IMG/VR virus record: IMGVR_UViG_3300037117_000011
Coordinates: 1-39,745 of that record
DNA length: 39,745 nt
DNA from: a virus
Strand: one strand, 5' to 3'
The notes below the pieces were generated by a model that had not been told where the DNA came from, did no database searches, and was given only the letters and a program-made list of their open reading frames with translations. This document shows positions 1 to 39,745 of the stretch, one piece after another; position 1 is the stretch's first letter, and each line of letters starts with the position of its first letter. Made by a program: the position numbers and the translations under genes.

Positions 1-307
1 GATCTAATTGTTCGGGGGTTTCCTTTTGTGTATTAGGAGTCACCCCACCTAAAGGTTTGAAGGTTCCCATATCCACGGGCGGCAACCCCTGTTTTTGTGT
101 AGCCGGGGTTGCTACAGATGTAGACATTTGTCCTAGGGGTTTAAAGGTCGAAGCATCAAACGCCGGGAGAGATTTAGACGCATGCTGAACAGGGTAACCT
201 GCGGCAACTGCCGAGGCTTCATTAACCCCTTGACTCGGGGACTGTGGTGCATTCGGCACGTCGGTCGCGCCCGAGGATAAGGGTGTTTCAATCATTGGTT
301 CGGCCAT
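1..307 (-). CDS. Partial phage protein of unknown function with FKPLG repeats (C-terminus outside window)
   Basis: An open frame starts at ATG 307 and runs off the window edge after 102 codons. The start follows a purine-rich GAAAGAGAG site and lies 12 bases after the stop of the 768-residue gene upstream. The visible protein starts MAEPMIETPL and is rich in Pro, Thr, Ser, Gln and Gly, as expected of a disordered or linker segment. The motif FKPLG occurs twice (about residues 56-60 and 84-88), each followed by a Thr/Gln/Pro-rich stretch, so the segment looks like a degenerate repeat. It is last in a run of ejection or internal-virion-like genes and may belong to them, but no family is recognised. 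Confidence 0.75.
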   Translation of the reverse strand, partial: MAEPMIETPLSSGATDVPNAPQSPSQGVNEASAVAAGYPVQHASKSLPAFDASTFKPLGQMSTSVATPATQKQGLPPVDMGTFKPLGGVTPNTQKETPEQLD

Positions 308-319
308 ACGTCTCTCTTT

Positions 320-2626
320 CTACTGGTGTGCTTCGCCTAGGTTCTGCTTACCATCGGTCCAGTATGTCTTACCGTTAGATTGGAAAGTACCCGTCGCACC
401 TTTCGGCTGGCCGGGAACCGTGAATCCATTCTTGTTGAAAACATCTGTTGTAGTAGGACTGATGCCCTTGACGTGCCGTCCCATGTATTGCATGCTACGG
501 TCGTCTATCTCACCAATTCTACCGTTCATCAAACCGATGTAAGACTTGATGACGTTCTTTATCTGCTCGGGCGATTGTGCATTATTCAGGTTTTCTTCGA
601 ACTGCTTCAACTCTGCTTCATGTGGTTGCCCACCAGCCACCACCTTCGCGACTTCACTATTGACCTGTTGTGCGATTGCCCTGAATGTAACAGCGGGAGA
701 TTTACCTACAGCAACGCCCAAAGAGTTTGCAATAGAGTTGATGGTTGGTAAATCCATATTTCCTAACTTGTCCGCTTGCTCCATGAGAAGTTGCAAATGG
801 TTTGATGCAGTGCCCGCAGCCAGTAAGGAGCCGCCCGCCGTACCCTGACGAGTAGATTCCAATTCACGTTGCAGGTTAGCATTCGCCTTGAAATCACCTT
901 CCTGATATTGCGGGTTGATGAATGCCCTAATATAAGATAACCCCTGATCGCGAGACATAGCCCCCGACTTAGGACGTGGATTGTTCGGCAAAGTTGCGAG
1001 GTCTGCATTATTGTGAGCAATCGCGTACAACGCGGTGAAGTTCGACGGGATTGTCACGCCTTTATCTGATAACTCTTTGCTCAGTGCGTCGGACTCCATA
1101 GTCACTGCGTTCGGGTTGGGAACAAAGTTCTTAGGAATCTGAATCCCTTCTTGGGAGGCTTTGAGGGCAGCGGCTGCTTGGAGCAGAGCTTCATTCTCAA
1201 GTTTCTTGTGAATTAAGTCTTGCTGGCCTTCAGGTGTAAGCCGTTTTTCATCCGCTAGTTTCTTGGCCTTATTCTCTGCTTCCTCACTCTTCTGTGAAAG
1301 TACTTTATCCGCCCGGTCTAAAGACCACGCGTTACGATCTACGCCACCGAGTAACTCGCCAAATTTTCCAATTAGAGTAGGATCAACGCCATCCTTATCC
1401 ATCTGGGCCATAGCTTGGTCAGGTTCCATACCTGCATACCGCCCTAGTTGCGGGATCAGTTTGCGGAGATACGGGTCTTTCGCAATCGCGGCTTTCACGT
1501 CAATCGGTTTAGGTTTCTCATCCCCGTTGTGATCCGCAACTTGCTGGGCCCATTGATTTACAAAACCCTGAGCGTTCTTTGTTTGCGAACGTTCCAGATT
1601 ATACTTTCCTAAAACGGCCATCGGAACATTCGTTCCTTGCGCGACATACTGAAGGGCTGGATTCCCTTTCTTCAATTCGTCTGTCAGAGCAACTTGCGCG
1701 TTATGATCGTATACAGTGTACGTGTACTCTTGACGCGGCGTACCGTCCGGGTTCATGACTTGCTTACCTGTCTCATCATAAACATTGGAAACACCATCAC
1801 GCAATACAGAATCACGCGTAACGTGTGCGCTTCCATCTGCCATCATCTTCTGGAGAGCCGTCTCACTAACATGCTCGCCTTTAATTGCGGACATTTCCTT
1901 TCCATCAGGCCCGGTTACCATCGGATTTAATTTCATCGCTTCTATAAGAGGGGCGTCCTGCTGGACACCATCGTTCAATACATCACCCTGAAGTTTAAGG
2001 TTGCCGAGAACTGCAGCGTGCATTTTCAAATTGTGATCGGTAGTCGAAAACTGTCGAGTCTGATTTGCATCAACTTGCCCTTGTGCCGCTGCTTTTCTAG
2101 CTGGTCCACTAAACTGTGATCCCGCATTAGCTCCTGCGGCGGCGGCACCGCTGTTATCTGCGATGCTACGACCGTCACCTAATTCGGTTCGCTTATCAGG
2201 TGCTCCAAAACCCGCGACCATACCCGATAAGGCCCCGGCCAAAATAGAGGCTCCGAGCGTTTTAACATTGCCCGGTTGCATAATTACATTGCCATTCGCA
2301 TCCGTAGCAGGTTGACCGTTCGCGCCCATCTGTGGGCGACCACTACCCTTCGTAAGCATTCCCAATACGTTCTTGAATATGGACTGATGAAGCTCTTGAG
2401 GGTTCTGTGGTTCTTGAGGTTGTGGTGCTGGGGTTGGCGCGGGCTGGCCGTTAGCCAAAGCTGCACTCGTCGCAGGTGCGGGAGCGGTAGGCTTGTCAGG
2501 CACAGGTGCCGAAGTCACGCCTAGGGACGCGGTGCTGGTCTCGGGAATCGGATTAGGAATCTGATTGTCCGACACATTACTCGGCGTAGTCGTAGGTGCG
2601 TTATCTTCTAATTGAGGAACGGCCAT
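320..2626 (-). CDS. Large internal-virion / DNA-ejection-like protein
   Basis: The protein has 768 residues and starts at ATG 2626 after TTAAGGAGACCAG, a strong ribosome site. Residues 1-80 are Pro/Ala/Thr-rich and probably disordered. Residues about 110-145 hold a Gly/Ala-rich hydrophobic stretch (LGASILAGALSGMVAGFG) that could be membrane-active. The middle (about 440-500) is charged and helical, and the last 200 residues are soluble-looking, with STRQGTAGGSL and GRHVKGISPTTT. No enzyme motif is visible. Size, position after the nozzle-like and fibre-like genes, and the amphipathic stretch fit a podovirus ejection protein (the role of T7 gp14-gp16). This is inference from context; a structural protein of another kind is possible. 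Confidence 0.8.
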   Translation of the reverse strand: MAVPQLEDNAPTTTPSNVSDNQIPNPIPETSTASLGVTSAPVPDKPTAPAPATSAALANGQPAPTPAPQPQEPQNPQELHQSIFKNVLGMLTKGSGRPQMGANGQPATDANGNVIMQPGNVKTLGASILAGALSGMVAGFGAPDKRTELGDGRSIADNSGAAAAGANAGSQFSGPARKAAAQGQVDANQTRQFSTTDHNLKMHAAVLGNLKLQGDVLNDGVQQDAPLIEAMKLNPMVTGPDGKEMSAIKGEHVSETALQKMMADGSAHVTRDSVLRDGVSNVYDETGKQVMNPDGTPRQEYTYTVYDHNAQVALTDELKKGNPALQYVAQGTNVPMAVLGKYNLERSQTKNAQGFVNQWAQQVADHNGDEKPKPIDVKAAIAKDPYLRKLIPQLGRYAGMEPDQAMAQMDKDGVDPTLIGKFGELLGGVDRNAWSLDRADKVLSQKSEEAENKAKKLADEKRLTPEGQQDLIHKKLENEALLQAAAALKASQEGIQIPKNFVPNPNAVTMESDALSKELSDKGVTIPSNFTALYAIAHNNADLATLPNNPRPKSGAMSRDQGLSYIRAFINPQYQEGDFKANANLQRELESTRQGTAGGSLLAAGTASNHLQLLMEQADKLGNMDLPTINSIANSLGVAVGKSPAVTFRAIAQQVNSEVAKVVAGGQPHEAELKQFEENLNNAQSPEQIKNVIKSYIGLMNGRIGEIDDRSMQYMGRHVKGISPTTTDVFNKNGFTVPGQPKGATGTFQSNGKTYWTDGKQNLGEAHQ

Positions 2627-2635
2627 CTGGTCTCC

Positions 2636-3418
2636 TTAAAATCCTGTTGTATCTGTACCGGGCGACATCGGGTTTCCACCACCTGCACTGGGCATGTCAC
2701 CATTACCACCATTCATCCCACCCATCACTTTGCCAGCGAGACCTTTACCTATGCCGCCAGTAAATGCAGAAATACCACCCATGACTGCACCTTCAACAGG
2801 TTTAACCCACCAGTTAGATGCGGCATCTGCTGCCTGAGCATTCGCCATGTTTGCCGACACACCCTTCTGGGCAGCATCATTCATACCGGGCATGTTCCCG
2901 AATACACTAGGAGCCTTACTAAGTGCCGCGCCCGCTTCGTTGAAATTAATATTTCCTTGTGCGTAATTCTTCTGCTGAATCTCATTGAGTGCGTTTGCTG
3001 TGTTAGCTGCGCCCGCTTCAGCAACTTGAGCGCGTTCTCCTGCGCCGATGCCGGACGCGTTCGGTACGTTTCCCCCACCCGCTCCTGCTTGTTTGCCAGC
3101 GACTGATGCCATGGCGAATCGTGTTTGGTTGGCCCCGTTTGTAATTGCTGAGGCGTTCATAGCACTCTGTTGCTGGGCACTAAATCCTTGCTGGCTGGGC
3201 CCGGCGGCGAGTAACTGGCTATATGCGTTCTTCATTGTATTGAACACGCCATTGTCCGCCCCAAAAACTGAACTCGCTTGGCTCAACATAGAATTTGTGA
3301 AATTTGTTTGCTGGGCGGCAGCGGCGTGTTCAGCTCCATGGGTACCACAACCCCCCGAAACAGGGTGTTTCGTTACAAAGTCGAGAAACTGTTGGTCAGT
3401 CATATTAGACGTTTTCAT
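2636..3418 (-). CDS. Ala/Gly-rich ejection-like virion protein
   Basis: ATG 3418 is preferred over an upstream in-frame codon because AAGGATCAACCAG precedes it; the protein then has 260 residues and starts MKTSNMTDQQ. It is rich in Ala, Gly, Asn and Gln. A Gly-rich hydrophobic segment (EGAVMGGISAFTGGIGKGLA, around residues 205-225) could insert in membranes, and the C-terminus is a Gly/Asn/Met/Pro tail. There are no Cys-based motifs except in the N-terminal GGCGTHG. It lies just before the 768-residue ejection-like gene and its start overlaps the end of an HNH gene by 14 bases. T7 gp14-type proteins are similarly small, Ala-rich and precede the larger ejection proteins, which is the basis for the guess. 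Confidence 0.75.
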   Translation of the reverse strand: MKTSNMTDQQFLDFVTKHPVSGGCGTHGAEHAAAAQQTNFTNSMLSQASSVFGADNGVFNTMKNAYSQLLAAGPSQQGFSAQQQSAMNASAITNGANQTRFAMASVAGKQAGAGGGNVPNASGIGAGERAQVAEAGAANTANALNEIQQKNYAQGNINFNEAGAALSKAPSVFGNMPGMNDAAQKGVSANMANAQAADAASNWWVKPVEGAVMGGISAFTGGIGKGLAGKVMGGMNGGNGDMPSAGGGNPMSPGTDTTGF

Positions 3419-3800
3419 CTGGTTGATCCTTATATTTCCGCAGATATGCCGCAGCAACATCTACTAATTCGGGGCTGTCTTGTAACAATCCCAATGCAGA
3501 GTTACATTGAGAACACAGGAGGCCACGAGGTTTCCCAGTGATATGATCGTGGTCATGATTAGGATTAGGCATATGCCGTTTGCAGATGGCACAAAGCCCA
3601 TTCTGGGCCTTACTAATCGCATCATGCAACGCGGGGGTCCATCCATGTTGACGACGGGCACGCATACAGATTTTGCATAGGTTATACCCTTTGGCGTTTA
3701 CGTAAGTGTTTTCAGAAGTATAATCGTGTCCTTGTGGACATCTTGTTCGATTTAATTTCCTGTTATGAAGTGCGGTACGCTTATAGATTCCTCTAGGCAT
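3405..3800 (-). CDS. HNH homing-type endonuclease, endonuclease VII-like (copy 1)
   Basis: The protein has 131 residues. An N-terminal zinc finger is formed by CPQGHDYTSENTYV and CKICMRARR. The C-terminal half holds the endonuclease VII/HNH core: CAICKR, then DHDHITGKPRGLLC and CNSALG, with paired Cys for zinc and the DHxH metal-binding nuclease motif. Such free-standing phage genes typically nick or cut DNA at gene junctions and spread by homing. The gene overlaps the GNAT-like gene upstream by 8 bases and the next gene by 14, so it sits exactly in a junction. No good ribosome site precedes ATG 3800; translation probably couples to the upstream gene. Confidence 0.88.
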   Translation of the reverse strand: MPRGIYKRTALHNRKLNRTRCPQGHDYTSENTYVNAKGYNLCKICMRARRQHGWTPALHDAISKAQNGLCAICKRHMPNPNHDHDHITGKPRGLLCSQCNSALGLLQDSPELVDVAAAYLRKYKDQPDENV

Positions 3801-4167
3801 TTAACACCATGGTATTTCCTGCGGGTTTGAACCCCATAATTTCACAAAAACGTTTGAGAGTCGGACTCTCCGTCTCAAAGATTATATCTGTGAATCCTGC
3901 GGCTCTTGCTCTCCGTACAACCTCAGAAACCGCTTGAACAACGGATGCCGCATTCCTGTTTCGGGCGTCATTATCGCACCATACACAAACCATTCGAATA
4001 GTCTTTGTGCAGCGTAATACTCCTATCGGACCTTTCTCATCCTCATAAACTTCTGAGAAAGAATTGTCCATTGTGAAATTTTTTGTTTCTAAATGCTCGT
4101 ATTTGTCCTGATCCAACGCACGCTGTAGCATGGGGAGATCAGCGACTCCTAACGGTCGGCTGGTCAT
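3793..4167 (-). CDS. GNAT-like acyltransferase-fold protein
   Basis: The protein has 124 residues and begins MTSRPLGVADLPML, a pattern common at the first strand and helix of the GNAT fold. A central beta segment (GPIGVLRCTKTIRMVCVW) and the ending GFTDIIFETESPTLKRFCEIMGFKP match the usual GNAT close, where a strand is followed by a helix and a 'GF' strand. A clear acetyl-CoA pyrophosphate loop (Q/RxxGxG/A) is not seen, so it may be a structural relic of the fold. ATG 4167 follows an AGGAG-containing site. It lies between virion genes, so it could be a minor virion protein rather than a metabolic enzyme. Confidence 0.65.
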   Translation of the reverse strand: MTSRPLGVADLPMLQRALDQDKYEHLETKNFTMDNSFSEVYEDEKGPIGVLRCTKTIRMVCVWCDNDARNRNAASVVQAVSEVVRRARAAGFTDIIFETESPTLKRFCEIMGFKPAGNTMVLNA

Positions 4168-4175
4168 ATTCCCTC

Positions 4176-5231
4176 CTAGTGTACAACTGCTACAAGATCA
4201 GGGTTTCCACCTGTGCGATAAAGTTCGCCCGCGAATAACCCACCTGAAATTGCGGCGGCATTGTTTGCGAAGATCAAAAGATTTAGACTAGTAATTGCAG
4301 GGAGTCCTGCGTTCACCCAATGAGTCCCGTTGTATACGAGTACATCGCCCGGAATCAAACTAACTATACTTACAGGTATGCCTTCAATCTCGTTCGCATT
4401 TATAATCCCCGTTCCGCTATAAGTCAAAGTCGAACCTGATCCTATTACGAGACTCGTAGAGCCCGTTGGAGAAGTGATGGTGGTTGCACTAGAGATCGTT
4501 ACTGCGCCATTGTTCGCAAGTGCTCTACCATTGAACGTTCCGCCATTCAAAGTGATAGAAGCCGTCGCTAAAATATTTCCTATAAAAGTGTTCGCTCCGG
4601 CGAATGTCGCGGAACTGCCGACGAGGAACACGACGTTATCCACAGTCGCCCCGCCAGTCAAGGTGACGATTGAACCCGCTGCGACCGTCAGAGTCGAGGC
4701 TGTCTTAATGACATACGTACCCGCACCGTTAAGGGTGAGGGTCCCACCATTCAGAGTCGCTGCTCCGCTGGCAAAACTATAATTTCCGGGTGTAAGCGTC
4801 TGTGTGTCCAAAGCCGAGGGAATCGTAGTGGTCGAAAGGCTTGCGTAATACGCAATTGCAGCAGCTAACGCTACTTGTGCTGCGCCCGCGTCTGCATTAT
4901 CTATCTGGGATGGGGACACGAATGTTCCGGGCGGAAAGCCTGTCTCTGTGCCAGTAGGAGACGACCCAATATTCCCACCCGAGATCACAGTGCTTCCGGT
5001 GTTGGTAATACCCGAATACGCTAGAATCGCATAAGGGGATGCCGCTCCCAGACGGGCTGCGACGGGTGAAGAAGAACCTACGTTAGTACCTGATGTTATA
5101 TTGCTAAAGCTAACGCTGGTCCCGCCTACTGCCAAATACGCGGATATGTTTCCGCTGCCATCGGTCTGCCAACTAACGTTTACACCACCGGAAGGCGCTA
5201 CGGGAATCGTGTCGTTGAAATTTGTACTCAA
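4176..5231 (-). CDS. Virion fibre-like protein with internal DUF3494 ice-binding-like beta-solenoid (copy 1)
   Basis: The protein has 351 residues. Residues 1-60 look like a phage fibre start (VSWQTDGSGNISAYLAVGG). Residues about 61-256 are a DUF3494 (ice-binding protein) domain: LGAASPYAILAYSGITNTGS, GGNIGSSPTG, DNADAGAAQVALAAAIAYY, LTPGNYSF, and the hallmark GNILATASITLNGGTFNGRA. Residues about 257-351 return to phage-type sequence (GDVLVYNGTHWVNAG) with a conserved-looking end, LYRTGGNPDLVAVVH. Known DUF3494 proteins are bacterial or algal beta-solenoids that bind ice or act in surface adhesion; here there is no signal peptide, which fits a virion part. Ice binding itself is not shown by the sequence. 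Confidence 0.85.
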   Translation of the reverse strand: MSTNFNDTIPVAPSGGVNVSWQTDGSGNISAYLAVGGTSVSFSNITSGTNVGSSSPVAARLGAASPYAILAYSGITNTGSTVISGGNIGSSPTGTETGFPPGTFVSPSQIDNADAGAAQVALAAAIAYYASLSTTTIPSALDTQTLTPGNYSFASGAATLNGGTLTLNGAGTYVIKTASTLTVAAGSIVTLTGGATVDNVVFLVGSSATFAGANTFIGNILATASITLNGGTFNGRALANNGAVTISSATTITSPTGSTSLVIGSGSTLTYSGTGIINANEIEGIPVSIVSLIPGDVLVYNGTHWVNAGLPAITSLNLLIFANNAAAISGGLFAGELYRTGGNPDLVAVVH

Positions 5232-5241
5232 GGTATTTCTC

Positions 5242-5574
5242 CTAATCTCCTACCAAAGTACCGTTTACTCTTACCCCTAGGAATGAATCCGTTGAGTAAT
5301 TTATTACTAAAGCTGTGTCACAGAGAATCAAATAATCATCGCTCACACCTACACCGTTTATTTCAATTGTGTTGTTCTCGTTACCACCACCCGGCAACCA
5401 TTCTATGTCGCCATTTGCCGCGACGTATGTCGGCACCGCTCCGTCTGTAAGTGGGTTGGGTGCGATAGGTATATTCTGTATCCCGATTACTTCCACAATT
5501 ACGTCGCCTGATTCAGCCGAGATGTCGCCTCGAAGCGGAAACAGGCTGGAAGGATAAGTTTCTTGGTTTGGCAT
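5242..5574 (-). CDS. Small fibre-associated phage protein of unknown function
   Basis: The protein has 110 residues. The start codon shares its A with the stop of the upstream gene (TAATG), so the two are translationally coupled. The sequence is acidic and beta-rich, with GDISAESGDVIVEVIG, an Ala-Asn-Gly-rich centre (TYVAANGDIEWLPGGGN) and the ending GVRVNGTLVGD. This composition resembles small tail-fibre or collar proteins of phages that carry repeated 'GDI..SGDV' strands. No family is recognised. Its place between a structural protein and an ice-binding-like fibre protein supports a virion role. Confidence 0.65.
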   Translation of the reverse strand: MPNQETYPSSLFPLRGDISAESGDVIVEVIGIQNIPIAPNPLTDGAVPTYVAANGDIEWLPGGGNENNTIEINGVGVSDDYLILCDTALVINYSTDSFLGVRVNGTLVGD

Positions 5575-6275
5575 TAGGTAGTCTCCAAGGGCAGGTATGT
5601 AATAGTCACCGTCACCGGAGCCGCACTCGTCGGCGCTATGTTAAACACTGTAACATATATCGTAGAGGTCTGCGGTATATCCTGATTTGCTCCTACACGA
5701 TTTTGCCAACCCCACAAAAACGGCGAAGCGTCAAGGGTCACGCATGTAAGTATGTTCTGCGTAATCTCTGGTGGAACCGGATTCCCTGTAGGTCGTGGTG
5801 CATCGAACATCTGGGCTTGCTGCGTTCCATATATGCGTACTTCGCAAGGCCCATTCGCGGTAATCGAAAGCAACTGGAATGACTTTGAAAGTTGTAGCGA
5901 TGTTAGGTAATTGCTGCCAGATGGCAGTAAATTAGTAGTAAACACCGCCGTCTTAGATGCTAGCGTTATCGTGGCGGAAGAAGAAGATGAACTGGAAGAT
6001 GATTTCGCATTTAGAGTTGCATCTATAAGTGCAGTTGTGGCTGAGGCGCTAATACCTGCTTTTTGTTGAGGACTAGGCCAGATTCTAATTTTGGGGCTGT
6101 TACTCTCGAACAATCGAACCGAATCAGGGTCCGCGTTGAATGGTGGCAAAATGAAACGCATGTTGTTCGTTGGTGGAGTAAGAACTGGCTGCACGGATAC
6201 GATCATCGGTGCGGCAGGTAACGGAGCATAGTTAGGGAGTTTCGCATTAGCAATCGCGTCTTTAAGTGATGGCAT
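5574..6275 (-). CDS. Virion-type protein of unknown function with poly-serine hinge
   Basis: I start it at ATG 6275 (MPSLKDAIAN), which overlaps the stop of the HNH gene as TAATG, the same coupling seen at its own end; an in-frame ATG at 6287 is the alternative. The protein has 233 residues. Residues about 25-75 are Pro-rich (PLPAAPMIVSVQPVLTPP). A run of nine Ser near residues 90-99 looks like a flexible hinge. The second half is beta-rich, with SKSFQLLSITANGPCEVRIYG and a C-terminal VTVTITYLP strand, as in small jelly-roll or fibre domains. Function unknown; context suggests a tail or head fibre part. Confidence 0.72.
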   Translation of the reverse strand: MPSLKDAIANAKLPNYAPLPAAPMIVSVQPVLTPPTNNMRFILPPFNADPDSVRLFESNSPKIRIWPSPQQKAGISASATTALIDATLNAKSSSSSSSSSATITLASKTAVFTTNLLPSGSNYLTSLQLSKSFQLLSITANGPCEVRIYGTQQAQMFDAPRPTGNPVPPEITQNILTCVTLDASPFLWGWQNRVGANQDIPQTSTIYVTVFNIAPTSAAPVTVTITYLPLETT

Positions 6276-6700
6276 TAAGAACCCCATTTTTCGAGATATG
6301 CCACAAGGCTTTTCGCAATGAGGGCATCTTCTTGTATCATCCCGACGGCGACATTGCAGTTGTTACAAAGCAAATCCCGCACTTCGTTCGTCTCGTGATT
6401 GTGGTCAACGCGAGGAGCCTTCATAAGCCGCTTGCATATCGCACATTGATGATTTTGCTTTTCGACTTTGGCGAGAAATTCTTCGTTTGTGATTCCGTAA
6501 TACCTCTCTCGGTCGTAACCCGGATGCTTGTCGTACCATGCCTTTCGGTAGGAGCGCATCTTCACCGGATTCTCCTTATGGGAGTCATGAGCATACTTAC
6601 TGCGACACGTCTTGCACCCTCTGAAACCCTTGGGGGACAAGTACAAATTGTCCCCCGAAAGAGGATGGCCGTGCTTACATTGTGCTTGGCATGGTCTCAT
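6275..6700 (-). CDS. HNH homing-type endonuclease, endonuclease VII-like (copy 2)
   Basis: The protein has 141 residues. The N-terminal zinc finger is CKHGHPLSGDNLYL...CKTCRSK. The core is CAICKRLMKAPRVDHNHETN, followed by LLCNNCNVAVG, giving the two Cys pairs and the DHxH motif of the endonuclease VII/HNH family. ATG 6700 follows AAAGGATTT. The stop overlaps the start of the next virion gene as TAATG. The gene lies directly after the giant 1638-residue structural gene, so it occupies a junction, as the other three HNH genes do. In the last Cys-x-x-Cys region 'RDLLC' replaces the more usual 'RGLLC'; otherwise the motif is intact. Confidence 0.88.
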   Translation of the reverse strand: MRPCQAQCKHGHPLSGDNLYLSPKGFRGCKTCRSKYAHDSHKENPVKMRSYRKAWYDKHPGYDRERYYGITNEEFLAKVEKQNHQCAICKRLMKAPRVDHNHETNEVRDLLCNNCNVAVGMIQEDALIAKSLVAYLEKWGS

Positions 6701-6725
6701 AAATCCTTTAGAATCAATTACTTAC

Positions 6726-9700
6726 CTACTGCTCTTGAGTATATGATCCGAAGATTGTGAACGTTTGCAGTTCATTGATCGCGGCCTCTGCGGGCCACTG
6801 CACCATTATCTGCAGATCAGTTACCGCTGCTGATTCCGTCGGCATGTCCGACAAATAGAATCGCTGCGAGTACCATGTTCGGCTGGGCTTCAACTCGGGA
6901 GGATCGTTCACCCACTTCTTCAATATTTCGAAGCTGCCTTTGTAATACGGCAGACCATCATCTAGAAGCAAGCCAAGGATAGCAGGCGAGCCCGTGAGGA
7001 CAGATTTGAGTGTTATGAACTGAATGTTAGCAACCTGACCGGGTTGCGCCAGTACGTAGGAACCGAAAACTGCATAAGCAGGATACGGTGTCCCTACGAT
7101 TCCAGTTCCCGGCACAGAAGTCAGAGTAGGAAAGGTAATCGTTTCGGTCGTAGACATAGTAACGAACCCTGCGGTTGTCGCTAGTGCACGGCCATTAAGA
7201 TTCCCACCGCCGAGTGTGATGCCCGAATACGCCATGATCGTTCCGACCATGTTAGATTGGATACCATTCCACACAGAAGTAAATGCAGAACCACACACCC
7301 AATAAACGTTACCCGCTTGTGCACCGTTCGCAAGGATTACAGAGGCTCCGCTTTCGAGCGTGATCGTAGAACCTGCGACGAATACAAAGACAGCTTGGGA
7401 ATTCCCCTGAGCATCTAGTGTAATGCTCGTAGGTATATCAAGACTCGACGAACCTTTATAAACACCAGCAGTATAAGTGTGGTTGTTAACACCGTTACCG
7501 GAAGTGCTTAGGTTACCTAGACCGCTTAGAGTAGCTGGCAAACCGCTGTAATAAACAATTGCGGCGGTAAGATCAGTCTGCGCTAATATAGCCGAAGCGT
7601 CTGCATAATGGAACACTCCCGGTGATTCTAAAACACTGGGAGGAAAATTGGTTATCGACGTAGCATTAGATGGATATATACCAATGTTTCCGCCTGCGAC
7701 AGTAGAACCTGCACCTGCGCTGCCTGTTATAGCAGAGCCCGCTAGAATGTCAAAGTTAGCGGCAGTTCCCAAATAAGTTGCTTGGGGTGTTGCAGGAGTT
7801 GACACAACTGTCCCGCCATCGGTGCTAGAAAGAACATCGCGATTCAGAATATAAACTCCTGAACCTCGCGGTCCAACTAACAAGTGATGGACGCCGGGGG
7901 AAGTCTCGACAGATTTAATTGCACCACATCCACCTGTTTCCGCCAGAGTCGCAAAAGGACTCCATATCATACCTGCGGGTTCGGGTGTAGGCGTACTGAT
8001 GAGTCGAAACCAACCATTCGTTCCATCTGCTAGGAACCATCCCATGTCTTGTCCGCTTACATAGTTTGCGACGTAGACGTTAGCTGGGTACCAGTTTTGG
8101 CCGGGTGTGCCATTTCTCATGGACAGTTGATCTGCGATTGGGACACTTTCTACTCCACCACCGACGCCGGGGCTTAGTACTAAGAATTGGCTGTCGGTAG
8201 TAAAGAAACCAATAGTAGGTCCGTTCCAATCCAAAGCGTTGTAACTGCTTAATCCAACACCCGGAATATAGGGGACACTCGGAAGAATGTTTCCGGCCCC
8301 GTCGTCAGGAATCTTGTAGACATCCGAAACCGTAAAGACAAGCATGCCAATTGCGGTAGGCACGAGTCTCTTCACGAGAGAGGGCATCTTATCATAGTTG
8401 TTAGGGGCGAATCCATTAATCCCATTACCAATTGGATCAAGGGGTCCGCTGGTCCAAAACACCGTGTTACCGATGCTGTACCAGAGGCGGTTGAGATGAT
8501 ACGCGAGATTTATCGCACCAGGAAGCGGTGGAGTATTTTCTCCTGCGGCGGGGGCTGGTGCCTGTATATCTAAACCCACATCCGGCGTCATATCTACATA
8601 TCCATAAGTCAAGTACGTTGACAGAGGTATGGTATAAATAGTGTTGCCGTTGCCCGGAATTAACAACTCAGTCGTAAACCCATCAGCAGTGCGGAAGATA
8701 GCCACATAATCCGCCTGTGGATCGATTGCCGATTTAATGAGACCTGCACCGGGAGCGAACGTAATTGTCCCGTTGACTAAGGGTCCGGTCGAGGCACTAA
8801 CTGGTCCGATGTTGGATACAGTGTTGTCTAATGTGTTCACGAGGGCGATAGCGTAAATCGCACCCTGAGCACTAGTCAGCGTGATCTTTCCAGCCTGATT
8901 TGGCTGGATAGGGATAGCACCTTCATTTATCCACACCAAACTTCCGTTGTCTAACGTAAGTGAGTTGAGCCCTCCCGTATTCCACTTAGGAGCGGTAGTT
9001 CCGGAGTATCCGGTACTGATTGGTCCTTCTTCATTTCCGTTTGAATCAATGATGTTTGTGTCGGGTAGAGTATAGTTCTTGCTTGCAAACCACCCGAAGT
9101 TTACAACAGGTCCGATGTTAACCCACGTGTACTGTGAGCCATCATGGTTTATGTCCGCAGTTCCGAATACTATCTCAGACCGCGCTGCATTCCACGTCGC
9201 GCCTACAGTCGTAAAGATGTTCCACGCAGGCGGACCCGCGAGTGTCTTTGTGTTGTCCGGTATAATAGCTATGTTATAACCATTGCAGGTCATAATCATC
9301 TGGCCGGGGGTTCCGCCGCCACCATTTCCTTGTGAGTTAGAATAGTCAATCTCGAATCTTACTGGTCCCGCATTTGCAAAAGACCAAGTTGCCACATCTG
9401 TGAAAGGTGTGTTCGCGGGAGAGTTAGCCGAAGTATTGTTATTGTTTCCGCACAAGTTCACCTGAGTCGCGCCACCCGCATTACCAAACCCTAAAATTGC
9501 CGTCTGGATATGGGCAGTAATCAACGCGGTCTCTGTGAAATTCCCAGTTACCTTAAAATTATTAGCACTCTGATCATCGAATGAGAAGAACGCACCATCA
9601 TCGTGCAATAGGGAGAATGTATACAGTCCCGGTGCGGGGATAAACATCGTACCTGTAATAGCCCACTCGCCTGCATTATTTCCACAAACGTTTATACCTG

Positions 9701-11642
9701 CACCAATCTGCTCGCCTGCACCGTTGACTGGGTAAGCGTTCATTATTGTTGAGCCGTTAACTGGGATGCCCGTTGACCATAACAGAGATGGAACCTGAGA
9801 ATTAAAGGTAGAGCCCGCCCCCGGATAATACTGGTTGAATGCACCCTTCGCATTACCCGGTGCATCCGTGTGGTAATAATATTCCAGCACGGGGTCATTC
9901 GGATTGGTCGACGAATACAACCATGGCTGGGGCGTCGGGTAGTTATTCTGCTGATTCTTCTGTAACTGAAAATAACTAATCGTTCCCGCTGTTGGAGTTG
10001 CTTGGATGTAATCGTTCTGGAATTGATGCCTTCCCGGTGCCCATGCCAACGAAGCAGGCGTCTGGATGCATACCCACACTGCCGCCCCATCAATTTGCGT
10101 TGTAGGCGGATGCGGACTCAGCACGTTCTCCACACCATACCCTTCGTCTGGGAGTAGTGCATAATTTCCGAAAGTGAACGCCGCTTGGAATGTCGTAGTA
10201 GACAATCCTGTGGCACTAACGGTTAGATTCAAATTGCTGGTGCTAAAATTCAAGAAGGACGCAGGACCAAGGAACTGCAGCGTTACTATATCGCCTGCTG
10301 TGAGAGTCTGCGCGGATGTAGTGAATGACGCTACGTTCGATGTGATCGCGACAGATAGGATGTCGAATTTCTTCTGCGGTGTCGGAGACGCAGGCCATGT
10401 TGGTTGAGTTGGCCCAACTAATCCGGGGGTAGAAATCTGCCACAGATAACCACTGACATTATCCTGATAAATGCTACCGAGGGAATAGTAAGTATTCGCT
10501 TGCCATCCGACTGATGTTCCTTGCGCGGTGTATGTCGGTGCAGACGTAGGCGCAGCTATGCCCCAGTTTTCTACAGGGTTACCCCTGTTGACCCATACTG
10601 CGTTACCATCCACAGTTATGCTACCTTGAAAGTTATTAGCGGCTGAGGGTACGGTCGTACCCCATACAGGTACAGAACCACCCGTAGTCACAATGCTGGT
10701 GATGACAACATCACCTATCGCATCCGTGATTCCGCTAGTCACACCGTTTGCAACCTGTAAAATCGCGGTCATTCCGGATACAGTGAAATTCGTTGTGGAA
10801 ACGAATGCGAAAACCATTGTCGTCCCACCCGTATACTGTTGGGTCAGAGCGAGCGTATTTCCGTTGAGAACGTCTGCGGCTCCCGTGCATTCCCAAAAAG
10901 TAAAATACGTACCTACGGCTTGATCTCCTCCTGCCGGAGTTGCATCATATCCAGCACCGAGGGGTGCCGAGAGAGTAACGGTTAACACGTCCGCAGTGAC
11001 CGAGACTGCAGTGACTTGCGCGATCTGCACACCTATTAGTTGCTGGATATTATTGTTCGGATCAAGTAGGTACGTGTCCATGAAAGGATACGCATCGGTG
11101 TTGAGGACAGATGAATCATTTGCCGTGTTGCGGACAAAGAGAGACTGTAACCATTTCTTCTGGTCAACCCCATTTCCAAAATATAATTCAGAACCGACTT
11201 CTTGCATGAAGTCTTGACCCGCCCCATTAGTTTTCGACCACACAAGGCTCTTGGTATTCGCATTTGTATCCGCGTACAAAGCTGTCGTTGTATCAACCAT
11301 TACATCGATCTGTTCAATTACAGTACCCCATATGTCGCTCAGGGACTTGCTGTATCTGAATTCATCGAAAGAGAGAATGTCTGTGTATGTATTGGTAGAG
11401 TCGTAAACGGGATTTCCCGGGCGACGAGAAAGGGTAAGTCTATTGGTAACTTCAACGTTAGACCCTGCGATCATTGCATCGCCAGCAGGTCCATAATATT
11501 TTTCAGATATTCGGCCCGTCGCCGCGTCACGCAATGGAGAGCGATTTGTCCAGAGTCCCGTGGTGTTGCGACCTACATATAGCGGGGTCGCCTTCACTTG
11601 TTTATCGGATTGGGCACCGTTGATCTGCAATGCGTTTGACAT
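6726..11642 (-). CDS. Giant nozzle/tail-tip-like virion protein with PA14-like and DUF3494 ice-binding-like domains
   Basis: The protein has 1638 residues. Residues 1-200 hold a conserved-looking start (NRSPLRDAATG, EVTNRLTLSRRPGNPVY) like the start of T7 gp12-type nozzle proteins. Residues about 209-300 and 425-502 are two short beta-sandwich-like modules, and W/DG-rich repeats (DGNAVWVNRG, DGAAVWV, DNGSLVWINEG) recur. Residues about 645-795 look like a PA14 domain (GLYTFSLLHDDGAFFSFDDQ), a fold often used for sugar binding. Residues about 900-1285 resemble a beta-propeller-type body. Residues about 1290-1505 are a DUF3494 domain (SGITLGGGNLNGRALATTAG). After it the host protein resumes (YAVFGSYVLAQPGQVANIQF). 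It lies downstream of the adaptor-like gene, as gp12 does in T7. The nozzle role is inferred. Confidence 0.82.
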   Translation of the reverse strand: MSNALQINGAQSDKQVKATPLYVGRNTTGLWTNRSPLRDAATGRISEKYYGPAGDAMIAGSNVEVTNRLTLSRRPGNPVYDSTNTYTDILSFDEFRYSKSLSDIWGTVIEQIDVMVDTTTALYADTNANTKSLVWSKTNGAGQDFMQEVGSELYFGNGVDQKKWLQSLFVRNTANDSSVLNTDAYPFMDTYLLDPNNNIQQLIGVQIAQVTAVSVTADVLTVTLSAPLGAGYDATPAGGDQAVGTYFTFWECTGAADVLNGNTLALTQQYTGGTTMVFAFVSTTNFTVSGMTAILQVANGVTSGITDAIGDVVITSIVTTGGSVPVWGTTVPSAANNFQGSITVDGNAVWVNRGNPVENWGIAAPTSAPTYTAQGTSVGWQANTYYSLGSIYQDNVSGYLWQISTPGLVGPTQPTWPASPTPQKKFDILSVAITSNVASFTTSAQTLTAGDIVTLQFLGPASFLNFSTSNLNLTVSATGLSTTTFQAAFTFGNYALLPDEGYGVENVLSPHPPTTQIDGAAVWVCIQTPASLAWAPGRHQFQNDYIQATPTAGTISYFQLQKNQQNNYPTPQPWLYSSTNPNDPVLEYYYHTDAPGNAKGAFNQYYPGAGSTFNSQVPSLLWSTGIPVNGSTIMNAYPVNGAGEQIGAGINVCGNNAGEWAITGTMFIPAPGLYTFSLLHDDGAFFSFDDQSANNFKVTGNFTETALITAHIQTAILGFGNAGGATQVNLCGNNNNTSANSPANTPFTDVATWSFANAGPVRFEIDYSNSQGNGGGGTPGQMIMTCNGYNIAIIPDNTKTLAGPPAWNIFTTVGATWNAARSEIVFGTADINHDGSQYTWVNIGPVVNFGWFASKNYTLPDTNIIDSNGNEEGPISTGYSGTTAPKWNTGGLNSLTLDNGSLVWINEGAIPIQPNQAGKITLTSAQGAIYAIALVNTLDNTVSNIGPVSASTGPLVNGTITFAPGAGLIKSAIDPQADYVAIFRTADGFTTELLIPGNGNTIYTIPLSTYLTYGYVDMTPDVGLDIQAPAPAAGENTPPLPGAINLAYHLNRLWYSIGNTVFWTSGPLDPIGNGINGFAPNNYDKMPSLVKRLVPTAIGMLVFTVSDVYKIPDDGAGNILPSVPYIPGVGLSSYNALDWNGPTIGFFTTDSQFLVLSPGVGGGVESVPIADQLSMRNGTPGQNWYPANVYVANYVSGQDMGWFLADGTNGWFRLISTPTPEPAGMIWSPFATLAETGGCGAIKSVETSPGVHHLLVGPRGSGVYILNRDVLSSTDGGTVVSTPATPQATYLGTAANFDILAGSAITGSAGAGSTVAGGNIGIYPSNATSITNFPPSVLESPGVFHYADASAILAQTDLTAAIVYYSGLPATLSGLGNLSTSGNGVNNHTYTAGVYKGSSSLDIPTSITLDAQGNSQAVFVFVAGSTITLESGASVILANGAQAGNVYWVCGSAFTSVWNGIQSNMVGTIMAYSGITLGGGNLNGRALATTAGFVTMSTTETITFPTLTSVPGTGIVGTPYPAYAVFGSYVLAQPGQVANIQFITLKSVLTGSPAILGLLLDDGLPYYKGSFEILKKWVNDPPELKPSRTWYSQRFYLSDMPTESAAVTDLQIMVQWPAEAAINELQTFTIFGSYTQEQ

Positions 11643-11665
11643 TGAATTCCTTTACTTAATCTAAC

Positions 11666-12805
11666 CTACACGGGGCTGGAGTCGGCGTACATATACTCAA
11701 CCGTTGTAGACTGGCCGCTACCACTACCGTTGTGACTATATATGGCCATATTTAAGGCATTCGCAGTCGGTAGGGTAGAGTTGGTAGTAATAGCCGTTCC
11801 GTTGATGTATAAGGTTGCCGTACCCGCATTGACAATAATCTTTATGGCGTACCGAGTACCCTGCACGATGGCAACTCCCGAGTCAACAACGGTCTTGACA
11901 CCACCCGTGCTAGTCACTAACAGCCAGTTTCCTGCGGATACACCTGAGGCAACATAACCAACAAGAATGGAATCTCCCGTCGTGGGGTCAGTAACACCTG
12001 ATCCGGAGGCTATATTGGTCAAACCCGCGTAGTACAAACTTGTGGCAGTGACGGTTACCTTAATGGTGGTGAGAAAGTTTATTTTTCTCGTGGGCCAAAT
12101 AAACCCAGCACCGTTGTAGGCCACGCTGTTATTAATAGTGATTGACACACCACCGCTAGAGGTGACAGCGTTGTTGGTAGTGCTGCCTCCACCACCCGCA
12201 CCAGCGTTTATATTATCATCGAAAGGAACCCACGCACCGCCACCGGGAAAGTTTGCGTACCACATAGCAAAGCGTGATTGATCGGGTGTTGGAAGCCCTG
12301 CTGGTGGTGGTGGGGTAATTGGAACTGATGCTGAAATCTGGCCATTACCTATGTCAGTGAATGTGACATTTCCCGAATTCACGAGGTCTAGTAAGGTCTG
12401 GGAACTAAGTGCCGTTCCCGCAACTTCTAGTGAAAGAGGTTGAACAGAAGGCGACCAACTGATTACGCTATTCGGAATCCATGAGCCTGCGTCGAAGGTC
12501 GGACTGCCTACACATTGTTGGTTATTCGGACCAAAAGATATTTGTCCTGCTGACGTATACCCAGTCACTTTGTAATATGAATTAACAGGTAGCATCACAT
12601 CATTCCCCCATACATACTGGGGGGGACTTGTAATTACATTGCCATTCGCATCAAGCTGTATAGTGATCTGGATTCCACTACAGATTATACTGTCATTAAC
12701 TTCTTCATCGGAAGATAACATCATCGTTAAGTAACCATTAGCGAGAACATTTCCTTGGGGGTCTTGAAACGAACCACCGATCAATTGCACTTTAGATGCT
12801 GACAT
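11666..12805 (-). CDS. Tail-fibre-like protein with LamG/lectin-like C-terminus
   Basis: The protein has 379 residues. Residues 1-100 form a module shared with the 98-residue gene just upstream (IGGSFQDPQGNVLANGYLTM versus ITGGNFQSASGVPLAGGYVT), likely an attachment or beta-sandwich domain. Residues about 165-225 are Pro/Gly-rich linker (PITPPPPAGLP, GAGGGGSTTNN). The C-terminal 150 residues have strands like a concanavalin-A/LamG sandwich (GNWLLVTSTGGVKTVVDSG, RYAIKIIVNAGTATLYINGT). Such C-termini commonly bind sugars in phage receptor-binding proteins, so a receptor role is likely but not shown. Its position just before the giant nozzle-like gene agrees with a tail function. Confidence 0.75.
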   Translation of the reverse strand: MSASKVQLIGGSFQDPQGNVLANGYLTMMLSSDEEVNDSIICSGIQITIQLDANGNVITSPPQYVWGNDVMLPVNSYYKVTGYTSAGQISFGPNNQQCVGSPTFDAGSWIPNSVISWSPSVQPLSLEVAGTALSSQTLLDLVNSGNVTFTDIGNGQISASVPITPPPPAGLPTPDQSRFAMWYANFPGGGAWVPFDDNINAGAGGGGSTTNNAVTSSGGVSITINNSVAYNGAGFIWPTRKINFLTTIKVTVTATSLYYAGLTNIASGSGVTDPTTGDSILVGYVASGVSAGNWLLVTSTGGVKTVVDSGVAIVQGTRYAIKIIVNAGTATLYINGTAITTNSTLPTANALNMAIYSHNGSGSGQSTTVEYMYADSSPV

Positions 12806-12808
12806 AGA

Positions 12809-13105
12809 CTACTCCCAAACGCTGCCCGACGTAATATGTAGTTGCGCTTCCCATACCATCTGACCTTTTGCTGTGAATGCTTCGACAAAATACACGGTGT
12901 TAGCGGGTGTCATCTGATCGTTCGGCCAGATGTAACCCGACAGATTTCCGTTTACATCAAGAGGAAAAGTAACCATTCTCCCTGAAGAAATCTGGGAATC
13001 CCCTGCCACCGCATCGGTGTTTAACCTAAAGGTCACATACCCGCCTGCTAGCGGTACACCGCTAGCGGACTGGAAGTTCCCTCCGGTAATTAGAATCTTA
13101 GCCAT
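12809..13105 (-). CDS. Small tail protein made of the duplicated fibre N-terminal module
   Basis: The protein has 98 residues and consists entirely of the module that forms the first 100 residues of the fibre-like protein that follows. Shared landmarks are GG(S/N)FQ, L..GY, SG, LD.NGN and W.ND.M.P. The start (13105) directly abuts the stop of the adaptor-like gene; the next gene starts three bases after its stop. A perfect 9+2+9 palindrome lies in its early codons (13047-13066). The likely role is a collar or fibre-docking subunit that pairs with the longer protein. This is inferred from paralogy and position. Confidence 0.7.
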   Translation of the reverse strand: MAKILITGGNFQSASGVPLAGGYVTFRLNTDAVAGDSQISSGRMVTFPLDVNGNLSGYIWPNDQMTPANTVYFVEAFTAKGQMVWEAQLHITSGSVWE

Positions 13106-14050
13106 TTACACGCCTCGCGCTTGCATTCCTTGGGCGCTTTTTTGGGGGCCCATTCCAAGTACTGCGTTCCAATTGTTCAGGAAAATATTTTTCTCTTCTT
13201 CGGTCAGTCCTTCTGCTCGTGCGAGAAGTCCCGCAGTAAATTTCGAATTGGCGATCTGGAATCTGGCGTCATCCGCAAACGCCCAAATCAAAGCTAAAAA
13301 ACCCCAACTGTAGATGTACTGCATAAAGTCCGGCATCGGAGCCCACGTCTGGTTGATGCTGGTAATTCGAGGGGCGGCGAGTTGTACGTGTACGCTAACG
13401 GGGTACACCGCATTCGGTGATGGCATGACTCGGAAAGTCACATCACCATTTGCATCCTCCGCTTGCGGGCCTACGAAAGTGGGCCGGGCATCTCGGGAAT
13501 CGAGAGCGAGGTCATTCTGAACTTTCAGTTCTACCCAATTCGGCGGGGTACGAGTCACATCTAATACAGATGCGTGCTCAATATGAGAGAACGCAGGCGC
13601 TGCAATCGTGTAATCCTGAGTAGTGCCGTTCGTAAGGGTTCCTGTGTCCACGTGTGAAGCATATGTCTGAGTGGTGACTGCGGCAGTGATCTGTATAGGA
13701 CTCGCAGTGAGCACTATGAGAAGCTGGCCGTTGAGAAAGGTTGCGTTCGCTACGGCTGACGGGATTACAAGATTCCCTACGGCAAAAGTGTTCGCGGTTG
13801 TTATCGTGGCGATTCCAGCGGTCACAGAGACGTTAGTAATAGGTGCCGAGTTCGCAATAGGAGAAGTCGTGAAACTCAATTCCTGTGTGTTCCACCAAAA
13901 TTCGAAGGGTGGCGCTAAAATCACATCCATGACCATTTGCGCGGAAGTGAGTGCTGGTTCGAGATTATTTCCTACCGCTGATAGACGATTGAACGATAAT
14001 TTCTTCGCCCACTCCATTGTCTGCGATATCGTAACTGTTGAGATTGCCAT
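13106..14050 (-). CDS. Head-tail adaptor / tail-tubular-A-like protein with inserted beta module
   Basis: The protein has 314 residues, with ATG 14050 after AAGGAATCTCCCCG. The N-terminal helix (TMEWAKKLSFNRLSAVGNN) and the C-terminal helices (LALIWAFADDARFQIANSKF) are like those of podovirus adaptor proteins of the gp11 type, where a helical bundle joins portal to nozzle. Residues about 71-141 are a short beta-rich module (ITNVSVTAGIATITTANTFA) resembling two modules in the 1638-residue protein, so it is probably an insertion. The ending is Gln/Met-rich. Order (connector-like, this, fibre-like, giant nozzle-like) supports the call. The first 86 bases overlap the end of an HNH gene. Confidence 0.62.
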   Translation of the reverse strand: MAISTVTISQTMEWAKKLSFNRLSAVGNNLEPALTSAQMVMDVILAPPFEFWWNTQELSFTTSPIANSAPITNVSVTAGIATITTANTFAVGNLVIPSAVANATFLNGQLLIVLTASPIQITAAVTTQTYASHVDTGTLTNGTTQDYTIAAPAFSHIEHASVLDVTRTPPNWVELKVQNDLALDSRDARPTFVGPQAEDANGDVTFRVMPSPNAVYPVSVHVQLAAPRITSINQTWAPMPDFMQYIYSWGFLALIWAFADDARFQIANSKFTAGLLARAEGLTEEEKNIFLNNWNAVLGMGPQKSAQGMQARGV

Positions 14051-14456
14051 CGGGGAGATTCCTTTTGTGCTTGGCGAGATACGCCAAAACCTGATCCATA
14101 TAGGGCTCTAATTTTCCGAGAGCCAAATTACATGCGGCACACAAGATTCCACGGTGAGTTCCCTCTTGTCCGTGCTCGTGGTCGATATGCCAAACGTCGT
14201 TGAAACCCTTACCCCACGTCAGTCCAGTGCGTCCGCAGATCGCGCATGCATCGCCTTGGGATGCGAGCAATTTGTTACGCCCATCGATAGTAAGACCGTA
14301 TAGTTTAATGCTCTGCCATTCGTTCTTACGCAGTCTGTGGGCTTCTGGGTCACGCTTACGGGCTTCGGCAGCGCGATCCCTACAGCATTGTACGCATTGC
14401 CCACCTTTTGAATAACCAACGTTGCCGCGACCGTACTTGCAAGGATAAATTGTCAT
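13965..14456 (-). CDS. HNH homing-type endonuclease, endonuclease VII-like (copy 3)
   Basis: ATG 14456 (MTIYPCKYGR) is chosen because GTAGGAGATACT precedes it; the protein has 163 residues. The N-terminal finger is CKYGRGNVGYSKGGQCVQCC. The core is CAICGRTGL, then HIDHEHGQEGTHRGILC and CNLALG. The last 28 residues, from about 136, are read from DNA that also encodes the start of the adaptor-like gene in another frame (86-base overlap), so this tail is probably newly acquired on insertion. The ribosome site lies in an imperfect hairpin (14457-14480), which may hold translation down until conditions change. Confidence 0.87.
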   Translation of the reverse strand: MTIYPCKYGRGNVGYSKGGQCVQCCRDRAAEARKRDPEAHRLRKNEWQSIKLYGLTIDGRNKLLASQGDACAICGRTGLTWGKGFNDVWHIDHEHGQEGTHRGILCAACNLALGKLEPYMDQVLAYLAKHKRNLPDGNLNSYDIADNGVGEEIIVQSSISGRK

Positions 14457-14481
14457 AGTATCTCCTACAATTAGGATACTA
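14457..14481 (-). promoter_or_regulatory. Hairpin covering the ribosome site of HNH copy 3
   Basis: On the minus-strand RNA the arm AGGATACT (14480-14473) pairs with AGTATC-CCT read from the other arm (14466-14457), leaving a loop of six bases and one bulge. The AGGAG ribosome site is in the second arm. Hairpins that hide ribosome sites control some phage T4 homing endonuclease genes; the same function here is inferred from geometry only. Confidence 0.5.
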
Positions 14482-14509
14482 CTAAAACTCATATATGTCA
14501 AGAGGATAG

Positions 14510-15661
14510 TTACGAACTGAAACCAAACAGTAACTTTCGACACATTGCCCAGAGTCCGAAATAACCTGTAAATGATTGATTCGAAAGGACAAAATTCCAT
14601 GGCCCATACGGCTGCGCTGGTGAAATCGGATTGTATGAATATCCAGAATCCATCACGTTCGTCTGGGGCACGAAACCCCAATCGTCTTCTTGGTTAGCGC
14701 CAAACATCATCGCGTTGGTAAGCGCCTGCTGCCAGAGTTTGTATTCAATCTCGAACTTCGCCCGGACTTCTTTGAGCGGGGAACGACGATAGCACTGGGC
14801 AAAAAATCCCTGCTTGAAGAAAGTGTAGAAGTCATCTGGAATCGGGTCGAGCATAGTACTAAGCGACTTGATGAATGGCACCTTCATTTGACCGACTGGC
14901 TGGATGAACCACACCGGGCCTGTTTGACAAGGCAGTGGGTTGATTCGGTAACCTTGGCCTTTCGGATTGACTGCGGTCCATTGGACTGTTCCATCCGTCA
15001 CAACGGTAGAAACAATGCTCTGATTCTGCACGGTTGGATAGGTTGGATTTTGATTCACAAGAAAAGGGTTAGTATTGCCACAGGTTCCGTACCGGGTAAG
15101 AGTCCAAAGATTTCCGAAAGCATCTTTGATCGCCGTAGTCGGATTGATGGGCTGCGCGATTGCAGCGCTAGGATCGTTATACACTACGCCAGGGCCGGGT
15201 TGTGATTGCCCGGTCGGAGTCAATTGTGTAGATGCTCCCCACGTGCCCGCCTGCATAGTATCATTCTGCATCCAGCAAATGCGAGCATCATTGTTCGTCG
15301 AAAGATTGAAAGTGATCAGGAGGTCTCGCTTTACGATGACCGGATATACAGGCTTTGGGAATTGTGTACTGCTATAATTTACAGCCGTGCAACTCTCCAA
15401 CCAGCCTACCGCTACCTGATTCGGAATGAAATAATCCTGTTGCCAACTGTTAATGAAGAACGGAGTCTCTACGGCACGATTCCACTTCCAGTTGAAGGGC
15501 TGGCCGTTAGGTCCGCCTGCGAGCATGTTCTGCATTACGTCGTTCGCGATAGATAGCGCAGGGGCGTCGGAGAATCCGCCAGCCGGGATGGCAGGTGCGA
15601 GTTCACCATTACTGCGAGCGTCATCCACCAAATCCTGTAGCTGTATCGAACTGTTTCCCAT
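14510..15661 (-). CDS. Connector-like virion protein
   Basis: ATG 15661 (MGNSSIQLQD) follows TTAAGGAGATTT; the protein has 383 residues. The N-terminal third has LSIANDVMQNMLAGGPNGQP and a Trp-rich stretch (NWKWNRAVETPFFINSW). Residues about 155-235 form a Gly/Asn-rich beta segment ending in TDGTVQWTAVNPKG, akin to the DG..W repeats of the 1638-residue protein. The C-terminal part has DPIPDDFYTFFKQGFFAQCY and a helical stretch KFEIEYKLWQQALTNAM. Two features, a 'P.F...' turn followed by an aromatic helix and a late helix, recall the adaptor-like protein downstream, so the two may be distant relatives. A head-completion or head-tail connector role is inferred from order. Confidence 0.65.
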   Translation of the reverse strand: MGNSSIQLQDLVDDARSNGELAPAIPAGGFSDAPALSIANDVMQNMLAGGPNGQPFNWKWNRAVETPFFINSWQQDYFIPNQVAVGWLESCTAVNYSSTQFPKPVYPVIVKRDLLITFNLSTNNDARICWMQNDTMQAGTWGASTQLTPTGQSQPGPGVVYNDPSAAIAQPINPTTAIKDAFGNLWTLTRYGTCGNTNPFLVNQNPTYPTVQNQSIVSTVVTDGTVQWTAVNPKGQGYRINPLPCQTGPVWFIQPVGQMKVPFIKSLSTMLDPIPDDFYTFFKQGFFAQCYRRSPLKEVRAKFEIEYKLWQQALTNAMMFGANQEDDWGFVPQTNVMDSGYSYNPISPAQPYGPWNFVLSNQSFTGYFGLWAMCRKLLFGFSS

Positions 15662-15792
15662 AAATCTCCTTAAACACAAAAATATGAGCCTTGGCGGGTT
15701 GTACGAATACAATCCCGCCCACAAACCGGGCTCTGCGGCGATAAGCGTTCCCCTTGGCGCGGGGCCATCTCCGCGCTCAGCGGCAGTTCGAA
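15662..15792 (-). other. Structured non-coding spacer with two strong hairpins
   Basis: This 131-base gap is unusually long for the region. Read on the minus strand, GCGCGG (15776-15771) pairs with CCGCGC (15762-15757) around an 8-base loop. Then GGCGGG(A)TTGT (15719-15709) pairs with ACAACCCGCC (15702-15693). An outer arm, GAGCCC (15733-15728), pairs with GGCTC (15690-15686). The run TTTTTG occurs about 11 bases after the second stem, too far for a textbook terminator. It may be a weak terminator, an RNA processing site or a small RNA. Confidence 0.6.
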
Positions 15793-15957
15793 TTATCTAG
15801 GCTTTCGTTTTTCGGTGGTTGCGAGTTCATTTACTCGCGTCACGAATGCGGGGTTAGTGGTCACATGCGTTCGATATACGTCAGAAGACATGCGGTCCAC
15901 ATCTGCACTGGTCAACAGTGCTACTTGTTCGGCGGATAGCGATTGTGTCTGGCTCAT
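15793..15957 (-). CDS. 54-residue paralogue of the scaffold-like protein C-terminus
   Basis: A short frame starts at ATG 15957 with CCTGAGGTAATC upstream and ends at TAA 15793. It encodes MSQTQSLSAEQVALLTSADV and continues with DRMSSDVYRTHVTTNPAFVT and RVNELATTEKRKPR. The C-terminal part matches the end of the 323-residue scaffold-like protein (DDMPSEDYRKQIMTNPAFVK, then RVNELEATRPPRPRR): shared S(S/E)(D)xYR, TNPAFV.RVNELE/A.T and a basic Pro-Arg tail. In scaffolding proteins the C-terminus commonly contacts the coat protein; a capsid- or connector-binding peptide is therefore plausible. It is probably a partial duplication. Confidence 0.85.
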   Translation of the reverse strand: MSQTQSLSAEQVALLTSADVDRMSSDVYRTHVTTNPAFVTRVNELATTEKRKPR

Positions 15958-15959
15958 GA

Positions 15960-16607
15960 TTACCTCAGGTTCGAATTCTTGACCGCCTGTCGGTAGTCAT
16001 TCGTCGCGTCCACCCACTGTTCAGACTTCTCATCCCACTTGCTAAATTTGCAGATGACGGAGCCCGAGGCGGTGTTATTGGTTTCAAAAGCAACTGCCTT
16101 ACGATATTCCACTTCCGCTGCTGCGAATTTCTCGGGGGAGAATACACCATCCACCGGAGCAACAACCTTACCCTTCGCGCTGAAATAGAAGTTATCCTTG
16201 ACTGGCGGGAGCCACGTCTTACCACAACGGAGACAACGAACCCAGAAGTCGCCATTAATCATCTGGTGCTTGATTACAGCGTACTGCGGACTGTTACCGC
16301 CCGTGCTGAGAACTTGCAGGTTGCGCTGAGAAACTACGCCACCTTTCTTATGAGTACAGGCGTTCTGCTTCGCATCGTCTTCACGCTTCTGGGCGGCGAA
16401 CACTTTACCCTGTTGCTCGCGATCCATCGCTTTCTGTTTCTGTTTTGTGACTCGATCCGCGATAGTTCCGCGTTTCTCCTCGATGCTCAACTGTCGTTCT
16501 GTCTTCTGGAGTTCAAGATCGGCCAACTGCGCCCGCTTGATACTCAGTTCAATCGCTGCGATCTCATCTGCAGCATTGGAATAAACCTTCTGCTTTTGTT
16601 CTTCCAT
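15960..16607 (-). CDS. Coiled-coil protein with zinc-ribbon-like motif
   Basis: The protein has 215 residues, ATG 16607 after CTAGGAGGAAGT. Residues 1-80 are strongly charged and helical with heptad character (AADEIAAIELSIKRAQLADL, then a Lys/Gln/Glu-rich stretch), so a coiled coil is likely. Residues about 83-130 contain ACTHKKGG and, further on, FWVRCLRCGKTW, giving Cys/His and CxxC pairs as in a zinc ribbon. The C-terminal part is mixed. The combination recalls phage proteins of unknown role found beside head genes; I do not recognise a named family. It overlaps nothing and the 54-residue gene starts two bases after its stop. Confidence 0.75.
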   Translation of the reverse strand: MEEQKQKVYSNAADEIAAIELSIKRAQLADLELQKTERQLSIEEKRGTIADRVTKQKQKAMDREQQGKVFAAQKREDDAKQNACTHKKGGVVSQRNLQVLSTGGNSPQYAVIKHQMINGDFWVRCLRCGKTWLPPVKDNFYFSAKGKVVAPVDGVFSPEKFAAAEVEYRKAVAFETNNTASGSVICKFSKWDEKSEQWVDATNDYRQAVKNSNLR

Positions 16608-16622
16608 ACTTCCTCCTAGTAT

Positions 16623-17321
16623 TTACTTCTGATTCCTCCACGAATGCACTGTGGTGTTGTAGCGTTCCCATGCGGGTGTCATCTTCGCTGGGCCAAAATA
16701 TTTTATGATCTGTGCTTCAGTGATCATTCCTTTAAGCAACATCTGTAGCAAACAGGTTCGATACCCCCGATGACTCTCATTTAAAGGAACGCCATGATCA
16801 TCAAATCGCATAATACTGAGTTCAGGCATAAACCCTAGTTGCACCCAACAAGCGACTTCTGCTTCTTGTGTGCCAAACGCTTTTTGTACGAGTAAAGTAA
16901 TCTTATCTGCATGTGGATGTGCCCGATACCAGCACTTCAAGCCCACTTTATCCCGCAGTGTATTAATGAACTCGGAAGAATGTAATATCCGACCCATGCG
17001 TTCTTCTACATTGTTATATTCGTCGGGTGCTACAAACTGATATTCTTTGGCTACTTCCTCATTGCCTTCCTTCCACCGGGCCAATTCTTCTTTGGTCTGG
17101 TTGCTGGAATCATCGTGTATACGTGTAGAATATTCCGCGATTGCGGCTTCCATCTCGGGAGTTAATTGTTCATCCGCCATGTAAGATTCCCATGGTGCAG
17201 ATTCGACATTTCTAGTTCCCTGAACCTGTTTTATTTGCTCGGGTGTGAGATGGCTATCTATCGCTTTCGGTGCGCTAGATTCCCAGCGCTCAAGATACTC
17301 CTCATTACTAACGTGCGGCAT
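16623..17321 (-). CDS. Conserved phage protein of unknown function
   Basis: ATG 17321 (MPHVSNEEYLERW) is chosen because GTGGAGGAGAAT precedes it; an ATG 60 bases upstream has no ribosome site. The protein has 232 residues and is mainly helical and acidic in its first half. The second half contains GLKCWYRAHPHADKITLLVQ, an acidic-hydrophobic segment, and SHRGYRTCLLQMLLKGMITE followed by FGPAK. The end, a short basic helix (YNTTVHSWRNQK), fits a protein-binding tail. No enzyme motif was found. Its site in the head/connector region suggests an assembly or minor structural role, which is not proven. Confidence 0.7.
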   Translation of the reverse strand: MPHVSNEEYLERWESSAPKAIDSHLTPEQIKQVQGTRNVESAPWESYMADEQLTPEMEAAIAEYSTRIHDDSSNQTKEELARWKEGNEEVAKEYQFVAPDEYNNVEERMGRILHSSEFINTLRDKVGLKCWYRAHPHADKITLLVQKAFGTQEAEVACWVQLGFMPELSIMRFDDHGVPLNESHRGYRTCLLQMLLKGMITEAQIIKYFGPAKMTPAWERYNTTVHSWRNQK

Positions 17322-17408
17322 ATTCTCCTCCACTTTTCTTAGGCTCAGGCGTCCCTCGTACTCATGGAGGAGCCTACGCATGCGCGAAACCCACGTACAC
17401 GTTACGGA

Positions 17409-17513
17409 TCAGGTAGCGCAACCATGGACACTTTGTTTGCCTTCTAGACGACAAACGCCATTAGCCATAAGTATAGGGAATAACCCCTCACGCTTACGGC
17501 ACGTTCGACACAA
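17409..17513 (-). CDS. Possible 34-residue Cys-rich zinc-knuckle peptide (TTG start)
   Basis: A frame different from the coiled-coil gene continues past that gene's stop and reads (TTG as Met) MCRTCRKREGLFPILMANG and then VCRLEGKQSVHGCAT. Four Cys (residues 2, 5, 21, 32) and His30 form a CxxC...C...HxC pattern like a small zinc knuckle. The TTG lies one base after the upstream TAA, so re-initiation is possible; AAGAAG about 10 bases before it is a weak ribosome site. The protein-like composition argues for a real gene, but the short length and TTG start keep this uncertain. Confidence 0.42.
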   Translation of the reverse strand: MCRTCRKREGLFPILMANGVCRLEGKQSVHGCAT

Positions 17514-17514
17514 A

Positions 17515-17697
17515 TTACAAATCTTCTTGACACATATCGCGGAACGCTTGATCGTTTTTATGTTGAATGTTTTTGAGTCTACGTAAATCGCTGACAGTTT
17601 TTCTCAGCCTTCCTATCAATTTACGTTGTCTCGTGTGCTCGGTTCGCAGTAGTTCTATCGACTCTCGCAAAGCCTTTACGATTGTAAGTTCTTCCAT
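17515..17697 (-). CDS. 60-residue coiled-coil protein
   Basis: ATG 17697 follows GGAGGAGGAAGT, a very strong ribosome site. The protein starts MEELTIVKALRESIELLRTE and is almost wholly predicted helix with basic residues (RQRKLIGRLRKTVSDLRRLK), in heptad-like spacing, so a small basic coiled coil is likely. The bases around its start (about 17688-17707) repeat those at the start of the 215-residue gene. No family is recognised. Confidence 0.75.
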   Translation of the reverse strand: MEELTIVKALRESIELLRTEHTRQRKLIGRLRKTVSDLRRLKNIQHKNDQAFRDMCQEDL

Positions 17698-17720
17698 ACT
17701 TCCTCCTCCAAGGAATGAGA

Positions 17721-17745
17721 GGGCTAGCCGCAAAGCGAGTAGCCC
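17721..17745 (-). other. Hairpin between the 188-residue gene and the coiled-coil gene
   Basis: Arms GGGCTA (17721-17726) and TAGCCC (17740-17745) pair, with an inner CGC-AAA-GCG stem (17729-17737 on the plus strand). No U-run follows on the minus-strand RNA, so it is not a classic terminator; it may stabilise or mark processing of the transcript after the decoration-protein genes. Confidence 0.55.
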
Positions 17746-17755
17746 ACCCAAGGTA

Positions 17756-18322
17756 TTACGGGATTACGTTCACCAACACAATCGCGTACAATCGCATTAT
17801 CGGTTGGCCTTGTGTACCAGCAATAACGCTGTCAAACGTCGGGAAATGAATCCCGACACCTGTCTGGCCAACGTGGGAAGCAGTGATGAGACCGCTTGCC
17901 GATACGCTAGCAATCAGGGCAGAGTATGCAACCTGATTAGCGAGTAAACCATTGCCACTGATTGCATTGCTAGGATTGTAGAATGCACCCGTTGGATAAT
18001 CAGACTTGTACGTCGGTGAATTGACCGGGGCTGTATAAGTGGTGTTAGCCACATCCTTTATGATGGTTGTAAGTTGGCAAGTGTTACTATATGCCACACC
18101 ATTGACTGTCTTACTGCCTAGACTCAGTGTAAGATTATACTGAGCAACGGGGTGCTTAGCAGAAGACACTGCGCCGATACCTTGACCTGTCTGGAACCCG
18201 GTCGTACCCTGTGTGGCCCCTGCGCCACCGCTGTTATTAACAACGTTGGTGCCTGTTACTTGGACATAAGCTGCAACTGCGAGCCCGTCCGTAGGATTGT
18301 GCTGTGGATTTGGATTTGCCAT
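17756..18322 (-). CDS. Candidate capsid decoration protein, Ig-like
   Basis: The protein has 188 residues, ATG 18322 after AAAAAGGAATAATCT. The start (DGLAVAAYVQVTGTNVV) matches the start of the 394-residue upstream protein (SGLGVAAAVKLTGTGVV), and the ends also agree in pattern (GQTGVGIHFPTFD versus GQCVVEFQIPTFL; LYAIVLVNV versus AHLIVTVTG). The central part, SASGLITASHVGQTGVGI, follows the pattern of bacterial Ig-like (BIG2-type) strands. The two genes follow the major capsid gene, as decoration or head-fibre genes often do. It is therefore probably the plain version of a decoration protein whose paralogue carries an inserted domain. Confidence 0.7.
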   Translation of the reverse strand: MANPNPQHNPTDGLAVAAYVQVTGTNVVNNSGGAGATQGTTGFQTGQGIGAVSSAKHPVAQYNLTLSLGSKTVNGVAYSNTCQLTTIIKDVANTTYTAPVNSPTYKSDYPTGAFYNPSNAISGNGLLANQVAYSALIASVSASGLITASHVGQTGVGIHFPTFDSVIAGTQGQPIMRLYAIVLVNVIP

Positions 18323-18354
18323 AGATTATTCCTTTTTCTTCGGACTAGCCGAGA

Positions 18355-19539
18355 CTACGATGTACCACCTGTAACCGTGACGATTAGATGCGCGAAAATC
18401 GAATCAATCGGAGTTTCATCCATAACTGTTGGGGTTCCGTCGTCCCCATAAATCGTTCCAGTCGTATTCAGGAAAGTCGGAATTTGGAATTCAACTACGC
18501 ACTGTCCCGCTACACGTCCTCGAACCGTAAATGGGTTACCATCGCTGTCATCAAGAGAAGCGGGGGCCGCAAATGTGTTGCTATATTTATTTGCGTTAGA
18601 TGGCCGATACCATGCAGGATTAGACGAAGGGAAATTGTTATACACAATCGCGTTCCATCCAACCTGAGAAGCCCCTGTTGGTACCGTAATAACTTCGGCA
18701 GCCACTATAGTCACTGCACCTGAACTAGTTACGATGCCCGCGAGTGCGCGACCATTCAAAGTGCCGCCGCCTAGGGTGATGCTCGTGTTGGCCAGAATGT
18801 TTCCATTCATCAAGGCTCCGGGGCCAACAGATGTAAAGGAACTTCCTGCGATCCAGAACACGTTACTTGCCTGTGCTCCGTTCTTCAGAGTTACTGTGCC
18901 TGCGATTGCCTGCGTAATAGTCGATGCGGTCGCGTAGAACACGAAGATTGCATTCGGGTTCCCCTGAGCATCCAAAGTAACCGGAGTGGTAATTGCGATG
19001 GAACTAGGGCTTACATACTTACCAGCGAACCAAGTCCCATTAGGTGCGCCTGCGCTGCCTTGTATACCGCTCGATCCGATGTCGGCAGTGGTAAGTGATG
19101 CAGTGGTAGGCAGCGCAAGCAGAGCGTTATACTCGATTAGAGCCGCAGCCAAAGCAGCCTGCGCGTCTGCGTTGTCCACAGTCGCTGGGGGTGGGTTGAA
19201 ACCTGTGATAGATGTGGTTGGAAATGATCCAATGACTCCTCCTGCGATGGACGTACTTCCGGTGTTCGTAATTCCTGCGGCTGCAAGGATCGCATAATTC
19301 GCGGCGGAACCTAGTGCCAGATTCCCTGCGGACGATCCGACAGTTGCGCCTGCATCATCGATTGCCGAAGATGTCACGACGACGGACCCGCCAATAGGAA
19401 CGTTTACGGTGTACTGGGAGACACCACGCGTGCCCGCTACGGGGGTGCGTGTTTGCACTACGCCCGTTCCAGTCAATTTTACTGCTGCTGCAACGCCGAG
19501 ACCGCTTGTAGGAACGCCCCCGACACTTGAGTTACTCAT
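18355..19539 (-). CDS. Candidate capsid decoration protein with internal DUF3494 ice-binding-like domain (copy 2)
   Basis: The protein has 394 residues, ATG 19539 after GAAAAGGAAGTAT. Residues 1-73 and about 289-394 match the pattern of the 188-residue paralogue downstream. Residues about 74-288 are a DUF3494 ice-binding-type solenoid: LGSAANYAILAAAGITNTGS, GGVIGSFP, DNADAQAALAAALIEY, LDAQGNPNAIFVF, LKNGAQASNVFWIAGSSFTS and GNILANTSITLGGGTLNGRA. Removal of this block would leave a protein about the size of the paralogue, so the domain is an insertion. There is no signal peptide. Position just after the capsid gene suggests display on the head surface. Confidence 0.85.
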   Translation of the reverse strand: MSNSSVGGVPTSGLGVAAAVKLTGTGVVQTRTPVAGTRGVSQYTVNVPIGGSVVVTSSAIDDAGATVGSSAGNLALGSAANYAILAAAGITNTGSTSIAGGVIGSFPTTSITGFNPPPATVDNADAQAALAAALIEYNALLALPTTASLTTADIGSSGIQGSAGAPNGTWFAGKYVSPSSIAITTPVTLDAQGNPNAIFVFYATASTITQAIAGTVTLKNGAQASNVFWIAGSSFTSVGPGALMNGNILANTSITLGGGTLNGRALAGIVTSSGAVTIVAAEVITVPTGASQVGWNAIVYNNFPSSNPAWYRPSNANKYSNTFAAPASLDDSDGNPFTVRGRVAGQCVVEFQIPTFLNTTGTIYGDDGTPTVMDETPIDSIFAHLIVTVTGGTS

Positions 19540-19620
19540 ATACTTCCTTTTCTGAAAGAGCCGTTACTCTTGTCAATATTTCAGTCACACATGATCACAG
19601 ACTCAACGGCACGCCTGCTT

Positions 19621-20400
19621 TTAATCTTCTGCTGCTCGTAACAAATACTCAGCAGCTTTCTTCAAAATCTCAGGGTCGTCTTGAAAATGACCCAAACCTT
19701 TGTTACAACCTTGATGGAGATACCCTCTTATATATCCTGTCCTATGACAGTGGTCTAAAGTGGCTCCGTCCGAGGTATTACCTGCTCGAACCATAGATTT
19801 TCCGCATATAGCGCAATCACCTTTTTGGGTATTCCACATATCTAAGGCTTGATGGGGGTAGGAAACTCTAGCGGCTTCGCCATCAGCTTCTCTGCACCGA
19901 GTACCAACCCAGCAAGAATATTGGTCTCTTAAATGATTCCATTTATCCGCTGTGTGTTTGATTACCTTTATGGGAACCTGTCCACACACCGTACAAACAG
20001 CAGTCAATCTTTCGGCATCGATATCAGCCAAAATATGCTTTGCTTGATTGTGGCGAACTTCATTCATCTTTTTACAAGCTGCTCGAACGGCTGCTAGCGC
20101 CTTTTCAGAAGTAACTGGAATACCCTTGCGAGCGTTATTACGTGCTACAAGAGCCGCTTTTTCCGCTTCAGAATGAGAACCTATGAGACGACCTTTGCCA
20201 TATTTGTTACCAACACGAGAACATGATAAGCATTGTTTAGACGTACCGTGAGTCAGAGATTGACCCAACACGTCCGTCACGGTTCCGCAATCGCATAGGC
20301 AGGTCCATAGAATACGATGATGAATATCGGGTTTAGCGCGATGTAAAACTAACCACTTCCCGAATCTACAATTGAACAGATCAACAGCTTGTTTAGGCAT
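19621..20400 (-). CDS. HNH endonuclease, endonuclease VII-like, with zinc-binding N-terminal domain (copy 4)
   Basis: ATG 20400 (MPKQAVDLFNCRFGKWLVLH) follows AATAAGGAGAATATC; the protein has 259 residues. Residues about 8-60 hold a domain found at the start of many phage HNH proteins: CRFGKWLVLHRA, WTCLCDCGTVTDV, SLTHGTSKQCLSC. A basic linker follows, then CTVCGQVPIK, and a C-terminal core with CAICGKSM, ATLDHCHRTGYIRGYLHQGC and NKGLG. In the core DHCH replaces the usual DHxH spelling and is still compatible with metal binding. The gene sits between capsid and decoration genes. Its ribosome site is buried in a perfect 9-bp hairpin (20401-20428). Confidence 0.86.
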   Translation of the reverse strand: MPKQAVDLFNCRFGKWLVLHRAKPDIHHRILWTCLCDCGTVTDVLGQSLTHGTSKQCLSCSRVGNKYGKGRLIGSHSEAEKAALVARNNARKGIPVTSEKALAAVRAACKKMNEVRHNQAKHILADIDAERLTAVCTVCGQVPIKVIKHTADKWNHLRDQYSCWVGTRCREADGEAARVSYPHQALDMWNTQKGDCAICGKSMVRAGNTSDGATLDHCHRTGYIRGYLHQGCNKGLGHFQDDPEILKKAAEYLLRAAED

Positions 20401-20428
20401 GATATTCTCCTTATTTATAGAGAATATC
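20401..20428 (-). promoter_or_regulatory. Perfect hairpin hiding the ribosome site of HNH copy 4
   Basis: GATATTCTC (20401-20409) and GAGAATATC (20420-20428) are exact inverted repeats with a 10-base loop. On the minus-strand RNA the AGGAG ribosome site overlaps the arm next to the ATG. A hairpin in this position should limit translation unless it is opened or transcription starts inside it. The function is inferred. Confidence 0.6.
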
Positions 20429-20477
20429 ATGCCATAAACTAGTTGTCAACACCTAAATTATCTTTATTCTCAATGAC

Positions 20478-21509
20478 TTAGGAGATAGCCGAAGCGGCAT
20501 CTATCTGACGCTGACGGATGGTCGTGTCAGGTCCGAGCGATGTCGTGAAGTGCACACGATAGCTGGTCCATCCGGGGATCAACCCTTCAGGATCGGCAAC
20601 AGTTGGTTCTGCGTTCTGAACAATATTACATTCGATATTTCGCCATTCACCGTCACCGAATCCGGTGTCACCCTTCGCTCCGAGGTTGATGGAGAAGATA
20701 CCATCGCGTCCGAAGATGTAGGTGCGGAGTGCGGTCAGGCCCGTGATGCCGCTGTAGTTCGAGGTCTGAGTGACCAAGTTGGTCTGGTAGAAATCCACGC
20801 CCGTAGTAGGCAACGTGATGACTTCAGTCAGATCAACCGAAACGAGACTGTCCATCTTCATCTGGCCCACCGGGGTGTGCTTCAGAATATCGATTGGGGA
20901 ATCGTTGCTGTTATCAGCAAGGACATCACCCAAAGCGAATGGATGGATCACGCCTGCGAAGCTCTTGGAACCTTCGTCGAACGGTCGAACGCTGCGACCC
21001 GCCAGCGACTGAACGCTGTTACGAATCTGAGAGAGCGACAGAGCGGTGAAGCTCGAAGTGCTTGAAGCGGCCAGTTCGGTCAAAACACTGGCGTCGATGC
21101 TCGATGCACCGTCGGCAGTTGCACGCACGAGTGCGGACAACGATTCGCCAAGACGGTAAGACATTTCACGAGCAACGTTCTCAACGGTGTTGTCAATCGC
21201 GGTAGCGAGAGACAGCGAGGAGAAGTTAGCGTAATCGGCATATTCACCGATAGTCGCCGTGGTAGTCAGAACGGAAACGCTCAGAGACGAACCAACAGTC
21301 CCTTCTGTAGTCTGGTTGACGTTTGCAGCCAACGGAACATACATGAACATCTCGTACTGGTTACCTGAATTCACTGGCAAGTCGAGACGTTCCGAGCATG
21401 CGACGAACGGGGTTTGTGCCTTCAAATTCTCACGGAACTTTTTGTCATAAAACTTTACCGTGGATTGAGGCAGGTTGGAAAGCTGGTTACCCGCTGGGGA
21501 GAAAGCCAT
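20478..21509 (-). CDS. Major capsid protein, N4-gp56-like
   Basis: The protein has 343 residues. The pattern STVKFYDKKFRENLKAQTPF near residues 16-35, then LDLPVNSGNQYEMFMYVPLA, TTEGTVG, and ATIGEYADYANFSSLSLATA, then a helix with ENVAREMSYRLGESL, follows the N4-gp56 (HK97-fold) capsid family. Ala/Ser-rich helices and a late VIHPFALGDVL segment agree. HK97-fold coats assemble the icosahedral head around scaffold. Upstream is the scaffold-like gene, 14 bases away; ATG 21509 has an AGGT site. There is no long N-terminal delta domain, consistent with a separate scaffold. Confidence 0.88.
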   Translation of the reverse strand: MAFSPAGNQLSNLPQSTVKFYDKKFRENLKAQTPFVACSERLDLPVNSGNQYEMFMYVPLAANVNQTTEGTVGSSLSVSVLTTTATIGEYADYANFSSLSLATAIDNTVENVAREMSYRLGESLSALVRATADGASSIDASVLTELAASSTSSFTALSLSQIRNSVQSLAGRSVRPFDEGSKSFAGVIHPFALGDVLADNSNDSPIDILKHTPVGQMKMDSLVSVDLTEVITLPTTGVDFYQTNLVTQTSNYSGITGLTALRTYIFGRDGIFSINLGAKGDTGFGDGEWRNIECNIVQNAEPTVADPEGLIPGWTSYRVHFTTSLGPDTTIRQRQIDAASAIS

Positions 21510-21523
21510 ATTTTATACCTGTT

Positions 21524-22495
21524 TTATCGACGAGGGCGTGGGGGACGGGTTGCTTCCAACTCGTTCACACGTTTGACAAACGCTGGGTTTGTCATAATCT
21601 GCTTCCGGTAATCTTCGGAAGGCATATCGTCGATCATTCTCAAAGTCAGTGATTCCATTTCAGTTGTAAGCATCGCGCCACCCACAGGGGCAACACGGTT
21701 ATTCAAGCCTGATGGAACATGACTCTGTCGCTTTTCTTGCGGCACTGGGACTTCGTTAATTCGAACGGGTTCCACTGCTACAGCCTGCGGTTCCGGCTGT
21801 ATTTCCGCCATGGGAGCCACAACTGGTGTGACTGCTGGCGGAACCTCACGCACGATAGGAGAAGAAAGAAGCAATCCGGCTTCTTCCATCTTTGCTTGGG
21901 CAAATTCAAAATTCTTAACGGATGGCTTTAGCCCTGTCTTTGTCATCCATTCACAAACTGTATTAACGTTCTCGGCACACGCATAAAATTCAGGGTGCCG
22001 TTCGAGCCAAACTTCAGCGTTCTGACGAGCGAGAATCTGCTGCGTCTGTTGCTGTTGTTCGTTTAATGTCTCCCGCAATTGCGCGGGTGGAACGCCTAGC
22101 GAGGACTCTAAAAGTCTATCGCGGGCGGATTCAAACTTCGCCGGATCATTCATGTCCTGAGAGATAGCGTATCGTTCTTCTGTTGTAAGCGGCTTCTCTT
22201 TGAACTGTACGAACGCCGGAGTCCGTTCTAGCTCCGTTGGTAGAGAGTCTACCTCAGGAGTTCCAAGACGGGCTTTGCGTTTTACATCACGCATGCCAAG
22301 GATAGAATTGCTGTGGGCTGATTCCAGCTTCTGGACAAGTTCTTCCATGGTGGTGTAACTAAAACGTTGTTTGCCGCCGACGGGACGGTTATGTTCGTCC
22401 ATAGGCTGATATTCATGCCATTTCAATTCCGGCGCAACTACGATAGGGGCTACCACAGGCGCGGTTGGTTCAGGTGTAATCACTGGTGTACTCAT
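21524..22495 (-). CDS. Scaffold-like head assembly protein
   Basis: The protein has 323 residues, ATG 22495 after GGAGGAGGATTTGT. It is hydrophilic, with a Pro/Val-rich N-terminus, a charged helical centre (QLRETLNEQQQQTQQILARQ), a second Pro/Val/Glu-rich region and a C-terminal helix DDMPSEDYRKQIMTNPAFVK ending in Arg/Pro. Scaffolding proteins are typically this size and composition and lie just before the capsid gene, as here. The C-terminal block is repeated in a 54-residue protein at 15793-15957. No protease motif is visible in it. Confidence 0.78.
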   Translation of the reverse strand: MSTPVITPEPTAPVVAPIVVAPELKWHEYQPMDEHNRPVGGKQRFSYTTMEELVQKLESAHSNSILGMRDVKRKARLGTPEVDSLPTELERTPAFVQFKEKPLTTEERYAISQDMNDPAKFESARDRLLESSLGVPPAQLRETLNEQQQQTQQILARQNAEVWLERHPEFYACAENVNTVCEWMTKTGLKPSVKNFEFAQAKMEEAGLLLSSPIVREVPPAVTPVVAPMAEIQPEPQAVAVEPVRINEVPVPQEKRQSHVPSGLNNRVAPVGGAMLTTEMESLTLRMIDDMPSEDYRKQIMTNPAFVKRVNELEATRPPRPRR

Positions 22496-22513
22496 ACAAA
22501 TCCTCCTCCAAGG

Positions 22514-22846
22514 TTACTGCAATTCCGGTATATCTGTCGCATCCTCAACTTGTGGTTTACGATTGCTATAAGCGACGATCTGACACTCATACTCGATTTT
22601 TTCCATAAGTGCCGTGTAAAATTGGGCTACGCCTTTTGCGATGAAGTGGGCAGCGAGAACTTCTTCTTGCTTCGAGGGATTAGTATCGAGCAATTTAAAA
22701 TTGAATTTGCGAACTTGATCTTCCATAATTCGCTGCATGATCTCGAAGCCCCGTTGCTTTACGCTTGCGGCTAAGATTCCACGCTCATCGTCGGTGAGTA
22801 CCAACTCGATGTCTAACCCTTTTAGTTCGTTAGTTACTTTAAGCAT
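22514..22846 (-). CDS. Small helical phage protein between protease and scaffold
   Basis: The protein has 110 residues, ATG 22846 after CTTGGAGGAGAC. It is mainly helical, with LTDDERGILAASVKQRGFEI and a block EVLAAHFIAKGVAQFYTALM. No known motif was found. Its place between the exported protease and the scaffold suggests a role in head assembly, but nothing in the sequence proves it. Confidence 0.72.
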   Translation of the reverse strand: MLKVTNELKGLDIELVLTDDERGILAASVKQRGFEIMQRIMEDQVRKFNFKLLDTNPSKQEEVLAAHFIAKGVAQFYTALMEKIEYECQIVAYSNRKPQVEDATDIPELQ

Positions 22847-22863
22847 GTCTCCTCCAAGAGTTG

Positions 22864-23526
22864 CTATCGTGTGGCGGTATCCAGTTGGTCTTGTGTAAAA
22901 GCTAAAGGCACATCTAAGCTATCTGCGGATTTATCACCCATAGAAGTTACGGCGACAATACTTCCATTCTCGTCAAATACTCCAGAACCGGAGTCTCCCC
23001 CAAATGTTGGTAAAATGAAATTTTCAAACTGGACAGTCAATGCCGGGTCCAAGTCTTTCATAGTGGAATACTTGACAAAATAACCACTACGATAAACGTC
23101 GGTGTTATCTCCCGGCGATCCCCAGACATGAACAGATTCGTTTGCAATAAGTGTTCTTTCATTGATGCTGGCCCACGTCTTGAAAGTCCGATCTACAAGA
23201 TAAATTACGTGATCGTTACCGTCAATTATTGCAGCAACGATTTTAATAGGGTCTTTCTCGGCGTCCAAACGAATCAGATTACTATCCATGAAACAATGTT
23301 GAGCGGTCAAAATCGCGTGTGGGCCCACAACCGTGCCGGAACAGTGTCCGACTTCCTGATCCCAGTTATCACCTTTTAACAGATCAAAAACGGCAATACG
23401 GTGAGTAGTCGCATGCTGTTGTTCTACAGCCGTCTTCGTTACAAGGGCAGATACCGGGACAGGTTCGGTCGTAGGGACGGACATGCCTAACGCCAGCATG
23501 AGTGCTAGTACAAAAGCTTTCAACAT
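22864..23526 (-). CDS. Exported trypsin-like (S1-type) serine protease
   Basis: ATG 23526 follows GGAAAGACTAT and opens a typical signal peptide (MLKAFVLALMLALGMSV); longer upstream frames lack one. The protein has 220 residues. Residues about 60-80 are HCSGTVVGPHAILTAQHCF: His77 is the likely catalytic His, and Cys62/Cys78 match the conserved disulfide that flanks His57 in chymotrypsin. Asp112 (IYLVD) is the candidate Asp. GGDSGSG (Ser179) is the nucleophile motif. The triad is complete. The gene sits between portal and scaffold, where many phages keep a capsid maturation protease, but signal peptide and S1-type fold are unusual for that. Lysis or cell-envelope degradation is an alternative role. 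Confidence 0.85.
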   Translation of the reverse strand: MLKAFVLALMLALGMSVPTTEPVPVSALVTKTAVEQQHATTHRIAVFDLLKGDNWDQEVGHCSGTVVGPHAILTAQHCFMDSNLIRLDAEKDPIKIVAAIIDGNDHVIYLVDRTFKTWASINERTLIANESVHVWGSPGDNTDVYRSGYFVKYSTMKDLDPALTVQFENFILPTFGGDSGSGVFDENGSIVAVTSMGDKSADSLDVPLAFTQDQLDTATR

Positions 23527-23656
23527 ATAGTCTTTCCGTACAGAGCATTCATTAGGCTGGTTCTCTCGCGAGACCCTCTGTTCCAGCGGCTTTGCACGCA
23601 ATCTTATTACCCATCATTTTCAAGGATAAGAATCTTCGGTACTCAGCACTCTCCTG

Positions 23657-23681
23657 ATTGACTGATAGCGAATCAGTCAAT
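23657..23681 (-). other. Perfect 10-bp hairpin after the portal gene
   Basis: ATTGACTGAT (23657-23666) and ATCAGTCAAT (23672-23681) are exact inverted repeats with a 5-base loop, seven bases after the portal stop on the transcript. No U-run follows, so termination is doubtful. The 86 bases between it and the protease start otherwise show no gene; the hairpin may protect or separate the portal part of the transcript from the protease part. Confidence 0.6.
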
Positions 23682-23687
23682 TATAAA

Positions 23688-25817
23688 CTACATAACTTGA
23701 GGCTGTTGTCCTTCGAGACCGCCTGTAGAGGGTTCTCCCTCGACAGTCTCGCTCAACCCTGATGCCTTGGCCGAAGCAATAACGAGATCACGCTTGATAC
23801 GGTTGTTAGAGGACTGGTCCTCAAGTTCTTGTTTCTGTACAAACTTCTGCTGTGTACTCTGGTTTGCAGCCTGCATCTTCACCGCGTTCATTGCAGCAGG
23901 AGAATTAGCTTTCTGCTCTGCGATTTCGTCTGGCGTCATCGGTATGACTATGTCATTGCCGTTTTTCCATTCGCTGGCTTCCATCCACATCTTAAAGATC
24001 GTAAGGAAGTCAATTTTCTTTCCCTGTTTGGCGAGTGACTCCGCTAATTGGGGATTGTCGAGGAATTGGGTAAGCATAGTCATGCTCTGGGCCATAGTAC
24101 GTTTCGCGGACATTGCAGCACCCGCTAAAACTTCGAAGTCCATAACAGCATCCCAATATTCTTGCATGCCGATGGATTTCGTTAATGGCTTACCAAGCAC
24201 TTCACCTAAAATGTGGAGGATGGTAGCGTCCGACATTTTCGTGAATACGAGTTCATCCACGATATATAACCATGGTTTGAACACCTGTTCGATGAAGTTG
24301 TCTAGCGGACCATCCAGTCTCGTCGCTGATGCTGACGCCTGTATTGCTGCTCCACCAGAGGTTCTACCCATGCTGGAACGCGGTCCTGATGAACTACCCT
24401 GTACTAACTGTTGATCTGCGCCGGATGAAGATTCAGTCGCCTGTTCGGATTCCTTCAACGCCTGCCAAACATCAGAAGGCACTTTCGGAGTTTCCATCAG
24501 TTTGAATGCTTTATCCGCTTCTCCATCTACGGTCATGACCTTACCAACGCTGGTCTTAACCATCTGGGTGAAATTGTTTCCGTCACGTCTTTTTAGATAA
24601 ATCGGGTTTACGCCGTATGACAAAATCTTGAGAATCGCGTTAATTGTTCCTTGGTCAACTCTCTGATTCTGACCTACGATAAGACCTAGACCCATACCAT
24701 AAAACGACTTCGGTCGGTTCCACCAGTTGGCAGATAAAAACGGCAAACGTTTGAATTCGTTGTCGCCTTTATATAATACTTTCTGGCCTTTTAGGACGAT
24801 GATCTTTTGTCGTCCATCCCAGTACTCAAGAACTTCCAACTTAGTCATCAGCGGGTTAGGCGTGATTCCGATATTGGAATCCTGAGCGTGGTGAACCGCG
24901 CCCTTCATGTATAAGGCCTGCTCAACCATCTGGTTCGGTGCTGATGGTGATTGCACTGCCCACATGTCTTTGAGATTATCAGGGAAGGACCAACCTTCCA
25001 TTACTGCAGGGTTGTCTTTCGCCTCTAACTCTAACGCAATCCTGATAGCGTCTAAATCGTAGAAGTCCATCGCACGGACATCAATAGCCCATCGCGCTTC
25101 TCTAATATCTGCGACCGCTAACTTAGGATCGACGAGGACGGCGTCCAAGGGGCGATGCTCGAAGAACGGCATCGGGACAACCTTAGTCGTTGTGACGATA
25201 TTAGGAGGTTTATCCTCGGGGATAAGATGAGTGTCAGGCGAATTATCGGGGCCCGTTTTTATGGCAGCAACGGCGGCTTTACGCTTGGATGTAGTAATCT
25301 CAGTCCAATCATATCCCCACTTCCAGATTCCCGTGCCGAGATGGGCCATCGTTTCGAGACCCCATTTCGTCTCTGTTTTAAACTTACTCTTGTCTAATAT
25401 GTAAGAGAACAAAGCGGTCTTGGCATCCGTAATCTCCTGCTTGACGCCGGGGCGCGGACGAAGAATCATTGGCGGATCATCGTAAAACATACCCTTATAC
25501 AATTGCGGGACAACCGAATTGCAAATCTTAGCAACAGTAAACCGCACCACATTAGGTTCGAGAACATACGTATTCTCGTATACCGTCATGGGGCGTGGTG
25601 CTTGAAACAGCAAGTCCGCATCTCTCCAGAGAAGGTTCCACTGTTTGTTCACAAGAAAATCACGTGCAGCTTGGGCTGATTGAATGACCGTTCCTAGGTG
25701 TGCGGAAAGATCGTCCTTCACTTCTTTTAATTCGCCCGATTTATTGTAGTTCTCGCCAGTAAGTGTTGTATTCGGATTACCGTCGGCCACCAATTGTGAA
25801 TCAACCATTTCGGGCAT
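23688..25817 (-). CDS. Portal protein
   Basis: ATG 25817 (MPEMVDSQLV) follows TTAGGAGCGAT; the protein has 709 residues. The first third holds NTYVLEPNVVRFTVAKICNS and a Trp-rich helical segment (WGLETMAHLGTGIWKWGYDW). The middle contains GMGLGLIVGQNQRVDQGTIN, typical of the long portal helix, and YGVNPIYLKRRDGNNF. The C-terminal part is Gln/Asn-rich (NAVKMQAANQSTQQKFVQKQ) and probably flexible, as in portal barrels. Portals form the 12-fold ring through which terminase moves DNA. It lies seven bases after the large terminase stop, as expected. Confidence 0.88.
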   Translation of the reverse strand: MPEMVDSQLVADGNPNTTLTGENYNKSGELKEVKDDLSAHLGTVIQSAQAARDFLVNKQWNLLWRDADLLFQAPRPMTVYENTYVLEPNVVRFTVAKICNSVVPQLYKGMFYDDPPMILRPRPGVKQEITDAKTALFSYILDKSKFKTETKWGLETMAHLGTGIWKWGYDWTEITTSKRKAAVAAIKTGPDNSPDTHLIPEDKPPNIVTTTKVVPMPFFEHRPLDAVLVDPKLAVADIREARWAIDVRAMDFYDLDAIRIALELEAKDNPAVMEGWSFPDNLKDMWAVQSPSAPNQMVEQALYMKGAVHHAQDSNIGITPNPLMTKLEVLEYWDGRQKIIVLKGQKVLYKGDNEFKRLPFLSANWWNRPKSFYGMGLGLIVGQNQRVDQGTINAILKILSYGVNPIYLKRRDGNNFTQMVKTSVGKVMTVDGEADKAFKLMETPKVPSDVWQALKESEQATESSSGADQQLVQGSSSGPRSSMGRTSGGAAIQASASATRLDGPLDNFIEQVFKPWLYIVDELVFTKMSDATILHILGEVLGKPLTKSIGMQEYWDAVMDFEVLAGAAMSAKRTMAQSMTMLTQFLDNPQLAESLAKQGKKIDFLTIFKMWMEASEWKNGNDIVIPMTPDEIAEQKANSPAAMNAVKMQAANQSTQQKFVQKQELEDQSSNNRIKRDLVIASAKASGLSETVEGEPSTGGLEGQQPQVM

Positions 25818-25824
25818 ATCGCTC

Positions 25825-27840
25825 CTAATTGTACAGCCCTGCATCTGCTAACGGGTCACTGTAACTCCCGGCATTTTGATGTTCTTTGACCGCGTCCTGC
25901 GTAGACTTGTCAGGATGATCCAAAGCTATGTTGAGAGCGTGCTGCTTAAAACACTTATCAAAAGTGCCCTTGCCATAGATATGATCGTACTGCTGCTTCT
26001 GTTGTGAACTAATTACAAAGTCCGGGGAGGCCTCTTGTTTCTTACCTTCCATGTCTGCATAAGAAGAGAACTGGTCAACAAGGATTGAGAGTGCGCTCAC
26101 AATATCGTCATGTGTACTCGCTGCGGTCCCGAAATGGGAGAGTTCTGTGTAGAGTTCTTCGAGCCCGACCATCTGATTAGCAAATAATAATCGGTCATCT
26201 CCAAGGTATCTGAGAACAGGCTTAGCCTTCTGATCTTTGGCCGTAGCCTTACTACCTTTGCCTAGGGGTACAAACTCGATAGGTACACGTACACGCAACT
26301 TGTCCATTTCCCGGTAAATTTCTTTGCCGAGCCATTTTACACCAACGGATTCTTCGATACACATGCGTGTGGGTCGCCATTGGTTCGCCACAGATGCGAT
26401 CTTTACAGGCAATTCAAACTCGTTCCATTTACCGCGAGCCATGTCGATAATGTAAAACCGCCCACCATAAATCAAGGCAGTTATCATAACGGTGTAGTCC
26501 GCCCAACTTTTCGTTGAGTACGCTGTATCAATACAGGTGACTACCAACCCGCTCTGGGGGAGTAAATTAGAATGTATTGTCCGGCGTTCGAGCAACTCAC
26601 GCGGAAATTTTACCGTGTGTGCTCTCGTCGGATCGTTCAGATATTTAATTGCGAAGCCTTCAGCGTCATGCATCTCTCCGCGAAGGAACTGATAAGTTAA
26701 TTGGCCGGGAACATTGAACCATAACTCATAATCCGACTCCGTCATCTCACTTTCAACTTTACCAGCTTTCACTGCGGTAGCATTTGGCCACCAGCAAGGA
26801 CGCAGATAAACTTTCATGTTGATGGGGTCGCCGTTCTTCTCGCAGACCTTTATGTGCTTCATGTCCTGACCGTACGTATCCTCGGAATCGTACCACGTTC
26901 CGATTTTATCGTAGAATCCGTAGGGATGGAGCATCGCTTTGTTGATGCTGACTTGCTTGTTGACGTTGATAATTCTATCTACTGTTCGGCTGTTTTCATT
27001 AGTTACAACGTCATCTAACTTCATGATGCCCGCGTGCCAACCGGATAAGTTCTGATCTATAGATGCCGCCCAAACGGTGGAACCTGTGCCTTGAACGGAA
27101 CTGGCAGGCGTATCAAATTCAGATTCTCGACCATCATCTTTGTCGATACAATGTTCCGCGAATAGGACCTGAAACATGAACGGAGTATCATCGTCTAGAG
27201 TTCGAGGTTTGATAGCTTTCTTCGTCGCAAACAGGTTGACATCATCCATTGTTCCTTCTTCGAGTTTGAAGAAGCCTTTGATTTCGCTGACGAAGTCTTT
27301 CGCCAATTGCAACACACCTGTGAGGATGATAACCGTTACCTCAGGCCAGCAAATCACATACTGTACCGTATCCGCCATGTCTATTGAACTTTTGAACCCA
27401 CCACGAGGAACCAATAATAAACGTTGCTTCTGCTCAACATACTCTTGAGCAAACTGTTTGAAGGTTTTTACTGTTGGGTCTTTTCTTACGAAGAAAGAAT
27501 TGCAGATGCCCTGATGGGTATCATGCGTCGTACCATCGATCCAAGTATATGTTTTGTCGGAACAGTCGCGATACTTTTCCAAAAGATGGCATAGTGCAAA
27601 AAGATTTGTTTGGGCCATGAATCTGTAACGCAACATGCGATTTAACGTTTCAGGGTCGTCGTCAATGACTACTTTATAGGACCGACAAACGTCGAGTACA
27701 CGCTGCTGGTGTACCTGTTTCATCCGGGTAAAACTGGCCAACGCCCCCTTATCCATTTCTTCAGGAGACATTCCTAAATGTTGATAATCCTTATCCAACA
27801 GGTGCTTCTGAAACCAACTCTCCAATTGATCGACCGTCAT
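25825..27840 (-). CDS. terL: Large terminase subunit (ATPase-nuclease)
   Basis: The protein has 671 residues. A Walker A-like loop is LLLVPRGGFKSS (residues about 141-152); the Walker B region is GIMKLDDVVT (about 271-280). The C-terminal RNase H-like nuclease has TCIDTAYS (Asp438), MCIEESVG (Glu496) and STHDDIVSAL (Asp578/579), the usual acidic triad. Residues 1-100 are helical and may bind the small subunit. Terminase cuts concatemers and pumps DNA into the prohead through the portal. ATG 27840 follows CGGGGAGGCCTTC. The small subunit is not recognised; one of the small upstream genes could be it. Confidence 0.93.
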   Translation of the reverse strand: MTVDQLESWFQKHLLDKDYQHLGMSPEEMDKGALASFTRMKQVHQQRVLDVCRSYKVVIDDDPETLNRMLRYRFMAQTNLFALCHLLEKYRDCSDKTYTWIDGTTHDTHQGICNSFFVRKDPTVKTFKQFAQEYVEQKQRLLLVPRGGFKSSIDMADTVQYVICWPEVTVIILTGVLQLAKDFVSEIKGFFKLEEGTMDDVNLFATKKAIKPRTLDDDTPFMFQVLFAEHCIDKDDGRESEFDTPASSVQGTGSTVWAASIDQNLSGWHAGIMKLDDVVTNENSRTVDRIINVNKQVSINKAMLHPYGFYDKIGTWYDSEDTYGQDMKHIKVCEKNGDPINMKVYLRPCWWPNATAVKAGKVESEMTESDYELWFNVPGQLTYQFLRGEMHDAEGFAIKYLNDPTRAHTVKFPRELLERRTIHSNLLPQSGLVVTCIDTAYSTKSWADYTVMITALIYGGRFYIIDMARGKWNEFELPVKIASVANQWRPTRMCIEESVGVKWLGKEIYREMDKLRVRVPIEFVPLGKGSKATAKDQKAKPVLRYLGDDRLLFANQMVGLEELYTELSHFGTAASTHDDIVSALSILVDQFSSYADMEGKKQEASPDFVISSQQKQQYDHIYGKGTFDKCFKQHALNIALDHPDKSTQDAVKEHQNAGSYSDPLADAGLYN

Positions 27841-27885
27841 GAAGGCCTCCCCGCCACTCAGGTAATTAGTCTGGTGGATAAAAAT

Positions 27886-28077
27886 TTATTTCGTTCCGCC
27901 CTTGTATGCCGGGTTCGCGGTAGGTTCACCGGGGTAGCATGCGTACTTCGGATTACCCGCACGCTTCTCTCCACACTGATCAAACGGCTTTGCTGGACCT
28001 GTGTGAATAGTCGTCATTGGGGCTGTCTTCTGATTAGGCAGAAGATCGTGTTTCTCTGCGGTTTTTGCTTTCGACAT
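27886..28077 (-). CDS. 63-residue basic phage protein of unknown function
   Basis: ATG 28077 follows ATAAGGAGAATTT. The protein is rich in Lys, Pro, Thr and Gly, with three segments: KTAEKHDLLPNQKTAP, TTIHTGPAKPFDQCGEKRAG and NPKYACYPGEPTANPAYKGG. It has two Cys and looks mostly disordered. It lies between the His-rich protein and the terminase. No family is recognised. Confidence 0.72.
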   Translation of the reverse strand: MSKAKTAEKHDLLPNQKTAPMTTIHTGPAKPFDQCGEKRAGNPKYACYPGEPTANPAYKGGTK

Positions 28078-28086
28078 AAATTCTCC

Positions 28087-28677
28087 TTATACTGCTACTG
28101 GCGGTGCGCCTGCTGGCGGTCCTGCAGGTGGTGCTCCGGCAGGTGGTGCGCCCGCGTCTTCCCCACCGAGCATAGAAGCGACATGCGCTCCTGCGGCTGC
28201 GGCATCCGGGGAAGTGTGTTCTTCCATTTTGTGGTGCTCGGGATGTGTGTGATGATGCTCGTGAATAACCCCGCCCGAATGCGCCTTACGGGATCGAATC
28301 TCGTGAACTACTTTCTTGGGCTTCTCTTCAGAGCGGCCCGGAACTAATGCCATAGGGTCCATTTTATTTTCCTCTGCGGTTTTAACCGCTTCGCCTTTAT
28401 GCAGCTCGTAGATACCCGTCTTAGGAACGTAATCAGTTCCTGTCTTGAAACTGCCTAGCGGCCTAGTCATCTGGTCTACTGGAATTCGTACTTCACCTTT
28501 ACGATCTCCATACTTCACGTTCTTGTCAATCTTGTCCGGATTCACTTGAGGCGGGGTCGCCTTCGGAAGAGATGAAGATATATCGCCTGCATCTAGTACT
28601 GCACTTGTCTCACGGGCACGTTGGGCCAAACCCGGCCCATCATTCATGATGTCTTGTTGTTTCTGTCTAACAGGCAT
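28087..28677 (-). CDS. Phage protein with His-rich stretch and Pro-Ala-Gly repeats
   Basis: ATG 28677 (MPVRQKQQDIMNDG) follows CCGAAAGGTTAGC; the protein has 196 residues. The central segment includes YVPKTGIYELHKGEAV, a pattern found in phage structural proteins. Residues about 139-153 hold a His-rich run (VIHEHHHTHPEHHK), then an Ala-rich helix and a C-terminal PPAGAPPAGPPAGAPP repeat. The His run could bind metal; the repeat is disordered. Adjacent to the phosphatase (stop one base before the Met codon) and to terminase, it may be a head-assembly or minor virion protein. The function is unknown. Confidence 0.72.
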   Translation of the reverse strand: MPVRQKQQDIMNDGPGLAQRARETSAVLDAGDISSSLPKATPPQVNPDKIDKNVKYGDRKGEVRIPVDQMTRPLGSFKTGTDYVPKTGIYELHKGEAVKTAEENKMDPMALVPGRSEEKPKKVVHEIRSRKAHSGGVIHEHHHTHPEHHKMEEHTSPDAAAAGAHVASMLGGEDAGAPPAGAPPAGPPAGAPPVAV

Positions 28678-28678
28678 G

Positions 28679-29167
28679 CTAACCTTTCGGAGCGATCTCA
28701 TCCCACATCTTGCGAGCGGTATACTCCATCCCGTGACCGGGATCATATGGGGGATACAGAGTCGTAAATATTTTCTTTGCCCTATTGAAGGGCTGGGGTA
28801 ACTCACCTATGGATCGCATGAATAACATTGCGGTCGTCGGGCCCCTGCTGTGTCCTGCATTGCAGTGTATCAGTATCTTTTTCCCTTGCGCCCACATCTC
28901 TTGCGCGAATTCGATTCCTTTAAGTATCATCTTCTCGGGAATGAATGCAGGGTCGTCTACGTCAATCAGGTTCATCGCAGCGTGATCACCTTCGCGAGCG
29001 AACAAATAATCTTTACCTTTAGGTGCGCCCATAGTCGTGTATCCGAGAATCTCTCGGTGACCATCCGGGCCATCTTTTGCAGCGGTCAATCGGGCATACC
29101 CACGTTTTTTAGCTTCCGGCACATCTGCATCACTACCAACCCAGAGGTTTGGAATTACTTGTTCCAT
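28679..29167 (-). CDS. Dual-specificity-type protein phosphatase
   Basis: The protein has 162 residues. It opens with IPNLWVGSDADVPEAKKRGY, like the start of many dual-specificity phosphatases (IxPxLxxG). ILIHCNAGHSRGPTTAML contains the active site HCxxGxxR(S/T): His101, Cys102, Arg108. Cys forms a phosphoenzyme and Arg holds phosphate. An upstream Asp (MNLIDVDDPAF) is the candidate general acid. The end, PPYDPGHGMEYTARKMWDE, resembles the closing helices. It could act on phosphorylated host or viral proteins; no substrate is suggested by sequence. It overlaps the gene upstream by 13 bases. Confidence 0.86.
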   Translation of the reverse strand: MEQVIPNLWVGSDADVPEAKKRGYARLTAAKDGPDGHREILGYTTMGAPKGKDYLFAREGDHAAMNLIDVDDPAFIPEKMILKGIEFAQEMWAQGKKILIHCNAGHSRGPTTAMLFMRSIGELPQPFNRAKKIFTTLYPPYDPGHGMEYTARKMWDEIAPKG

Positions 29168-29502
29168 ACGTTCTCCTCAAATAACGATAGGCCAAGAGAC
29201 TCGAAAGCGTCCCTCGTGTGTTCCCTGAAATGGTTGTTATCTTCGCGATTCGCGAATAGCGAGCGGCGGCGTGCAGCAAGTTGGCGTGAATCTTTGCCAA
29301 ATACACTTCGATCCTCACATGGTCGTGCGGGGAAAGCGGCCTGTCGAATAACCGCAGTAGTCGCGTGTTTAATCTTACGATTCCTAGAATCTGGCCCACG
29401 TAGCGCTACGAGAATATCCCAAAGATCAGCACTATACGGCTGTTTGGTCAACAATCTTTGAATCTGATTTAGCGCTCCCCGAAGGGTCTTTGGTGTAGTC
29501 AT
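29155..29502 (-). CDS. 115-residue conserved-type phage protein
   Basis: ATG 29502 (MTTPKTLRGALNQIQRLL) follows GGAGAGGCTTTGT. The centre contains LWDILVALRGPDSRNRKIKH, then TTAVIRQAAFP, and a basic region QLAARRRSLFANRE. It is basic overall, with possible nucleic-acid binding, but no motif is diagnostic. It lies directly before the phosphatase and overlaps its start by 13 bases. The function is unknown. Confidence 0.72.
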   Translation of the reverse strand: MTTPKTLRGALNQIQRLLTKQPYSADLWDILVALRGPDSRNRKIKHATTAVIRQAAFPARPCEDRSVFGKDSRQLAARRRSLFANREDNNHFREHTRDAFESLGLSLFEENVWNK

Positions 29503-29629
29503 ACAAAGCCTCTCCATGCTTCGCGATAAATTGTCGTTTCGTAAGGAAAGCTAAATCCCACGTCATCTGGCTGGTGTTATGGCTGGCTGGGGCCGAAAAC
29601 TTTGGCCGCATAAATTGTGTGCCGTTCAT
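29432..29629 (-). CDS. 65-residue phage protein of unknown function
   Basis: ATG 29629 forms ATGA with the stop of the upstream gene and follows AAGGTGGTGTTACA. It reads MNGTQFMRPKFSAPASHNT, then a helix-like segment MTWDLAFLTKRQFIAKHGEA and an acidic-Ser tail. Its last 71 bases overlap the next gene in another frame, more than is normal here; the frame may be shorter or less expressed. No family is recognised. Confidence 0.6.
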   Translation of the reverse strand: MNGTQFMRPKFSAPASHNTSQMTWDLAFLTKRQFIAKHGEALYDYTKDPSGSAKSDSKIVDQTAV

Positions 29630-29835
29630 TGTAACACCACCTTAGGCTTTGCCGCTTCTGCGGCTTTCTTCATCTGATTCTCGACAAAAGAGGTCACTAT
29701 AACATTAGCAAAATCAGCCGCAAAATTCGCATGTACTTCATCGATAATATGATGTATGTTGCGGTGCTTCCATTGCTTCCATTGCTTCGCGAAAGCAGAT
29801 GCCTGTTCTGCGGTTGCGATTTTAAGTAGTTGCAT
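29626..29835 (-). CDS. 69-residue helical phage protein
   Basis: ATG 29835 follows GGGGGATACAA and overlaps the gene upstream by 14 bases. The protein is helical (ATAEQASAFAKQWKQWKHRN), with a KQWKQWK repeat coded by tandem copies of a short DNA repeat (about 29766-29788), and ends in an Ala/Lys-rich tail. The function is unknown; small terminase subunits can be this small, but nothing confirms that. Confidence 0.7.
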   Translation of the reverse strand: MQLLKIATAEQASAFAKQWKQWKHRNIHHIIDEVHANFAADFANVIVTSFVENQMKKAAEAAKPKVVLQ

Positions 29836-30091
29836 TTGTATCCCCCTTCATTGCCGCAGTCCGCGCTTTCAAACTTTCTAGCAACGGGTCTGGTCCGGGG
29901 GTAGCCGGGATGAGAGGTTGGCCTGAGTCACCTGTCAACCTTGGAAGGTCATCTACGACCGCGAGTCGGTCTGCTGCTGCCAGCATGACACTCAACTGCG
30001 ATGCAGAAAACGCTTCCTTATTTTTTGCGATGGACTTTAGGATGCCGACATAAAAGTCAAGGCTTTGTCCTTTGCGTCTCTTGTTTGGCAT
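29822..30091 (-). CDS. 89-residue helical phage protein
   Basis: ATG 30091 follows GGGGGAGAAAGCT. The N-terminus is basic (MPNKRRKGQSLDFYV), followed by a helix (ILKSIAKNKEAFSASQLSVM) and a Pro/Gly-rich loop, ending in a helical tail. The basic start and helix could suit DNA binding, so a terminase small-subunit role is possible; no motif supports it. Its start lies within the end of the 56-residue frame upstream (55-base overlap). Confidence 0.7.
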   Translation of the reverse strand: MPNKRRKGQSLDFYVGILKSIAKNKEAFSASQLSVMLAAADRLAVVDDLPRLTGDSGQPLIPATPGPDPLLESLKARTAAMKGDTNATT

Positions 30092-30207
30092 AGCTTTCTC
30101 CCCCGAAAGTCTAGTGCATCTTCTGGTGCTTCTGGTCCTTTGAAATGGTTCACATTTAACAACGGATCTAACAGCGATGAACTCAAATCCCTAGGAAATG
30201 TATCCAT
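30037..30207 (-). CDS. Possible 56-residue protein
   Basis: ATG 30207 (MDTFPRDLSSSLLDPLLNVN) has AGAAAGAAAGTGT upstream, a fair ribosome site. The rest is FKGPEAPEDALDFRGRKLCQ and a short Lys-rich end. It overlaps the next gene by 55 bases, and no family is recognised, so a chance frame is possible. It fills what would otherwise be a gap of about 190 bases between genes. Confidence 0.5.
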   Translation of the reverse strand: MDTFPRDLSSSLLDPLLNVNHFKGPEAPEDALDFRGRKLCQTRDAKDKALTFMSAS

Positions 30208-30283
30208 ACACTTTCTTTCTGCCTGATGCAATATGGGGCCGCGTGCAAGTGGCCAAAGGCGCTATTACGAAGCCCCAAAATTT

Positions 30284-30658
30284 TTACTCTGTCTGCGGTG
30301 CGTTCGACAAAGCCGCCGTATCTAACTGGGATGGATTAACTGCCGGAACCAATCCTGTGCCAGTGGTGCTACTTAGCGAATTTCCGATTACGCCGGAAGT
30401 TGAGTCACATAAAATTGCTGCTGCGGCTCTCTGGATGACGCCGCTGACCTGTCGAATTCCCGGTTTGCCCGGGGGAACCGTCCCAATGATATTTAGAACC
30501 GGACCGCCGAGAGTGACTTGCATGCTCGTGTCGGCGGGGTGAATATCCGTTGACGTGGTTTTGTTGGCTGCTGTAGCCGATAACTGATATTGCTGCGTGA
30601 TGCCCTTTGGCTGAACGCCCGCCGTTTGGTCGCCCGCAGGCTTCAAAATTGCTGACAT
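30284..30658 (-). CDS. 124-residue phage protein of unknown function
   Basis: ATG 30658 follows AGAAAAGGAAATAT. The protein is Thr/Ser/Gly/Pro-rich with beta-type stretches (VTLGGPVLNIIGTVPPGKPG, VIGNSLSSTTGTGLVPAVNP), and contains a single Cys (ILCDST). It looks like a small structural or decoration protein, but no family is recognised. It follows the tandem glycosyltransferase gene, 18 bases after its stop. Confidence 0.68.
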   Translation of the reverse strand: MSAILKPAGDQTAGVQPKGITQQYQLSATAANKTTSTDIHPADTSMQVTLGGPVLNIIGTVPPGKPGIRQVSGVIQRAAAAILCDSTSGVIGNSLSSTTGTGLVPAVNPSQLDTAALSNAPQTE

Positions 30659-30676
30659 ATATTTCCTTTTCTACCG

Positions 30677-32206
30677 CTAGTGGCGGTCCCACCAATTTGT
30701 TACTAAGCCGCCCGGAGCGTATTTATATGCACTATTATTTCTAGTGAATGGCCGAGACGGTTGTGCAGACTGTATTGGTACAACAGATGTGTCTGAATTC
30801 TTGTGAGCGTCATACATCATACTTGGCACATACTTAATAGGGGTATGTGCAAGGTGGGAAGTGATAACGTCGTTGTTCCTGCGTGGTTGGGTTGGCATCT
30901 CAGCATAGCGGGAGTCATAATGACATACAACACCGTGCTTCCTTAGCACCTCGCCTACCCACCGATCTTCGGGCCAATCTGTCACTGGTGCATCTACGAC
31001 TAATCGAGCGACTTTCTTACTGAGCCAAAAACCAGTCCCGCCTGCGGCATATCCACCACACTGCATGCCGCCATAATCGTGTTGCTCAAAACCACTGGCT
31101 ACCAACTTTCCTAAGTCAATGTACGTGTCCGTTGGACACCCAAAAACATAGTCAAAGTCTTGTTGTATTGCCCACTGTAGACTGGCCTTTGTCTTAAGGG
31201 ACGTGTGCAGATAGTCGTCAGGGACAGAAAGAACAACTTCATCCGCTTGCGGAAAGTACGAAAATACCTTACCCTGAGACGATAAGAGAGATTTTTCAGC
31301 TTTGACTTTGTACTCCCCCTCATAAGAACGAAAAGAGTTCCATAAAACTGAATCGTCGACCTCTGTTGTAGTTCCATCTCCTATAAAAAATTTATACTCT
31401 AGGCCGGGAAATTTAGCAGAATCTTTTAGAAAAGTATCGCGCATTGCTTGATGGTCGCCATTAAGTGCCCCACCTACCCAACCGTGTATCGCGATAAGAA
31501 CTTTAGTCGGAGTCATGCTTATCCTCAACGCTCGTCGATGAGCGTACAACAAAGCCGCATGGTTCCGTAACGCACCTAGATTTTCCCACAAATCTACGCG
31601 GTTGCCATACCGATTGTGGTGGCAAGTAATGTAATCGTTTTCGGGAGCGGGACCGTTTAGTGTGTCACGATAGCGGTGATCGTTGCGACTAGACAAAGGG
31701 AACTGACGGAGTATCGCTCCGACCCAGTGATCCTCTGTGGACCCCCGGTACTGTGTGCTACCCCTATTATCCAGAATGATTTTCATCGCGAGGCGACTAA
31801 GCCAGTAGCCTGAACCCCCATACGCCTCTGATCTTTCAACTGTGTTGAAGATGGTTGGCAAATCCGAGTAGGGGTACCGAAGTCCTGAGTAATCGTACAT
31901 CTCAAAACCGCTAGTTACTAATCTCGGAATGTAAACGTAGGTATCAGTATCACACTTGAACCGAAAATCGTAACCGTGATCGTATGCCCATTCAATAGAA
32001 GCTGCGTTCTTGTCACTGACGTGACCTTCATCGTCTGGGACATCTAAGAAAATCTCATCTGTCGTATCGGGCAGTTTCGGCAGTCCAAGGAAAAACTTTA
32101 CGTCTACATTGAAATCGTTCTTCGCCCAAGTGTCGCGAATCTGTTGATGTAGGTGTCGTTCTTTGTGGCAACTCAAAATCGATATCAGTATTTTGGGTTG
32201 CGGCAT
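30677..32206 (-). CDS. Tandem fused glycosyltransferase, two GT31-like domains
   Basis: The protein has 509 residues. Domain 1 (1-230) starts ILISILSCHKERHLHQQIRD and has VPDDE, the donor/metal-like FKCDTDTYV, GSGYWLSR and EDHWVGAILR. Domain 2 (231-485) starts MTPTKVLIAIHGWVGGALNG and repeats the plan: VPDDYLHTSLKTK, FGCPTDTYIDL, GGTGFWLSKK, PEDRWVGEVLRKHGV. These landmarks follow the beta-1,3-galactosyltransferase-like GT31 pattern. Domain 2 has CPTDTY where CDxDxY is usual, so its activity may differ. The C-terminus ends YKYAPGGLVTNWWDRH, nearly the same as the end of the GT2 enzyme. An internal Met (31516) with GAGGATAAGC before it may be a second start. Confidence 0.85.
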   Translation of the reverse strand: MPQPKILISILSCHKERHLHQQIRDTWAKNDFNVDVKFFLGLPKLPDTTDEIFLDVPDDEGHVSDKNAASIEWAYDHGYDFRFKCDTDTYVYIPRLVTSGFEMYDYSGLRYPYSDLPTIFNTVERSEAYGGSGYWLSRLAMKIILDNRGSTQYRGSTEDHWVGAILRQFPLSSRNDHRYRDTLNGPAPENDYITCHHNRYGNRVDLWENLGALRNHAALLYAHRRALRISMTPTKVLIAIHGWVGGALNGDHQAMRDTFLKDSAKFPGLEYKFFIGDGTTTEVDDSVLWNSFRSYEGEYKVKAEKSLLSSQGKVFSYFPQADEVVLSVPDDYLHTSLKTKASLQWAIQQDFDYVFGCPTDTYIDLGKLVASGFEQHDYGGMQCGGYAAGGTGFWLSKKVARLVVDAPVTDWPEDRWVGEVLRKHGVVCHYDSRYAEMPTQPRRNNDVITSHLAHTPIKYVPSMMYDAHKNSDTSVVPIQSAQPSRPFTRNNSAYKYAPGGLVTNWWDRH

Positions 32207-32665
32207 CTATCTCTCCCCTACGCTCCAGACATCCCACAGTCGTGCGGGAAATCGATAGTCATCCCCTTTACTCTCCTCGAAAGTCGTCGTAGAGAATATG
32301 AGGATAGTTGTATTTTCCGTCAACGACATCCACCCATTTGCATATCCGGGTGGTACATAAAAAATTCGGGGTTGTTCAGCAGACAGTATGTGCTGATATA
32401 CCGTAGCATTTCGTCCGTCCGGGTGATCCCAATCCTCAACCTTTACGGCAGCAACTATAGCAGAACCACTCGCCATTGTAAAATATTTCGCTTCAATCTT
32501 ATGACCATGCCACGCACGAACAAAGCCCGATTTGTGATTATGCACCACATAATGTCTCTTGACTCCCTCAAAATGGAAATCATTGACGACATCAACACAC
32601 CCTCGATCATCTATATAGCGAACGCCGGGGATCAAATACGGAATTTCTGGAAGAGGCTTGCTCAT
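32207..32665 (-). CDS. RmlC-like cupin, sugar 3,5-epimerase or ketoisomerase
   Basis: ATG 32665 (MSKPLPEIPYL) follows GGAGAAGTACAA; the protein has 152 residues and its ATG overlaps the stop of the upstream gene (ATGA). It has the beta-barrel plan of dTDP-sugar 3,5-epimerases and 3,4-ketoisomerases: GFVRAWHGHKIEAKYF (His residues of the pocket), IFYVPPGYANGWMSL and a DDYRFPARLWDVW end, close to RmlC endings. The substrate would be a dTDP-4-keto-6-deoxy sugar. With the RmlD-like and C-methyltransferase genes nearby it fits deoxysugar synthesis. Confidence 0.75.
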   Translation of the reverse strand: MSKPLPEIPYLIPGVRYIDDRGCVDVVNDFHFEGVKRHYVVHNHKSGFVRAWHGHKIEAKYFTMASGSAIVAAVKVEDWDHPDGRNATVYQHILSAEQPRIFYVPPGYANGWMSLTENTTILIFSTTTFEESKGDDYRFPARLWDVWSVGER

Positions 32666-33510
32666 TTGTACTTCTCCATCGTGAGTTCGTACCACTTACG
32701 GTCTCTATCATACTGATGAACGATTGAGAACGGAACTCCCGTATTGGGTGCTAACACCAATCCAGATTCCCAATCAAACACTGGCGGGGCATCCGTCCAT
32801 AAAGATTTGAACATCTCCGACGCTTGGACTTGATTTGGCCACAAAAACCACGAGACAGTTGCCGCAAAACCTTCTTCCATCTTCGGGACATATGTCATAC
32901 GCCGAAAAGGTGAATCCCAAAGAAGATAGGACATAAATCCCTGATCGTGAATCTCCGGGGACAACTGCGTCCTGTGTTTCTCCCAAAAACTGTAAAACAA
33001 ATCGCACATGGCTTCGGCATCTCCAGCCACTGTGCCACTGCATAAAATGTCTTGTTCTCTTACCCGAGCGTGTGCGGCGGGACTGCATGACCGGGCCACC
33101 CACTCGTCATTCGTTGCTTGGTCCTTTATCTTGAAACATTCGGTCGCGCCAACAAGACGATTCGGAGCTAGATGCTTTTCCAACCACTCGGTCGGGTCCG
33201 ATTGAAAAATCAAATCGCGACAATCACACCAGATTACGTACCTATATTTTTTGTAGTTCCGTTCCAAGTGATCCGCGACGGTACCAAATCTGTCTGTGTT
33301 GAAACATGTGCCTCGACCAGCCTGTGCTGAAATCCAATCTATTACCTCGAATCCGCAACTCGCTAATCCCTGACGCACTTCGTCGGAAACGTTTTCCACA
33401 AAGAAAAGTTTCGTACCCGTGAATCCTGATTTTGATAAGGACACGGCGTACGGTCGGAGTGTAGCCCAATCGAGATTTCTAACTACGGAAACTATCAGAT
33501 CATTTTCCAA
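32662..33510 (-). CDS. GT-A-like glycosyltransferase (TTG start)
   Basis: The start is TTG 33510, five bases after GAGGAG; the only ATG nearby is in another frame. The protein has 282 residues. YVIWCDCRDLIFQSDPTEWL contains a Asp-x-x-Asp motif like the metal/donor site of GT-A enzymes; CSGTVAGDAEAM and IHDQGFMSYLLW are typical donor/acceptor pocket landmarks, and FSIVHQYDRD closes the fold. Acceptor and donor are unknown. The gene overlaps the RmlD-like gene by 11 bases. Confidence 0.75.
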   Translation of the reverse strand: MENDLIVSVVRNLDWATLRPYAVSLSKSGFTGTKLFFVENVSDEVRQGLASCGFEVIDWISAQAGRGTCFNTDRFGTVADHLERNYKKYRYVIWCDCRDLIFQSDPTEWLEKHLAPNRLVGATECFKIKDQATNDEWVARSCSPAAHARVREQDILCSGTVAGDAEAMCDLFYSFWEKHRTQLSPEIHDQGFMSYLLWDSPFRRMTYVPKMEEGFAATVSWFLWPNQVQASEMFKSLWTDAPPVFDWESGLVLAPNTGVPFSIVHQYDRDRKWYELTMEKYK

Positions 33511-34342
33511 GATAACTCCTCAACTCATCCTGCCATGATTGGAAAACATCTAATCCACGAATCCGCAATCGAAAGTTTTCAAGAATCAGATACTTGGGTC
33601 TACTAAACCCGCCACCGCTGGCGGATGGTTCCACATTCACTATCGTGCTTGTCTGATTGAAAATTTCTTTAGCAAATTCATACCAAGAGCACCCGCCTTT
33701 TCCGACGGCGTGAAAGATGCCCTGTTCTTTGCTGGTACTCAGCTTGACGATCTGTTTGGCTAAACTCACCGTCGAAGTCGGGGACGTAAACTCATCACCT
33801 ACAACCGTCACGACTTCTTTTTCTCGGGCCAGTTGCAACATCGTCTCTACGAAATTCATCCCTCCGGTTTTACCCCGGGTGGGACTGTGGCCAAACAAGG
33901 CCGTGGTCCGAAGAATCTGATGATCTGCGCCGGAGTTAATTACAAAATACTCCCCCGCCAACTTGGTGCTACCGTAAACCGTGACCGGGCAAGGTTGATC
34001 CAACTCCGTGTATGGGGTGTTATTTTTCCCGCTGAAAACCTGATCGGTGCTAATCTGTATGATCTTTGCCCCCTTGCGCTCTGCTACGCTGGCAAGGTTC
34101 CGTGCGCCAATCGCATTTACTCGATATGCCTTCGAAGGGTCGATGTCGCAGGGGCGTGTGTGTAGACAGGTGGAATTTACCAGAACATCAAAGGGCTGGT
34201 CTAAAATGTGATCTACATTCACCTGATCGGATATCTCTATGTGCTCGTGCGTCAGGGCCACGACTTCATGGCCTGCGGTCTTAAAGGCCGATACAACGTC
34301 CGTTCCTACTTGACCGTTAGCTCCAACGACGATAACTTTCAT
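33500..34342 (-). CDS. rmlD: dTDP-4-dehydrorhamnose reductase-like (RmlD)
   Basis: The protein has 280 residues. MKVIVVGANGQVGTDVVSAF is the nucleotide-binding start (GxxGxxG). ISTDQVFSGKNNTPYTE and YGSTKLAGE (YxxxK) are the RmlD catalytic region, and FSRPKYLILEN near the end is typical. The enzyme reduces the 4-keto group of dTDP-6-deoxy sugars using NAD(P)H. ATG 34342 follows TTAGGAGTCTCGA and overlaps the upstream stop as ATGA. Confidence 0.86.
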   Translation of the reverse strand: MKVIVVGANGQVGTDVVSAFKTAGHEVVALTHEHIEISDQVNVDHILDQPFDVLVNSTCLHTRPCDIDPSKAYRVNAIGARNLASVAERKGAKIIQISTDQVFSGKNNTPYTELDQPCPVTVYGSTKLAGEYFVINSGADHQILRTTALFGHSPTRGKTGGMNFVETMLQLAREKEVVTVVGDEFTSPTSTVSLAKQIVKLSTSKEQGIFHAVGKGGCSWYEFAKEIFNQTSTIVNVEPSASGGGFSRPKYLILENFRLRIRGLDVFQSWQDELRSYLGK

Positions 34343-35307
34343 TCGAGACTCCTAAGGACTTGAATGTTGTAATACTTGGGGTTGTCCCAGTCTTGGAACG
34401 ATCCGACATTATTAGAGAGTTCTCGTAAGATGCCCTCTACTTTTTGTCGGGGGTGGAAGCTAAGAATTGTCTTCGCCTTATCCCACGTGACTTTGTAATT
34501 CCTAAAATCTTGGACGTGCTTGATGTCTATCTTCACGGATGAGCCAATATGCTCTCGAACTAAATCCGCGATCTCGCCTACGGTGTAGTTCTCAGATGCG
34601 ACATTGAATATGCCCGAGACAGCCTGATTCGACTCTATCGCTCGCACGTACGCGTTCACTGCGTCGGATATTCCGAGAATCGGTCGCCAGATCGCAGGAT
34701 TGTTTACGGTGATTATACCGTCCTTCACCGCACATTTGAACATGGTGTTTACAATGAGGTCTAACCTCATCCTCGGGCTGTATCCCGATACCGTTCCTTT
34801 ACGCAAAGAAATTACAGAGAACTTTTCGTCTTGCAGGCTAAGGACCGCCTGCTCGCCCTGCAGTTTTGAAATACCGTAAGGGTATCCACACGCTGTCGGG
34901 GAATGCTCATCAAACAACTCGTCCACAGTGTACCCGTATACCGAACACGAGCACGCATAGACAAACCGCTTCACGCCCGCCCGCTTAGCGATGTACGCTA
35001 AATACGCAGGCGATGCCGCGTTAAAAATGAAATTCTTGCTTGGCGAAAATTCCGCCATCGGGTCATTGGATAACCCCGCCATGAAAATTACTTGGTCGTA
35101 TTGAGCCAAGTCCTTCTCCGTAAGATCGAAAATATCTATCTTGCGTTTGTATCCAAGTACCGCATGATGATCGACAACTGCGTCTTTCGGAAGGTGATCT
35201 CCAAACCAGAAGAGATCAACAACATCTATATCGTATCCCCGAGCCATCAACTCTGGGACAAGACGAGAACCAATATACCCTGCTCCCCCCGCTACGAGTA
35301 TCTTCAT
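34339..35307 (-). CDS. NAD-dependent sugar epimerase/dehydratase (extended SDR)
   Basis: The protein has 322 residues: ILVAGGAGYIGSRLVPELMA (Rossmann start), VIFMAGLSNDP, YACSCSVYGY (Ser) and YPYGISKLQGE (Tyr-x-x-x-Lys), RKGTVSGYSPRMRLDLIVN and IWRPILGISDAVNAYV. These fit the NDP-sugar epimerase/dehydratase family; the exact reaction (4-epimerase or 4,6-dehydratase) is not fixed by motifs. It starts with ATGA overlap of the glf gene. Confidence 0.88.
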   Translation of the reverse strand: MKILVAGGAGYIGSRLVPELMARGYDIDVVDLFWFGDHLPKDAVVDHHAVLGYKRKIDIFDLTEKDLAQYDQVIFMAGLSNDPMAEFSPSKNFIFNAASPAYLAYIAKRAGVKRFVYACSCSVYGYTVDELFDEHSPTACGYPYGISKLQGEQAVLSLQDEKFSVISLRKGTVSGYSPRMRLDLIVNTMFKCAVKDGIITVNNPAIWRPILGISDAVNAYVRAIESNQAVSGIFNVASENYTVGEIADLVREHIGSSVKIDIKHVQDFRNYKVTWDKAKTILSFHPRQKVEGILRELSNNVGSFQDWDNPKYYNIQVLRSLE

Positions 35308-36407
35308 AAGGTTATCCTAAGATTTTCAAACTCTTTCAAAGCCATTCCGACGACTTGATCCATGTTGAGATACTGGTACCGGGCGAGTCGGCCTACAAAG
35401 GACACGTCCTCGCGCTTGTCCGCCATCGCTTTGTACTTAGCGTACATCAGCGCCGTATCGGGCGCGGGCACGGGATAGTAAGGTTCTCTACCATCCGAAT
35501 CAATTGGGTACTCTCGAACGATAGTGGAGTGGGGGCACGCCTGTCCGGTCGCATGTTTGATCTCTACGATGCGTTTAAGTGGGCCACCGTCTGGATAGCT
35601 GACTACCGTAGTCGGTTGCCAAAAACCATCCTTCAACTTTTCAGGGCCGAATGTTTGATGTTCAAATCGCAAGGAGCGATATGCCAAATGTCCGTGTGCA
35701 TAATCAAAGAATTCGTCGATAGGCCCAGTGTAAACCAAATGCTTGTACTGACAAGACATTTCCCGGTAATCCGTGTTGAGGATTATTCGAATCCCACCGA
35801 CCATTCGACGGAACATATCCGTATACCCTTTTGCGGGCATATACTGATGCTTATCATCGAAGAAGAGGTCGTTGCGTGTCGTTCTGATCGGTATGCGTAG
35901 ACAGACCGAAGCATCCAAATCTTTCGGCTCTCGGTTCCAGTGCGTCTTCACGTACCCTTTGTAAAATTTCTCGTATAACTCCCAACCTACTTGAGAGACA
36001 ATAGCCTCTTCAGAGTTTTTCGGGTGCGCGATAGGAACTTTTACGCGTGAGAGATATTCTGTCATCTCGTCGGTCGTACTAGGACGCCCTAACATTTGCT
36101 CAAACGTTTCGAGGTTTATCGGGAAACTCCAAAACTTGCCGTCAACAAAACTCTTTCCGGTAAGTTGATAAGGAATCCATTCGGTAAACATTGACAAATA
36201 TTCGAAGATGCGGTCGGAGTTCGTGTGGAATAGATGCGGCCCATATTTATGTACGAGTACGCCAGACGCGTCGTAATAGTCATACGCATTACCGCCGATG
36301 TGATCTCTCTTGTCCACTATGATGCATCGTTTACCAAACGACGTAAGGCGCTCTGCTAATACTGATCCTGCAAATCCGGCACCGACAATGAGCACATCGC
36401 ATTCCAT
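35304..36407 (-). CDS. glf: UDP-galactopyranose mutase
   Basis: ATG 36407 (MECDVLIVGAGFAGSVLAER) shares bases with the upstream stop (TAATG) and follows GAGGACGTA; the protein has 367 residues. FAD-binding GxGxxG is at 9-14; VDKRDHIGGNAYDY, YGPHLFHTNSDRIFEYL, FPINLETFEQMLG and FYKGYVKTHWNREPKDLDAS are conserved mutase blocks, as are PAKGYTDMFRRM and YTGPIDEFFDY. The enzyme makes UDP-galactofuranose from UDP-galactopyranose. A phage copy implies use of galactofuranose on the virion or in the host envelope. Confidence 0.93.
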   Translation of the reverse strand: MECDVLIVGAGFAGSVLAERLTSFGKRCIIVDKRDHIGGNAYDYYDASGVLVHKYGPHLFHTNSDRIFEYLSMFTEWIPYQLTGKSFVDGKFWSFPINLETFEQMLGRPSTTDEMTEYLSRVKVPIAHPKNSEEAIVSQVGWELYEKFYKGYVKTHWNREPKDLDASVCLRIPIRTTRNDLFFDDKHQYMPAKGYTDMFRRMVGGIRIILNTDYREMSCQYKHLVYTGPIDEFFDYAHGHLAYRSLRFEHQTFGPEKLKDGFWQPTTVVSYPDGGPLKRIVEIKHATGQACPHSTIVREYPIDSDGREPYYPVPAPDTALMYAKYKAMADKREDVSFVGRLARYQYLNMDQVVGMALKEFENLRITL

Positions 36408-37018
36408 TACGTCCTCGCTTGTGCGTACGTCTGATACATCATTTCGGGAGCATACTTCGCTGTCCAACCTCTAACACTGGAAAGATGGTAGGTTATTGTC
36501 GTCGCGTCAAAAACATCCCCGGGAGAAAACTTGTAACGCGGGTCAGCATGTAACTCAACCCCGTTGGCGGATAACGCTTTTGCAACAAATACATCCTCAG
36601 CGGGTCCGTACCCACTCGGATCGCTCACCCCAACAATATGCATTGCTTTCCGGCTGAGCCAATACCCAGCCCCTCCGCTCGCAAAATACTGATTACGACC
36701 GCCTGTAAAATCGTGTTGCGCGAAGTCGCTGGTGAGCATCAACCCCGGAACGACGAAGTTGTCTATGTCGCATTTAAATACGAAATCATACCCTCTTGCC
36801 AGCGCCCAGTTCGCCATTGCCCGAGTTTTATATGGCAGTCCGTTACTGTCGTCAGGAACGTCTAAAAAGACTTCATCCGGAGTGGCATCAAATGCGGGTA
36901 GCCCTAAACAGAAAACGTAATCCATCCCAGCCGGAATGTCTTTGATCCAAGTATCCCGCTGGGCCTGCTGCCATGGACGGTCCCGATGGCAAGACAATAT
37001 CGCAATCAACGCTCGCAT
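36407..37018 (-). CDS. GT31-like glycosyltransferase
   Basis: The protein has 203 residues, starting MRALIAILSCHRDRPWQQAQ, then RDTWIKDIP, FCLGLPA, DEVFLDVPDDSNGLPYK, the donor site FKCDIDNFV, GGAGYWLSRKAMHI, and AEDVFVAKAL. It is a single copy of the fold found twice in the tandem enzyme. It overlaps the methyltransferase gene by 13 bases and has no obvious ribosome site, so coupling is likely. Confidence 0.83.
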   Translation of the reverse strand: MRALIAILSCHRDRPWQQAQRDTWIKDIPAGMDYVFCLGLPAFDATPDEVFLDVPDDSNGLPYKTRAMANWALARGYDFVFKCDIDNFVVPGLMLTSDFAQHDFTGGRNQYFASGGAGYWLSRKAMHIVGVSDPSGYGPAEDVFVAKALSANGVELHADPRYKFSPGDVFDATTITYHLSSVRGWTAKYAPEMMYQTYAQART

Positions 37019-38157
37019 AAATTATGGGACGTCAAAAAATGTCCTTTATACTCGGACGAATATCTCTGGATAATTTTTGGGGCGTAGTTCCAAATGAATA
37101 TGAGCGTGTAGTCTGGCTGTGCTTTCAACCACTCGTCTGACGTTCGAACCTGAACTCCGGTCCCCGGAATATATTTACCTTGCTTAGCAGGCGTATCATC
37201 CACGACAGCTTGAATGAGCGTACTATCAATTACAGCACAGTTCATAAACACGGTTGTCTTGGCGGCAGCACCAAACCCCCAAACGGTCTTGCCCTCTATC
37301 TTTAACTGCAGGAGAAGTTTCTTCAAGTCTGTGATTTTATCCAGCGCACGATCCCAAACCGTATCTAGCTGGTCAAGGCCGTGTTCTGCCATATTGAAGT
37401 GAGTTTCCAATTTGCCTACGACCACTCTCAATGACCCGCCGAGAACTTCAGGCAAGTGCACAATTGAATAGATAAAAAGGCCATGACGCCCAAACAGAGT
37501 CCTCAGTGACTTGATAGTAAAATAGAACATGTGTTCGTGGTAAATGGTATCAAACTGACATCCTTGGAGTAAGTCTCCCAGATAAGGGACTTCGATGATT
37601 GCTACTCCGGTAGGTTTGAGAACTTCCGCAATGCCTGCAACAAAATCATTAAGCGTGGGCACGTGCGCGAGTACGTTATTCGCATGGACTACATCTGCTT
37701 TAGGCAGGGTCTTCGCTAACGCGAGACTAAAAAATTCTTGAACGGTAGGAATACCCTTCTGTGCGGCAATATTCGCGGGTCCTTTAGCGGGGTCCACCCC
37801 GAGGATATTTATTCCCTTATGTTTATAGAAGTCGAGCAAGTATCCGTCATTGCTGGCGATCTCGATCACCAATCCTTGGGAGAGATCACGTTCTTTCGTA
37901 ACTTTCTCGACTAGTTTCTCTGCGGATTCAACTACTGGAGCCATGACAGACGAATAGAACAGATACTCTTTGAACATCGCTTCAGGAGGAACCGTATCCT
38001 TCAACTGGGCTAAAGAACACTCCTCGCAGATGAGTACGTCTAACGGAAATCGTTCAAATCTTTGGGTCGCGGAATCTAATAGTTCATTTACGAGGGGGAT
38101 GTTGCCGAGCGAGATAACAGGTTTCAGGCTTTCGGAGCCGCAACTTCGGCAGTTCAT
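37006..38157 (-). CDS. Sugar C-methyltransferase (TcaB9/NovU-like)
   Basis: ATG 38157 (MNCRSCGSESLKPVISLGNI) follows GAGGAGAGAATC; the protein has 383 residues. An N-terminal zinc site has Cys3, Cys6, Cys44 and Cys47. VIEIASNDGYLL (97-108) is the SAM-binding loop. The Tyr-His-Glu-His of IYHEHMFYFT (206-209) matches the Tyr-x-Glu-His of the C3-methyltransferase TcaB9. A C-terminal Rossmann-like domain (KTVWGFGAAAKTTVF) is also typical. The enzyme likely adds a methyl to a carbon next to a keto group of a dTDP-sugar. With epimerase and reductase genes it would give a branched deoxysugar. Confidence 0.9.
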   Translation of the reverse strand: MNCRSCGSESLKPVISLGNIPLVNELLDSATQRFERFPLDVLICEECSLAQLKDTVPPEAMFKEYLFYSSVMAPVVESAEKLVEKVTKERDLSQGLVIEIASNDGYLLDFYKHKGINILGVDPAKGPANIAAQKGIPTVQEFFSLALAKTLPKADVVHANNVLAHVPTLNDFVAGIAEVLKPTGVAIIEVPYLGDLLQGCQFDTIYHEHMFYFTIKSLRTLFGRHGLFIYSIVHLPEVLGGSLRVVVGKLETHFNMAEHGLDQLDTVWDRALDKITDLKKLLLQLKIEGKTVWGFGAAAKTTVFMNCAVIDSTLIQAVVDDTPAKQGKYIPGTGVQVRTSDEWLKAQPDYTLIFIWNYAPKIIQRYSSEYKGHFLTSHNLCER

Positions 38158-38753
38158 GATTCTCTCCTCGACCACCAATCAGTTACCAATCCACCCTGTT
38201 CGTATTTGTAAACACGCTGTCCTGTTGCTAGGGAAGTTTTTGCTTGTCTACTATCTGGCTGTATTCTATATTCCCAAGTTTGCTCGGGTACGAATATAAA
38301 ACGACCGCCAGCCGCGACGATCTTCTTCCACAATTCCCAGTCTTCCATCCGACGATCAACAAACCCACCCACTTGTTCGAACATAGAACGTCGAACTAAA
38401 GAGGTTATCGCAATGTGATTGCAGATACGCATCTTCTTCAAGTCAAGAGCATGAACCACGCCTGTATATTGGGATGGAGAATAAACTACATCTGCGTTTT
38501 CAGCAACTGCGGTAAGCTTTTCGAGATGATTAGGAAACATAATATCATCGTCGTCTAAGAAGGCCAGCCAATCGATATTGTCGGGTAACTCACTTACAAT
38601 CTTATTGCGAAGTTTAGCTGGGCCCATGCAATGAATATCTACCTCGATAGCATGGATATCTGCGGGTCGGGTTTGCGCTTTTACCGAAGCAATACATTCT
38701 TGGAGAAGTTCATGTCTGTTTGATTTGGACGGCGTCACGACCGCGATTTGCAT
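38154..38753 (-). CDS. GT2-type glycosyltransferase
   Basis: The protein has 199 residues, ATG 38753 after GCGGAGGCATC. MQIAVVTPSKSNRHELLQEC begins the GT-A fold; WLAFLDDDDIMFPNHLEKL holds the Asp run for metal and donor; RMEDWELWKKIVAAGG is the acceptor-loop type motif of GT2 enzymes. It ends YKYEQGGLVTDWWSRRES, almost the same as the tandem GT31 enzyme, although the two are otherwise unrelated. ATGA links it to the methyltransferase. Confidence 0.87.
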   Translation of the reverse strand: MQIAVVTPSKSNRHELLQECIASVKAQTRPADIHAIEVDIHCMGPAKLRNKIVSELPDNIDWLAFLDDDDIMFPNHLEKLTAVAENADVVYSPSQYTGVVHALDLKKMRICNHIAITSLVRRSMFEQVGGFVDRRMEDWELWKKIVAAGGRFIFVPEQTWEYRIQPDSRQAKTSLATGQRVYKYEQGGLVTDWWSRRES

Positions 38754-39411
38754 GATGCCTCCGCATTTGGTCAGGACTTAGCGCATGGATAGTCAAAAAG
38801 TTGTTTGGCTGTTCTAACTCTCCATCGCTAATATAAGGGTTCGTTCTTGTCGGCCTGACAAGGTGATATCTGTTATCGTAAGCACAACGAATCTGTTGTT
38901 TCTTTAATGCTTCGCCAATCCAGCGATCCTCTGCCCAAGTTCCTGCTGGACTTTTATCCAGTAACTCCATTGCCCGTCGGCTTAGCCAATAAGTAAAGCC
39001 CGGACAAAAATCTGCCTTCAGACCTACTAATGACTCTCCCCGGTCGCTGCCTACATAGTCTGCGGTAGGCGCGTTCGCCATAAGACGGTCGTAATACACG
39101 TACACATCGTCGTCGACTTTGCAAAGGTAATCATAACCGTGATCGAGGGCGTATCTAATCAGTGCCCGAATTTTTTCCGCGCTGTGATGATAGTCATCGG
39201 GCGCGTTAAGAAAAACCTCGTCGGGTATCGCAATTCTGTCCGAACGCTTAGGTTTTCCATAAAAAATTTTATAATCGCAGGTTACGTCCTTCAACCAAGT
39301 GTCTCGAAGGGCTGACACTCTATCTACTGGGATACGCGTAAACCAATCTCGGAATCCGTCGGCAGTGTACATATACGAATGACACGAAAAGATTGCGAGC
39401 AAAGTTTTCAT
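38710..39411 (-). CDS. GT31-like glycosyltransferase
   Basis: ATG 39411 (MKTLLAIFSCHSYMYTADG) follows ACGAGGTAACA; the protein has 233 residues. LRDTWLKDVTCDYKIFYGKP, DEVFLNAPDDYHHSAEK, CKVDDDVYVYYDRL (donor site DDD), GFTYWLSRRAMELL and AEDRWIGEALKKQQI follow the GT31-like plan. It overlaps the GT2 gene by 44 bases. Acceptor and donor are unknown. Confidence 0.85.
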   Translation of the reverse strand: MKTLLAIFSCHSYMYTADGFRDWFTRIPVDRVSALRDTWLKDVTCDYKIFYGKPKRSDRIAIPDEVFLNAPDDYHHSAEKIRALIRYALDHGYDYLCKVDDDVYVYYDRLMANAPTADYVGSDRGESLVGLKADFCPGFTYWLSRRAMELLDKSPAGTWAEDRWIGEALKKQQIRCAYDNRYHLVRPTRTNPYISDGELEQPNNFLTIHALSPDQMRRHHANRGRDAVQIKQT

Positions 39412-39413
39412 TG

Positions 39414-39581
39414 TTACCTCGTACAGTTCTTGTTTATCCACTCCGCACGTGCTCTCTTATCTGAGAGCATCGGAGGAACGTTACCAAAGGCCTTGTGCAC
39501 ACCGTATAGGCCAAGGCACACTAGCCCTGAGAACAATATTGCGGCAACTCCTAAACTTAGGAATAAAATTTTTAGCCACAT
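39414..39581 (-). CDS. Small single-pass membrane protein
   Basis: ATG 39581 (MWLKILFLSLGVAAILFSG) follows GAGAGGATTAGGT; an in-frame TTG at 39599 is a less likely start. The protein has 55 residues with one hydrophobic segment (about 3-26), then a short charged outer part ending in a Lys/Arg tail. Being first in the module, after a terminator-like hairpin, it may be a lysis, anti-lysis or envelope-modifying protein; the sequence does not say which. Confidence 0.7.
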   Translation of the reverse strand: MWLKILFLSLGVAAILFSGLVCLGLYGVHKAFGNVPPMLSDKRARAEWINKNCTR

Positions 39582-39597
39582 ACCTAATCCTCTCTTC

Positions 39598-39638
39598 AAA
39601 TAGAAACGCCCACTCCCGGCTGGCGCTGGGGTGGGCGT
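39598..39638 (-). terminator. Rho-independent-type terminator upstream of the membrane protein
   Basis: ACGCCCAC (39638-39631 on the RNA) pairs with GTGGGCGT (39613-39606), with an inner CCC/GGG pair, and TTTCTATTT follows on the minus strand. This is a strong GC stem with a U-rich tail. It should end transcripts coming from above the window; a promoter for the sugar module may lie close, but none is clear. Confidence 0.72.
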
Positions 39639-39745
39639 AGTTGGCCAATAGACGACCAGATGTCGGCGCAGTAGGCTTGTGGCCTAGGAGGAGGTCTGCG
39701 CCGTTTCTTTTAACCGCGCTAATCGCGGGCTAGGGAGATTTACGC
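39639..39745 (-). other. Structured non-coding stretch
   Basis: No gene is seen here. Two hairpins lie in it: GGCGCAG (39665-39671) with CTGCGCC (39696-39702), holding an inner TAGGC/GCCTA stem (39672-39686), and CCGCG (39714-39718) with CGCGG (39724-39728). With the terminator next to it, it makes three stems in a row. It may be a leader, a processing site or a small RNA. Confidence 0.5.

Follow-up and report, generated by a model that had tools for sequence, protein, structure and literature searches.

Three domains of one family lie in three different proteins of a single phage genome, which raises the question of whether one cassette was copied between these genes or whether each domain came by its own route. 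The window, IMG/VR virus record IMGVR_UViG_3300037117_000011 analyzed over its whole length of 39,745 bases, encodes phage head and tail genes. Three of its genes, which lie next to the virion genes of this uncultured phage and are termed A, B and C here, each contain one PF11999 domain (Ice_binding, formerly DUF3494), as detected with the Pfam HMM (Table 1). A preliminary description of this DNA had recognized these blocks and proposed exchange of a cassette with its linkers, either within this genome or from a common donor. All three blocks are real, with matches of 109, 105 and 117 bits against a curated cut-off of 28.7 that span positions 1–205/206 of the 208 in the model. A, B and C have only the block in common; with the block masked, BLAST against relatives retrieved different proteins for each, and one domain type thus resides in structurally unrelated proteins of one phage. 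PHROGs gave no match for A, B or C, and tblastn of the A, B-block and L040 proteins against 50,697 phage records gave none either. In the following, W denotes the window phage, W_A, W_B and W_C its DUF3494 blocks and L-numbers the records of relatives. Judged by the portal protein (58% identity), the nearest isolate is Tunturiibacter phage Tunturi_3 (PP885686; L013), a podovirus of a tundra acidobacterium (PMC11924767). Tunturi_3 resembles W in its structural gene order, and its gp19 is a homologue of B, but its 97.6 kb hold no PF11999 domain, its B site is empty and its gp7, beside the capsid gene, contains repeats of a different kind.

Table 1. Features of the window, with positions in the 39,745-base stretch.
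Feature	Positions	Strand	Remark
Endonuclease VII-type (PF02945) gene, two genes after A	3405..3800	-	
Gene A, 351 aa: tail-fibre-like leader, DUF3494 block, C-terminal module	4176..5231	-	
DUF3494 (PF11999) block of A, residues 60-258	4458..5054	-	Pfam E 3.2e-31
TITSPTG, A residues 251-257, C-edge at domain end	4461..4481	-	
GTNVGSS, A residues 48-54; GTNV part of leader module	5070..5090	-	
Endonuclease VII-type (PF02945) gene, just after gene B	6275..6700	-	
Gene B, 1638 aa, downstream of adaptor-like gene	6726..11642	-	Homologues: Tunturi_3 gp19, L005, L006, L172, L176, L177
DUF3494 block of B, residues 1290-1508, between SSTDGG and GTPYPAY	7119..7775	-	Pfam E 1.6e-33
TITFPT, B residues 1501-1506, C-edge of B block	7125..7142	-	
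Adaptor-like gene	13106..14050	-	Weak SU10_adaptor match, below cut-off
Endonuclease VII-type (PF02945) gene between tail genes, no DUF3494 gene adjoining	13965..14681	-	
188-aa paralogue of gene C without DUF3494, naturally empty version	17756..18322	-	
Gene C, 394 aa: N-terminal module, DUF3494, C-terminal module	18355..19539	-	Next to major capsid gene
DUF3494 block of C, residues 75-290, replaced block	18670..19317	-	Pfam E 5e-30
VITVPTG, C residues 283-289, C-edge of C block	18673..18693	-	
GATVGSS, C residues 64-70, gene's own sequence	19330..19350	-	Identical in L005_C, L018_C
Endonuclease VII-type (PF02945) gene, between capsid gene and C	19621..20430	-	
Major capsid protein gene	20478..21509	-	PHROG 1357 E 2.7e-15

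The case for copying had been built on look-alike strings at the block edges. All five strings are present, although the interval given for the junctions, 4400–5060, covers the A block but leaves GTNVGSS just outside. TITSPTG, VITVPTG and TITFPT all lie inside the end of the DUF3494 domain itself, and an ITxP-like C-edge occurs in 33 of 67 phage blocks. Among the 2211 pairs formed by these 67 blocks, 16–31% match at the C-edge as well as or better than the window's three pairs; over the 30 residues before the block, 7.2% match at least as well as the A/C pair and 20–24% at least as well as the A/B and B/C pairs. Such edge similarity is ordinary and weak evidence of copying. VGSS before the block is confined, among the 67, to A and to the C genes of W, L004 and L005, and chance convergence is the simplest reading of this likeness, since the surrounding A and C sequences are unrelated. 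Co-copying of the linkers is likewise unsupported, as the similar linkers are parts of different host genes: in L005, GATVGSS precedes a different block, while GTNV matches part of the gp18 leader in Tunturi_3. Nor did nucleotide alignment of the three blocks bear the proposal out, as the A/B score was at codon-shuffle level and the A/C and B/C scores exceeded it only modestly (40 versus a maximum of 32, and 51 versus 34), an excess that is what homologous coding sequence would give.

Block phylogeny gave the same answer. In the main tree (IQ-TREE, 41 phage and seven bacterial domains; a larger set was run with FastTree), W_B pairs with L005_B (support 100/98) inside a seven-block clade (100/99) whose other members are the C-gene blocks of L005, L079, L075, L008 and L009. 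W_C is sister to the L036 (L036.1) and L065 blocks (100/100), and W_A sits on a long isolated branch without a close relative. This three-place picture stands with three blocks added, and a quick 75-row tree also separates the three blocks and isolates W_A. Forcing A, B and C together cost 168 log units (AU test, p 9e-51), and forcing A and C together cost 37 (p 2e-4); an A–C sister pairing seen in a first small tree had vanished with more sequences. The three blocks are thus not mutual closest relatives, and we reject recent copying of one from another. The notion of one cassette recently copied with its linkers among three genes of this genome draws on the similar-looking edges and on the presence of three blocks in one genome, but with block identities of 40% (A–B), 51% (A–C) and 50% (B–C) and the separate tree positions we regard it as extremely improbable. 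The outcome that the preliminary description had itself named as speaking against its idea, distant tree places with no shared linker, was obtained in part, in that the three blocks lie far apart.

These data indicate that the three blocks reached this phage by separate routes. Exchange of blocks between genes is nevertheless well supported on a wider scale, among related phages. The B block is closest to the C-gene blocks of relatives (64–73% identity). Because it is nested among them, we suggest copying of a block from the C gene into B, or in the opposite direction, in an ancestor before W and L005 parted; the direction from C to B is favored, though unproven, as C-gene blocks span more lineages. 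Holding all C-gene blocks plus B together was rejected only marginally (AU, p 0.035). Thus, while recent copying is refuted, an ancient link between B and C, via the C gene of relatives, stands.

The B homologues display the block as a presence/absence character. L006/L007 have seven residues between SSTDGG and GTPYPAY where B has its block, and the block is also missing from Tunturi_3 gp19 and the B proteins of L175, L176 and L177; filled and empty versions of one site thus occur among close relatives. Where present, the block is found at no fewer than four positions: at site 2 in W and L005; about 14 residues upstream, at site 1, in L172, L191, L194 and L205 and separately in L053; at site 0, upstream of GWYRL, in L174; and near residue 88 in L173. 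The blocks at these positions are non-sister, and both a single clade of them (AU, p 1e-31) and a clade of W_B, L005_B and L172_B (p 9e-7) were rejected. The B block is flanked on either side by a direct repeat, GGGACA, which at six bases is too short to be informative. As an alternative, the blocks might be ancestral in these proteins, lost in some relatives and diverged without exchange. The B-protein tree does not resolve the branching order of W, L005 and L006, which makes a loss in L006 at the B site possible, but the occurrence of non-sister blocks at different positions of one protein argues against this account, as do observations on the C gene.

Protein C is 92% identical to its L005 counterpart over the first 74 residues and 78% identical over the last 102, whereas the blocks are only 52% identical. 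The same contrast is seen in the DNA, where identity to L005 falls from 82–97% just upstream to 42–65% across the block, and a W_C+L005_C pairing was rejected (AU, p 2e-5); the domain tree thus conflicts with that of the host protein and its flanks. Together, the flank/block contrast and the rejected pairing indicate that the C block was replaced in an otherwise conserved gene. We suggest that in the C gene of the W lineage, after the exchange with B, the block gave way to a type from other phages while the flanks stayed unchanged. The L075_C block is a mosaic, its first ~80 residues being of the L005 type and residues 85–184 of the W_C type (none of 2000 shuffles was as extreme, with the two types named after the alignment was viewed), which would be explained by homologous recombination inside the block between two types. 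C-block divergence out of step with the flanks and a mosaic block add to the evidence from B, and we consider an ancestral origin with losses alone very improbable.

The C-gene site accepts different modules, since the Tunturi_3 counterpart of C (gp7, 7573–8511) has two NNGTF-type repeats in place of DUF3494, and L035 (3302–4936) and L043 (3284–4909) have an NNGTF-type repeat plus DUF3494 there. Moreover, the C-type gene as a whole can move, as in G020 (the L079 record) its block (26023–26625) and the capsid gene (34778–35806) are about 8 kb apart; in L079 the C-type gene lies upstream of terminase-region genes.

Gene A opens with a TTG start codon, where the relative L006 has ATG at the same place, and its leader is 51% identical over 49 residues to residues 28–76 of Tunturi_3 gp18. 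The A homologues of L006/L007 (107 aa) and L005 (136 aa) are without the block and also lack parts of both linkers. We suggest that the A block was gained on its own, from an unsampled phage donor. The A block was found in one record only, the window, and the sequences are metagenome assemblies, so that the odd block combinations might be thought to stem from contig chimerism. Yet the same C allele recurs in L004, L015 and L016, which are independently assembled contigs with other metagenome numbers, the B block is carried also by the separate contig L004, and the reading frames are open throughout; we give chimerism next to no credence.

If not from one another, the blocks might each have been captured separately from DUF3494 genes of the bacterial hosts, where the family is common (at least 485 candidate loci encoding relatives). 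Against such capture, the sampled phage blocks, L080 excepted, group in a clade separate from the bacterial domains included (the best 80 of the at least 485 candidate loci), with support of 95/92 to 99/96 for the separating branch. In addition, charged residues make up 3.6% of the phage blocks (n=67) versus 8.0% of bacterial DUF3494 domains, while the remainder of the same viral proteins averages 9.1%. Repeated bacterial capture is accordingly quite improbable in our view, and the separate clade and the few charged residues point instead to a pool of blocks circulating among phages. The phage set was gathered by searching for DUF3494 and gives no measure of prevalence.

Taken together, DUF3494 is probably a promiscuous accessory domain of these phages, spliced into several unrelated structural-region proteins and exchanged between phages; at defined sites, some proteins contain the block while their homologues do not. 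Blocks would insert into loops or linkers of these proteins, with the first insertions needing illegitimate recombination; subsequent swapping could proceed by homologous recombination in conserved flanks at co-infection, which would be simplest for the C swap and the L075 mosaic.

Neighboring nuclease genes may assist such swapping by cutting. In a stronger version, Endonuclease VII/HNH-type genes would drive local gene conversion that moves blocks between phages. B and C each have a PF02945 gene next to them and another lies two genes from A, and the one beside C is polymorphic, being absent from the near-identical L004 and L016 and present in L015, which shows that it was recently mobile. 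All three of these contigs carry the same C block, however, so that nuclease presence does not track block type; a fourth PF02945 gene is not beside a DUF3494 gene, and neither a recombination site nor a nuclease target or cleavage site was identified for block exchange. We therefore view nucleases as a driving force with some doubt, as a rather unlikely though tenable addition to the exchange of an accessory domain between phages.

What the block might do on the particle can be approached from its fold and its protein contexts. In the modelled C protein, the block had pLDDT values of mostly 65–87 (residues 144–166 under 50), with a helix at residues 126–141, and the best Foldseek matches to it were all ice-binding proteins (6eio, target TM 0.77, E 2e-10). 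The model shows the β-solenoid with a long α helix; A and B are assigned to it by homology only. The model thus confirms the ice-binding fold in C, with moderate confidence. Known DUF3494 ice-binding proteins (PDB 6eio, 7bwx, 5uyt) match the same family HMM and are ~30% identical to the C block in the structural match (6eio/7bwx), but they are secreted by cells, while the blocks described here lie inside phage structural-region proteins, form their own phage clade and have few charged residues. Not every member of the PF11999 family is known to bind ice.

Judged by the location of their genes and by their homologues, proteins A, B and C are putative virion components. B is a candidate tail nozzle or hub; a sequence search of the PDB with a B profile matched in the ice-binding part only, and the AlphaFold model of a B fragment reached a mean pLDDT of 36. 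Location of these proteins in the structural region, together with the B homologue in a cultured podovirus, suggests that the most likely function is adhesive, with the block facing outward on the virion as a β-solenoid that would bind host-surface or matrix polymers. A published list of adhesive domains in fibrillar adhesins of bacteria includes PF11999, as a binder of ice crystals (PMC8286594). Ice binding by the present blocks is possible. A bolder proposal, that cold-soil or peat phages display a swappable pool of ice-binding domains by which virions attach to ice or another regular solid (mineral, crystalline polysaccharide), seems unlikely to us; if true, virions would be held, protected or concentrated on ice, a virion-borne ice adhesion as distinct from host cryoprotection. 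The system permits a direct test of virion binding to ice or another regular surface.

In a report on Arctic vOTUs, PF11999 genes were classed as auxiliary metabolic genes and taken to serve host cryoprotection (PMC11515562). The family is the same and is again found in viral contigs, but here the domain is an insert inside virion-region proteins. None of the three genes is a free-standing secreted ice-binding gene, the block being internal to multi-module structural-region proteins, and no signal-like start was seen at the N-termini of A, B and C when read by eye. PF11999 matches in viral contigs should thus be checked for a virion protein before they are counted as host-cryoprotection genes.

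Ig-like domains of tailed phages are mobile virion accessory domains. The DUF3494 block resembles them in that one type occurs in unrelated structural proteins, is present or absent in close relatives and is traded between phages, but its fold is a β-solenoid of the ice-binding family and not Ig-like. Promiscuous virion domains as such are already known, and DUF3494 would be a further domain in that role. An ice-binding fold would thereby join the domains traded between phage structural genes; its insertion points, its swaps and a mosaic can be read from the sequences. In the papers searched, we found no report that describes DUF3494 as a mobile domain within structural proteins of phages, which is not proof of novelty.

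Several further observations were made in the window and its relatives. The large phage record G028 (L066 record, 223.5 kb) encodes six PF11999 domains, spread over at least five open frames of up to 2073 aa. At the right end of the window (30677–39441), a cluster of glycosyltransferase-like, sugar-nucleotide and UDP-galactopyranose mutase-like genes, read by eye, is possibly involved in glycosylation of the virion or the host surface. The near-identical contig L004 contains, at 4401–5581, a tandem second copy (97% over 150 aa) of a 215-aa gene found at 15960–16607 in the window. Finally, the capsid gene, intact in the window, is interrupted in relatives (L017:7519–8950, L075:924–2290, L011:6834–7669), and the capsid piece that remains in L017 and L075 has a LAGLIDADG-like ORF (weak PF00961) directly upstream, which suggests mobile introns (or inteins) in the capsid gene of these relatives.
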